NCBI RefSeq assembly: GCF_963576615.1 | Contig: NC_088712.1 | Coordinates: 53,921,114 to 53,985,113, forward strand | Direction: 5' to 3' | Source of the DNA: Watersipora subatra | Taxonomy: Eukaryota; Bryozoa; Gymnolaemata; Cheilostomatida; Watersiporidae | Length of the DNA: 64,000 nt | In this document: piece after piece, positions 1-64,000 of the stretch | Layout: the number at the start of each line of letters is the position of its first letter | Position numbering within the stretch: the stretch's first letter is position 1 | Notes under the pieces: generated by a model | The model's input: only the letters and a program-made list of their open reading frames with translations | The model's database searches: none | What the model was told of the DNA's origin: nothing | Translations under genes and position numbers: made by a program

Positions 1-239
1 TTTATAAAACCAGTGATATTGATCATAAAAAGGAGAAAAGTTGTTGATGCAAACCAATAATTTTGCAGTTACGGTACAGCCCACAAATTAATTAAGTCAA
101 GTAAAGTTTTTTTTTTGCATGGCCCAAAGGGGTGAGTTTGGAAAGGTCTTGGAACGGATTAGGCAATTTATGTACATGCATTTTACTGTTCTTATAACAC
201 AGATTCCCTATATCATAAACATTCCTGGAACAAATTATT

Positions 240-450
240 TACGTTATAGGATCATCTACTGTAGTTTGCTGTGAGTTCATGCATTATATTATATAATAAT
301 ATAATAATGATAATGCACAGTTCACTTTGTGTATCAGTAAAACATGCTTTTCCTGAATGTGAAAAAAATTATGTTTTATTTTTTAATCAAGGAGATTTCG
401 GTGAAATTGTATATGAAACAACTGGCTTTTAGTACATCCAACAAGGTTAA
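240..450. repeat. Dispersed repeat (host of MITE copy 1)
   Basis: This stretch is similar to 27540-27722. Shared segments include 'cagtaaaaca', 'gaatgtgaaaaaaatt' and 'tagtacatccaacaaggtta'. A piggyBac-type MITE is inserted at its TTAA (447-450), and the copy at 27722 is uninterrupted. The repeat class was not identified. Bases 1-239 hold no gene I can recognise. Confidence 0.55.
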
Positions 451-1331
451 AGGTTGACTCGCAGCAAAATTCACATTACAGTTATTTGATATCAAAAGAT
501 TCACCATGTCTTACTTTGTTGTGTTGTAGGTGCCAAATATGTGGAAATGTGATTAAAAGCTCTTAAAAGCTAAAAAGCGAACCGAACCGTTAATCGCAGC
601 CACGCGAAACCGCCGTAGTTTGGATTCTCTTTCCAAAACGGCTCAAATGGGACGTAGTTGTGGGAGATGGTTTTTGTTTACACTTTCATGCACCCTCATT
701 CGTCGAAATATATTCACAAATATACTTCACGCATTCAATAAAGCCATGTCTATTGTCCTTACGTGTCTATTTCATCATCATTGTAATGCTGTCACTTTTA
801 GCAGTGATATCTTATAACTTACCATAAAAATTCTTTAATTTTTAACCTTATCTCGAAGGAGTACATATCATTGGCTGATAATCAAGATGAGCCTGTTGGT
901 CACCTGTGATAATCGAAAAGTGCTGCAAAAATTATTTGCGAAGCACTGGGTCACATGATCAGATTACGACTTGACAATTAGATCAAGCCGAAACAAAACT
1001 GTAAAGTAGCGAGCATCTATATTTGATACGGGGTCTTCGGTAAAACCCGAAGTGTTTGTCATAAACTAGTGCTACGATAAGTTTTATTTTGAGCTTTTTA
1101 TTGGCCTTTCAATTCACATGAGAACATCACGTGACAAGACATTAATCAAACTCTCATGACAACGTCAGAGAAATAAACGGATTACAATTTATGGCGGCTT
1201 TTCGTTTTTGAGCTTTTAAGAGCTTGTAATCACATTTCCACATATTTTGCACCTACAACACAACAGAGTAAGACATGGTGAATCTTTTGATACCAAATAA
1301 CTGTAATGTGAATTTTGTTGCAAGTCAACCT
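451..1331. mobile_element. piggyBac-type MITE, copy 1
   Basis: Non-autonomous element of about 0.9 kb with long inverted termini. The left end reads AGGTTGACTCGCAGC and the right end is the near reverse complement (GCAAGTCAACCT). About 130 bp at each end are inverted, including the complement of a 'cacattacagttat' motif. It is flanked by TTAA on the left and ATAA, a decayed TTAA, on the right. Only short non-homologous ORFs lie inside, so it would depend on a transposase from elsewhere. TTAA targets are typical of piggyBac elements; family membership is inferred from the target and the copies, not from a transposase. Confidence 0.75.
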
Positions 1332-2109
1332 ATAAGAACACTGCTATAGATAAAAGGATATTTAGCCTACCTCATACTAGTAGTTACTAGATGATATAAG
1401 TCAAGCTATTTTATATTCACTTGAGTATGATCAGAGTTTTTATCTTTTGAACAAAGTCTTGAGTGAACTCCCAAAACTGCTGAATATTTACATAATTATA
1501 GTGATTACTTATATAGTCATAATTTTTACTTCGCTTTATTATTTTTTTGAGTTGTCTATTGTACTCGCTAGCATTATTTAGAGAAATCGTGTTTTTGAGG
1601 ACATAACTCTGAAACATTTTTGACAGTTGTGTGTTCCATTCAACTTAAGAGTTCATGTGTAGCTACATACATAATGTATTACAATAATTATAAACGGTAC
1701 ACTATCCTTTATTTTAGTTTTCATGTAAAATTTTATGTACATGTATTAGGTTACACACACTATCATCCTATCATGGTTGCTAGTATGTTTATTTGAGTCA
1801 TAAATTTGATTCTTATGCTGTTCCTGATAGTTGAAAGTTTATTACCTGTTCACCAAATGCCTGGGTAAAGTATATAAGTTACTGTTTAGTGAACGATCTG
1901 CAAGTGTACTGTACTCGATCGCTTACTAAAATACTAATTTGAGAATTGTTTCTGCTTCCATTTTGAAGAGAAGACAACTGGTTATTCTGCAACAAATTGA
2001 TTTATTGGTGTTCTTTTACTTAGTATAAAAGTTTATCAGAAACCATAATGTTCATTGAGTTTTGATTGAATTTTAAAAAGCAGAGGTCATGGAATTGAGT
2101 ACAACATCT
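1332..2109. other. Intronic or upstream spacer, no gene seen
   Basis: AT-rich sequence between MITE copy 1 and the 33-bp minisatellite. Short ORFs here have no recognisable similarity. No exon coding for the segment of NUDT22 that should precede 2592 was found, so the upstream exons probably lie left of the window. Confidence 0.4.
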
Positions 2110-2535
2110 GGTAACTAGAGCTCTATTGAAAATGTTCTGTAGTGTAACTATAGCTCAACTGAAGGTGTATGGTAGTGTAACTATAGCTTTACTGAAGGTG
2201 TACTGTAGTGTAACTATAGCTCTACTGAAGATATCCTGTAGTGTAACTATAGCTTTACTGAAGGTTTACTGTAGTGTAACTATAGCTCTACTGAAGATGT
2301 ACTGTAGTGTAACTATAGCTCAACTGAAGGTGTACTGTAGTGTAACCATAGCTTTACTGAATGTGTACTGTAGTGTGACTATAGCTTTACTGGAGATGTA
2401 CTCTAGTGGAACTATAGCTTCATTGAAGATGTACTGTAATGTAACTATAGCTCTACTGAAGATGTCCTGTAGTGTGACTATAGCTGTACTATGTACTGTA
2501 ATGTAACTATAGCTCGACTAACGCTGTACTGTAGT
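2110..2535. repeat. 33-bp minisatellite in NUDT22-like intron
   Basis: About 12-13 imperfect tandem copies of a 33-bp unit (core 'tactgtagtgtaactatag' plus 'ctctactgaaggt'). The period is a multiple of three and the unit lacks stops in one frame, so a spurious repetitive ORF crosses it. The array ends about 55 bp before the splice acceptor of the NUDT22-like exon at 2592. Confidence 0.85.
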
Positions 2536-2591
2536 GTAACTAGGGCATGCTGGATGAAGAAGGATTTCAACTTGTTTTTCTCGGTTTAAAG

Positions 2592-2707
2592 GCGTTGGCT
2601 CTCTGCTACTTACCAGTGATGATCAGATAGTTTTGCTGAAGAGAAGCATGTCTTGTGCTGAAGCACCAGGACTCTATGATATACCAGGGGGGCACCCTGA
2701 GCCACAG
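2592..2707 (+). CDS. NUDT22: NUDT22-like exon a (Nudix core)
   Basis: Acceptor ...tttaaag and donor CAG|gttagt. It encodes [19 protein letters not shown] and then [15 protein letters not shown]. The first codon is split, with one base coming from an unseen upstream exon. The exon ends in phase 0. Confidence 0.87.
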
Positions 2708-5700
2708 GTTAGTTGGAGACATTGAACTTGAGATGAAAAACTGGTCATGGAGACCGAGCAGTTCTTGGCTTTGATCGTATATCGATTACTAATAGACTAT
2801 TAATGGTGCGCTGTAAGGTTACCGTGTTTGCGGGAAACTCGTATACTTCTCCACAAGTTAGTATGCTCTAACTTTGTTATGACATGATATCAGAGCTTGG
2901 CTTAATGCCAGTACTATTCCTTAGTTGAAGGGGTGGACATACAGAGACTAAATCGAAGCTTTGAAAGTGCGTATATATCAGCCGAAGCCATCAGTTTGTA
3001 AGGAACAATGGCTGGGGTCAAAATCTAATTCAGGAAATCGTCGATGTTATAGCCATTTCCTGTTTTATTGTTGCATGATTCTAGTTGTATTTTTAATGAC
3101 AATTAAATCATTGGTAAAAAATTAAAGTGAATATTGAATCTGTTAATAATATGTTATCTAATCAAGAGTGACCTTCGGTTGAATTTGGCTGATTTAAACT
3201 GTTTACTATAGCCATTCAGTTGCAAGCCTTTGACTTCGATTACTTGAACTTCTTTTCTCAAATCGATGTTCCATTCGGTTGCTCCTCTCTCTTAGCAGTA
3301 GTTTAGCTGGATATTATTTAAGGAAAACATTGTAAAGTTTTCATGCATAATTTGCCTCTTCTCAAAGCCAGGTTTGTGTGATAATTTAACAACTTTTTGA
3401 CAGCTCAGTCGAAGTTTAACAGTGATCATGAAAGTTATCATGCCCACAATTGCGTATACATATTTATTAATGACTTTTGTATCGAACTTTTTCAAATATT
3501 GACCTAGTTTGATATGGAAGCCTGTTGCGTTATCAGTATCCCGACAGTTTACAATTCCTGGTACTGAAGAGAATAATGCACTTTTCCATGTGCGCATTCA
3601 AATTCACTGACAAAGAGTGGACAACTCCAAATATAACAAAATTTCTTTCATAGAACCAACTAGTTTAAAGTACATTATTAAAGTGACTACTTACAAATTA
3701 CAAGTTTTGCAAATCTTTTTCTGTTTTCATGGAAGTTGGTCGATGGTTGTCAATTCCATACTAGGCCATCACTTAAATATACCTCTTCCACTGCTAGTAC
3801 TTGATGATGACTCACCCTTCGATGGGGAATGAGTCAGGAAATATTATCGGTGAAGTTCAAATACGTTTAAAGGGTCACTCGCATCGAATTTTACAGATTG
3901 ACTTGCAACAAAATTCACATTACAGTTATTTGGTATTAAAAGATTCACCATATTTTGCTGTGTTGTAGGTGCCAAATATGTGGGAATGTGATTACAAGCT
4001 CTTAAAAGCTCAAAAACGAACAGTTAATCGCAGCCACACGAGACCGTCGTAGTTTGGATTCTCTTTCCAAAATGGCTCAAATGTGACGTAGCTGTTGTAG
4101 ATGGTTTCTGTTTACACTTTCATGCAACCTTATTCGTCGAAATATTTTCACAAATATACTTCACGCATTCAATAAAACCAGGTCTATTGTTCTTATGCGT
4201 CTATTCTATCGTCATTGTAATGCTGTCACTTTTAGCAGTGATATCTTATAATTTACCGTAAAAATTCGTTTAATTTTTTAGCTTTAGCTTGAAGGAGTAC
4301 ATATCATTGTCTGATAATCATGACGAGCCTGTTGGTCACTTGTGATAATCGAAAAGTGCTGCAGAAATTATTTGCGAAGTATTGGGTCACATGATCAGAT
4401 TACGACTTGCCGATTAGACCAAACCGAAACAAAACTGTAAAGTAGCGAGCATCTATATTTGATACGGGATCTTCGGTAAAACCCGAATTGTTTGTCATAA
4501 ACTAGTGCTACGATAAGTTTTATATTGAGCTTTTTATTGGCCTTTCAATTCACGTGAGAACATACGTGACAAGACAATAAATAAATTTCATGACTACGCC
4601 AGAGAAATAAAGAGATTCCAATCTACGGCGGCTTTTCGTTTTTGAGCTTTTAAGAGCTTTTAATCACATTCTCACCTATTTGGCACCTTTAACACAACAG
4701 AGTAAGACATGGTGAATCTTTTGATACCAAATAACTGTAATGTGAATTTTGTTGCAAGTCAACCTTTAAAGTTTAATCTGAGTGACCTTTAACAATTGAA
4801 ACAATCATGAAGCCGAAGCATTCTCATAAGACTCATTTGTTCCTAGGATAAAAGTGTCTAGTTAAGCCTTAGTACCTAAACTGACTGCTTGCTCACTCAG
4901 TCACGGATTCTCAGCCTACTCATCTACCGGTAAAACCACTAAGTGACAGCTCTCTCCTTGCAATGTGACCCACTCACTTCCCAATAACAATGTTAAGTGT
5001 TTCACCCACCGCTGGTGCTGTGGATCATCCAGCAAAGAGCTCTAGTCAGCTCATCAGCTCTCATTATTTCGCAGGAGATCATGGGTAAAGTGAGCATCAG
5101 AAATGCTGATTATTCCTTGTTCACCGAAGATGTCATCAGAGAGGAAGTATTCTCTTCTATACTGCGAGAGATTCATGATGAGGTGAATTTACCTGCGGTA
5201 TCTCTTGACCAACCACTCCTCCTTGGTGTTGCCATTAACACACTCAGCGGAGGAAGACCCAGCTCTGAATTTATCATCAGGTATGCGAAGCTGTTGATGC
5301 TTGCAGCCATTTGTTTTAAAGGTTGACTTGCAACAAAATTCACATTACCGTTATTTGGTATGAAAAGATTCACTATGTCTTACTCTGTTGTGTTGTAGGT
5401 GCAAAATCTGTGGAAAGGTGATTACAAGCTCTTAAAAGCTCAAAAATGAACAGAAAATCGCAGCCACACGAGACCGACGTAGTTTGGATTCCCTTTCCAA
5501 AACGGCTCAAATGTGATGTAGTTGTGAGAGATGGTTTCTGTTTACACTTTCTTGCAACCTTATTCGTCGAAATATTTTCACAAATATACTTCACGCATTC
5601 AATAAAACTATGTCTATTGATCTTACGCGTCTGTTTTATTGTCATCGTAATGCTGTCACTTTTAGCACTGATATCTTATAACTTACCGTAAAAAGTCGTT

Positions 5701-7208
5701 AAATTTTTTAACCTTACCTCGAATAAGTACATATCATTGTCTGATAATCATGACGAGCCTGCTGGTCACCTGTGATAATCGAAAGGTGCTGCAAAAATTA
5801 TTTGCGAAGTATTGGGTCACATGATCAGATTACTACTTGGCTATTGAATAATGCCGAAACAAAACTGTAAAGTAGCGAGCATCTATATTTGACACGGGGT
5901 CTTCGGTAAAACCCGAAGTGTTTGTCATAAACTAGTACTACTATAAGTTTTGTATTGAGCTTTGTATTGGCCTTTTAATTCACGTGAGAACATACGTGAC
6001 AAGACGATAACCAAATTTCGTGGTTACGTCATCGCAATAAAGATATTCCAATCTACGGTGGCTTTTCGTTTTTGAGCTTTTAAGAGCTTGTAATCACATT
6101 TCCACATATTTGGCACCTACAACACAACAGAGTAAGACATGGTGAATCTTTTGATACCAAATAACTGTAATGTGAATTTTGTTGCAAGTCAACCTTTAAG
6201 CTTTTCTAGTACTGTACATGTATACTTTTATAATGAATCTGGGTACGCTTGGCGGTAATATTATAATAATGTTATATGTAATAATATTATACGAGTATGC
6301 TTGGCAGTCCTATGCACTGTGAGAGACAGTAATGAGTAACCAGTATGTGCATGATCAATTTGTGAATTGGCTAGGCAGCTGAGTGGTTACCCGAGTTCAA
6401 TTTTCATGCAAGGCAATATTTCCTAACACACCTAGCGTGGCTTCAAACGGACAGATGGATGCTGCTCTTATTATAGTAAAGATTGAGGCATGTGATTTGA
6501 CTGAAGTATTTTATTGGTTAAACACGAGTTGTATTGAGGAACCATGTTGAGGTATTAGATTGTACCGCAGGCCATGGATAGGATGGTGTGGCAATGAGCA
6601 ACAGGTAGTGAGAAATACTACAGACTCACTCACTCTCATATAATCTCCGGAATAAGTGTTTTACAGAAGGGATGGACAAGAGGGGCCTTCGCTACCATCA
6701 ATATGTGTCCATATCGCTAACAAAGCTATAAATAATAATAATATAATTTCATCATTGGTCAATAAGACCAATTAGTAGTACTTAAGTTACCTATAACAAG
6801 TATTTATAAGTGTTATAAATGCTTGTTATAGGTAGCAAAGTCATTATTATTAGGATATGTTTAATTAACCATAATATCCTATTAATAGGATATTATTATT
6901 CAGCTGCAGTAGGATATTGTTATTGTACTAGATAGCAGTTAGACTGTTAACTAGTACAATAATATTATCTAGTTGAATAACAACATCTCTATCTTTAGTT
7001 TTCCCATTTTAGAACAAGTTTAACTGGGGAGGAGGTTGTAAAGTTATATCACGAAGGAAGCCAGTTGGAGGCAGATGAATCCACTGACATTAAGCTTGTT
7101 CCGCATAGCCAGATTCCTACTCTCAGAGACTCAACGTTGTGGAGTGTCCTTGCACCCAGTGCGAAAGGCTGTTTTCTCTTATATGTAGACTACCTCAATT
7201 CCTTGTAA
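2592..7208 (+). CDS. NUDT22: NUDT22-like UDP-sugar diphosphatase, 3' part of gene
   Basis: Nudix hydrolase of the NUDT22 family. In vertebrates this enzyme cleaves UDP-glucose and UDP-galactose to UMP and sugar phosphate, feeding pyrimidine salvage. Three exons are seen: 2592-2707, 5075-5280 and 7013-7208 with stop TAA at 7206-7208. All have GT-AG borders and compatible phases (2/3-codon start, phase 0, phase 2). They encode the stretch from [11 protein letters not shown] through the family signature [14 protein letters not shown], the Nudix helix around [10 protein letters not shown], the QPLLLGVA strand, and the C-terminal [12 protein letters not shown]. The Nudix box is split by an intron after GGHPEPQ. 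The N-terminal exons are not in the window. A possible polyadenylation signal AATAAA is at 7769-7774. Two MITEs and a minisatellite occupy its introns. Identification is by remembered family sequence and is strong. Confidence 0.88.
3871..4765. mobile_element. piggyBac-type MITE, copy 2
   Basis: TTAA at 3867-3870 and 4766-4769 flank the element. The left end has a short extra segment (AGGGTCACTCGCATCG) before the usual GATTGACTTGCAAC terminus. The right end is GCAAGTCAACCT. The body is clearly homologous to copies 1, 3 and 4. It lies in an intron of the NUDT22-like gene. Confidence 0.78.
5075..5280 (+). CDS. NUDT22: NUDT22-like exon b (Nudix helix)
   Basis: Acceptor 'ttatttcgcag', donor 'atcatcag|gtatgcg'. 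It starts in phase 0 with EIMGKVS and ends after two bases of an Arg codon. It carries [15 protein letters not shown], the Nudix helix with its Arg-Glu and Asp-Glu metal ligands, and [12 protein letters not shown] piggyBac-type MITE begins only 39 bp after the donor. Confidence 0.88.
5320..6195. mobile_element. piggyBac-type MITE, copy 3
   Basis: The cleanest copy. TTAA occurs at 5316-5319 and at 6196-6199, with termini AGGTTGACTTGCAAC and GTTGCAAGTCAACCT. It has about 130-bp inverted termini and lies in the NUDT22-like intron right after exon b. Confidence 0.82.
6363..6490 (+). mobile_element. tRNA-derived SINE, copy 1
   Basis: It has a B-box-like 'cccgagttcaa' and a tail module 'gtggcttc' followed by 'cttattatagtaaag'. 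The same order is seen at 22705-22850, which identifies a dispersed family. The A box is degenerate. Confidence 0.55.
6788..6964. repeat. Cluster of three short palindromes
   Basis: The first is 6788-6834, with 22-nt arms (21 of 22 paired) and a GTG loop. The second is the perfect 22-bp palindrome at 6873-6894 (AATATCCT/AGGATATT). The third pairs TATTGTACTAG with CTAGTACAATA around 6922-6964. All lie in the last NUDT22-like intron, less than 230 bp before the acceptor. Confidence 0.7.
7013..7208 (+). CDS. NUDT22: NUDT22-like terminal exon
   Basis: Acceptor 'cccattttag'. One base completes the split Arg codon, then [15 protein letters not shown]. The end, [20 protein letters not shown], matches the conserved C-terminus of the family. 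Stop TAA at 7206-7208. The frame and phase agree with the preceding exon. Confidence 0.88.
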
Positions 7209-9941
7209 ACTTCACTTATACTTCCCTTGGTAGTCAGTTTTATTATACCATTCCAACTGTGATTCAGAATGTTTATCTCATAATTTTAATGTGCTCAAAC
7301 TGCGAGTGTTTTCTGTTTCAACAATCAGCTGCGACAGCTTCTTTTGCTCGCATAACATTGTACATTCAACCGTTTGCTGGTCTGTTGTCTTTCGTTCTGC
7401 TCTCTAAGCAGTGTGCATTGATCCTTCGGGTAGCTGATTGCCAACAGAGATGAGTTAGTAAATATCATTCATGTAGCATTGCTGTTCAGTTTTGTAGATA
7501 TCGTAAAACTAAGTGCTATCAGTACCTCTGCCTGTTTGTGAAACTCTGTTTTACAGTTTTCCCATTTGTTTTTTATAAACAAAGCTATTTTTCATGTTGT
7601 AGTTAACAGTGACATTTTCCAAGAATTTTATAATTTGTTTGCCTATATGATATAAATTTTCTATGACAACTTTACATGCCATTCAGGGCCATCCAACATC
7701 TGGCTTTTTTATGTGTGCAATTTTATCTCTTTTTTTGCAGAATTATTAAACCATTTAGCTCAGGTTGCAATAAAAATAGCGCTTGTAACCAAGTCCTTTT
7801 TCAAGCTTTTAACAAGCACAATAGACAAGTATGTGTCATTTTATTTATAGGTAAGCTAAACATGCATAGTTGGTCATAGTTAGAGAATAAGAGAAAGTTG
7901 GTGTAATGGTATCAGTTTTTTTCGATATGGGAATCGTCCTGCCGCGGAGTTTGTCGAACCTTTTCGTTGCAGTTGACGATAATCTCTTACACAGTACGGT
8001 ATGTACTATTTACATGCTTGAGGACGATATTGCGTGAAGCCTGAATGCGATTCGCATTTTCCACATCGATGGTATAAACTGCATGCGCGGTTTAGTTCCG
8101 GTTCATGCCGCGGAAGTTGCCCGAAGAACTGCGTGTATTTTTAGTAGTATTACTGCTGTACAGACGTTTATCAAATGTGTTGCTACATAAGCTACAATTC
8201 AATTAAATTGATAGCATCATATATTGCTTTATATATGTATTTTATTTTGCATCATTTTCCGTGTAGGCACCTCAATTCATGCTTTTTAATGCCCATTATC
8301 ACGAAAGCTTGTCAAATAACTCTACGCAGGGCTGTCACCATTACAAAGATCACAACTGTGCATTGATAAGTACTCATTAATGCCCAGATGTAAATGTATT
8401 GCATTTGCAGTAAACTTTTGCCTGGGTATCTATATACAGTAGTTGCATTATGTTGCTTTAACAGTATCAGTAGGGGATCAGTATTAAGCATGTCACAGTC
8501 TTGCAGTATAATTGCATTGCGTATTTTTACTACTCCCAGTCTGCAGTGTACATACAGTACAACTATTTTCTATATTTGTGCAGTAAGCAGTATTGGTGAA
8601 GTAGCAGTATTGCCTGCTAGGGCAATGGGAGTATTGCCTACCAGTGTAGTGGCAGTATTTCCTGCTGATGCAGTGGTAGTATTATTGCCTACTGGTGCAG
8701 TGACAGTATTGCCTAATGGTGCAGTGACAGTATTACCTACTTGTGCAGTGGCAGTATTGCTTACTGCACAATGTGCAGTGCTGGATGCAGTAGCAACTTT
8801 AGTATTTTTCTGTTGTCTGAATCCAAGCCATAAACTGAAAATAGATATAGTTTTTTATGCTTTTTTATTTGAACTGATAGCATTGATTTTTGATTGTGCC
8901 TGCTAAAGTAAATGAGACTGGCTCAACAGGTTGAACAAACTTTGAGTTAGAATTTGAATTTGAGAATTAGAGTAATTTGTTTGCTGGTTTCATTTCAATG
9001 CTGGCAGACAATCCAAAATATTTAAGTTTTGTAATAGCTCCCTGGTTTCCACAATGAATAGTAATGAATTAAGAGACAAATCATTCCTTGATAATTTAAT
9101 AATAAATCTCTATATTTCATTATTGTTCGATTTACAATGTGCAAATTGTTGTAAACTTTGACTTTGGAAAACCTTTTCATTTGTGGCAAGGCATCTGAAT
9201 AACCGTAATGACTTTTTACTGCTGCGCTGTAAGGTTGACTTAGAATGTGTTTACATAAAAATGCATAGAGACTCATTGAAGGTTTGCGTCAATTTTATAA
9301 AATCTTGGACCTTTTTCAACATCGCTACCAGTTTTCTCAGTGATAGTCACTAATGTAAATAGTGCTGCAAATTTTGCCTAGTTTAAGCAATTTGCTATTG
9401 TTTCAAATCTGTCATGCTATTATAGAACATGAAAACGGGGTGCATCAGGTTTGAGTAGAGCTGAGTAAATCACATAGGGTAAGTCACGAAGCCTTTGAAA
9501 ATCTCAACAAAATTTTTAATAAAGTTTAAAGCAGTTTTGCATATACAAATGGAGAGCTTGAAACGTGCTGAACCACAATTAAGGATGCATTTATTCTGAC
9601 GATTCAAGATAGAAAAAACATTGAAATTATGGTGTCGCCGCCTAGTTTGTTGCACCAACTGTTGCTACGTCACATGATATATTATGGCTGCACAGATAAA
9701 GCCAAAGCTGCTGATTAAATATTTCTAAATTTGTTGGGAAAAGAACATCCTTTTAAAGACAGTTTGGGATCAATAATATATTTATTTAATTAACATGACA
9801 TCTGGTGTCGCACTTATCATGTCGACTATTAATAAGCACCATATATCACAATACACTATACACATGCACATCACCATATGTCATAAAGGAGTCATGACGC
9901 TATGTCTATTTTTAGTAGTTGCTGTTACCTGTAGATGTGGT
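7209..9941. other. Spacer between NUDT22-like and STK19-like genes
   Basis: Holds the presumed NUDT22-like 3' UTR, with AATAAA at 7769-7774. A CpG-richer patch at about 7930-8130 includes 'ccgcggaagttg', an ETS-like site. That patch could be a promoter for the downstream gene, but this is only inferred. A 24-bp minisatellite is at 8595-8775. Other ORFs are short and unrecognised. Confidence 0.4.
8595..8775. repeat. 24-bp minisatellite
   Basis: About seven copies of a 24-bp unit (gcagtgacagtattgcctaa plus tggt). The period is a multiple of three, producing a spurious repetitive ORF (AVTVLPNG type). Confidence 0.75.
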
Positions 9942-10113
9942 ATGCTGAAGCGGAAGCTGAAAGCTAACATAGAACAAGCATTGGTTGCAAAAAGAAAATC
10001 TGAAGAAGAAAAGCTTGATATATTGTTTTCGTTTTCTGGTACAGTTCGGCCGACAAGTGTCGCTGAGTGCTTGCATTATATCCGAGGCCTCGTTGATTGG
10101 AGGAAGTTTTTAG
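9942..10113 (+). CDS. STK19: STK19-like exon 1 (start uncertain)
   Basis: Encodes a basic segment followed by SVAECLHYIRGLVDWRKFL. Donor is 'tttttag|gttagt' after one base of the next codon. The in-frame reading continues upstream to 9795 with a low-complexity hydrophobic stretch that does not look like this family, so the ATG at 9942 is preferred. Confidence 0.6.
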
Positions 10114-13100
10114 GTTAGTGTTTCTACAGCTTATTATGTCTTTTAAGAATATATTCTAATGGCAGTACATGGAGTACACTTAATTATCTACATATGAATA
10201 ACAGCAGTTAAATTTGTAAACAAAATGATCAATTATAAAATTTTATCGACTTGCCACAAAAAAGTTTCACACACTTTTGTTAGCTTTTGCCATATTTGTC
10301 AAGAACTGAAGCTTATTCCTCCATGATTGTATGTTGAAGTGTCTTCTGTATCTTCTGAAGTGTTGAAATATCTACGTGTGACAAAATTCAACTTTGGAGT
10401 TATCTGTTTTCTCACCTAAATTTTTTGCTGACTTTTTGAATAACTTTGAAACACGTTTTCAAGAGTCACATTTCTTTTTGCTGTTGGAACTATAATGTAT
10501 GCATGGTAAGAAACCACACCCCAGGAATGAAAACTGCGCTTCACATTGGATTTTAACTCACAAAGATTGCGACCGCAAGTTTGTAAACACGCGCGCCTAA
10601 TTGCAAGGCGAAGTCGTTCTTACCATTCCTATCACTCTTACCATATACTGTATACCCTTTTAGCGATTGCTCCCGCCAAATTAGTAATTAATGCAGTGCG
10701 CCCAAGGGTTGTGATGCCCCTGTCGTAAGATTTTTTCGCCTTACTCTCTGAAACACGAGGCTTTTTCGTCCATATCATACTAGGGCAAATCTGTTTTTCG
10801 CTATACAATGTGAACGAAAGTTTTTCTCAAAATTAAAATTTGGCAGTCGGTGTATTGATTACGACGAAAATGGCGATATGCTATTCGCTGAAATCCCTTC
10901 CACAACGTATGAAAAAGATATACGACGCTCGTTATCTCAGTTCAGCGTTATAAGTTATAGTAAAAAGAAATTCGCAAACGGATGAGTGATAAAATAAAGC
11001 CTATAGCAAAGTTGATGTTTAGTTTAGTAAAATATGTGCTAAAACTTACCTTCAAGTTTGTGTTTAGTAAGCTGAATTCATTCAAGTTATTGTAAATTCA
11101 ACGTTTATATTATACGTCTGTTTCGAAGGTGATAACTCCTCACGGTACGTACTGCACATAGTACATTGTAATATTACATTTTCTTGCAGATCATAACCAC
11201 TAAATACATTAAAGTTAATGTAGGTAACTACAGTAACACACTTACATTTAAGCACCTTTACAGTTGTTTTATCTTTTCTCCCTAATTTATTCCCACTGCA
11301 CAAAACACTTTTTTCATGATATGAAGTTTGAAAGTGAGAATGTTAACTGACGTTATATGTTAATGTTTAAATGTTAAATAAAAATAAGTTTTCTGTGCAA
11401 AGACTTTTTTACTACCGGGCATTCAGTAGTATTGCATATGTAAGGCTTTGTAGTAGTGCCTTTAGCTATTATAATATCTTCAATAGACAGGTTCCCTCCG
11501 GTTGTCCTTAAGAGTCAGATCTACGCTCTCTTCACTGATCACACTCTGATCGATAGTCAGGTTAATCAACTTCGGTTCCAGGGCAAAATAATCTTCATCA
11601 AGCTAGACCTGGGAACTTATGGGATAGTCGACAAGGAGCAGTACCTTCAAACAGGTAATGTGGGGTATATAAAAATTCATAGGCATCTCCGTGACACCAA
11701 CTGAAGCTTGATTGGTTAATAAAGACCTTGTTTTATTTGTAAAGCCTAGTTTGCTAGTTGCATGAGTACAAACACAGGTAATCTGATTGATAAAGGCTTA
11801 TTGTTTTACATGTAAAAAACTGACTCAAAAGACTTATGATATGTTGCTTAATTAAAAATTCACTGCAGTTTTGGAATGATATGTTTTGGAATGACATGAT
11901 AGGCTTATCATATCATCTGGTTTCAAACCAGGTTTTTGTCAGGTATGAAAACTTAACAAATCAAATTCTAAATAAGACTTGAATTCATCAGGCTTTCGTT
12001 TTTGTAAAGCTGATGAATCAAAGTCTTATTCATCAGGTCAGAGTGCCAAGGCTATGCGTAAGCATGCTGCTGGCTTTACCTTCATATTCCATTTTGAGCT
12101 TCTCGCGTATTCATGGAGACTACAGAGTTTTGGTTAGACTAATATGGTGATCCTAATGAAATCATAACTGGATAAGCTGTGACTATCTTAAAGTAAAAGC
12201 TTTCTTATAGGTTAGAAAGAATAAACGCTGCGAGTCCCTTCTCTCTCTTATGCTCATCACAGCACCTGTCAGTGCTGTAACGTCAGGTTTTCAGGTTTGT
12301 GTTACAGTGCGGAAGCAAATCGATGACGATGAGCTCAGTAAATGTGTCGGGGATGACTTTATTGACTTCTGCATCAAAGATGAGCTGAATGTGGAAATCA
12401 CGTCAAAACAATTACACTCTTGTCTTGGTGCTCATGTGACGGAGTTGGTCAGGGCCGGCTATTTGACGTCAGAGGTTACGGGTGAGCCTTATAATGGTCT
12501 GGCTTTTTTTACGGGTGAGCCTTATAATGGGCTGGTTTTATGAACCTAATTGCGCTTTGGAAAAGTGTGTGTGTGTGTGTGTGAACAAAAGTCTGTGTGA
12601 TCCTCGAAGATCGAGTTTGATGTTTGCTTAGCTTACTGCAAGATAGACCCTGTGTGCGTGTTTTTTAAGAACATTGTTGTACAAGCAATGTCTCTGTGAT
12701 TTTGGCTAGACATGTCTGAGTTCAGTGCAAAGGGAACCTCGACGACTGTAGACATGCCCATATACAGAGAGCAATTTAAAGCTGGATGGTATTCCTGTCA
12801 CCTCCAGTGGTCTTTTTGGGACTGAAACACCAACCTGTTGTTAGCGAGTCAGGCGTTCTATACCACTAGGTCACGGCTGCTCTCACAAGTAGCAGAAAGT
12901 AGTAGTTCGAACAAGCATCTTAAGAAATTGGAAAATGTTATGAGCGAGATATTGCAGTAATGACTTTCCGCAAAGTTAATAAAATTGATAAGGCAATTTG
13001 ATGCAAATGGTAGTAAAACTGTATGTGAGGATGCGTGCTCCGTAGATGGCAATTTTCTTTCTAGTCTGGTTTCTGCTTGTTATATTTTGCAAGACATTAT

Positions 13101-13487
13101 TTTATTCGTAATAAATGATGTGGGAAAGCATATTGTATATACTCAGATGACTCCATAAATGTGGTGTTTTCAGGTAGTCATACGTTTTAGTGTTTTAGCT
13201 AAATCTCTTTACAATTAAGGTTATGTGTTGCAGGTGTGTACTATCTTTCTATACCCCATGCATCACTCTTCCTTCGCGCCTTCAATGATGGCCTTGCCTT
13301 TATCAGATCACTCATACGAAAAGCCAAGTTTAAGGAAATACTTCTATCTGGTTTGCTTGAGAAAGAAAGCAGAAAAACTGATAAATTTGGAATGACATAT
13401 TATTGTTTAGCGTTAATTGGGTCAGAGGAAGTAAAGACAGTAGCTACAACCTCAGGCCCATTACTTCGCTACATTGCTGAGAGCTAA
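9942..13487 (+). CDS. STK19: STK19-like winged-helix protein
   Basis: Homologue of STK19. The protein was once thought to be a kinase but is now known as a nuclear DNA-binding protein of stacked winged helices that acts in transcription-coupled nucleotide excision repair. Exons: 9942(5' end uncertain)-10113, 11487-11654, 12287-12481 and 13234-13487. Every junction splits a codon after one base, so phases agree throughout. Diagnostic segments are FPPVVLKSQIYALFTDHTL (exon 2), HVTELVRAGYLT (exon 3), then LIRKAKFKEILLSGLL, GMTYYCLALIG and ATTSGPLLRY near the C-terminus. These match the family order and spacing. No kinase motifs are present. A potential AATAAA is at 14065. The start is uncertain: ATG 9942 gives a basic N-terminus (MLKRKLK), but an acceptor-like 'ttacctgtag' at 9934 allows an upstream exon. 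Confidence 0.86.
10365..10525. repeat. Dispersed repeat, copy A
   Basis: Similar in order and sequence to 13690-13850. Shared words are 'gtgtgacaaa', 'ggaactataatgtatg' and 'atggtaagaaaccacac'. Lies in STK19-like intron 1. Confidence 0.65.
10526..11486. other. STK19-like intron 1, remainder
   Basis: A CG-containing stretch at 10540-10960 has no recognisable coding sequence. A fragment ending 'ccgggcattcagtagt' at about 11417-11432 resembles the 3' end of the helitron-like family seen elsewhere in the window. Confidence 0.35.
11487..11654 (+). CDS. STK19: STK19-like exon 2
   Basis: Acceptor 'cttcaatag', donor 'acag|gtaatg'. 168 bp, phase 1 to phase 1. Encodes DRFPPVVLKSQIYALF and a winged-helix segment ending in YLQT. 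Confidence 0.88.
12287..12481 (+). CDS. STK19: STK19-like exon 3
   Basis: The acceptor 'taacgtcag' ending at 12286 keeps the phase; a competing AG eight bases later does not. The donor is 'ttacg|g|gtgagc'. Encodes QIDDDELSKCVGDDFIDF through HVTELVRAGYLTSEV, the middle winged helix. Confidence 0.78.
12640..12885 (-). mobile_element. tRNA-derived SINE (minus orientation)
   Basis: The reverse strand begins with a tRNA-like head ('gtgacctagtggtataga' as A box, 'ggttggtgtttcagtccc' as B box). It is followed by a middle domain with 'caatgtctc' and 'agacatgtctga' on the plus strand. The middle domain recurs at 29697 and in part at 39251. Lies in STK19-like intron 3. Confidence 0.6.
13234..13487 (+). 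CDS. STK19: STK19-like terminal exon
   Basis: Acceptor 'tgtgttgcag'. Begins GVYYLSIPHASLFLRAF and ends TTSGPLLRYIAES with a stop at 13485-13487. This is the best conserved part of the family. Confidence 0.9.
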
Positions 13488-13689
13488 GGCTTAGTATCTC
13501 AGATTAGTTGGTGCTATGGATTTAGTTTGGCTTTGTGCTCAGTGACCTCACCATTACGTTTATATGTGTATATATTATGGGGCAAGCGTGTTTGTTCAAT
13601 AGATTCTATATATATTACTCGTTATATGGAATTTTTCTACCACAGCTTTACTCGTAGTACATATTGGTGAAGATTGTTCTACCATAATT

Positions 13690-13850
13690 GTTTGTTGAAT
13701 CGAAAAGTGTGACAAAGTTCAATTTTGGAGTTGTCGGTTCTTTCTTTGTAATTTTTGCTGAAACCTCTGAATGGCTTTAAAACACATTTTAAAAGTCACC
13801 TCTTTTTTGCATTGGAACTATAATGTATGTATGGTAAGAAACCACACTCC
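13690..13850. repeat. Dispersed repeat, copy B
   Basis: Second copy of the repeat at 10365-10525, about 200 bp downstream of the STK19-like stop codon and so possibly inside its 3' UTR. Confidence 0.65.
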
Positions 13851-15749
13851 ACATTATATCTGTAACACCTGAAGTTTTTCAGGTCTATAGCAGTGCAAAT
13901 ACATACGCCGAAATATTTGGACGGTCTGAGCAGCTCATAATGATAACTGGTTGTACAGATGATACCACACAGTATTACTGTAGTAGATATTCACTAGAAC
14001 AGGGGTTAATGAATGCACATTGCATCTGTGAAACACCGGACTTGATGATCCTAGGCTGTAAAATAATAAACCAGTTACATGATTGGTTAAGTACTGAATT
14101 CAGAAGCACAATGTTCAGTGAGTGCAAAGACAATATTTCCTATGACGAAAGGGTACTAAGTCAATGAGATGGCATTGCAAGTCAGGATATTAGACAGATT
14201 AGTCGTCATATTTACATCTAGGAAGCTGCAAACAAAATACATGACACTCTGATAATAGTTTTCAATACCATTTGGTGCCACATGTTTTGATAAAAGCTTC
14301 ACTAAATAGAAAACACTCATAGAAATACTCCATTATACTACTAGTTCATACAACACTTGAAGCAGCTATTATATTCTCATCTGGTCAAAAATTCACGCAG
14401 TACGAACAGACAATTGTTAGCAATTGTTTCCACGGTGAAAGGCTGCAGGATGTCCTGAATGATGTTATCTGCCCAGCAAATCATGTACACTACTATTATG
14501 TGCACTGTATGAGAGGCGTTAGGTTACAAGACCAGTGTTTTTACAAATAACATTAGTCTGCAGCCAGCCATGTCACCAATGTCATTATTTAGCTCCTGGC
14601 GCTATTAAACTTGTCTAATATTTTGCTGCCTAATTTACTTTATTATAATAATAATGTTATATTATTATACTAATCTAATATTGGCAATGTTATGTTTGCG
14701 AGAAATCACATGTGTTGCTGATGGAAAATGTAGCATTGTGCTTCACAATTCACATTACAGCTGTCAATCAGAAAACAATGATATATTAATAATAATATTA
14801 CTAATAATATTATTTATTAATACTAATTATTAATATTATAGTTAATAATGTTATTATTAATAATAATGTTATTAATAATAATTTGTACATAATTGAGGTA
14901 TTATCATTAAATAATAATAATACCTCAATGATGTATTTTGAAGTCGCTCAAGAAACATAATTTTGTGTAATCTCACAAAAGCAAATCTTTACTATAATAA
15001 GAACAGTGTCCGTTCGTCTGTTCGAGGCGACGGTAACAGCGTTAACAAAAAAGTTGCCTCCCATAGTACTTTAACTCAGACCCTGCATTTTCCAGACCGG
15101 AGCTCTAACCACTACACTACTACCTTACTACACCACAGGTTAATTATGCATATACTGATCACACATGATGATAGCTTATGGTGGATGAGACTGCCAAGGC
15201 TTCTAGTAACTGTAATATAGCCAGTATAGAGAGGCATAGGTACAGTGCTGAGAGGCATACTTAAAGAGCAAAGGGGACAGTTAGGTACAGAGAAGTTAAA
15301 ATGGGTTTTGGTGACTAAAATGAGGAATAGAATGATAAAAGCAAATGTGTATGATTAAACATTTTTACCCAATCTCCCTATGCAAACGTAAAACAAGTTT
15401 TTCTTGTATGTATCTAGTCCAGCGCTTCTTTTAGTTTTGTTGTGGATGGATTAGGACATGCATTCGGGCAGTAATTCATGTGATTCTGTACAAACAGATA
15501 TTTTCCTGCCGATATGATAACTGGTATGCAAAAATGTTCAGACCAACTATTACCTCTAATCGCTGTTGCTTCGTATCACATGAGCTGCTTTGGTCATATT
15601 AAGTGTTTATTTGCGTCTGTTTAAATTTTTACATTATACAATTTTAGTCACCACAATACGATTTAATATAATTATATATTACTAGATATTTGTTATCAAT
15701 CTGTACTCTCTTTATATATTTTTCCAGAAGGCAATGAAAACTTGAGATT
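13851..15749. other. Spacer between convergent STK19-like and AADAC-like genes
   Basis: Contains the candidate STK19-like polyadenylation signal (14065-14070) and an extreme AT-rich TAATAATATTA-type tract at about 14630-14930. It also holds a tRNA-like fragment and, near 15606, the reverse complement of AATAAA that could end the AADAC-like transcript. No gene seen. Confidence 0.45.
14985..15125 (-). mobile_element. tRNA-like SINE or helitron-like fragment
   Basis: The reverse strand reads 'tgtagtggttagagctccgg' (A box) followed by a degenerate B box 'gggtctgagtt'. Preceded on the plus strand by 'gtccgttcgtctgttcg', which resembles the starts of the family at 18330, 52412 and 56851. Confidence 0.4.
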
Positions 15750-16275
15750 TCAATTTTTATTTTTCATAACATTTTCATCAATAAACTCTATTAGGTCATT
15801 CAAGGCTTGCTCTGCTGAGTTCAACTGCAAAGGTCCTTCTACAAAATGCATAAAAGCATGAAATCCTTCCATATAATTCCTAAGTTCACATTTAACATCG
15901 ACTGCCTGATTTAGTCTGCGGCAGTAGAAAATCCCATCATCTCTGAGTGTGTCATGCTGCCCTGTGATTATATACGCATCTGTGACATTGTCTAGTGTGT
16001 CAGCCATGAGTGGCGCAAAAAAGGGGTCAAGGGCACGTTGCTCGATCTCCTCGACTAATTTTATGTCTGTAGAGTATCCCATGCTTAGGTGAGGCAGGGA
16101 GGATAGTTGGGTTATATTCATGCCTTTCATAAGGTCCGAATGCACGTAGCTGCTATATTTAGATCTTGTGTCCTCGGATATATGCTTGTTTTCAAGAATC
16201 AAAGCGTGGGCATCAGGTGACAAGCCCCCATAATTTGTTACACATTTGCTCAGGAACTCGGGATGCAGTGTGTAT
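15750..16275 (-). CDS. AADAC: AADAC-like terminal exon (Asp and His)
   Basis: Acceptor 'gcacatattttag'. One base completes a Lys codon, then YTLHPEFLSKCVTNYGG. It contains ITGQHDTLRDDGIFYCRRL and MEGFHAFMHF and ends with a stop at 15750-15752. Confidence 0.9.
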
Positions 16276-19200
16276 CTAAAATATGTGCAAAAATAGCTGA
16301 TTAGTGAAACATATAGAAGCAGAGATCAGAGAGTTCTTAATTCTAAACTTATGAGATCAGCTAAAATCTAGTTCACACTGAATCGCCATATGTAAGGGTT
16401 GTCCTCTCAATGATTATTCGTCGACTATGCGCACCGTGAACCGATGACATTACCATAGCAACCCAGATATGTCGAGGAAACATTGCAGCTTTCCAGATAT
16501 TTCACTGAGCATCCAGGACAGTCTGTATACCACTTCGGCGATGGTGATTGGCTGTCATGGGTTGCTTTGCTTACAATATATTTCCCTTCGTGATAGTTGC
16601 TGGAGACTAGCATTTCATCGTTTCAGCACTTGAATTGTTTAATGAGATTGCTATGCTGCGGACTATGTAAACACAGATGTGTTTGTAACAGTGCCAACAG
16701 AAACATAAATGGTCACTGATCAATATTAAGATTAAAGCCCCATACTGTGGTATAGTGTGAACCAGCCTTAATTAAGGGGTAGAAATCATTAGATGGTTTG
16801 CAAACTTTGCGACACGAATAATGAGATCTGCAAAAGCAGTCACTCAAGCGAAAGCATGTAATGTATTATATAACACATTATTCTAAATCAAATGTGTGTT
16901 TCATTCTAAATCAATCATGTTTTTATTTCAACTAGCCTCAAATGCTCCACATTACTAACAGCTTGCTTATATGGCTGCATCCTAGCAGAGACGAGGTTAG
17001 TGAAAAGGGGACTAAGTCTCCGCTGTAAGAGTTGTGACATTTATATCTAATAGTAACTGACTCTACCATCATTGTTTCCAACTCTGTATCACCTGCTGTT
17101 TATAGCAACTGTGGCAGGTGGCCGGCTCCTGGAGCTGTCATTATTATCACTGACTGTTCCACAGATTTTCGAGAGCTTCACATAGCTTTGTGTGGTCGAT
17201 GATGCTGATAGGCCAAATACTGAAGTTTTTGTCATGCAATCAGTAGATAATTCTTTTACCAAATATGGCTTGGTCACAACAAATACAAAAGCATTTTCAT
17301 ATCACTATGGCTACTGTTTTAAGCTGTTCTCTTGTAAAGTTCATTTTTGGCAATCTTAAATGCTTCTAAATTTAAACAATACTCTATTTGAAATTTGTAA
17401 ACAGACGTTATCTTCTTGGTTTCAAATTATTTTTCAGTTGCATTTTCATTATACATGTATATTGTAGTTTAGAGGGTTTTGCAGCAATAAGAAACTTATG
17501 TCATGGTCTGTGAATCATCTTCTCATGTTCTAAGATTAAATACATGTCTAAGAGAGCAAACGCTAATTTAGTTCACCAATAATACAAATGTTGAAGCTCA
17601 CATGACCCAATCATATTGCTCGACAAAACAGCTAGTCCAAAACCAAACATTTCTACTAAAACTTCCAGTTGAAAGAATTTTTAAAAATTTGAAATTTCTT
17701 TCAAATGGATTAAAATTGAAGTTGAAAGTGGGCACGTTTCAGCCTACTGTATATAACATATTAAAATGGTAATGATATTGGCTGGTCTATGATGACCTAC
17801 ATGGTCACGGTTGACCAAGGGAGCAAGGCAATCAATTTACTTATAGAAATGCTGATAAAGCAGAGCCAACCGCCCTCTTCGTAGCAATGCATTGTTTAAA
17901 GCAGGGCCTAATGGTTTTTACCTACATGCACATGTATGTTACATTTACAGATGCGTGGTTGCAAGCCACTAAGCCTGGATTATACTGTTTCAGAGTTGTG
18001 CTTCCGTGCATATCACCCAGTTTGAGATTCATGATAAGTAGACAAAGTAGAACATTTGCTGACAGAAGTGCGCAGGGTCTAGAGAGTTGATAAACTTGTC
18101 ACAAGTTTCACGTTTGGAAACATTTTACAAATACCGTCCAACCTTGACATACAAAGTGAATTCGTGTGATCATTTGCTTTAGATGTCAAAGTATAGCATG
18201 TTGGAACAAATGTTCTTATAAGTGTACATTTCATTTTTGTTTAATCGGCTTCACAGCTCGAAAGTTGTATGATGAGTAAAGTAATCAATATACATGTATA
18301 TATATCAATGTACATGTATATAAATCTCTATGTTTGTCTGTCTGTCCGTCTGGAGAGTTATAGCGATAAAGTTTCAGGAATGAAAAATTCACTGCTCTCT
18401 ATATTAGAACTCAGGCATTAATCTATTACATTACGCTATCCAACTGGCTATATTAAGGAATAAATTGTGCACATACTTATAACACCTGCCAATCTTGCAT
18501 GGCTTCACGCTCAACTCTGCAACTAGCATTATGCATCACGCCACGTGAAGAAAATGGCTTAAAGTGACGTGGCTAACAAGACTATTGCAATCAATATAGA
18601 TTTGTAGGAGGAACTGCAGCCGGCAAAGGGTGAATTACATAGAAATAAACACAGTACACAAAAACAAACACAGCTCACAAACCAAACTAAAGTTTAAAAG
18701 TTATAATAGTAAATGTTGTATATGTTGATTAAAAATAAATTTTCTGTGCAAAAGCCTTTTTTATTACCTGTGCAACGCCTGGCATTCAGTAGTAATCAAT
18801 AAAAATATTTTATTGCCATTTCACCTTAATGTCAAAGATGGTTGAGTTAACTTACTACCATGGCAATGGAAAAAGATCGTGGTAAGTAGAGGACAAGATA
18901 CAGAGCTCTTGGATGGCACGAACTTATAATTATCATAAATAAATTATATTTGTTTGCTACCATTGGATACTTTGTTATTATATCGTTATATATTATGACC
19001 TTGACCTATTATTGTTATCTATTTCTCCACTTCCACTAGTTTCATACTTTTAGCTCTTCCTATGAATTTCCCTTTCTTTCTCAATGTAATTGCTAGACAG
19101 TTTTGAAGATTTTTAAATGATTAATCTGAAAATGTTTGCTCATGCTCTTTTAAATATTTTTTATTTTAATTCTAAGAAAAGCATTGTTTTCATTATCATT

Positions 19201-22200
19201 TTACCACTATTACTTATTGCCCTAGTCTTCTTGGATCTAAAACTAGAATGTAAGGTATGGGGCACTGTTTAGACACTGTAGAAATTGCAGAAAGTATTAA
19301 TTTACAAAACTGAGATAGTTCAAGAAACTTCAGACGGCGTATTTTGAAAATCACTTTGTAGTTGAAAAACTAAAATTTGCATAATACGTCAAAGGATTTC
19401 TGTATTAGAGTAATTGTAATTCAAAGTTTCACTGTATTATAAATACTGTATGATATGTTTTACATGTTACAAATGTAAAATATATCATAAATATTTTACA
19501 TTTGTAACATGATATATAAATATCATATAACAAATGTACGAACTTTTGCAATATTCTGCGAGCCTGCTGAGAAAGCAGATTTTTTCATAACGATTTTTTG
19601 TTAATGATTACTGGTTGATCATTATTGGCTAATGGTTATTAATTGATTATTATTAATTAATGGTTATTGCTAATGATTATTGGTTAATGATTATTAATTA
19701 TTGGTTATTGACTCATGCTTGGCTACTGCTATATTGCTAAATGTAGCATTGCTAAATGTATATTGCTAAATGTTACAAAATGTTCATTTGCCTTACCATT
19801 GTCCTGCCATTGTGGCTTATCATTATTACCTTTCCATTCAAGCAATAGCCAACTCATAATCAATCTTAGATGGCTCTACTTTGGTTAACTCGTAATACAG
19901 AGGCTATTACTATCAGCAAAATTCACCAAGCACAAAGATCTTCCCTTTTCTAAGGCCTTCAGTCCAATTTTTACTTACTTGAGTGTTGCGGCATTTTCTC
20001 TGTGAGATGGAGTAAGGAAATCAAAGACCTGAAGGATTGGATAGATTAAAACTTGAAGGCGTATCTTCTTCTTTAGTTTTAAAGCAACTGCCGCTGCGAG
20101 GTTACCTGTCAAGACACCAAAAAACCACTTCGCTATTAGTTCAGTTCGAAAGTATCACCCAATTACCGCACAGCCTAGTCTGACATTACAGAATGTCGGA
20201 CAGGGACTCTCGTATATTACAAGGTCTAGATATGTCAGGGCTATATAGGAACAAATTCATCATCATTAGCTTTTACCAAATTTTTTAGAAAGGTCACGTT
20301 GCTCATATGTGGAAAAACTTGCTAGGCACTCGTTTATTGCTGTTGGTAGCTGGGCAATAGCAGCTGCACGACTAAAGTTTTTAAAAAAATTGGAGCGTAG
20401 AACAATGCCAGAAAAAATGTCTTTTATGTAACAATTCTGGATGAAAAATACGTTAAATTTCAAAAGCTACTCAGTTTGCAAGCATTTAGACAATCCAGAT
20501 ATGACAATCCAGATATGGCAGCACGATATGGCAGCAAGACAGCAATGCCTTTTAAGGCAGCAATGCCTTTTAAGGCAGCAAGACCTTAAAACTACATATA
20601 AGTTCACTCGCAAGCTTATCTCTAATTTTGTTACCACTTTAATACATGACAAGCGGCCAGTAAACTTATGTACCATCCATAGCATCAGTTGCTTAAAATG
20701 TGAATACTGAGACGTCATTGATTTATACCAAGCTCGAGCTTGTTTCTGCTACTCACCACCAATGCTGTCACCAGCAACTATGACCTTGTTAGGATCGACT
20801 GCCAATTCTTTATGGTTCTTCAAAATATAGTTGGTAACTTTCAGACAATCCGCTAATGCTGCCGGGTAGGGGTGTTCTGGAGCTAGTCGGTACTCGACTG
20901 ATACGCTAGGGATCCTCAGGCTCTCAGTCAGCCTGCGAAGTGTGGGCTGTGGATACGCTGCCAAAATCATATTTCTTGGTGTTGATCGCTTACTAGCAAA
21001 TTGAGTAAAGGTGTTTAGGAGTGAGTAGACAATTCTAAATAGAAACAATAAAGTTGTAACCACCTTTTGTGGGTTAACAAGTACTCAAGAGTTGTTATCC
21101 ATCCTGTAGGGATATTTTATGACATTACTAAAATGAGAACTTTTGCAATATTCCGCGAGCCTGCTGAGAAAGCAGATTTTTGCTGAACGATTTTTTGTTA
21201 ATGATTACTGGTTGATCATTATTGGCTAATGGTTATTAATTGATCATTATTAATTAATGATTATTGCTAATGATTATTGGCTAATGATTATTAATTATTG
21301 ATTATTGACTCATGCTTGACTACTGATTATTGGTTGATCATTATTGGTTAATAATTATTGGTTAATTGTCTATGCGAGATTGTCAAACACATGGCGGGTG
21401 AATATTGATATTTGTAAATAATTTTCTTCCATATGACTTCGCATCTCTTCATGTTGATCTAAATCCTTTACCTGTGGTAAGTCAAGCCTAAACTAATTGA
21501 TACGTTTTATTGTTATACAATTTTACCTTTCAAAACGTCAGTTTTCAAAATCCTATTCTCAATACCTGTCATTACCTATAATCTCTGTAAAATGCACATA
21601 CCTGCAGTAAGTCACTCTCTAATTCCTCCATATCTACAGTCTCTGTATTATGTACATACCTGCAGTAAGTCACTCTCTACTTCCTCTATATCTACAGTCT
21701 CTGTAGTCTGTACATACATACCTGCAGTAAATCCCTCTCTACTTCCTCTATATCTACAGTATCTGTATTATGTACATACCTGCAGTAAGTCGCTCTCTAC
21801 TTCCTCTATATCTACAGTCTTTGTATTATGTACATACCTGCAGTAAGTCACTCTCTACTTCCTCTAAATCAACAGTCTCTGTATTATGTACATACCTGCA
21901 GTAAGTCACTCTTCAACTCCTCTGTATCTACAGTCTCTGTATTATGTACATACCTGCAGTAAGTCACTCTCTACTTCCACTATATCTACAGTCTCCGCAG
22001 TATGTACTTACCTGCAGTAAGCCACTCTCCACCTCCTCCATGAAAATAAATTATGACTCCTTGAAGTTTTGATTTCTTTTCCTTTTCTTCATTGTATTTA
22101 AAATGTAAGACAGGCACTCCTCCCAGATGCCTGCTCTGCACCTAAATAAATATAATCTAACAGCTGTATAATAACCAAACAAGCATACCAATTATATAAC

Positions 22201-25200
22201 ATATTAGCATTCCTTCTGCACTTACACGTCAATATACAGTTGGATATAATAGCAATAAAACTACTCCTGCTGCCTTGTAGTTTAGTGCACATAAATCATG
22301 ACCTCTGTTTATCAATTTAGTACACATAGGTGGCGACCTTTGGTTCATCCCTTTAGTACACATAGATCATGACCTTTGCTCCATCACGCGCATATGATTC
22401 AGCTCTTACATTAATTACTTTGGTCCATCTGTACATTTCCAGGCATGAATCAAGTCTTTTCAACTCTAATGCGTTTAACAAACCATTTGTATGAAGAGAG
22501 CTAAAGAAAACTCTCACCGTCCTCTCTCAAAAGTAAAAATACCAGATACTTGATAATATCAGCCTTGTAGAAGTTGACAGCATTTATTGTTCTTTTTATT
22601 TCTTACTAGCATCCTGGCAGTCTAGAGATTCTCAAATGTACCGAAAAAGCTCAGAAAATCAATAGCTGCACGATTATACTAGAATACTGGAAGATGGTTG
22701 ATTGATGCAGGTACATGTATTAGAATGTCGGTCTATGAAGCTGAATGTCCCGAGTTCGACTCCCATTAACAGCTATCTTTTTCCCAAGCTCTAACCGTGG
22801 CTTCGGACAGGCAGAGGCGGATCTTATTATAGTAAAGGTTCACTCAACTTATCTCAAAAATATTGGCTTGTCAGCTTTCCTTTGCATAGGAATGACAGCT
22901 GACCAATACCTCACAACAAACACAAAAAAGTTGACCATTGGGGGATAGCAATAAATGTATTATGTAGAGTATGGATGAGCCAAGATGAGACTGCTGACTG
23001 CTGACCTGACTGTTGGTGTTGTTGTGATACTGATGGCAGAAAGAGTCCACCATATTTTGAAAGCTGATTTTTATCCTAAAACTGGTTGAAAGTCACAAAT
23101 GCTATATGAATTCTAAATCTGTAGATGATGAAAATAATTGTGTATTACTGCAAATGAGGTGTTTCTATTTGTAATAAAACTAAGAATTATTTTCATTTAT
23201 TTATGTGTTTGTTAAACAAATAAACATTTTGTTGTCATTAAAAAAATTTGTTTTCTAAAATTAAATAAACATTCTACTGTACAAATTGAAGAATATAATC
23301 TTTTATGAACAGACAATGTACAAAAATACTAAATTAAAATTGATTGCTTTCTTTATTGTTTACAATAGCACTTCGAAAATAAAATATTTAACTCATAACA
23401 AAATAAACGTGTTGAAATGGATTATCTTAACCTAACATAGTTATATCAAGCATTACTTGTATTTGTATATATAGGAAATCGTAAAAAGAGAGGTGTACAA
23501 CATATACCCGTTAGTGCTTAAAAATGTTGAATTCCAGAAATAATTCTTTAATTTTTTAAAATGAGAAAGGTTTGGATACAAAATATAAGATTTACTAATT
23601 CAGATACCTTATATCTTGTGGTTTCAGAACCAAATAAAAGAAAAAAAAAAAATATATATATAATACATATATAGGCCTACATATATAAATATATACAGTA
23701 TATATACAGTATATATACAGTATATACAGCATATATACAGTATATATACTGTATATATACTGTATATATACAGTATATATACAGTATATATACTGTATAT
23801 ATACAGTATATATACAGTATATATACAGTATATATACAGTATATATACAGTATATATACAGTATATATACAGTATATATACAGTGTATATACAGTGTATA
23901 TACAGTGTATATACAGTGTATATACAGTGTATATACAGTATATATACAGTGTATATACAGTATATATACAGTATATATACAGTATATATACAGTATATAT
24001 ACAGTATATATGTATACTGTATATAGGCCTACATACTATACATATATTGTATATATACTGTGTATATATTCTGTATATACACTGGGTATATATTTTGTAT
24101 ATATACTGTATAGCCTATGTATAGTATATATATATACAGTATATATACAGTATATATGTATACTGTATATACATACTATACAAATAGGTCTATTGTATAT
24201 ATACTATGTATATATTCTGTATATATACTGTATAGCCTATATATACAGTATATATACTGTATATATACTGTATATATAGTATATATACAGTATAATATAT
24301 GCAGTATATATATGGTATATATTATACAGTATATATCTATATATATAAATGTGAAAGTCTGCCGTCCTTCGGTATGTCCAGCTATAGCTATTATTAGAAT
24401 AGCTGTAGCTGGACAACGCTGATGCAACGTCATGGCGTACCATCATTAGCAGCCTAGCACTTATTAGCAAGCTTACTGGAATTTTTTATTGGCAATGTGC
24501 CAAGCTAATAGCAAGTGGGAAGCAACTCTTATTGCTTCTCACTGTTTATAAGTTGATGTTTAATACCCTTATCCATTGGCAATGTGCCAGGCTAATAGCA
24601 AGTGGTAGGCAACTCTCATCACTTCTCATTGTTTATAAGCTAATTTTTAATACCATTTTCCATTGGTAATGTGCCAGACTAATAGCAAGTGGTAGGCAAC
24701 TCTCATCACTTCTCATTGTTTATAAGCTGATTTTTAATACCCAGGTAACGCCGGAAGGTACAGCTAGTATAGTACATGTATACATGTATATATACAGTAA
24801 ATATGTATAAATTAGCTCTTAGCTTTTATGTTTGTTTATGCATACCTCCCAAGGAATGCATGCGCTTAGCTAATATTCTCTAGAAGATCATGAATAGACT
24901 GGAAAAAGCAACAGATTTAGTACATTACAATAATGAAGCATTAATTTTTTTAAATGTAACTTGCACAAGCAGACAAAACCCTTTTATTATTAATATATTT
25001 AAATAATAAAGTTGTTAAATTAATAAAAACCAGAAAGATTGAGAAAAACACATGACCTAAGCTTTAAGTACAAACAACTGTATATTTACTGAGGCCCTTT
25101 TTGTGCCACAAAACCAAAATCGGACTAGTCTCCCTATTAACCTGTAGCCAAAACATTGATATTAGCAACCCAATATGTTCACAGACACCACGCAGACACG

Positions 25201-27903
25201 TTATGACAGCATCTACTGCGGTGTACACTCCCAGAATGCCAAAACAACCATTATAGGTGGTAAGAGATACACAAAAGCAGAACTCCCTTCAATACTCTAT
25301 TCTATCTTTTCTACACAGGAATAGTGTGGCGACACCTGAGTGCAACAGTGCCAATCTGCTTGCTGACCCATTTCCATAGGGAGCTATAGTGGAACAATGG
25401 TCATGTGATGTCTTATGTCAAGGTTCTATCTTTAAGAGGTTTCAAGTAAAACAGGTAGATTAGAGCGTTTCAACAAGAAAAATATCTGAATATGAAGCAA
25501 CAGGAATGCAAGAATATGCACGAGCACAAGTGCATCGCCGTTGGTGGCTAAAGCCATTTTTATAGCAAAAAGATGGTGAAACGCACTTGTGTTTTGTTTC
25601 AGGCTGGTTCACACTATATGGCCCTAACTTGGCGTTGATGCCGCAATACTTTGGTGATCGTCGATGACAACGATGTCCACACTTTAACAAACCCATCCGC
25701 ATTTGCTGATGCAAATACTCTGTGACGTAATGTTCTCATCTTTTTTTTAAATTTTTTGCGAAAAAACATCTTTGTTTTCAGGTGCTTGAATCAAATATTA
25801 GCCTCGCAGCGACTAATCATAAACTTAAAATAAATCAAGTTATTCGCGACTGCGAATTACTATTGCCGAAATGGTTTACATTGTACAGACGGTCATCGAT
25901 GTTTGGCGAAATATTGGGAGATTTTGACAACTGCAAAATTTCCCGATGTATCCGCGTTTCTTCGGCGATGCCATCGACTCACGGTTCACATAGTCGACAA
26001 TGAACGCCGAAAGGACAACTCCTACATAATGCGATATACTATAGCTGCAATACATATACTATACCATAGCTGTGATACATATACTATACCATAGCTGTAA
26101 TACATATACTATACCATAGCTGTAATACATATACTATACCATAGCTGTGATACATATACTATACCATAGCTGTGATACAGTGTGAACCAGCCTTTACAGA
26201 CACTGAAATACGACAGAATGAGAGAGACACTGCTGTTTCTATAATGGCATTGCAGCACCAAATGGGGGTGTGTAGCTATGCTATCGCTACCCTAGGACAC
26301 TTATGTATTCGCCTCATCTAACTTTCGCGTTTTCGGGGAGTCATCCTCTCGAGAAAATTTCATGAACGAAACTAAACTATCATAACGAACGAGCGAAAAC
26401 GCGGAATTAAATAGCTTTGTTCATTGATAGTCCAAGAAACAATGGCAGCAAGCGATCAAATCGCATTATCGATCTCGGCCACACAATTCTACCTGCGGTT
26501 CACAATTACAAACTAGTCCCAAATTGAACATTTTTTTCTTACCGGTGAACTTAACCTGAGGGTTCTAATTATGTTTGTTCCACTGCATTTATTTTCACAT
26601 CACTAGATTTTCGCACTCATCAGAGCTGCGAAATTAAGTTGCAGCGAAACTTTACTCTGTATGCTACTCACGAAACTAAATACTAGCGAAATATAAGTGT
26701 CCTAGGGTATGCGAAAATTAGCATATGCCTTGGGTTTGATATAACTCACCATGACTGTCTTGTTGATGTGTTGCGCAAAGGGCCATGTTTGACCTTGTAC
26801 GAAGTCAATCATAAAAGACATGATCGGTCGGCCAATTGCATGAGTATCAAGGTTTAAATGGCTCATGAGCTTCTCCTATAAAAACCAGATTTAGGGATTA
26901 TAGTATAAGCATCGCATGGGATAGAATAAATGCTAAATAGAATCAGAGGTTGGTGAAGCTGCCCAAGTATGATGGAAAATGGTTTTGTAGAATAAAAACT
27001 TGATATAACTGCTGAGGGTTCCTATACTTGTAGATCTACATTTACTAGTTTCTAGCAGAAAAATCTCTTTCTTGATTGGTTCATAACAGGCCAAACTATA
27101 ACCAGTGTAAAGTAGCATTTTTTTCAGCTAGGTAACCCATTACCAATATTGAGGTGAGTTGTTATCTGCAAGTTTGCTCACTTCATTGCCTGAACAAATA
27201 AGCACATTAGGCATGTTTAAAAAAAGTTTTGTCAGGGTTACTCTTTAGAAATCAGTGAAGTGAACACACGAAGAAAAGGGTTGCATAGATTTAGTTTTTT
27301 GTAATTAGTTAATTCCTTAAAAACCAATTTTTAATTCTAAGTTTGGGCTAGACTGCCTTTATTTTCTATCACCTGAAATTTGTGCATTTAGACAAATGGT
27401 TCTTGGCCTCAGTTCGATCACACCCAAAGTAATTGTTGAGTCAGTCTGAGGAGTTCTGTGAAGGTTTCTCAAAGGCAACAGCAGAAGTCGCACTGATTTG
27501 CAAGGTCATTTATAAAAAGATATGTATGTAATATGTTGTGAGTTTATTCATTATATTGGTTTTGCTCTTTGAACACAGTGAGATTACTACACAGTTAACT
27601 TTGCACACCAGTAAAACATATACGTCTTGAATGTGAAAAAAATTTTATTTTATTTTTCGATAATGAGTGATTTGGTGAAAAGGCATATGAAACGGGTAGT
27701 ATTTAGTACATCCAACAAGGTTAAGAATCAGTGATTTAGATACTTACCAATGTATACAGCCCTCTACAAGCAAACTCTATTGTTTTAACCTTCGATACAT
27801 CTTCAAGAGGTATGTCTTCTGGAACCTTGGTCTTGTCCCAAACTTTATACAAGAAGGAGGCCAGAACTAGTAATGTCAAGGTTGATATAAGCTTGAGGGC
27901 CAT
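15750..27903 (-). CDS. AADAC: AADAC/NCEH1-like microsomal serine hydrolase (6 exons)
   Basis: Hormone-sensitive-lipase-type alpha/beta hydrolase of the arylacetamide deacetylase / neutral cholesterol ester hydrolase group, which hydrolyses acyl esters at the ER membrane. Exons in transcript order: 27903-27748, 26875-26750, 22141-22012, 20957-20757, 20105-19979 and 16275-15750. All junctions are GT-AG and all phases agree, giving 421 residues (the family is about 400). An N-terminal signal anchor (MALKLISTLTLLVLASFLY) is followed by a lumenal domain. The oxyanion motif HGGGG is at about 128-132 and the nucleophile motif GDSIGG at about 200-205, with Ser202. The acid is in GQHDTLRDDG (Asp about 355), and the base is His about 386 in EGFHAF. 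Ile replaces the usual Ala of GDSAGG. AADAC, NCEH1 and AADACL paralogues cannot be told apart here. Introns are full of MITEs and tandem repeats. The reverse complement of AATAAA near 15606 is a plausible 3' end. Confidence 0.9.
16366..16768. mobile_element. MITE with AGGCTGGTTCACAC-type ends, copy 1
   Basis: Left end 'ctagttcacactg', right end 'agtgtgaaccagcct'. Internal sequence (for example 'gtcgactatg', 'caccgtgaacc') matches the reverse complement of the element at 25601-26193. Lies in AADAC-like intron 5. The target duplication was not resolved. Confidence 0.6.
16769..18329. other. AADAC-like intron 5, middle part
   Basis: No exon, repeat array or gene recognised. Short ORFs only. Confidence 0.35.
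18330..18793. mobile_element. Helitron-like element with antisense tRNA-like part
   Basis: Begins near 'tatataaatctctatg' with 'tgtctgtccgtctgg'. Contains on the reverse strand an A-box-like 'tagccagttggatagcg', and ends '...caacgcctggcattcagtagt'. The same order of modules is seen at 24342, 52412 and 56851. Confidence 0.4.
19464..19510. repeat. Perfect 20-bp hairpin
   Basis: Arms ATGTTACAAATGTAAAATAT and its exact reverse complement, separated by the 7-nt loop ATCATAA. Lies in AADAC-like intron 5. No function known. Confidence 0.75.
19536..19727. repeat. Direct ~190-bp repeat, copy 1
   Basis: Starts 'acttttgcaatattc' and 'gcgagcctgctgagaaagca' and continues into a TGATTATTGG-type low-complexity tract ending 'gactcatgcttgg'. 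Nearly the same sequence lies at 21130-21325. The pair flanks AADAC-like exons 4 and 5. Confidence 0.7.
19979..20105 (-). CDS. AADAC: AADAC-like exon 5
   Basis: Acceptor 'gtcttgacag', donor 'cactcaa|gtaagt'. Completes the last Gly of the nucleophile motif and continues NLAAAVALKLKKK ... LQVLIYPILQVFDF, the conserved strand after the nucleophile. Ends in phase 2. Confidence 0.88.
20757..20957 (-). CDS. AADAC: AADAC-like exon 4 (nucleophile Ser)
   Basis: Acceptor 'tgattttggcag' and donor 'attggtg|gtgagt', both in phase 1. Encodes VSVEYRLAPEHPYPAAL and VIVAGDSIGG. Confidence 0.9.
21130..21325. repeat. Direct ~190-bp repeat, copy 2
   Basis: Second copy, same orientation, in AADAC-like intron 3. 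About 90% identity by eye, with the same boundary words at both ends. Confidence 0.7.
21592..22011. repeat. 58-bp minisatellite built from an exon-intron junction
   Basis: About seven tandem copies of a 58-bp unit. Read on the minus strand, each unit holds a near copy of the 3' end of AADAC-like exon 3 (gagagtgacttactgcag), a splice-donor copy (CTGCAG|GTATGTAC), and about 30 bp of intron. The genuine donor (CTGCAG|GTAAGTAC at 22011) is at the array's edge. Confidence 0.85.
22012..22141 (-). CDS. AADAC: AADAC-like exon 3 (HGGGG oxyanion motif)
   Basis: Acceptor 'atatttatttag' and donor 'ctgcag|gtaagt', ending after one base of a codon. Encodes VQSRHLGGVPVLHFKY, a lysine-rich linker and VIIYFHGGGGEWLTA. 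The exon's last ~27 bp and the start of the intron are the seed of the adjacent 58-bp minisatellite. Confidence 0.9.
22705..22850 (+). mobile_element. tRNA-derived SINE, copy 2
   Basis: B box 'gagttcgactccc' is close to consensus. It is followed by 'ccgtggcttcggacaggcag' and 'cttattatagtaaag', the same tail as the SINE at 6363. Confidence 0.6.
22851..23649. other. AADAC-like intron 2, AT-rich part
   Basis: AT-rich sequence without recognisable genes. Confidence 0.35.
23650..24340. repeat. 11-bp TATATACAG microsatellite
   Basis: About 690 bp of an 11-bp unit (cagtatatata) with scattered reversed units (tatatactg), so parts are palindromic. Repetitive Tyr-Ile ORFs on both strands are by-products. 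Confidence 0.85.
24342..24767. mobile_element. Helitron-like element with internal 87-bp repeats
   Basis: Starts at 'atatataaatgtgaaag' next to the microsatellite and ends '...aacgccggaaggtacagctag'. Inside are three tandem 87-bp units starting at 24489, 24576 and 24663 ('ttggcaatgtgcc...'). The same 'caatgtgccaggctaa' motif occurs once in the copy at 52412. Confidence 0.45.
24768..25289. other. AADAC-like intron 2, spacer
   Basis: No recognisable coding or mobile sequence. Confidence 0.3.
25601..26193. mobile_element. MITE with AGGCTGGTTCACAC ends, copy 2
   Basis: Left end AGGCTGGTTCACACTATA, right end 'acagtgtgaaccagcct'. The body is homologous, in opposite orientation, to 16366-16768. 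It contains a 25-bp tandem repeat near its right end. Confidence 0.65.
26041..26185. repeat. 25-bp tandem repeat inside MITE
   Basis: Five to six copies of a 25-bp unit (atagctgtgatacatatact plus atacc), starting at 26041, 26066, 26091 and so on. Confidence 0.8.
26290..26707. mobile_element. 418-bp MITE with TA target (Tc1/mariner type)
   Basis: Terminal inverted repeats CCCTAGGACACTTATGTATT and, at the right end, the complement of 'aatataagtgtcctaggg'. A TA dinucleotide flanks both ends (26288-26289, 26708-26709). It carries no coding capacity. It is inserted at the edge of the element at 25290-26288 and 43 bp from AADAC-like exon 2. Confidence 0.72.
26750..26875 (-). CDS. AADAC: AADAC-like exon 2
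   Basis: Acceptor 'gttttatag', donor 'gtcatg|gtgagt'. 42 codons, phase 0 (EKLMSHLNLDTHAIGRPI...). A TA-target MITE ends about 42 bp beyond its donor. Confidence 0.87.
26876..27747. other. AADAC-like intron 1
   Basis: Contains the dispersed repeat copy at 27540-27722 and otherwise nothing recognised. Confidence 0.4.
27540..27722. repeat. Dispersed repeat, empty-site copy
   Basis: Homologous to 240-450. Here the sequence runs 'aacaaggttaagaatcag' without the MITE, showing the pre-insertion TTAA. Confidence 0.55.
27748..27903 (-). CDS. AADAC: AADAC-like exon 1 (signal anchor)
   Basis: ATG at 27903-27901 and donor 'acattg|gtaagt'. 52 codons, phase 0. Encodes a hydrophobic N-terminal anchor and then KVPEDIPLEDVSKVKTIEFA. 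Confidence 0.88.
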
Positions 27904-29690
27904 CGAAGGGCTAGAGGAATGCCAGGTGTTGATCTGGAATATTCATAAGTTTCCACTAATTTCCAAAATTCCATATGAAAACTAGTTCTATAATCATTTG
28001 GCAACTCGAACATGGAACCTTCAGAGCCTGTCAACACACATAGAAGCACCTTCAGAGCTTGCCAACACACATAGAAGCACCTTCAAAGCCTGTCAACACA
28101 CATAGAAGCACCTTCAGAGCCTCTCAACACACCTTAGAAGCACTTTCAGAGCCTCCTCCACATACCAGTGCACAGCCAATGCCTCTTAACACATACGTAT
28201 GCACGCATACTCACAATCAGCATCAGTGCTTGCAAGTGTCAAGCACTTTTTCCTCATACCTTGTCTTACGTGCCATATGGTGTAAAATCTCTACACTGTA
28301 AAATTTTCTAACCAGTAATAATAAATGAAGAGATTTTAAAGAGATTTACAATTTCGAAAACCTACTCACACTCTGATGAAATAGCACAGTATGTTGTCGT
28401 TTATCCACTCGCAGTGAGGCACATTGTTTATTGTTATGTTAGAGATAACGGGTTTCCTATTCATCAGGTTGTGTATGTTGGCAGACTATTAATACATTTC
28501 AGGTGATGTTATTTGAAAGTATCAGCCACTAACGGAGCAAACTATTCATCATTGGAAGAGACCTAACAAGATTTGTATGGTCTATAGGCATCATTGCATT
28601 CATAATGCTTGTAGGTGAATACGTGCTTCAAATCTGGAGTTTCATAGAACATAAAATCTGGCGAGTTGTATAGAGCAATTGGGATAAATGGAACTGCAAC
28701 AACTTCAAACTGCCAGACTAAAAGCTCAATCACCTGTTACTTTCTGTCAGACTGTCAATTGAGAGTTCATGGATGTTAGGTTGAGCTATTTGAAGGTTAT
28801 AATGGCAAAACCAATCTAGATTGAAGACTCTGGAAAGTGCTGTGATTGAAAGCATGTCAAGCCGTGAAAGGTGCTGGCCTTTGCATCATGAACATATTGA
28901 GAAGATAAATAAGTTTGTGTGTGTCTATAAAAGGGACCTATCAGAGCATGTCAACGAATAACTTTAAGAACAGCAGTAAAGGCAGTAGCAGCAGTGACAG
29001 AATTCACTAGATGCACTGCATGCATCGCTAAAATGAATAGCTTATTCATTTACAGTTCAATGAAGTAAATTCAATCATAGACACTTACCAGCTCTTAGAA
29101 GATATTACTGCGGATAAACTGCCAGCCAATAGTAATGATAGAAGGTATATAGCTAAATCTCACACTAGTTCAATGCACAGGAAAAGCTAAAGTTCATCTT
29201 ATCAAGCAAAGTTTAACAAGGCATGTGATTGAAGGGTCAAAGAGCAGAATTCTCTGTCAATAAATGATAAAGCATCAATTGTAGAGTCATCCAATCAGTG
29301 ACACACAGATACTATGACACACAGATTTGATACAGACGTTATTTATCACTACATTTGAGTTTTGTTAGGTTAACTAAAGATGTGGCTGCAATGGCATTAC
29401 TTCAAACAGCAGCAAATGTGGTTTGTATTTGCTGGTACTTTTGTGTTTGATTTTGTACTTACCACCGTTGTAGATAGAAAAACAAATGGCAAACAAATCA
29501 TTAAAATTTTAATCATGATTTCTAATCAAATTTTATTTTACAAATATAATAGCGGTTAATGAAGATTAAGTAGAAGAGCGAAATATGAATTTACAATCTG
29601 TTTGAATTACTCCACATCTTATATGTAAGAGACTCAATTAAAAGTTATTCATACGCAGTATTTTCTATTGGTTGTGCATTGTCGTTTTTC
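27904..29690. other. Upstream region of AADAC-like gene
   Basis: Includes a 31-bp tandem repeat within 120-250 bp of the start codon. The rest has only short unrecognised ORFs. Any promoter of the AADAC-like gene should lie here, but no clear core element is seen. Confidence 0.35.
28015..28150. repeat. 31-bp tandem repeat
   Basis: Four to five copies of a 31-bp unit (ccttcagagcctgtcaacac plus acatagaagca) just upstream of the AADAC-like start codon. Confidence 0.8.
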
Positions 29691-29696
29691 AGGCTG

Positions 29697-29857
29697 TTTG
29701 AAGAGCATTGCTGCATAAACAATGTCTCAGTGAACTTGGTTAGACACATCTGAGACCAGTGGCAAGGGAACCTTGATGATAAGAGACATTGTGATCAGCC
29801 CCAGTTGCAATTTAGACATTTACAAAGAATACATTTGAAAATTTACAATCTGTTATT
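29697..29857 (-). mobile_element. SINE body flanking satellite array 1
   Basis: Matches the middle domain of the SINE at 12640 ('aacaatgtctc', 'agacacatctgaga') and is almost identical to 39251-39335 ('gataagagacattgtgatca', 'cagccccagttg', 'ttgaaaatttacaatctgt'). It runs directly into the satellite. No tRNA head follows beyond the array. Confidence 0.6.
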
Positions 29858-30957
29858 ACATATTGATATATTACTAATGCATAGTGATATATTACTAATA
29901 CATAGTGATATATTACTAATACATAATGATATATTATTAATACATAATGATATATTACTAATACATAGTGATATATTACTAATACATACTGCTATATTAC
30001 TAATACATAGTGATATATTACTAATACATAATGATATATTACTAATACATAGTGATATATTACTAATACATAGTGATATATTACTAATACATTGTGATAT
30101 ATTACTAATACATAGTGATATATTACTAATACATAGTGATATATTACTAATACATAGTGATATATTACTAATACATAGTGATATATTACTAATACATTGT
30201 GATATATTACTAATACATAGTGATATATTACTAATACATAGTGATATATTACTAATACATAATGATATATTACTAATACATAGTGCTATATTACTAATAC
30301 ATAGTGATATATTACTAATACATAGTGATATATTACTAATACATAGTGATATATTACTAATACATAGTGCTATATTACTAATACATAGTGATATATTACT
30401 AATACATAATGATATATTACTAATACATAGTGCTATATTACTAATACAGAGTGATATATTACTAATGTATAGTGATATATTACTAATACATAGTGATATA
30501 TTACTAATACATAGTGATATATTACTAATACATAGTGATATATTACTAATACATTGTGATATATTACTAATACATAGTGATATATTACTAATACATAGTG
30601 ATATATTACTAATACATAATGATATATTACTAATACATAGTGCTATATTACTAATACATAGTGATATATTACTAATACATAGTGATATATTACTAATACA
30701 TAGTGATATATTACTAATACATAGTGATATATTACTAATACATAGTGATATATTACTAATACATAGTGATATATTACTAATACATAGTGATATATTACTA
30801 ATACATAGTGATATATTACTAATACATAGTGATATATGACTAATACATTGTGATATATTACTAATACATAGTGATATATTACTAATACATAATGATATAT
30901 TACTAATACATAGTGATATATGACTAATACATAGTGATAAATTACCAATACATAGTG
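29858..30957. repeat. 21-bp satellite, array 1 (about 52 units)
   Basis: Tandem 21-bp unit gatatattactaatacatag plus t on the plus strand, with single-base variants ('attgtga', 'tagtgct', 'acataat'). Because 21 is a multiple of three and the unit has no stop in one frame, a 344-codon repetitive ORF (SDILLIH) appears. It is not a gene. The unit is the reverse complement of array 2. Confidence 0.95.
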
Positions 30958-30958
30958 A

Positions 30959-31564
30959 CGGTGATGTAGTGCTAACCTTTTTTTAACCATAACTGTAAAG
31001 TTGAGATAAGTGGATGTAGGCGACCAAGAGTCGCAACGCAACTCCACCGCCATGTAGTAGCGGTTGGAACAGCTGGGAGCCTGGGGGTGCTGTAAGCCTC
31101 CCAGTGGGTCCGGGGCGAAGCCCCGACCACCAAAGCCTACAGGGCTTTAAAATCATGTATATGGTATGAGAAATGAGCACATCTGTAGTAATAAATAAGT
31201 TGAGAAAATAATAAAAATCAATGCCTTTGTCCTTTTGTACAAATGCTGACTGCCATTGGTTTGCTGTAATCTGATCTTAGCCGTTGTTGTAGGCAACCTT
31301 GTTGTAGAGGATCACAATCTTGTCATGTTACATGAACATTACATCACTGTATTGCACTGTGTGCTGCTTTTATATTGAATGGCCATTGAATGTCGACTAT
31401 AATGACATTAGTGTACTTGAATCAATGAAATAGAGCTATAATATACCTTGAGAATTGGCAAAGTCTAAAATTTTTTAACCCTAAGTATAGTTATACTTGA
31501 AAAACACGCAAATTCTCTAACCATAACTTAGTTAGGGAGAATTAGGGTAGCACTACATCACTGG
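30959..31564. mobile_element. MITE-like element with GTGATGTAGTGCTA ends
   Basis: Left end 'ggtgatgtagtgctaacc' and right end 'ggtagcactacatcactgg' are inverted repeats. The interior has an unusually GC-rich patch ('ctgggagcctgggggtgctg', 'ggtccggggcgaagccccg'). It abuts satellite array 1. The target duplication was not resolved. Confidence 0.5.
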
Positions 31565-31569
31565 GTACA

Positions 31570-32430
31570 AGTGAAGGTGTTAAGCTATTGTAAGCAATAC
31601 TGATATGTACTAGTAAAAAGTACTTCTTTTTCTGCAAGTTCAACAATTAAAATACACAACTAACACAATTATAAACAGTAATATTAATGACCAAAGGTTA
31701 AAATATCCAATAAAAGTTACACCCTCACTCGAACGGTCGTCCATGTTTACTTGCTAGGTCCGTATGGCAGCAAATTTCGACAGTCAAATTAGGCTCATGG
31801 CAGTCCTTATATATAGAGGCTCGGTAGTTGAGATAGTGAAGTAGAAGAAGATCAGCTGATGACAGAGAAGGAGGCTCCTTAGACAGGGAAAAGATAGAGG
31901 CTCCAGAGACAAAGGGAAGCGAGAGGGAGGCTCCAGAGGTGCGTTCCTCTGCCTCTGGAGCAGGCAGAGGGAGCCTCCGCAGGTCCTTGAAAAAGAGAGA
32001 GACAGATGCTGAATTGTTGGAGCTGCTCTCTCACAGATGTTTCTGTTAGCTTGTGAGAAGGTGTTTAGAGGTTCAGGCTTTGTTCATTATGTTGCAGAGA
32101 GTTAGCAATTGAGTGATTTTATCCTAAGTACATCATGGGAGCGTAATGATTGGAAATGATGACCAACTCCAATTGTCTTAGTCGTGTTTGGTTCTGTTCT
32201 GGATCTTTTAATTGTTTTTTGGCATGTCAATTGATGTCTCTTTTCTTATGGGCTACTTCCAAGGGGGTTTCTTAGCTGCTTGTAGATGAGTATATGATGA
32301 CTGCCTTTACTGCTCGTCCTCTACTATATTAGGTGTCATGAGCTGCTTTAATTACCATCAGCATTCAGTTATTCTCAGATTAGCCCTATAATTTAAAAGC
32401 CAGCTTGCATGGAAAGTCTGTTGATTAACA
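31570..32430. repeat. Long dispersed repeat, copy A
   Basis: Similar in order to 57760-58440, for example 'tactagtaaaa', 'gttcaacaa', 'aaagttacaccct', 'agtacatcatgggagcgta' and 'tgatgaccaactcc'. It contains an extra purine-rich insertion at 31860-31990 with repeated 'gaggctcc'. The class is unknown and no ORF was seen. Confidence 0.6.
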
Positions 32431-32905
32431 CTCAGCCCTTGCTATATAAGCAAAGGTGCTTCAGTGTTAAGGGGATGAACAAAGAGCACAGAGCAAGTGA
32501 TACAGACTACGAAAGACGAAACTAAGGACTGAGAATTATGTGATTATGCGATTAAGAACACGGTGGTAACATTAACCTACCATTGTGCAGCTTTGCATAT
32601 TTTTGTAACATACATCTTATCATTCTTACATTTACAAGTGTAACTGTTTGAGTGTTTATTATTTGTAACTCATTCAGCATTACGCTTGATTGTAGTGAAT
32701 TGTATCTAATTGTTCTATCTTTTCATGCTTATAGAGCTTGGTGTTAATAAAGAGCCGCTATTCACCAGACACCTTGCTTTCCACAATTAGTTGTGCATGA
32801 GAGCTATTATTAATTCAGTGTAAGACAACTTGTACGCAGAACCCACTTGCAACTTTGCAAGTGGATAGTCAGCGCTGACTTCCACAACAATACTATATAA
32901 ATGCC
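32431..32905. other. Spacer before MULE, no gene seen
   Basis: No recognisable feature; a few short ORFs only. Confidence 0.3.
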
Positions 32906-32914
32906 CTAGCCCGT
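32906..32914. repeat. MULE target-site duplication, left
   Basis: CTAGCCCGT, matching CTAACCCGT at 38487-38495 in eight of nine bases. 9-bp duplications are typical of Mutator-like elements. Confidence 0.75.
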
Positions 32915-32961
32915 CGGTAGATACGAAAAGCCGAACGCGCTGAATGACCGAACAGACCGAA
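32915..32961 (+). repeat. MULE left terminal inverted repeat
   Basis: 47 bp, starts CGGTAGATACGAAAAG and ends GAACAGACCGAA. Matches the right terminus without a mismatch. Confidence 0.9.
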
Positions 32962-33491
32962 CAGAATATTTTTTAGGAGTTGTCCTTCCGTATGAAGGCT
33001 AATTAAAGAGCAGACAACTTACACTAAGTTTGAGCTGAATCTTAAGAATGCTCAGCGTTAGCATCACTCGTACAGTAGATCTTCTCAAGGGGAGTTATAT
33101 ACCCTCAGTCCAGTCTCCACCAAGTCAACAAGTTACAGGAAATAAGTACAGGAAATAAGTACAGGAAATAATATCAATATGATGACAACTATAAACCTAG
33201 TTTTCAATTTATTATTATAATTGATTATCTTTGTTAATATAAAAAACTATAAAGAGCATACTACAAATTATTTTAATAGAAAAATCATGTCAATACAGAC
33301 AAGAATATTCAACTTGATACAGAGAAGAGTTTATTTTATCCAGATACTCTAGACAAAACTGTAAAAATAAAAAATAATTGCTAAATGACTTCTAGGTTCC
33401 TAATTTAACGTTCTATGTAAGACCAAGCATGAACACATATCCCATTGAGCTGGTTAGTATTTACTGCAGAGTGCAGAGCTCGATGGATGAT

Positions 33492-35897
33492 TTAGGCAGC
33501 TGAGAAACCTTGTTGTGTTAGAAAACCATCCGCCTCTGAAAAACTATCAAACTCATCTGGGCAGACATGAACTGAACAGGCTGACAGACATTTTTTATTT
33601 ACATGGTAATAACCCCATTCTTTATTGAGGGTAACTACAAGTTTTCTCGTATGAGGGTGTGGGTATGATCTATGTACCTTTTTGGCTAAGGCAAATCCTG
33701 AATGCTTGATATGGGCAAGATCCTTTTTACCACAGCCAATACACGTTGAAACCCTAGTGTGTTTTCTCAAGTTAACCAATATTACTTCCTTACTGTGGTC
33801 AACTAAACATGGTAGGGTTGACTTGTTCGTGGGCGCTGGAAGTGATATTGACTGGTTAGGGGCTGCTGGCAAAGGTAATGATATCGCTGTGGATGGTGCT
33901 CGCTTCCTAACTTTTTGGTTGGGCTTCAGACCAGCCCTACAAGTGCTCACACTTTGAGTGAGAAAAGCAACAGGATGGCGTTGTTTTTTATTATGTCTAA
34001 GCCATAGTATATAATTGAACAGTGTTCCATCTACATGTGCCGCAGCGATTGCATGGCTGCAAATATGGTAGATCTTATACCCCTTGCAAGGGCATTCTAC
34101 TCTGTAATCACTCTCTCTAATCGATACATTATGATTAGTCTTGAGTTCTGCACTCGCACAGGAATAATTTGAAAAACCATCACATGATGGTGCTGGCATC
34201 ACACCAAGATTTTGAATTAATTGGCATGCTTTCATGAACATCAACCTTAGAATATCTATGGGGACATTTACATTACACACTTCAGGTAAAACACTGAAGT
34301 TAGTCACAATACCAATCCTCATATCCTGTGAGACTTCTTCAACAGTAACTTTGTTGATATACTCAGAGTGGAGTTTTTTGTCAGTTTCTGAAAGCGAGTA
34401 CCATGACTCTGTTTTAAAATAAGGCCGGTATTCCATTTTGAGCTGATAGACTTGACTATTACCTATGAAACCATCAAGTGCTTTACCTACTTCTTGGTCA
34501 AAGTAACTGATAACATTAGATAAAAATCCCATAAGTGGTAGGGGTTTGCCACCCAAGAAAGCTTTGAGTTTAGAATTCACACTTTCAGATGCATTAGTAT
34601 AGTATAATTGACCATTATGGATACAGCTACTGATTGCTGACTGCCTTTCTTTCAAATATAGATACAGTTCAGGATATATAGAAGAATACTCTATTAACAT
34701 CTCCCTAAATAACACATCAAAGTCATTGGACAACAACATACTTTTAAGTCTGTTAACAAGCCGATGGTAAATGCTACTCAAGCCTAAAGACTTCAACTTT
34801 TCTTGTATGTTCTTTTGAGTGTGCAAAAAGCATCGTAATGCTTTTGCTTCAGGGAAAGCATTCTCTAGAGCTTTGATAAGCTCTGACTCGCCATCAGTAC
34901 CAAATGCTGTCAAATAACTGAGCTCTGGGGCCAAATCTAAAAGGCATTTCATCAGACTGCCATAACTACGCTGTGTTTTACGGTAATGAATGAGCATTGG
35001 ACCACAAAACACTGCATTGGTGCCTTGCCTGTTTCTAAGAAATAAGTTATTATACGTTATTGGAGTAACATAGAAATTTCCTACATTAAAAGTAGGGTCA
35101 ACACTAATAGGGCACCCTTTTGCACCAGTGGCAAACCTCTTCAGATCGACCAGATGTTGATCAGTAGCTATTACAACCACAGGCTACGGGTGAGCAGATA
35201 TCACCCGACATTCAGGATTTTCCTGAGCCCAATGCATCAAGGTAGCGAAATCATCTGGAAACTTGACATTTGTGCTTGCTTTTTGGGACCTGTGCACTAA
35301 ATGTATTGGTGGATTAAGTTCAGGTCTAATAGAAGCTCTACCCCCATGTTCATTTATATGCGACTCTAAGGAAGCACCAACAGACAAATGGCCAACACTG
35401 AGACCTATTTCTTTAACGACCGATGGCTTTTTTCTTGTGTAGCCAATAGCATTTGTGCTATTACCATGCGGTCTTAACTCTAGTTTATGAGGAGCACCCT
35501 CAAAGAGGTAACCAATAACTAAGAGCTGGTTAAAAAATGTGCATCTAGATGTTTCCACAAATGCAACTATTCTTTTGACATCTTTATAGTGCTTATGTTT
35601 GTAGTAGGTTTTATGCACTACAAACACATCTTTATCTAGAACAGCTTCTTTACTGCGATATCTACTTCTCAAACAATTGAAGTTTTTATCATACTTCCAA
35701 CAGTATTTCCCATCATTTTTGTACACACCCGTGCCATCTGCTAGGGCATCCTTGAGGGTTTTGCCATTCATATCTAGCACCACCAACATGCTGTCTGTGA
35801 TATCAGCCGGAGTGTCTTGTGAAATTGGAATCAAATTTTCCTGATCTCTTACAATTTTGAGAATGTTATGACACTCCAATAATGAGCGCACATCCAC
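33492..35897 (-). pseudogene. MULE transposase main exon with TAG at 35184
   Basis: Two ORFs, 35897-35184 and 35180-33492, are in the same frame and separated only by TAG CCT. Sequence on both sides reads as one protein (…CRVISAHP, stop, PVVVIATDQH…). The acceptor 'taacgttgtag' precedes GTG GAT GTG. Holds the DDE core, SWIM finger and C-terminal Cys/His region. Confidence 0.85.
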
Positions 35898-38242
35898 CTA
35901 CAACGTTAGAGAAGTTTTGCTACAAATATACCACATGTGGCTAATAGAGCCGAGCAAAGGTTGGACACATCAGCATATTGCTTACCTTAGAACTTTCTCC
36001 AAGGGATGAGTTGGTTCTGGCTTCCCTCTTGATGGAAGAAGACTCACACTCAAGTAGCTGACAGTCAGAATCTGAATCCTGCAATAATGAAATTGAAAAC
36101 ATCAAACAAAAATTGCAAAAATGATATCAGTGCCAATAGAAACAATGTTAACAGCCAATGTGTTATCAATCAGCGGATAGCTTACCTTACAATCGCTCCG
36201 TTTTACTCGGACTTCTTCCGTTTCAAAAGTCTGACAATCTGAGTCTGAGGACACAACTTGAGCATAACTCCTATTAATAAGTATTAAAACATATGATGCT
36301 TTGTTAGAATTGGTTTTCAAGTTAACATTGATTTGAGGGTCACTGTGCACACATATATCCTACCTCTTTTTTGGGGTGGATAACTTCACTTCTTCTTCAG
36401 AGCTAGAGACAGAAATTACAGAAAATTATCAATAAAAGTAAAAATTCAGTTCATTTGACCAACTACCAAGAGTGTGAAACCACTTAAGCGCATAAGGTTT
36501 GCGGCTCTTGTTTTGCATTCTTTATTTGGATATAAATTCATTTCATCTTACTGGGTTTCTATGTTGTCGAATATCCTAGGGTGCTCACACATGTAGCAAT
36601 ATGGTGTGTCCAGGTTGATATATGTGCACTTGGTACAGTCCCATTCCTCATCATTCCTTTCACTAAAATAACATTGGCTGATGTTATGTTATACTTTTAA
36701 GATGGATAGGCACATGTTCATTATTAATCTTTGGAGCTTTACTCGTATGATGAAATTACAAAACTAACAGCGAACCAAACAAGCAGCAGGCTTTCAACAA
36801 GCTAATTATAACTATTACCTTGCAGAGTTTGACTGCTTGAAACGAAAGAAGAAAGTTATAAACAGAAGGCGACATGAACATAACATGAATAACCACTATG
36901 AACGTAATAGCAATGATATATTTAAGTTCTACAGCTTGTGACAGTATGCAGGTCATATTTGGCTGCAACCAGTGCTTTAGGGGTGGACATTGTTACCTGT
37001 GTTAGTACCTAAAAGCTTTGTGTGCAAACCTTAGAATTGAATCGAAATGAATTACGATGGAATATTCACTTTGCTTAAAGCTACTAGCTACACCAGTATC
37101 CTGATCGAATACCAATTTTTAAGGTGGGGTTTCACACCAGCAGAGGAAAATGTTGCTCAAAGCATTTCTATTTGACTTGACAGGATGATAACCCTACTTC
37201 ATAAAATACTTACTGTTGGCTCCCCACACTGGTCTTTCAGCCGGTGATACCATCCACAAATCTCACAGAGAACTCTAAAATGCAGTAAATTTTGAACTGT
37301 ATTTCTAGCCAATTAATCGGAGGAATGGATCGCAACATTAAATAAAATATGATTATATGATTAAGGTTTACCCCAATAATATGACTGATCAATCAAATAC
37401 TAAATTATGGTCTTTTAGTTCACAAATAATATTATACAATACTATAGGCGTACTACAATAGTGTAATATTATAAAAATATCACTTACTAATATTCTATTG
37501 TATTTATATATAGATAATTTATAGCTAATAGTTGCTTTAACGATGATAAAAATACATGTAGTAAAAAAAATTATTGTATCAAGTTTAATTAAAATTAATA
37601 CATAATATAATTTTTTTTAATTTTAACTGTTATTTCAGAATTCTATTATTGTTATTATCATTATTGTTATAACTATTATCTATAAATCAATTATTATCTA
37701 TAAATAATATTAATTGAATGTTCCATATAATGTCAAGGCCGTAGGAAACGCCCACCCCTATTATAATACATATAAATCTTTGCTTAGACCTAGGTAGTGC
37801 GAGGGGCCTACGAAAAACAAATGTTCTGAAAAGTTCGAGTGCCTGTTCAAAGGCCATAAAATTACCGAACGATAGTTCTATGCATGAAGCCATAAGAAAG
37901 TGTCTTTCGATACAGCGAGTCTTTCGTTATAATTAGATTACGCGCATCGCGTTAATGCTATAGCGACTGATAAATAAATGGCTCGGTATTTTTTCCTGAG
38001 AACAAAACATAAATCCGGGAGTTTACCGGGAGATTTTATCTTTGCAAGAGGGTAATCTCAATTCAAGGAAGATCTCGCAAAATCTAGAAGAGTTGACAGC
38101 TTTGTCACCATATATAGAAATAAATATATTCATTTCCAGTTGAATAAAGAAACAATTTTGTCTAGTTATCTAGCTACTAGTTTATCAATGGTTAACGATA
38201 CTACTAAAAATGAAACACTTACCTTTTGCTTTTACCAGGCAT
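33492..38242 (-). CDS. MULE transposase, 8 exons, one in-frame TAG
   Basis: Cut-and-paste transposase. Exons in transcript order: 38242-38223 (ATG CCT GGT...), 37274-37214, 36835-36819 (17 nt), 36662-36552, 36402-36364, 36270-36186, 36078-35986 and 35897-33492. Every junction is GT-AG and phases agree, giving about 943 codons. The N-terminus has a small CxxC zinc module (LCEICGWYH...C), a RanBP2-type finger (WDCTKCTYINLDTPYCYMC) and acidic DSDSDCQ repeats. The core has DPTFNVGNFY (first Asp), FGTDGE (second Asp), the LRCFLHTQKN motif and NASESVN (Glu), the DDE set of MULE transposases. The SWIM finger is ECPCKGYKIYHICSHA. A Cys/His-rich C-terminal segment begins near CIGCGKKDL. A single TAG at 35184-35186 (about codon 380) breaks the reading frame just before the catalytic core, so this copy is probably a pseudogene unless the stop is read through or is an error. 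Confidence 0.85.
36552..36662 (-). CDS. MULE transposase exon 4: RanBP2-type zinc finger
   Basis: Encodes NDEEWDCTKCTYINLDTPYC and YMCEHPRIF. The spacing W-x-C-x2-C-x10-C-x2-C is that of RanBP2/NZF fingers, which in other proteins bind ubiquitin or RNA. Phases 2 in and 2 out match exons 3 and 5. Confidence 0.8.
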
Positions 38243-38439
38243 TTCTCTTTTATCTGTCAAAAGTAAGGCGAGTACTGACTGGACTAGCGACAGCAAAAAT
38301 ACTTCGATTGAATATGCAATATTTTCATTCACAGCGTGCTTCACTAGCGCAAAAATAAACAAGTCTCTAAAATGTTACTAAGCAATTCATCGAGCTCTTA
38401 TCCATAAATAGCAACATGAGAGGGCAACTGCCAAAGATA

Positions 38440-38486
38440 TTCGGTCTGTTCGGTCATTCAGCGCGTTCGGCTTTTCGTATCTACCG
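38440..38486 (-). repeat. MULE right terminal inverted repeat
   Basis: Reverse complement of the left terminus. Followed by the 9-bp duplication CTAACCCGT at 38487-38495. Confidence 0.9.
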
Positions 38487-38495
38487 CTAACCCGT

Positions 38496-39250
38496 TCCCA
38501 GCCTCTACAAAAACGCGGATATATAATATTTGAACATATTATAAATACATGTAATAGTTCAAACCTGAAACAAATGTGTGTTAAAAGTATACTACTACAT
38601 AATAAATTGAAAAAGTACACAGAAAAAATACAGAAATAATGAACAAAAACTATGATCGGTAAGTTTGTTTGTTTACCTTTGCCATTGTTCGTCTAAATTA
38701 GGCAAATAAAAACCATGAGAAGTTAAAAGATGGAAGTCCAAAGAGGTGGCTGTTGTATTGTTATCTTGGTTCTGTTTCGCTCAGAATAAAAGTTTTCAAA
38801 TACATAAAGTGCGTAAAAAGATTTATTTCATCGCCGTAAACAAAACTATTAGACAAAAAACGCAAGTAGAATTGCTAGAAACAAAAGTTGTCTTACTCTG
38901 CATGCGGTACATAATAACTCCAAATTATTAAATAAAGGAAAACGAAATTGTCGTTCAATGACTTTCATTAGCCAAAGAAACTGAGTGAGACGTTCTACGT
39001 CGTAGCCACAGAAAGCAAATGGACCAATGAACAAAACTACAAATAAGCTCAAGTATGAAAAGTGTTTTGGCTATTCGTGTCTAAAAATATATTTCTCAAG
39101 TCGAAGCAAAATCTCTTCAAAAAGACATTTTGTAACATGAAATTTCCGTATGTTGAGTCTTTGGCAAGTAGATGTTCTACTAGCTCTCCCACATCTTTTG
39201 AAAAGTAATGGGAAGTATGTACTGTATGCTCCTCAAGCAGAGGCTGTTTT
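38496..39250. other. Region downstream of consortin-like gene
   Basis: No gene recognised. The segment from about 38950 to 39232 forms an inverted-repeat arm with 40397-40620. Confidence 0.4.
39020..39232 (+). repeat. Inverted repeat arm 1 around terminal exon
   Basis: Diverged reverse complement of 40397-40580. Best part: 'ttctactagctctcc', 'cttttgaaaagtaatgg' and 'actgtatgct' against the complement at 40397-40460. The arms flank consortin-like exon 7. Confidence 0.65.
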
Positions 39251-39480
39251 AATGATAAGAGACATTGTGATCAGCCCCAGTTGTGATTTAGACATTTACA
39301 GAGAATACATTTGAAAATTTACAATCTGTAACTACATAGTGATATATTACTAATACATAGTGATATATTACAGCAATGTGTATTAGTAATGCCATTTCTG
39401 TTACTACTGGTGACTTTTTTGGAAATTGAACCCCGTCTTGATGGTCACAGGTCAAGTGGTCTAGACTACTAGATCACAGG
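39251..39480 (-). mobile_element. SINE copy containing a two-unit satellite seed
   Basis: The left part is almost identical to 29775-29855. It is followed by two copies of the 21-bp satellite (39335-39375), then 'gccatttctgttactactgg' and, on the reverse strand, a tRNA-like head ('ctagtagtctagacc' and 'ggggttcaatttcc'). Order and right part match the SINE at 12640, which has no satellite. Confidence 0.6.
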
Positions 39481-39701
39481 AAAAGTGCAGCTATCTGGAA
39501 GCTTAATGATAATAGGTGTACAGATGTAGGTGCATATTTATGGACTGCATAAATAAGTTGAATTCAGCAAATGGGAATGTGTGAACCAGAAAAATGAGAA
39601 ACACAGCTATACTATGGCTGTATCCAATTGACATTCTTTAGTTTAGAAAACTTTATTATGATAACTTGCTAATATTTAAAAGTATAAAATTACAGAAACA
39701 T

Positions 39702-39709
39702 TTTATTTA
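39702..39709 (-). promoter_or_regulatory. Candidate polyadenylation signal, consortin-like gene
   Basis: 'ttttattt' on the plus strand gives AATAAA on the minus strand, about 380 nt after the stop codon at 40089. The gene's own 3' end is not otherwise visible. Confidence 0.35.
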
Positions 39710-40088
39710 TCGCATTATGCAGGAAACTGTAACATTTCGATCCAACAGGACATATAAATGGACGAAAACAGATGGACGGATACTGAACATGTAAAACCAC
39801 AAAGACTGACATATAAAAAAAGATTGGAAATCAGTTCTAAAACCAATGATAGCAAATTAGCTATGAATTTGGGCATCATTTGACAAAACAGGGATGTTAA
39901 AAAAGGCAGTGAATGACAACTAGCAATGTAGTTACAATGATAATCTACAAACGCAGCAATAAAAGACATAGTAATTCCTTTAGCAGCTAAAACAGAGACA
40001 CTGTTATATCACAAGTAACAGGAAGAAGTACTTCTACAAATAACAATCAATCTATAGTGAGTTGAGAGATGCATTCAACACTCCCCAC

Positions 40089-40300
40089 TCAGTGGCCTTT
40101 CTTGCTCAGCTTGTATGCGATGAAGCCGATCTGCTCCGCAAATGATCGGTACTGTACCCTCACCCAGTGACAGGTCCACGAAGTAGGAGTCATTTTGCAG
40201 TAGACAACACTGAAGAGGATGATAGCCAAGATACTGCAAACTACAAGTGTTATCCAGAGAATGCCCAGGCAGCAACAGGACATCTCTTTTTCCACACCAT
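40089..40300 (-). CDS. CNST: Consortin-like exon 7 (transmembrane tail)
   Basis: Acceptor 'catgttttgcag'. Begins DGVEKEMSCCC after codon completion, then one strong transmembrane helix and a tail ending KLSKKGH with a stop at 40089-40091. A longer out-of-frame ORF overlaps it and is discarded because it does not fit the phase of exon 6. Confidence 0.76.
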
Positions 40301-43300
40301 CTGCAAAACATGTCAATCAATGTTAAAGCACTAGATAAATCTCTTTATAATGCGACTCATTTTATAAATAACTGCTTGACTCCCTCATGATCCCGACAGC
40401 ATACAGTGCGTGTATTCCATTACTTTTCAAAAGAATCTGGAGAGCTAGTAGAACATTTACTTACCAAAGACTCTACATACGAAACTTTCAAGTTACAAAA
40501 CGAAACAACTTTTGATAGAAGTTTTGTTTCATAGGCTTCAGACATTGGCTTATTTGTTAATTTTGTTCATTGACCGTTAACGAAAGTCAGTAAACAACCG
40601 TTTCATTTTTTGTATATCTTGAGGTATATGAGGACATGAGGTATATGATAACTCATGTCCTATGCTGCATGAGTTACCATATACCTCATGCAGCATAGGA
40701 CAACTTCCATTTTTAGCAATTCTAGTTCTGTGTTTTTGTCTGATGATAGGTTTTTGTTCGTGTGAAAAATGTACTAAGTATTAGTAATATATCACAATGC
40801 ATTAGTAATATATTACTATGTATTAGTAATATATCACTATGTATTAGTAATATATCACAATGTATTAGTAATATAGCACTAAGTATTAGTAATATATCAC
40901 TCTGTATTAGTAATATATTACTATGTATTAGTAATATATCACAATGTATTAGTAATATATCACTATGTATTAGTAATATATCACTATGTATTAGTAATAT
41001 AGCACTATGTATTAGTAATATATCACTATGTATTAGTAATATATCACTATGCATTAGTAATATAGCACTATGCATTAGTAATATAGCACTATGCATTAGT
41101 AATATATCACTATGTATTAGTAATATATCACTATGTATTAGTAATATAGCACTATGTATTAGTAATATATCACTCTGTATTAGTAATATATCACTATGTA
41201 TTAGTAATATAGCACTATGCATTAGTAATATATCACTATGTATTAGTAATATATCACTATTTATTAGTAATATATCACTATGTATTAGTAATATATCACT
41301 ATGTATTAGTAATATATCACTATGTATTAGTAATATATCACTATGTATTAGTAATATAGCACTATGCATTAGTAATATATCACAATGTATTAGTAATATA
41401 TCACTATGTATTAGTAATATATCACTATGTATTAGTAATATAGCACTATGTATTAGTAATATATCACTATGTATTAGTAATATATCACAATGTATTAGTA
41501 ATATAGCACTATGTATTAGTAATATATCACTATGTAGTAGTAATATATCACTCTGTATTAGTAATATATCACTATACATTAGTAATATATCACTATGTAT
41601 TGGTAATATATCACTATGTATTAGTAATATATCACTCTGTATTAGTAATATATCACTCTGTATTAGTAATATATCAATATGTATTAATAATATATCACTA
41701 TGTATTAGTAATATATCACTATACATTAGTAATATATCACTATACATTAGTAATATATCACTATGTATTAGTAATATATCACTATGTATTAGTAATATAT
41801 CACTCTGTATTAGTAATATATCACTCTGTATTAGTAATATATCACTCTGTATTAGTAATATATCACTCTGTATTAGTAATATATCAATATGTATTAATAA
41901 TATATCACTATGTATTAGTAATATATCACTATACATTAGTAATATATCACTATACATTAGTAATATATCACTATGTATTAGTAATATATCACTATGTATT
42001 AGTAATATATCACTCTGTATTAGTAATATATCACTATACATTAGTAATATATCACTATGTATTGGTAATATATCACTATGTATTAGTAATATATCACTCT
42101 GTATTAGTAATATATCACTCTGTATTAGTAATATATCAATATGTATTAATAATATATCACTATGTATTAGTAATATATCACTATACATTAGTAATATATC
42201 ACTATACATTAGTAATATATCACTATGTATTAGTAATATATCACTATGTATTAGTAATATATCACTCTGTATTAGTAATATATCACTCTGTATTAGTAAT
42301 ATATCACTCTGTATTAGTAATATATCAATATGTATTAATAATATATCACTATGTATTAGTAATATATCACTATACATTAGTAATATATCACTATACATTA
42401 GTAATATATCACTATGTATTAGTAATATATCACTATGTATTAGTAATATATCACTCTGTATTAGTAATATATCACTATGTATTAGTAATATATCACTATA
42501 CATTAGTAATATATCACTATGTATTGGTAATATATCACTATGTATTGGTAATATATCACTATGTATTAGTAATATATCACTCTGTATTAGTAATATATCA
42601 CTATACATTAGTAATATATCACTATGTATTAGTAATATATCACTATGTATTAGTAATATATCACTCTGTATTAGTAATATATCACTATACATTAGTAATA
42701 TATCACTATGTATTGGTAATATATCACTATGTATTGGTAATATATCACTATGTATTAGTAATATATCAGTATGTATTAGTAATATATCACAATGTATTAG
42801 TAATATAGCACTAAGTATTAGTAATATATCACTCTGTATTAGTAATATATTACTATGTATTAGTAATATATCACAATGTATTAGTAATATATCACTATGT
42901 ATTAGTAATATATCACTATACATTAGTAATATAGCACTATGCATTAGTAATATAGCACTATGTATTAGTAATATATCACTATGTATTAGTAATATATCAC
43001 TATGTATTAGTAATATAGCACTATGTATTAGTAATATATCACTATGTATTAGTAATATATCACTATGTATTAGTAATATAGCACTATGTATTAGTAATAT
43101 ATCACTATGTATTAGTAATATAGCACTATGTATTAGTAATATATCACTATGTATTAGTAATATATCAGTATGTATTAGTAATATATCACAATGTATTAGT
43201 AATATAGCACTAAGTATTAGTAATATATCACTATGTATTAGTAATATATCACTATACATTAGTAATATATCACTATGTATTAGTAATATATCACTATACA

Positions 43301-46300
43301 TTAGTAATATAGCACTATGCATTAGTAATATAGCACTATGTATTAGTAATATATCACTATGTATTAGTAATATATCACTATGTATTAGTAATATAGCACT
43401 ATGTATTAGTAATATATCACTATGTATTAGTAATATATCACTATGTATTAGTAATATAGCACTATGTATTAGTAATATATCACTATGTATTAGTAATATA
43501 GCACTATGTATTAGTAATATATCACTATGTATTAGTAATATATCAGTATGTATTAGTAATATATCACAATGTATTAGTAATATAGCACTAAGTATTAGTA
43601 ATATATCACTCTGTATTAGTAATATATTACTATGTATTAGTAATATATCACAATGTATTAGTAATATATCACTATGTATTAGTAATATATCACTATACAT
43701 TAGTAATATAGCACTATGCATTAGTAATATAGCACTATGTATTAGTAATATATCACTATGTATTAGTAATATATCACTATGTATTAGTAATATAGCACTA
43801 TGTATTAGTAATATATCACTATGTATTAGTAATATATCACTATGTATTAGTAATATAGCACTATGTATTAGTAATATATCACTATGTATTAGTAATATAT
43901 CACTATGCATTAGTAATATAGCACTATGCATTAGTAATATAGCACTATGTATTAGTAATATATCACTATGTATTAGTAATATATCAGTATGTATTAGTAA
44001 TATATCACAATGTATTAGTAATATAGCACTAAGTATTAGTAATATATCACTATGTATTAGTAATATAGCACTATGTATTAGTAATATATCACTATGTATT
44101 AGTAATATATCACTATGCATTAGTAATATAGCACTATGCATTAGTAATATAGCACTATGTATTAGTAATATATCACTATGTATTAGTAATATATCATTAT
44201 GTATTAGTAATATATCACTCTGTATTAGTAATATATTACTATGTATTAGTAATATATCACAATGTATTAGTAATATATCACTATGTATTAGTAATATATC
44301 ACTATACATTAGTAATATAGCACTATGCATTAGTAATATAGCACTATGTATTAGTAATATATCACTATGTATTAGTAATATATCACTATGTATTAGTAAT
44401 ATAGCACTATGTATTAGTAATATATCACTATGTATTAGTAATATATCACTATGTATTAGTAATATAGCACTATGTATTAGTAATATATCACTATGTATTA
44501 GTAATATATCACTATGCATTAGTAATATAGCACTATGCATTAGTAATATAGCACTATGTATTAGTAATATATCACTATGTATTAGTAATATATCACTATG
44601 TATTAGTAATATAGCACTATGTATTAGTAATATATCACTCTGTATTAGTAATATAGCACTATGTATTAGTAATATATCACTATGTATTAGTAATATATCA
44701 CTATGTATTAGTAATATATCACAATGTATTAGTAATATAGCACTATGTATTAGTAATATAGCACTATGTAGTAGTAATATATCACTCTGTATTAGTAATA
44801 TATCACTATACATTAGTAATATATCACTATGTATTGGTAATATATCACTATGTATTAGTAATATATCACTCTGTATTAGTAATATATCACTATACATTAG
44901 TAATATATCACTATGTATTAGTAATATATCACTATGTATTAGTAATATATCACTCTGTATTAGTAATATATCACTATACATTAGTAATATATCACTATGT
45001 ATTGGTAATATATCACTATGTATTGGTAATATATCACTATGTATTAGTAATATATCACTATGTATTAGTAATATATCACTCTGTATTAGTAATATATCAC
45101 TATACATTAGTAATATATCACTATGTATTAGTAATATATCACTATGTATTAGTAATATATCACTATGTATTAGTAATATATCACTATGTATTAGTAATAT
45201 ATCACTATGTATTAGTAATATAGCACTATGTATTAGTAATATATCACTATGTATTAGTAATATATCACTATGTATTGGTAATTTATCACTATGTATTAGT
45301 AATATATCACTATGTATTAGTAATATATCACTATGTATTGGTAATATATCACTATGTATTAGTAATATATCACTATGTATTAGTAATATATCACTCTGTA
45401 TTAGTAATATATCACTATACATTAGTAATATATCACTATGTATTAGTAATATATCACTATGTATTAGTAATATATCACTCTGTATTAGTAATATATCACT
45501 ATACATTAGTAATATATCACTATGTATTGGTAATATATCACTATGTATTAGTAATATATCACTATGTAGTAGTAATATATCACTCTGTATTAGTAATATA
45601 TCACTATACATTAGTAATATATCACTATGTATTGGTAATATATCACTATGTATTAGTAATATATCACTCTGTATTAGTAATATATCACTATACATTAGTA
45701 ATATATCACTATGTATTAGTAATATATCACTATGTATTAGTAATATATCACTCTGTATTAGTAATATATCACTATACATTAGTAATATATCACTATGTAT
45801 TGGTAATATATCACTATGTATTGGTAATATATCACTATGTATTAGTAATATATCACTATGTATTAGTAATATATCACTATGTATTAGTAATATATCACTA
45901 TACATTAGTAATATATCACTATGTATTAGTAATATATCACTATGTATTAGTAATATATCACTCTGTATTAGTAATATATCACTATACATTAGTAATACAT
46001 CACTATGTATTGGTAATATATCACTATGTATTGGTAATATATCACTATGTATTAGTAATATATCAGTATGTATTAGTAATATATCACAATGTATTAGTAA
46101 TATAGCACTAAGTATTAGTAATATATCACTCTGTATTAGTAATATATTACTATGTATTAGTAATATATCACAATGTATTAGTAATATATCACTATGTATT
46201 AGTAATATATCACTCTGTATTAGTAATATATCACTATGTATTAGTAATATATCACTATGTATTAGTAATATAGCACTATGTATTAGTAATATATCACTAT

Positions 46301-49300
46301 GTATTAGTAATATATCACTATGTATTAGTAATATATCACTATGTATTAGTAATATAGCACTATGTATTAGTAATATATCACTCTGTATTAGTAATATATC
46401 ACAATGTATTAGTAATATATCACTATGTATTAGTAATATATCACTATGTAGTAGTAATATATCACTCTGTATTAGTAATATAGCACTATGTATTAGTAAT
46501 ATATCACTATGTATTAGTAATATATTACTATGTATTAGTAATATATCACTCTGTATTAGTAATATATCACTATGTATTAGTAATATATCACTATGTATTA
46601 GTAATATAGCACTATGTATTAGTAATATATCACTATGTATTAGTAATATAGCACTATGTATTAGTAATATATCACTCTGTATTAGTAATATAGCACTATG
46701 TATTAGTAATATATCACAATGTATTAGTAATATATTACTATGTATTAGTAATATATCACTCTGTATTAGTAATATATCACTATGTATTAGTAATATATCA
46801 CTATGTATTAGTAATATAGCACTATGTATTAGTAATATATCACTATGTATTAGTAATATAGCACTATGTATTAGTAATATATCACTATGTATTAGTAATA
46901 TATCACTATGTATTAGTAATATATCACTCTGTATTAGTAATATATCACTATGTATTAGTAATATATCACTCTGTATTAGTAATATATCACTATGTATTAG
47001 TAATATATCACTATGTATTAGTAATATAGCACTATGTATTAGTAATATATCACTATGTATTAGTAATATATCACTATGTATTAGTAATATATCACTATGT
47101 ATTAGTAATATAGCACTATGTATTAGTAATATATCACTATGTATTAGTAATATATCACTATGCATTAGTAATATAGCACTATGCATTAGTAATATAGCAC
47201 TATGTATTAGTAATATATCACTATGTATTAGTAATATATCACTATGTATTAGTAATATAGCACTATGTATTAGTAATATATCACTCTGTATTAGTAATAT
47301 AGCACTATGTATTAGTAATATATCACTATGTATTAGTAATATATCACAATGTATTAGTAATATATCACTATGTATTAGTAATATATCACTATGTATTAGT
47401 AATATATCACTATGTATTAGTAATATAGCACTATGTATTAGTAATATATCACTATGTATTAGTAATATATCACTATGTATTAGTAATATAGCAGTATGTA
47501 TTAGTAATATATCACTATGTATTAGTAATATATCACTCTGTATAACATAATGCATATTAACCTTATGGAGCGCATACATATTCTAATGAACATTACTAAT
47601 AAAACACCCTCCGATGCACACCCTCCGATGCTCCTATCTATGACAAACCCTAGCCTACAAAATAGATTTCAACAGAATATCAACCATAATCTAACCTGGT
47701 ACTACTTGTGGAGAAGAACTGGTGTTGTCTTGGGGAACGGTACTTTGTGTAGCCAATGTATCAGTTTTAGCCGAAATCCTTCTACGATGGACTGTGGTCT
47801 TAGCCTCGCTACTGCTGCCTATCTCTGCAATACACAGAGAACTTTGTTAGCCCCCATCGAGTAATATACAGTAATATTATGCTGCAGTAAATAACTTACA
47901 TAGTAACAAGTTGTATATTAAGTTTCCTCGTAGTAACAGTGTAATGACACCTGGGGTGCCAGTGCCGAAGCGCTACGCTGGGCCGACCTGTAGATCATCT
48001 TTTCATAGAGCACTGTAGTACAGCCATGGTTGTGTGACGCCTTGTGTCTCAAGTAAAAACAGAGACATTACAGCATTTCTACAGCAAAGTTTTCTGCAAG
48101 TGAAAGAGCTGGAAAGCAAGACCTATGAGCATAAACAATTGCGACGCTGTTGGTCGCTAAGGCCATTCCCATGACACAAAGATGACGCATCGAATGGACG
48201 TTTCGCTTGTAAATAGCAACACTGAACAACATGGCTGTTTTCATGATGGCATTGCAGCGCCATATGGAGGTGTGTCGCTACGCTATCACTCTATGGAAAC
48301 TTCGTGAAAATCTGATGTCAACTAGTTTATACAGAAACGGTTAAAAGAGCAGTCAGAATATGCTAGATTAAGTTACTTGAATAATTAAGTACCATTTAGT
48401 CTGTAAACTGGTCTGCTATGGCTAGCTAGAATAGTTAATCACACAAGTATTATTGTCCAAGTACGGACATGATGCAATGACTCTGAAACTCCTATAGCGA
48501 CAAACTGATGTACTCAGCAAAGAGCTTTCAGGAGATTTCTATCTATCATTTACGATTGTTGTTGATGTGTAAGGTTATCTGACTGCCAAGATGTTGCAAG
48601 AATAAGATCAACAAAACTTTATTGCAGTTGAAATGCTATGTTCAGGAAAATTTAAATTAAACAAGATGAATGATATTTGCGTACATATGAACTAGTTTAT
48701 AAATCTGGAATACTTTGAAAAAATTTGGATGTGGTATGCCGGAAAAAAGCTTTACGTTTAGAATTGAATTATTATAAATTATTGAATTACAATATTATAT
48801 ATGACCTAATCTATGACATTCTATACATATACATATAGTAAATCCTAAATATACATAGAGTAAACCCTAAATGTATATTTATAATAGGTATATATATATA
48901 CATGATATTCTATGTTAAAACATTTGCATGTAACTGTGATCTTTATCCGAAATATGACTGTATTTTTAAAATCTTTATCTTGCTATCTTTATCTAATCAT
49001 TTAAACACAATTATCAGGCCAATCACGCCAAGGCAGTAACAGGAAATAGCGATGATGTTGAATAGAAAAGTCTGCCGTAAACGCTGTAACCTACGTCTGT
49101 AATCTGCATCGATTAAACCATTTACATTTGTAAATTGGTAATAAAAATCCTAAATATTTATGTAGTATGTTTTGAACTCAAAGAGAACATAGGCTATGGT
49201 GCATCCTTATATCAAACTATTAGAATAACAAGCATGGAGTCAGTCACATATGCATAGATTACCAGCAAGCTCGGGCTCCAGCGGTTCACTCTCATATTGA

Positions 49301-52300
49301 GCAAGCTTGTCTGTGTACTCTTCCTTGCCTACTTGGGCATAAACCGACGTGAACAAGTCTAAACATCGCTGGGTGGATGCATCCTCGTCTCCGTAATTCT
49401 TTTGGTACAACTTTGTTGCTTTTCCACTAAATTCTAATGCCAACTGACACCTGCGCAACCGAACATTTCATACTAATTATAAATTATCTTTACGCAGTAT
49501 AGATAAAGGTGTCACAGGATACAGTTGCTATACCAACTGTAATAAATTTTAATCCATTGGGCAGATAAACAAAACCAATGTCCTATCACTTACGCAAGTT
49601 GCACTTCATAGCTCTGGAGCCACTATTTTGAAAGCAGTAAATTTTATATTATCTGAAAGCCAAGAAAATACTGCATCAATTAATTCAAAGAATTTTATAA
49701 TGGGGGTTTTTCACTGCTAGATTTTAATTGCTATGACTGGACACAGGGATTAACAAAAAGACAAACGATAAGATTTATATAGATTAAATAACTGAACCCT
49801 CCGATTGCGCAGATTTGCACTGGTGCCGACATCTTTCCGCGCTTAACTCTTCTAGCATAGAAAGTTTTTTTTTACTAAAAGCGAGTATCGTTCCTGCAAC
49901 CTTCAAAGTAATAATTGTATAGCAAGTAGTAAATTCTGTTGATGTTTTGTAATATAAAGGGATATTAAAATTATTAACAATAAAGAAAATTCTGATCAGC
50001 TATCCTGGCTGAGTTAGTGCAACAGGTGTACAAAGCTGGGATTGAAAAGTGACCCTGACCCAAATGTGAGCCTACTTCAACTAGTTCTTTTTTGAGGATT
50101 ACATCGCTAGTCTTGGAAAAGTCAATAAAGCGTAACTCCGAATCATTGAAATGGTAGGGTGCGAATTTGTCGGCACATGTCAACTACGAATCCACTCGAA
50201 TATGCTTCGGCTAGGCATAACCAAAGCAAGCATGTAATTGGACAACGTAATTGACACAATAATAGCACAAAAAGTAGATAAAACAACTTCAATTTCTGGA
50301 GTGCCGTTCAGACTCACAAAAACTTCTTTTGATTCCGCAAATATTTGCGCTTGAGGGTGGCATGGTATAAATAACTTTCACTCGCATACTCATGGTTTTG
50401 AATCCGGGCTATGGCTTTTCCATCAAATCACTTTTAAAAATTCAATGTTTTAGATCTGTTAAAATAAGGACTCGTGTAAATATTTCATCCCAGGACACAA
50501 AACCATCCATTTATTATACTACTAGGTGAATGCTCGACATTGCACGAGTAATAGAACAAGTTTGTGCATAGAACATTTATTTCAGATAGGCTGAGTTTCT
50601 TAACCTAACGAATTCGAGTAACTTAAGCTAGAACAACTTAAGTTTAAGGGTAAACTTGCAACAAAATTCACATTACAGTTATTTGGTATCAAAAGGTTAC
50701 CCATGTCTTACTATGTGTTGTAGGTGCAAAATATGTGGAAATGTGATTACAAACTTTTAAAAGCTCAAAACCGAACAGTTAATCGCAGCCATCATGAGAA
50801 TGCCGTAGATTGGAATCCCTTCCCAAAACGGCTCAAAAGTGACATAAGTTAACACAATGTGCTTCTGTTTACACTTTCATGCAACCTCATTCATCAAAAT
50901 ATTTTTACACATAAACTTCACGCATTCAATAAAACCATGTCTATTGTCATTACGCGTTTATTTCATCATCATCATTGTAATGTGTCACTTTGAGCACTGA
51001 TATCTCAAAATCTAGCCTAAAAATCAGTTTAATTTTTTAACCATAGCTCGAGGGAGTGCACATCATTCGCTGATGACCATGAGGAGCCTGTTTGTCACCT
51101 GTGATGGCCAAAAATTGCTGCAGAAATTGTTTGCAACATTTGGCAGGAAATATGGGTCACATGATCAAATTACGACCAAATGATTAGACCAAGCTGAAAC
51201 GAAACTGTAAAGTAGCAAGCATCGATATTTGGTATGGCCTTTTCGGTAGAACCGAAGTGTTTGTCATAAACTAATGCCACGAGAAGTGTTATATCGAACC
51301 TTTTATTGGCCTTTTATTTCACGGTGTCAAAACAATAACCACGTCGAGTTGAGTACTTCATCAAAATAAAGGAATTCCAACCTACGGCCGTTTTTTTAAC
51401 TGTTCGTTTTTGCACTTTTAAGAGCTTGTAATCACACTTCCACATATTTTGCACCTACAACACAGCAGAGTAAGACATGGTGAACATTTTGATACCAAAA
51501 AATGTAATGTGAATTTTGTTGCAAGTCCACCTTTAAGCTAGCTTAAGCTAGCTTAAGCATGAGTATTTTAAACAATCCGCATTAAAAAATAGCAGGTGCA
51601 TAAGTATGTTCACAATTATTCATCAGTATGGCCAGGATGGACACGAAGTCTAGTGGTTTAGCGCGCCTGTTTGCAGACCTGAAGGTTCCAAGTTCAAATT
51701 AAGTACAAACCGGATTTTTTGTTGCTAAAACTTTATCACTATAACTGGACACACGAATGACAGACCAACAGACAGACAAACACTGAGATTTATATATAAA
51801 TATTTGACTTATAATAATGTGATACCACAACATCTAGCAGACGCACTGTGGGGGAGCATTTATATAAACTACCTCGGTGTACTAGAAACAATATAGATTC
51901 AACTTACTGGTGCTTGTCAAGGCATAATTTTGCCAAACGTTCATATTCATCAGCCCGAACCACTTCGACATCGGCATCTCCGGTTGTAAGGTCATCTACA
52001 GCAGTGACATATAAATATAAAAACAACTATACACGGCTATCACTTCTGGATCTAATTACATGCACCATATTTGGAGAAGTGAGGTCTTTGAGAGTACTTG
52101 AATATTTACAGACTACTATGGTTAGGGGTTTGGAAAAAGATTGCATCATACGGTATTTGAACTTGCGACATTCATCTTGGTAGACACTAATCACCCACTT
52201 CCTGACACTTTGGAATATAATTGGGCAGCCACTTACTCTCAGTGCTTGATCGGCACGCATGACCATCTCTCACAGCCCACTAAACTGCCAATGAACTTTC

Positions 52301-55300
52301 TGAGCCAAAGTGAACAGTCATGGCTTTTCATTTGATGCAGGACTACATTACTTGCATTAGATGTATGAAATTCTACAGCGTAATGATGACAATGTCATCT
52401 ACATGTATATACATAAATCTAAAGGTTTGTGTGTGTGTCTTGGTTTGTACAGCTATAGCTATTAAAATTTAGGAATGAAATAACCGTTTCATGCTGAATT
52501 TATTCTCGGAACCTCCTGTTCCCCAGGCAAATATCTTACCAATTGAGCTACGCGAGATTAATGAATTCATTGGCTGATATATGTCGTTATGTGGATTAAA
52601 ATACACTACCACTCTCCATTACGCGCAACTTCATTTCATGCTTGCTCTCACGGCTTTTATTAGTAAAACCTGTATATAACGAGACTACTCAAATTTGCCA
52701 TTGGCAGTGTGCCAGGCTAATGGCAAGTGGTAGGCAACTACATTACCTGTCACTGTTGATAAGCTCATTTTTAATACCAGTGCAATGCCGGGCATTCCGC
52801 TAGTATAAGCATAATTGTAAATGTATGCCATCGCACATGTCCATCACCTCACATATCCATTGCCTCACATGAACTGCATCTGACACGCTAAAATCTCCAC
52901 AAGTACTACATCTCACATGTACACAATGCAACTTATATAATCCATACACAAGTATCCCACAAGCCCATCATCTCCCATGTCCAATATGGGACAAACCAAT
53001 TTTTTCTTGCATCTGTCGACTATCGATGAGAGCTGTTTCATAGTAGATCTTCTCAGCTTTGAGGAACTGAATGGCCTTTTCATCTTCGTCTTTCCTGTGA
53101 TAGCATTCGGCTATCTTGTGCAGGCACTGTGGTAGGTAGAGAAAGCCAGACCCTAGAATGTCAGGCCAACTAATATGTAGGGCCTACTGTCTTTCATATA
53201 ACTTCATATAATAACATACCCTACGGTTGTTGAAGTTTTTGTGTGATTAAAATATTAACAATTCACAAAGGTTACTATTAGGTCTAGTATCTGATGGACT
53301 TTAATGTCCACACACCATTAAACCAGAATGATGGCAGCAAGTATAAACATTTTTAAGTTTTCAGGGCAACTATGGCAAAGATTAGTGTGGTATACACACA
53401 AGTACAAAGCCCACAAAGTAAAGATACGATACTAAATATAGTCTTTAGCCTGATTTAGTAAGGAAAAACTCTTCCAAATGATGATAACCAAAACAAATTT
53501 GAAGAAACCTGAATCAGGCCATATGACTATCGTTACCTTCACAATGGACAACTTTGATATCTACCATCAGGTTCAAACAGCTCATCCTATATGGCAGTTG
53601 GAAGTAACAAAAAAGATGAAGTCTTACAATTAAAAGATAAAATAAAAATAAATGCTGATGCCAATGGAAAAGACCAGCAATTCTACAGACACATAATTTA
53701 ATTTAGCTAAAGACAAATGAAAAGAGCCTCGTAGGATGGATTTCAAATGTTGCTCCAACACAACATATTGGCATTGTGCAGAGGAAAATATTCCATTCCA
53801 AACCTGGAAGTAGATAGTTATATCCTACCAACAACTGTTAACCCAAACATTTTACCTGTAGGTGTATGTAGTTGACTTAGATTTTAGATAAATGTAGTCG
53901 AACTAGTTTGTAGATATACGTAGTTGCCCTAGTCTGTAGGTATATGTAGTTGGCCTAGTCTGTAGGTATATGTAGTTGGCCTAGTCTGTAGGTATATGTA
54001 ACTGACCTAGTCTGTAGATGTACGTAGTTGCCCTAGTCTGTAGGTATATGTAGTTGGCCTAGTCTGTAGGTATATGTAGCTGACCTAGTCTGTAGGTATA
54101 TGTAACTGACCTAGTCTGTAGATATACGTAGTTGCCCTAGTCTGTAGGTATATGTAGTTGGCCTAGTCTGTAGGTATATGTAACTGACCTAGTCTGTAGG
54201 TATATGTAGTTGGCCTAGTCTGTAGGTATATGTAGTTGACCTAGTCTGTAGGTATATGTAACTGACCTAGTCTGTAGATGTACATAGTTGCCCTAGTCTG
54301 TAGGTATATGTAGTTGGCCTAGTCTGTAGGTATATGTAGCTGACCTAGTCTGTAGGTATATGTAACTGACCTAGTCTGTAGATATAAGTAGTTGACCTAG
54401 TCTGTAGGTATATGTAGTTGACCTTGTCTGTAGGTATATGTAACTGACCTAGTCTGTAGGTATATGTAGTTGACCTAGTCTGTAGGTATATGTAGTTGAC
54501 CTAGTCTGTAGGTATATGTAGTTGACCTAGTCTGTAAGTATACGTAGTTGACCTAGTCTGTAGGTATATATAGTTGACCTAGTCTGTAGGTATATGTAAC
54601 TGACCTAGTCTGTAGGTATATGTAGTTGACCTAGTCTGTAGGTATACGTAGTTGACCTCGTCTGTAGGTATATGTAATTGACCTTGTCTGTAGGTATATG
54701 TAACTGACCTAGTCTGTAGGTATAAGTAGTTGACCTAGTCTGTAGGTATATGTAGTTGACCTTGTCTGTAGGTATATGCAACTGACCTAGTCTGTAGGTA
54801 TATGTAGTTGACCTAGTCTGTAGGTATACGTAGTTGACCTAGTCTGTAGGTATATGTAGCTGACCTAGTCTGTAGGTATATGTAGCTGACCAAGTCTGTA
54901 GGTATATGTAGTTGACCTAGTCTGTAGGTATACGTAGTTGACCTTGTCTGTAGGTATATGTAATTGACCTTGTCTGTAGGTATATGTAGTTGACCTAGTC
55001 TGTAGGTATATATAGTTGACCTAGTCTGTAGGTATATGTAGCTGACCTAATCTGTAGGTATATGTAGTTGACCTAGTCTGTAGGTATACGTAGTTGACCT
55101 AGTCTGTAGGTATATGTAGCTGACCTAGTCTGTAGGTATATGTAGCTGACCAAGTCTGTAGGTATATGTAGTTGACCTAGTCTGTAGGTATATGTAGTTG
55201 ACCTAGTCTGTAGGTATACGTAGTTGACCTTGTCTGTAGGTATATGTAATTGACCTCGTCTGTAGGTATATGTAATTGACCTCGTCTGTAGGTTTTACAT

Positions 55301-56414
55301 AGCTGACCTTGCTCAATTCCTTTGATACACTTCAAATAGTAGTCTAGAGCTGTATCAAGTCTCCCTTCAGTGAAATGAGATTCAGCCTTCAGGAATGTTG
55401 AGTTTCGTTCGGCACCAGTAATTTCATCTAAGAGAATTTTAATAACAGAGAATTTCATAAACAGGCTTCTAGCTTATTGAGTGAGCTCAAATCAACAACG
55501 TATCAGTAAATCGACTCACAATACAACTTGAAATAGCATATTTGTTTCAAACAAGAACACTTTGTTGTTATTGCTATGCACATCTCCGCCATGTATGGCT
55601 TGCAACTGTCCTAATTCTATTTACAACATAAAGCTGTAATATATCTACAAATAAAGATGACTAAACATGAGTGCTTCTAGCTGTTAATAATATATTGCAT
55701 GAATAGTTGTGTTATCTAGTAAATCCACTGTCTAAAGAAGTATATCTGTGCTTAATGCTGTTACATCAATAATATAAAAAATTAACCAAGCACAAAGAGC
55801 ATGTGAGAAAAGCAACCAGTAAACTAACTTTATTGTAACAGAATGGATTGCCCAGCCTGAAAATGTAGATCACAGATGATAATTTAAAAGTGATTTGAAA
55901 TGGCCTGTTGTGAGCTCATAATTGTTGCTTTGAGACATGTTAGCACGAAAAAGATTGACAAAGTAGAAACTTTCATACTGTGCATGGGTTCCGCTGAGTC
56001 TGCCACAGTGGTTTCTATGGGCTCCGTTGCTTCAGCCATAATGGGTTCTATTGGTTCCATGGAGTCCGTTGTAATGCTTCCTATTGGTTCCAGTGCATCA
56101 GCCGTATTGGGTTCTATCAGCTCCATGGAGTCCATTGTAACACTTCTTATTGGCTCCATTGCATCAACTGTAATTGGTTCTACCGGTTCAATGGAGTCTG
56201 TTGCAATGCTTTTCATAGGTTCAACTGTGCCATCAGTAATGGAGGCTGATGGCTCTTCCAGTGTTAGTGACTCCAAATTTTCACCTTTACTAATATCCTC
56301 TTCTCTGGCGGCCATGTTTTCAGCTGCCTCATCAGCTTCTATGTGAATATCAGCTGCAACTTCTTCACTGTCTTCAGACATTTTATTCATTCTATAATGG
56401 AATGAAACTTCCAT
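40089..56414 (-). CDS. CNST: Consortin-like membrane protein (7 exons)
   Basis: Similar to consortin, a single-pass membrane protein that in vertebrates sorts connexins from the trans-Golgi network to the plasma membrane. Exons in transcript order: 56414-55979, 55427-55308, 53152-52997, 51995-51908, 49450-49263, 47824-47696 and 40300-40089. All are GT-AG with consistent phases and give about 442 codons, or 431 residues if the third Met is used (vertebrate consortin is about 725). Supporting features: the TPR-like segment (LPQCLHKIAECYHRKDEDEK...FLKAEKIYYE), DEYERLAKLC, and a C-terminal transmembrane helix (WITLVVCSILAIILFSVVYC) followed by a short tail ending SKKGH. The N-terminal exon is acidic and repetitive. 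The first Met could be 56414, 56390 or 56381, and an acceptor-like 'ccattatag' at about 56392 favours the later ones. The last intron holds a 6.8-kb satellite. Identification is from remembered family sequence: good in exon 3, modest elsewhere. Confidence 0.78.
40397..40620 (-). repeat. Inverted repeat arm 2 around terminal exon
   Basis: Pairs with 38950-39232, with the closest match over about 107 bp (40397-40505 with 39125-39232). Confidence 0.65.
40640..40702. repeat. Nested palindrome
   Basis: 'cctatgctgcatgag' pairs with 'ctcatgcagcatagg' around 'ttaccatatac', and an outer 'catgaggtatatgataactc' pairs in part with the same arm. Lies 70 bp before satellite array 2. Confidence 0.65.
40776..47546. 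repeat. 21-bp satellite, array 2 (about 322 units)
   Basis: Unit on the plus strand is tatcactatgtattagtaat plus a. Variants include 'atagcac', 'cactctg', 'atgcatt', 'atacatt' and 'tattggt'. The register is exact: 'tatcagtatg' at 42767, 43166, 43544, 43985 and 46064 differ by 399, 378, 441 and 2079 bp, all multiples of 21. ORFs of more than 2260 codons on both strands follow from this and are not genes. The array fills most of the last intron of the consortin-like gene. Confidence 0.97.
47696..47824 (-). CDS. CNST: Consortin-like exon 6
   Basis: Acceptor 'agtattgcag'-type (tgtattgcag on minus), donor 'gtaccag|gttaga'. Encodes a Ser/Thr-rich linker (IGSSSEAKTTVHRRRISAK...SSSPQVVP) before the membrane helix. 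The satellite intron begins here. Confidence 0.72.
47930..48310. mobile_element. Dispersed element, second copy
   Basis: Uninterrupted relative of 25290-26288 ('atgacacctgg', 'gctgttggtcgctaaggcca', 'ggtgtgtcgctacgctatc'). Lies in consortin-like intron 5. Confidence 0.5.
48311..49262. other. Consortin-like intron 5, remainder
   Basis: AT-rich with 'tatatatatacat' runs; nothing coding recognised. Confidence 0.35.
49263..49450 (-). CDS. CNST: Consortin-like exon 5
   Basis: Acceptor 'ggttgcgcag', donor 'cttgctg|gtaatc'. Encodes CQLALEFSGKATKLYQKNY... and ends EPLEPELA. Phases fit exons 4 and 6. Confidence 0.75.
49451..50647. other. Consortin-like intron 4, first part
   Basis: Contains a fragment (about 49690-49800) resembling the 'ctatgactggacac' tail found at 51740. 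A tRNA-like stretch at 49995-50060 ('tggctgagttagtgca', 'gggattgaaa') may be another SINE. No exon found. Confidence 0.35.
50648..51532. mobile_element. piggyBac-type MITE, copy 4
   Basis: TTAA at 50644-50647 and 51533-51536. Termini are GGGTAAACTTGCAAC and GCAAGTCCACCT. More diverged than copies 1-3 but collinear. In consortin-like intron 4. Confidence 0.75.
51650..51800 (+). mobile_element. tRNA-derived SINE, copy 3
   Basis: A-box-like 'tctagtggtttagcgcg' and B-box-like 'aggttccaagttcaaatt', followed by a tail with 'ctataactggacacacg' and 'acagacagacaaac'. Confidence 0.5.
51908..51995 (-). CDS. CNST: Consortin-like exon 4
   Basis: Acceptor 'actgctgtag', donor 'caagcacca|gtaagt'. Encodes DLTTGDADVEVV and DEYERLAKLCLDKH, resembling vertebrate consortin just after the TPR-like core. 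Confidence 0.75.
52412..52803. mobile_element. Helitron-like element with antisense tRNA-like part
   Basis: Starts near 'acataaatctaaagg'. The reverse strand carries 'tagctcaattggtaaga' (A box) and 'aggttccgagaa' (B-box-like). It ends with the hairpin AATGCCGGGCATT followed by CCGCTAG|T, resembling a helitron 3' end (hairpin then CTRR). Lies in consortin-like intron 3. Confidence 0.5.
52997..53152 (-). CDS. CNST: Consortin-like exon 3 (TPR-like core)
   Basis: The acceptor 'gacattctag' was chosen because it keeps phase with exon 2 and restores the family alignment up to LPQCLHKIAE. An apparent acceptor further in ('taccacag') breaks the phase. The donor is 'aaaattg|gtttgt'. Confidence 0.8.
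53153..53864. other. Consortin-like intron 2, non-repetitive part
   Basis: No exon that keeps phase was found here; see rejected items. Confidence 0.4.
53865..55300. repeat. 26-bp minisatellite next to a splice donor (about 54 units)
   Basis: Unit ctgtaggtatatgtagttga plus cctagt. On the minus (gene) strand each unit reads ...CTAGGTCAACTAC... or CAAGGTCAA, a copy of the donor at the end of consortin-like exon 2 (CAAG|GTCAGC). The first unit overlaps the intron start. Confidence 0.9.
55308..55427 (-). CDS. CNST: Consortin-like exon 2
   Basis: Acceptor 'aattctcttag', donor 'gagcaag|gtcagc'. Encodes EITGAERNSTFLKAESHF and LDTALDYYLKCIKGIEQ. The donor region is the seed of the 26-bp minisatellite next to it. 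Confidence 0.78.
55979..56414 (-). CDS. CNST: Consortin-like exon 1 (acidic repeats)
   Basis: Encodes MSEDSEEVAADIHIEAD... followed by about five degenerate 14-residue repeats of the type (D/A)SMEPIEPITxDA. The donor 'atgcaca|gtatga' leaves one base of a codon. Confidence 0.7.
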
Positions 56415-56850
56415 TTAGAAAAGTGATAAAGCAGATCTCATCGAGTTAATTTGAAAAACGAAACAAAAACATGTTGCTCTAGTGTCACAATAGTACTCGA
56501 TCATCATTTATTAAAATGCTCAACTACCTACACAGTTTGTTAGTTGCATGATTTTCTCTGATCGTCCCCTCACTAATAATTATAGTAAAATATATGCTGG
56601 GACTCTTTCACAACTAGTAATTGCATAACCATAAATAAGATGCTGATGAAAACCTTTTAAACAAATTATTCCCAATTTTCTCAGCAATTGAACACCAACA
56701 ACAAGAAGGCATCAGCATCTCCACACATTTTAACTGAGCACCATTACTATAAATTAAGAAAAAATGCAAAATGAACCACATAATAAAGAATTTACACTTC
56801 TAGACAAAATATTATTTCATACAGTCAAATCTCAACTTGTAAATAAATAT
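56415..56850. other. Upstream of consortin-like gene
   Basis: Presumed 5' UTR or promoter side. No CpG island or clear core promoter element is visible. Confidence 0.3.
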
Positions 56851-57200
56851 ATATAAATCTCGGTGTATGTGATTCGGTTTGTCCAGCTCTAGCTATTAAA
56901 AGTTTGGAATGAAGAATCCGTATCGCAGAAGATTTGATCTCAGAATTTCCCGCTCTCCAGATAGTTAGCTAGCCAATTGAGCTGCGCAAGATTAGCCAAT
57001 ATAAGCAGCTATCTAGGTTAAAACGCACATAGCGACTGCGTTCCGGCGCAACATCACTAAAGCTTGCTCTCACTGCTCCTATTAATAATTTTAGCAATAC
57101 GGATACTAGCTTGCTCAAATTAGCCATTGGCCATGCGCCAGGCAACTACATTACCTGCCACTGTTTTTTAATACCTATGCAAAGCCAGGAATTGTGCTAG
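56851..57200. mobile_element. Helitron-like element with antisense tRNA-like part
   Basis: Begins 'atataaatctcggtgtatg'. Reverse-strand 'cagctcaattggctagc' gives an A box. Shared modules are 'tagccattggccatgcgcca' and 'gcaactacattacctg', ending 'attgtgctag'. Confidence 0.45.
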
Positions 57201-57759
57201 CCAATACATATGTATGCTTTTTCCTTCATATAGATCACTGCTACTGCGCTTGAGTAACATCACATAGTGTTTCATATCATAACATTAGCAAACCCAAGAA
57301 AATTAGTACAAGTGGTAACAAAGGAAGAAGGCGATGCTTTTTATTGAATTAAAGAACAGAAAGCAACAAGAACAACCAAACTTAATGACTAGTATACGCT
57401 AACAGTAGATCCTGTCTGTCCGCTTACAATTCCTTGTATTATAAAAAATCACAGACCCTTATAGCTCTATAATACGAAACTTCATTGGTAAGGTTTATAG
57501 AAAATAGCTCCGCATCTTTTCGGCAAACACAACCCTTCATAAACTAACTTTATGAGTAGCTCAAATGGTGCAGAAAGGTGCATAATGCATGCTTTCTGTA
57601 TTATGCAAATACACACAGAACCCTTTCAAACACATTGCCTAAGTTTATCCATATTATCAGGGTCTATTCATTCTGATCCTCAATCTTGCTTTAAGTTGCT
57701 TAGATTGTGTGAACTAATTTGATTACTACTAGTTCAGACACCAATGAAGATGTAAAGCT

Positions 57760-58440
57760 ATTCAAAGCTATACCAATATTTACTAGTAAAAGATACTTTT
57801 TTTCATTTCTTCAAGTTCAACAAATGAAACATACAACTAACAAAATTCTAAAACAATAATATTAACGACAGAAAGTTAAAAACAGCCAATGAAAGTTACA
57901 CCCTTCCATGAACAGTTGTTCATGTTTTTTTACTCAGTCCCACATGTCTATGAGTTTTGACAGCCAAAGGAGAGTCATGACAGTCCATAGAGAGGCTTAA
58001 CAGTTGGAATAAAAAGAGCCTAGGCCCATGAAAGAAAAAAGGCTGTCATTGGAGCTGTTCAATTTTATACGTGTCTCTGCTAGTCTGCAAGTGTTTAGGT
58101 GCTCAGGTTCTGCTGTTTATGTCATAGAGGGTGGATATGTGAGAGTACTTGTTTTAAGTACATCACGGGAGTGTACTGATTGAAAATGATGACTAACTCC
58201 TGTTATTTTGGTCATGTCTGATAGAACATGGCTGAGCTGTGTATATGCCATCGTTTCTTAATTTCTTTTGGTGGTTTTCTGGCAGGCCAATTGATGCATC
58301 TTCGCTGATAGATTCCTTCCACTGAAAGTTTCTAATTTGTTTGTTGATGCTTCTATAGTTATTGCTTCCCCTGATGATCCTTTATTATACTATGTGTTTT
58401 GTTCATTGCAATATCGTGCATATCTCCTGTGATTTAGGCA
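57760..58440. repeat. Long dispersed repeat, copy B
   Basis: Collinear with 31570-32430 ('tactagtaaaagatac', 'gaaagttacaccct', 'agtacatcacgggagtgta'). It lacks the 'gaggctcc' purine-rich expansion. Confidence 0.6.
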
Positions 58441-59217
58441 TTGCTCTCTTCTGGAATCTGTCTTTGCTAATATCTCAATACAACATCTTTTTTGTGTAAC
58501 TGATAAAATCACCATCGTAATGTTATGGTCAGACTACTTCATCACTCTTTCTTGCTCAAAGCATAGCATTGTTTTAGATGCTTTAGTTGTTTGCAATTAT
58601 TTCAGATGCTCAAATGTATACATTAGTTTTCCTTTATGCACTGCTGTTATTGGCCATTTTTAGCAATTAAGTTATGCTAAATTAATATTTCTTAGTTAAT
58701 AGGTACATAAATGCAACTGTTCTCACTACTTCTGGTATGATGATGATGATTTCTATTGATTAAAAATAATACAAAACAAGAAAAATGCTCTTTTTTATAT
58801 ACTTCTGGTATGCAAAAATGTTTTGGCGTACATCTACCATAATATACCGAAGTGCTTTGCTAAAATATCCCCACAACCGATACAAGTTTTAGTTTATATT
58901 TTGATATGATTTGCGTTTTACGCAAAATCCGTCGTAAAGTTGTGCAGAACGTCTTTGATTTTATTTTAACAGTAATAAGTGTTTTCCACAGACACACGGA
59001 ATATTTGTACAATACACCACGTAACATGCTTTAATTAAATAGAGGCCGATCGAATTCAATTTAATGTCAGAATGCCAAAAAGTGCGTTTCGGCGTAAACC
59101 AAATTCCAAACTACACTTTGCGGCTGAAGTCTAGGTCTAGGTAAAACTCGAGCCTTTAGACCCCGCTCGCGGGTAAAAGAAGGCCTTCAAAATGTCTGTC
59201 AAAAATCCGATAAAATT
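58441..59217. other. Spacer and LINE 3' region
   Basis: The last ~130 bp are probably the LINE 3' UTR. No terminal microsatellite or poly(A) could be identified with confidence. The remainder is unrecognised. Confidence 0.35.
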
Positions 59218-61974
59218 TCATGGCTTTCCTCGCAGGTTGCGGGAAGTCCTGGGCATAAAACTATATTGATAAAAACTCGAATTTGACTCAATGGCGGGGG
59301 GTTCCCCGTTAGTTGTTGACCTTGTATTATGATCATGAGTTGTATCTTGTAAATGCTTAAAACTATCAACAAAAGAACTGTGCTTGCTATCTGTTAAAAT
59401 TTCTAGCATCAATGTCATGCGAGCACTCTTACGCCTTGCCTCCAACAGCTCTAGATCCAAAAACTGCCTTGCTTCCGTAACACTCTGTTTTCCCCTCAAA
59501 TCTGAAATAAAACGCACAGCCCTTCGCTGCACATTCTCCAACGATGTTATCTGCCTAACTAAATGAGGGTCCCATACCTCACCTGCATATTCCATTATAG
59601 GTCTACACAAGGTGAGGTATGCAACCCTCTTCACCTTTCTGGGGGCCTTAAAAAGCACATGCCTCATCATACCCAACCTCCGAGAAGCCTTTGCCGTCAC
59701 CGAATCAATCTGCAAGTCCCAACTAAAATCACTAGTAATTTCAACTCCAAGATATTTAAAAGCTGATACATTCTCTAACGCTATTCCTCCTAAAAAGTAA
59801 TCCACAGAACTATCAAGACCGTTCTTACCAAACCTGACTATTTGACACTTATCAGTGTTAAACACCATACCCCAATGCTCAGCCCACCTTTCCAACAAAA
59901 ACAAATCTTCCTGGAATTTCTGGGAACTATCTAAGCTGTTAACCGGGCAATAAAGAAGGGCATCGTCCGCAAAAAGTCTCATTGTCGATGTCTTTATAAT
60001 GCTACAAATGTCATTAATGTAAACTAGAAAAAGAGAGGGCCCCAGCACGGAACCCTGAGGAACACCAGAAGTTACTGCAAGAGAACCAGACGTTGCTCCC
60101 TCCACAACCACTCTCTGCATTCGGTCTGCCAAAAAATGTGCTATCCATCTAACTACTGCTGAGTCAATACCAATAAATAACAGCTTTTCAATTAAGAGAC
60201 CGTGAGGTACTCGATCGAAAGCTTTCGAAAAATCCAACACTGCAGCGTGTACCGAGTCATTTCCATCCACCATTTTCATAATGTCATCTACTGTTGTGAC
60301 AAGTTGGGTAGTGCATGAGAGACCCTGTCTAAATCCATGTTGGCTTGGGTTGAGCGTTACATTAAGATGCTGATTAATATTGCTTAGTACTATATGTTCT
60401 AAAAGTTTGCATGCAATACATGTAAGTGAAACTGGTCTAAAATTACTGGGGCTGTCTCTCGAGCCTTTTTTAAAAATTGGTACTACGTTTGCCGCCTTCC
60501 AGATATCAGGCAGCTGGCCAGTATTAAGAGAATGTTGAAAGATAAGAGCTAAAATCTGACTAGTGACCACCACATCAAGACTGAGGTCCTCTTTCCTCAG
60601 CTGGTCAGGGCCTGGGGCCTTTCCGGTCTTCAGACCAATTAACAATTTCCTCACCCCCTCACTAGTAATTGTAATCGGACAGTTCCCTTCAGCCCAAAGC
60701 GGGTCTGAGTATGAACTGCTCCCAGAAAAAACACTCTGAAAATACTTGTTAAAAATCTCTGAAGTCTCAAAAGCTGATTTACCCTTAAAAATAACAGAGC
60801 CATGGCAGCTCTTCCCACTCTTCCTTCTATAAAATGAATAGAAAGGCTTGCTATCTCCCAAACTCAGTGGTTTGAATAATATTCTATCATAGTGGTCATA
60901 TTCCATTTTCCTAAAGAGCTTTTTGTTTTGGCGCCTAGCCTGTTTGTACTGTTGTAGGTCTGTGTCCAGGCCACTTTTCTTGAATTTATCATACAATTTT
61001 CTTTGCGATCTTACACACTTCCTGGCAGAATCATTAAACCATACGGGCTCGTCTTTGTTTCTGATCTTTTTTGTGCATTTAGGTACATAGTTACTGACTG
61101 CTTCTTTCAAGTCCGTTTCAAAGATTTGCCATGTTGTGTTTATGTTTTCTTCATTTTGAATAGCGCTTGACACTTTAGAAAGTGTTTTCTCTAGAGCCAG
61201 AGTGATAGCTTCAAAATTTGCCTTAGCGTATATTTTAAAAGAATCATTATGCTTACTATTTGGCCTAAATTCCCTGATTTTTATATTTATGCCTACCATG
61301 TAATGGTCACTTAGTCCAGGATTGATCACATTCAAATCTGTAAAAAGGCTGTCATTATTAGTAAGGATTAGGTCGAGTGTATTGCCAAGTTGGTGTGTAG
61401 GCTCAGTCACGAGTTGGGTCAGGTGATGGGATAGCAGACTGCTCAAAAAAGATTTGTGAAGTGTTTTGTTGTGAGATCCAGAACGAACTTGACCTATAAT
61501 CCAGTCTATGTCAGGCAAGTTAAAATCGCCTGAAACAAATATAGTAGATTTAGGAAATCTTGACACTACTTGTCCCAGTAGATCGTCAAGTGGATCAATT
61601 GTTTGTCTGATAAAAGATGGTGGGATGTAAAGGCACAAAATTATCAAATCTAGGCCACTATCAACGCATTCTATTTTTACACAAACCACTTCTATTGGAA
61701 AATATGTACCCTCTAAGTGGATCTGGTGGTGATTAATACATGGTGAAAGGGCAATCATTACTCCTCCGCCATGGCAATCTCGATCACATCTATAAATACA
61801 CTTTTGCGATGAGCTCAAAATCATTTCATTATTGAAAGACGAATCAATATGTGTCTCTGTAATGCATAGTATATCATATTCCGATGCTAAAACTTCTATT
61901 TCATTCAGTTTACCCTTCACTGACCTTGCGTTTGCTAAAAGAAGGCTTATTGGTTTACTTTCACTATTTTTTTT
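59218..61974 (-). CDS. LINE ORF2: endonuclease and reverse transcriptase
   Basis: From 61920 the frame gives 900 residues. It stays open upstream through the conserved start of the endonuclease (SLLLANARSVKGKLNEIE) into ORF1, with no ATG in that overlap. Endonuclease motifs are ITETHID, SGDFNLPDIDW and LSDHYMV. RT motifs, roughly residues 430-730, are KTGKAPGPD, HGFRQGLSCTTQL, LDFSKAFDRVPHG, GVPQGSVLGPSLFLVYIND and the catalytic FADDALLY. The C-terminal LCRPIMEYAGEVWDP is typical of CR1/Jockey-type elements. No RNase H domain is present. Stop TGA at 59218-59220. Confidence 0.85.
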   Translation of the reverse strand, partial: KKNSESKPISLLLANARSVKGKLNEIEVLASEYDILCITETHIDSSFNNEMILSSSQKCIYRCDRDCHGGGVMIALSPCINHHQIHLEGTYFPIEVVCVKIECVDSGLDLIILCLYIPPSFIRQTIDPLDDLLGQVVSRFPKSTIFVSGDFNLPDIDWIIGQVRSGSHNKTLHKSFLSSLLSHHLTQLVTEPTHQLGNTLDLILTNNDSLFTDLNVINPGLSDHYMVGINIKIREFRPNSKHNDSFKIYAKANFEAITLALEKTLSKVSSAIQNEENINTTWQIFETDLKEAVSNYVPKCTKKIRNKDEPVWFNDSARKCVRSQRKLYDKFKKSGLDTDLQQYKQARRQNKKLFRKMEYDHYDRILFKPLSLGDSKPFYSFYRRKSGKSCHGSVIFKGKSAFETSEIFNKYFQSVFSGSSSYSDPLWAEGNCPITITSEGVRKLLIGLKTGKAPGPDQLRKEDLSLDVVVTSQILALIFQHSLNTGQLPDIWKAANVVPIFKKGSRDSPSNFRPVSLTCIACKLLEHIVLSNINQHLNVTLNPSQHGFRQGLSCTTQLVTTVDDIMKMVDGNDSVHAAVLDFSKAFDRVPHGLLIEKLLFIGIDSAVVRWIAHFLADRMQRVVVEGATSGSLAVTSGVPQGSVLGPSLFLVYINDICSIIKTSTMRLFADDALLYCPVNSLDSSQKFQEDLFLLERWAEHWGMVFNTDKCQIVRFGKNGLDSSVDYFLGGIALENVSAFKYLGVEITSDFSWDLQIDSVTAKASRRLGMMRHVLFKAPRKVKRVAYLTLCRPIMEYAGEVWDPHLVRQITSLENVQRRAVRFISDLRGKQSVTEARQFLDLELLEARRKSARMTLMLEILTDSKHSSFVDSFKHLQDTTHDHNTRSTTNGEPPAIESNSSFYQYSFMPRTSRNLRGKP

Positions 61975-62867
61975 TTGATTATTTTGTAACGATTTGTAGA
62001 ATTTTCTGCTCTGATTTTCTTTAACGTCTGGTATAACTGAAAATCCTCCTCTCTTTCCTCTTTCGACATATCTAGCTTTGCAAAAATACCCCCCTTCTTA
62101 AAGCTGTTGATTCTTCTCACTATTTCCCATTTGTCTTCCCTAGACTCTGTGCATATTTTGATAGGTCTTGGTTTCTTATCTTTCAAGTCAGATTCTTCAC
62201 TTATCCTACCTAGCCTATACATGTTCTTCTTTTCAATTACTTTTGAGAGATGACATTCTGAAAAGAGCTTGTTTATTTCTTCAACAGTTTCCTGTTTGGT
62301 GTTGAACTCTTGGAGTCCAAAAAGAATCAGGTTTTTGTCTCTAGCTTCTTTCTGTTCGTTTTCATTTTTCACAAGTGTTTGTTTTGCAGCACTAACAAGA
62401 ACTTTTGTGTTCCTTTCGATATCTTGTACTGCTGCTGCATATGTTTTTTTTATAGCCTCAACTTGAGGTTCAAGACTACCAATAACCAAGGACTTGATTT
62501 CATCCAAACTTTTCTCGATATTATCTAGCTGGGGATTACTTTGAACAAAAACTTCTCCCTTGCTGCATACCTTACAGGCCCACTTGGCACCTTTAGGCTC
62601 CAGCCTCGACAGCAGCTCAGCTTCCTCTTTGCTCAAACTAGCACATCTATAGTGAAACCAAAACTGACAAAAATCGCATTGAATTAAATTATCTACTTCA
62701 TCTTTCAGTTTGTTTTTACATTTTCCACACTGACTATCCATCTGAATCAAACCACTGCCTCTGGAAGTCTTAGCCTTAACCATTCTATCACTGAGATTTA
62801 ATAAAACAAAATTAAAAATCAGGACTTTAAAATAAAACAAAGAGTTGTCCCACTCAGTGTCTACCAC
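61947..62867 (-). CDS. LINE ORF1 protein with PHD finger
   Basis: 306 residues. A complete C4HC3 PHD finger has ligands at about 47, 50, 64, 67, 72 (His), 75, 98 and 101 (QCGKCKNK...IQCDFCQFWFHYRC...WACKVC). After it come a helical, probably coiled-coil region and a basic domain with KNLILFGL and RPIKI strands, an RRM-like nucleic-acid-binding fold by analogy with other ORF1 proteins. The natural start may be the Met near residue 29 or 43. It ends TAA at 61947-61949, inside the ORF2 reading frame. Confidence 0.8.
   Translation of the reverse strand: MVDTEWDNSLFYFKVLIFNFVLLNLSDRMVKAKTSRGSGLIQMDSQCGKCKNKLKDEVDNLIQCDFCQFWFHYRCASLSKEEAELLSRLEPKGAKWACKVCSKGEVFVQSNPQLDNIEKSLDEIKSLVIGSLEPQVEAIKKTYAAAVQDIERNTKVLVSAAKQTLVKNENEQKEARDKNLILFGLQEFNTKQETVEEINKLFSECHLSKVIEKKNMYRLGRISEESDLKDKKPRPIKICTESREDKWEIVRRINSFKKGGIFAKLDMSKEEREEDFQLYQTLKKIRAENSTNRYKIIKKKIVKVNQ
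61967..61976 (-). promoter_or_regulatory. A10 run in ORF1/ORF2 overlap, possible -1 slip site
   Basis: Ten A residues on the coding strand (ATC AAA AAA AAA ATA) lie just before the ORF1 stop, where ORF2 is already open in the -1 frame. A -1 slip here would yield an ORF1-ORF2 fusion. This is inferred; a homopolymer error would look similar. Confidence 0.4.
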
Positions 62868-63045
62868 TAGTCACAGCAGTGCCTGAAGCGGCCAAGCTGC
62901 CTTCCTGCTAACTTCAAAACAATATAAAAGTGATATGGTAAACAAAGAGTTGTCCCACTCAGTGTCTACCACTAGTCACAGCAGTGCCTGAAGCGGCCAA
63001 GCTGCCTTCCTGCTAACTTCAAAACAATATAAAAGTGATATGGTA
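62836..63045. repeat. 105-bp tandem duplication upstream of LINE ORF1
   Basis: Two nearly identical units, 62836-62940 and 62941-63045, each starting aacaaagagttgtccc and ending 'aaagtgatatggta'. The first overlaps the ORF1 5' end. Confidence 0.85.
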
Positions 63046-64000
63046 GTATAAAATATGTACAAAAAGGGGTAAGAAAGTAATAAAAGGGATAAATATTCGT
63101 AAAAGTTGAAGAAAAATTTGTAAAATCTGAGAAGCTCTCAATAGCACGTCCTCTCAGGTCAACAGGAAACGGAAGTCCAGTTCATACATACTACTGAGCT
63201 GGGCTCAGTTAGACTAACATATACGCGCACAGAATACATACATGTATTCGTAAAACTACGTTGTAATAATGTTGTTAATTTGCTTCTATGGTACGATTAC
63301 AAAGTTATCGTGAGCTACGGGGCGTGGTTTTAAACTCGCCGTAAATAAGTCGCAATAATAACCGATTTAACGATAGAAAGACATTAACGATTGTCGAAAG
63401 TTCCAGAAGTTCGAGCTTTCGTCATGGAATTCCTAATTGGAATATCCTATCAGTTCTTAGTCGATTTCGTCAGTCATTCGTCATTCAAATCTAACGTTAT
63501 CAACATACCTAACAAGCCTGCTGAACGACTAGAAAGTCAGATAAATTGATTACCAGTAATACTAACTACTATTAAAGCTGCCAGTGGTTAGTGGAGGGAT
63601 ACACTCATTTACTTGCCAATTTAATGATTACATTGATAGCTTTTAAAGGTGAGTTTACTCATAAATTTGGTAAAGGTTTTGTTCTAGCTGCAGCGTGTTC
63701 GTGATATTTATTTATGATACGGAAAAAATAAATTGCCTCTAATTGCACTGCATTTGTTACAACTTAAAGTAAATATATAATGCATATTTATGTGGATGTA
63801 TACATATAGTTATATGTATGAACTGAGTATTTAAGCGGTTGTCTAATATATATTCAAACATAAGGCTGCTGCGAATATATTGCTTTGTTATAGCACGCCG
63901 ATTAATAAAGGATTTGTATCTTTTTTTTTAATTTTTAATATTGGAGCCTATGGTATCAATGTGCTATATGAATATGGACTTCATTGAATAGTTTCTGTTT
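63046..64000. other. Right-hand spacer, no gene seen
   Basis: A CG-containing patch at about 63220-63480 could be LINE 5' UTR or a host promoter. The last 350 bp are AT-rich. No coding exon recognised. Confidence 0.3.

Follow-up and report, generated by a model that had tools for sequence, protein, structure and literature searches.

The window analysed here, a stretch of 64,000 nucleotides from the genome of the bryozoan Watersipora subatra, contains one 21-bp word at three sites inside 18 kb, comprising 2, 52 and 322 units. The largest site, array A, appears to fill most of an intron of a consortin-like gene on the minus strand; an inverted array of the same word, array B, sits 10 kb from array A, and the two-unit copy lies between both. 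The features of this locus, in window coordinates, are:

29773..29853, plus strand: outer flank of array B, 81 bp, 95% identical to 39249-39329
29857..30958, minus strand: array B, 52 units of the 21-bp word of array A, inverted, with 12 distinct substitutions and 0 indels
39249..39329, plus strand: flank copy adjoining the two-unit site, 81 bp, 95% identical to 29773-29853
39329..39370, minus strand: two-unit site, about two units of the 21-bp word in the orientation of array B
40089..40300, minus strand: predicted last coding exon, which encodes a hydrophobic, probably membrane-spanning stretch and finishes with a stop
40301..47695, minus strand: predicted last intron of the consortin-like gene, 7,395 bp, splice signals GT...AG, 92% of it array A
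40398..40772, plus strand: truncated dispersed-repeat copy holding the left edge of array A, with an inverted copy at 38848-39230 (64% alike)
40773..47543, plus strand: array A (TRF: period 21, 322.4 copies, 0% indels)
47696..47846 (5' limit provisional), minus strand: predicted penultimate coding exon, joining 40300 in frame
52971..53183, minus strand: Consortin_N frame (Pfam PF22883, E 1.4e-22)

Coding frames on the minus strand flank array A on both sides, and joining 47696 to 40300 at the GT...AG signals keeps the frame open into the last exon across 7,395 bp. As far as splice signals can tell, this would place the array inside an intron, as had been proposed from the sequence at the outset. 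An unspliced reading of the exon beside array A stops one codon into the intron. The frame at 52971-53183 is the one match to Consortin_N over the cut-off in the whole genome, and we infer that it belongs to one transcript with the two exons around array A. Consortin_C (PF15281) gave no match at the last exon in a genome search with E values up to 1, which returned two weak matches elsewhere, below the cut-off; the naming of the gene therefore rests on its N-terminal domain. A search of the PDB with the Consortin_N frame yielded weak matches only (best E 0.044).

Elsewhere in the window, four copies of an approximately 890-bp element (443-1336, 3889-4774, 5314-6204 and 50640-51539; 78-90% alike) carry terminal inverted repeats of approximately 135 bp (e.g. 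447-581 and 1201-1335, 93%), and look like a family of non-autonomous inverted-repeat transposons. A non-LTR retrotransposon on the minus strand (59218-62867) comprises two frames, one for an endonuclease and reverse transcriptase (59218-61920) and, upstream of it, one that carries a PHD finger (61947-62867), and an exact two-copy 105-bp tandem is present at 62835-63045. An alpha/beta hydrolase frame (Abhydrolase_3, E 2.9e-11) occupies 15750-16223 on the minus strand.

Composition and extent of array A

The consensus unit of array A, TTAGTAATATATCACTATGTA, is 21 bp long and AT-rich, and the GC content of the array is 0.207-0.211 (42001-46000). Stepping by 21 bp from 40781 revealed 322 full units in unbroken succession, each with at most two differences from TTAGTAATATATCACTATGTA (none in 126 units, one in 142 and two in 54). 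A wraparound alignment in which indels were permitted returned 251 substituted cells, 16 distinct substitutions and 0 indels. TRF, the 21-bp stepping and this alignment thus all bear out the preliminary description of 322 indel-free units of 21 bp, and the marker units that it listed are indeed multiples of 21 bp apart (19, 18, 21 and 99 units). Its statement that point variants are common holds for the substituted cells; with just 16 distinct substitutions and 20 unit types (n = 322 units), however, it counts copies and not events.

Within the window, the unit pattern was matched 365 times, compared with 0 times in every one of 100 shuffles, which excludes chance. When the 784-Mb genome was searched with a 31-base pattern and at most three mismatches, the same 365 matches (313 forward and 52 reverse) were recovered and none was found outside the window. 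Because the unit was found at one locus only, the term satellite first applied to it is misleading, and array A is a minisatellite rather than a member of a satellite family. The coordinates originally given are accurate for array A, but the unit also occurs at 29857-30958 (52 inverted units) and at 39329-39370 (about two units).

Analysis of the order of variant units revealed exact blocks of 14-18 units that recur in array A at lags of 18, 22, 29, 37, 38 and 66 units, whereas no block longer than 9 units arose in 200 shuffles; block scores that tolerate mismatches were also 14-18, with 9 as the highest value in 60 shuffles. The irregular lags point to exchange or copying in steps of different size, and not to a fixed higher-order unit. 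This pattern, seen in one assembly, supports the earlier suggestion that exchange or copying has involved whole units. Differences per unit fell from 0.87 in the leftmost 23 units to 0.57 in the rightmost 23, and the higher divergence at both edges of array A that is expected from unequal exchange was looked for and not seen.

Absence of indels compared with other arrays of the genome

Since copies by descent are not independent, the distinct variant is the right counting unit for asking how unusual the lack of indels is. The set searched for control arrays consisted of the window and 40 genome loci (325,749 bases), the latter a non-random sample of 20 dispersed-repeat matches, 2 loci flanking the window and 18 round-number positions. 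A filter of at least 10 copies and a period of at least 4 gave 23 arrays. Of these, six whose units measured 5-14 bp at 66-80% match were dropped (L017, L020, L049:7523 and the arrays at 19621, 21189 and 23689 of the window), the array at 21582 of the window (7.8 copies) was added and L046 was kept, resulting in 18 arrays, 16 of which are controls. Indels were present in five of the six dropped short-unit arrays, indicating that slippage is visible in this genome at short units; their inclusion would make a count of zero look rarer.

The 16 control arrays contained 267 distinct substitutions and 36 distinct indels. Given its 16 substitutions, array A would be expected to contain 1.8-2.2 indels, and the probability of none is 0.12, or 0.17 without L029, which has the highest ratio of indels to substitutions; for arrays A and B together it is 0.10-0.15. 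Seven of the 16 controls lacked any indel (6 of 15 when the 8-bp, indel-free L046 is left out), and 13 had at most two distinct indels. Similarly, all 50 of 50 genome matches to the unit of a 26-bp array in the window were in register, as were the 100 listed, all exact, among 298 genome matches to an 18-bp array on another chromosome, over 4,140 bp. The missing small length errors of array A are thus ordinary for this genome, by a test whose modest power leaves a constraint possible. The preliminary description had taken them to imply exchange in whole units, homogenisation or a constraint on unit length; whole-unit exchange or copying stands, but a constraint is not needed (P of zero indels 0.12-0.17), since with so few independent mutations the absence of indels requires no further cause.

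Long tandem arrays were also observed elsewhere in the genome, at L048 (1594-10000), L051 (1-2239), L031 (2098-3069) and L046 (1-1367); one such array has a 53-bp unit and extends over 8.4 kb with 97% match, reaching past the end of its stretch. The 26-bp minisatellite (53856-55293; 55 units, no indels), the site of all 50 genome matches to its unit, extends into a frame on the minus strand that weakly matches TPR (E 0.026).

Two other explanations for the regularity were weighed against this result. It is unlikely that the regularity is partly a product of assembly, through indels removed by polishing or a collapsed array length, given that the same assembly keeps indels elsewhere, such as in L048 (a single 1-bp indel in 43 copies) and L038 (10 indels). 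We consider it very improbable that unit length is constrained by helical or nucleosome phasing or by a bound protein, such that indels are purged. A length of 21 bp is approximately two helical turns, the 374 units of arrays A and B contain 0 indels, and shuffles seldom match the folding of one of the three array stretches examined (z -1.8; 8 of 200 as good). Nevertheless, zero indels has a probability of 0.10-0.17, a low-power result that does not show constraint to be absent, and indel-free arrays make up nearly half of the controls (7 of 16). The periods of other arrays (18, 20, 23, 24, 26, 27, 30, 33, 49, 50, 53, 58 and 171 bp) show by eye no lean towards 21 or its multiples, and the remaining two array stretches are matched by shuffles more often (z -0.8 and -1.6; 41 and 15 of 200 as good), making folding mild at most. 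Nor is the unit unusually palindromic, 44% of shuffled units scoring as high; neither a special dyad nor a hairpin structure is supported.

The inverted array and the two-unit site

The most interesting part of the locus is array B, the inverted twin, together with the two-unit site. Eleven of the 12 substitutions in array B are also found in array A (63 possible; hypergeometric P 8e-8), and two double-variant unit types occur once in each array. This sharing suggests that most variants already existed when array A was copied from array B, array B from array A, or the two from a common source. No collinear unit blocks common to the two arrays were found beyond chance (the longest run spans 6 units, a length reached in 158 of 300 shuffles), leaving the shared variants to carry the case for common descent.

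The two-unit site adjoins the second copy of the 81-bp flank of array B, and could be a seed or a remnant copy of the outer end of array B. In a genome search with the 297 bases left of array B, for which 40 of 165 candidates were scored, the query and the copy at 39249-39329 were accompanied by 38 matches that cover mainly an adjoining dispersed repeat (query 132-249); no further full copy of the 81-bp flank was among these 40. At the left edge of array A, other copies of the truncated dispersed repeat run on where the array starts here. A hairpin at about 39346-39390, at the two-unit site, does not clearly stand out from shuffled sequences, of which 17 of 200 fold as well.

One tentative and rather doubtful scenario is that the inverted pair was made by foldback or template switching at the two-unit site between the arrays, which then grew separately, so that the locus would record the passage from one short seed to inverted minisatellites; such a pair could form long double-stranded RNA if the intervening region were transcribed through.

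Between arrays A and B lies a candidate MULE-like element (32915-38486), whose transposase frame (33492-35180) matches PF10551 below its cut-off and is adjoined by a frame without a Pfam match (35184-35897). The inversion of arrays A and B on either side of this frame would fit a foldback-like or Mutator-like element whose arms are these tandem repeats, with the transposase-like gene between them. We give this reading little credence, because the flanks of the arrays show no inverted match, with 174 of 500 (outer) and 217 of 500 (inner) shuffles as good, and because the MULE-like gene has candidate inverted ends of its own, at 32915-32986 and 38421-38486. The matching terminal inverted repeats and multiple genomic copies typical of foldback elements were likewise not found, the genome search having recovered no unit copies elsewhere. 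Homology of the right flank of array A to the outer flank of array B appeared suggestive by eye, but was equalled in those same 174 of 500 shuffles.

Open reading frames across array A

The frames of more than 2260 codons reported to be open on both strands of array A were recovered as ORFs of 2285 aa (minus strand) and 2262 aa (plus strand). The repeating unit has six frames, three of them open, and shuffling the 21-mer leaves both strands open in 86% of trials, so no selection on frame is needed to account for them. The two giant ORFs are an arithmetic by-product of the unit, and the initial view that they are not genes is upheld. Just 3 of 63 and 2 of 63 possible substitutions could close the giant frames, and the finding that 0 of the 16 observed substitutions does so therefore says little. 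That array A encodes protein on one or both strands in a frame kept by selection is scarcely credible despite the length of these frames and their freedom from closing variants, since both-strand openness is so frequent in shuffled units, 2 of the 16 variants introduce a stop into the third open frame, and the splice sites put the array in an intron, into which the unspliced exon reads for one codon.

Comparison with known repeat classes

Minisatellites (VNTRs) have units of 15-100 bp, and array A resembles them in unit size and in its variant repeats. Within the window, 21-bp units are tandemly repeated at a single locus (322 and 52 copies), with variant repeats in blocks (14-18 units, compared with at most 9 in shuffles). 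Most human minisatellites are described as GC-enriched (PMC3618361), unlike array A, which is AT-rich and intronic and is known from one assembly. A closer likeness may be found in FRA16B (33-bp units) and FRA10B (about 42-bp units), which are AT-rich minisatellites that extend over kilobases without interruption (PMC9714581). In these loci as in array A, a unit that is AT-rich and tens of bases long is repeated without a break over several kilobases at a single locus; the likeness rests on AT content and array form, the unit lengths being different. Kilobase length combined with a GC content of 0.207-0.211 is the feature that array A has in common with this type.

Array A also resembles satellite DNA in its long tandem array, shared variants and block structure. 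However, satellites are dispersed or megabase-sized, whereas the unit of array A occurs at one locus only: neither many sites nor megabase arrays were found, the 365 matches in the genome being the 365 in the window. In sum, the locus is an ordinary minisatellite, though a large and tidy one.

Discussion

Minisatellites are known to grow by unequal exchange, gene conversion and break-induced replication. Read from the pattern of its units, the locus is very probably an AT-rich minisatellite private to one locus that grew by in-register recombination. We propose that a short seed would have grown by unequal sister-chromatid exchange, gene conversion or break-induced replication, and that the search for homology would realign the units in register, such that changes in length involve whole units. 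The few point mutations could then have spread through the array by block copying. A part in which most variants were already present may have been copied in inverted orientation between the sites of arrays A and B, in either direction. Array A would be tolerated as spliced-out intron DNA of the consortin-like gene and is probably without function.

Experimental work in yeast offers a parallel, in that its reporters score whole units gained or lost, and homologous recombination is needed for tracts to be altered in the mutants named there (PMC3618361).

With one word present inside 18 kb as a pair of inverted arrays and as a two-unit copy, this locus is useful for dating the start of a minisatellite and its copying. 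More broadly, a lack of indels and huge frames on both strands arise easily in long-unit arrays without selection, and a count of distinct indels against distinct substitutions, compared with other arrays of the same genome, offers a simple test for such cases.
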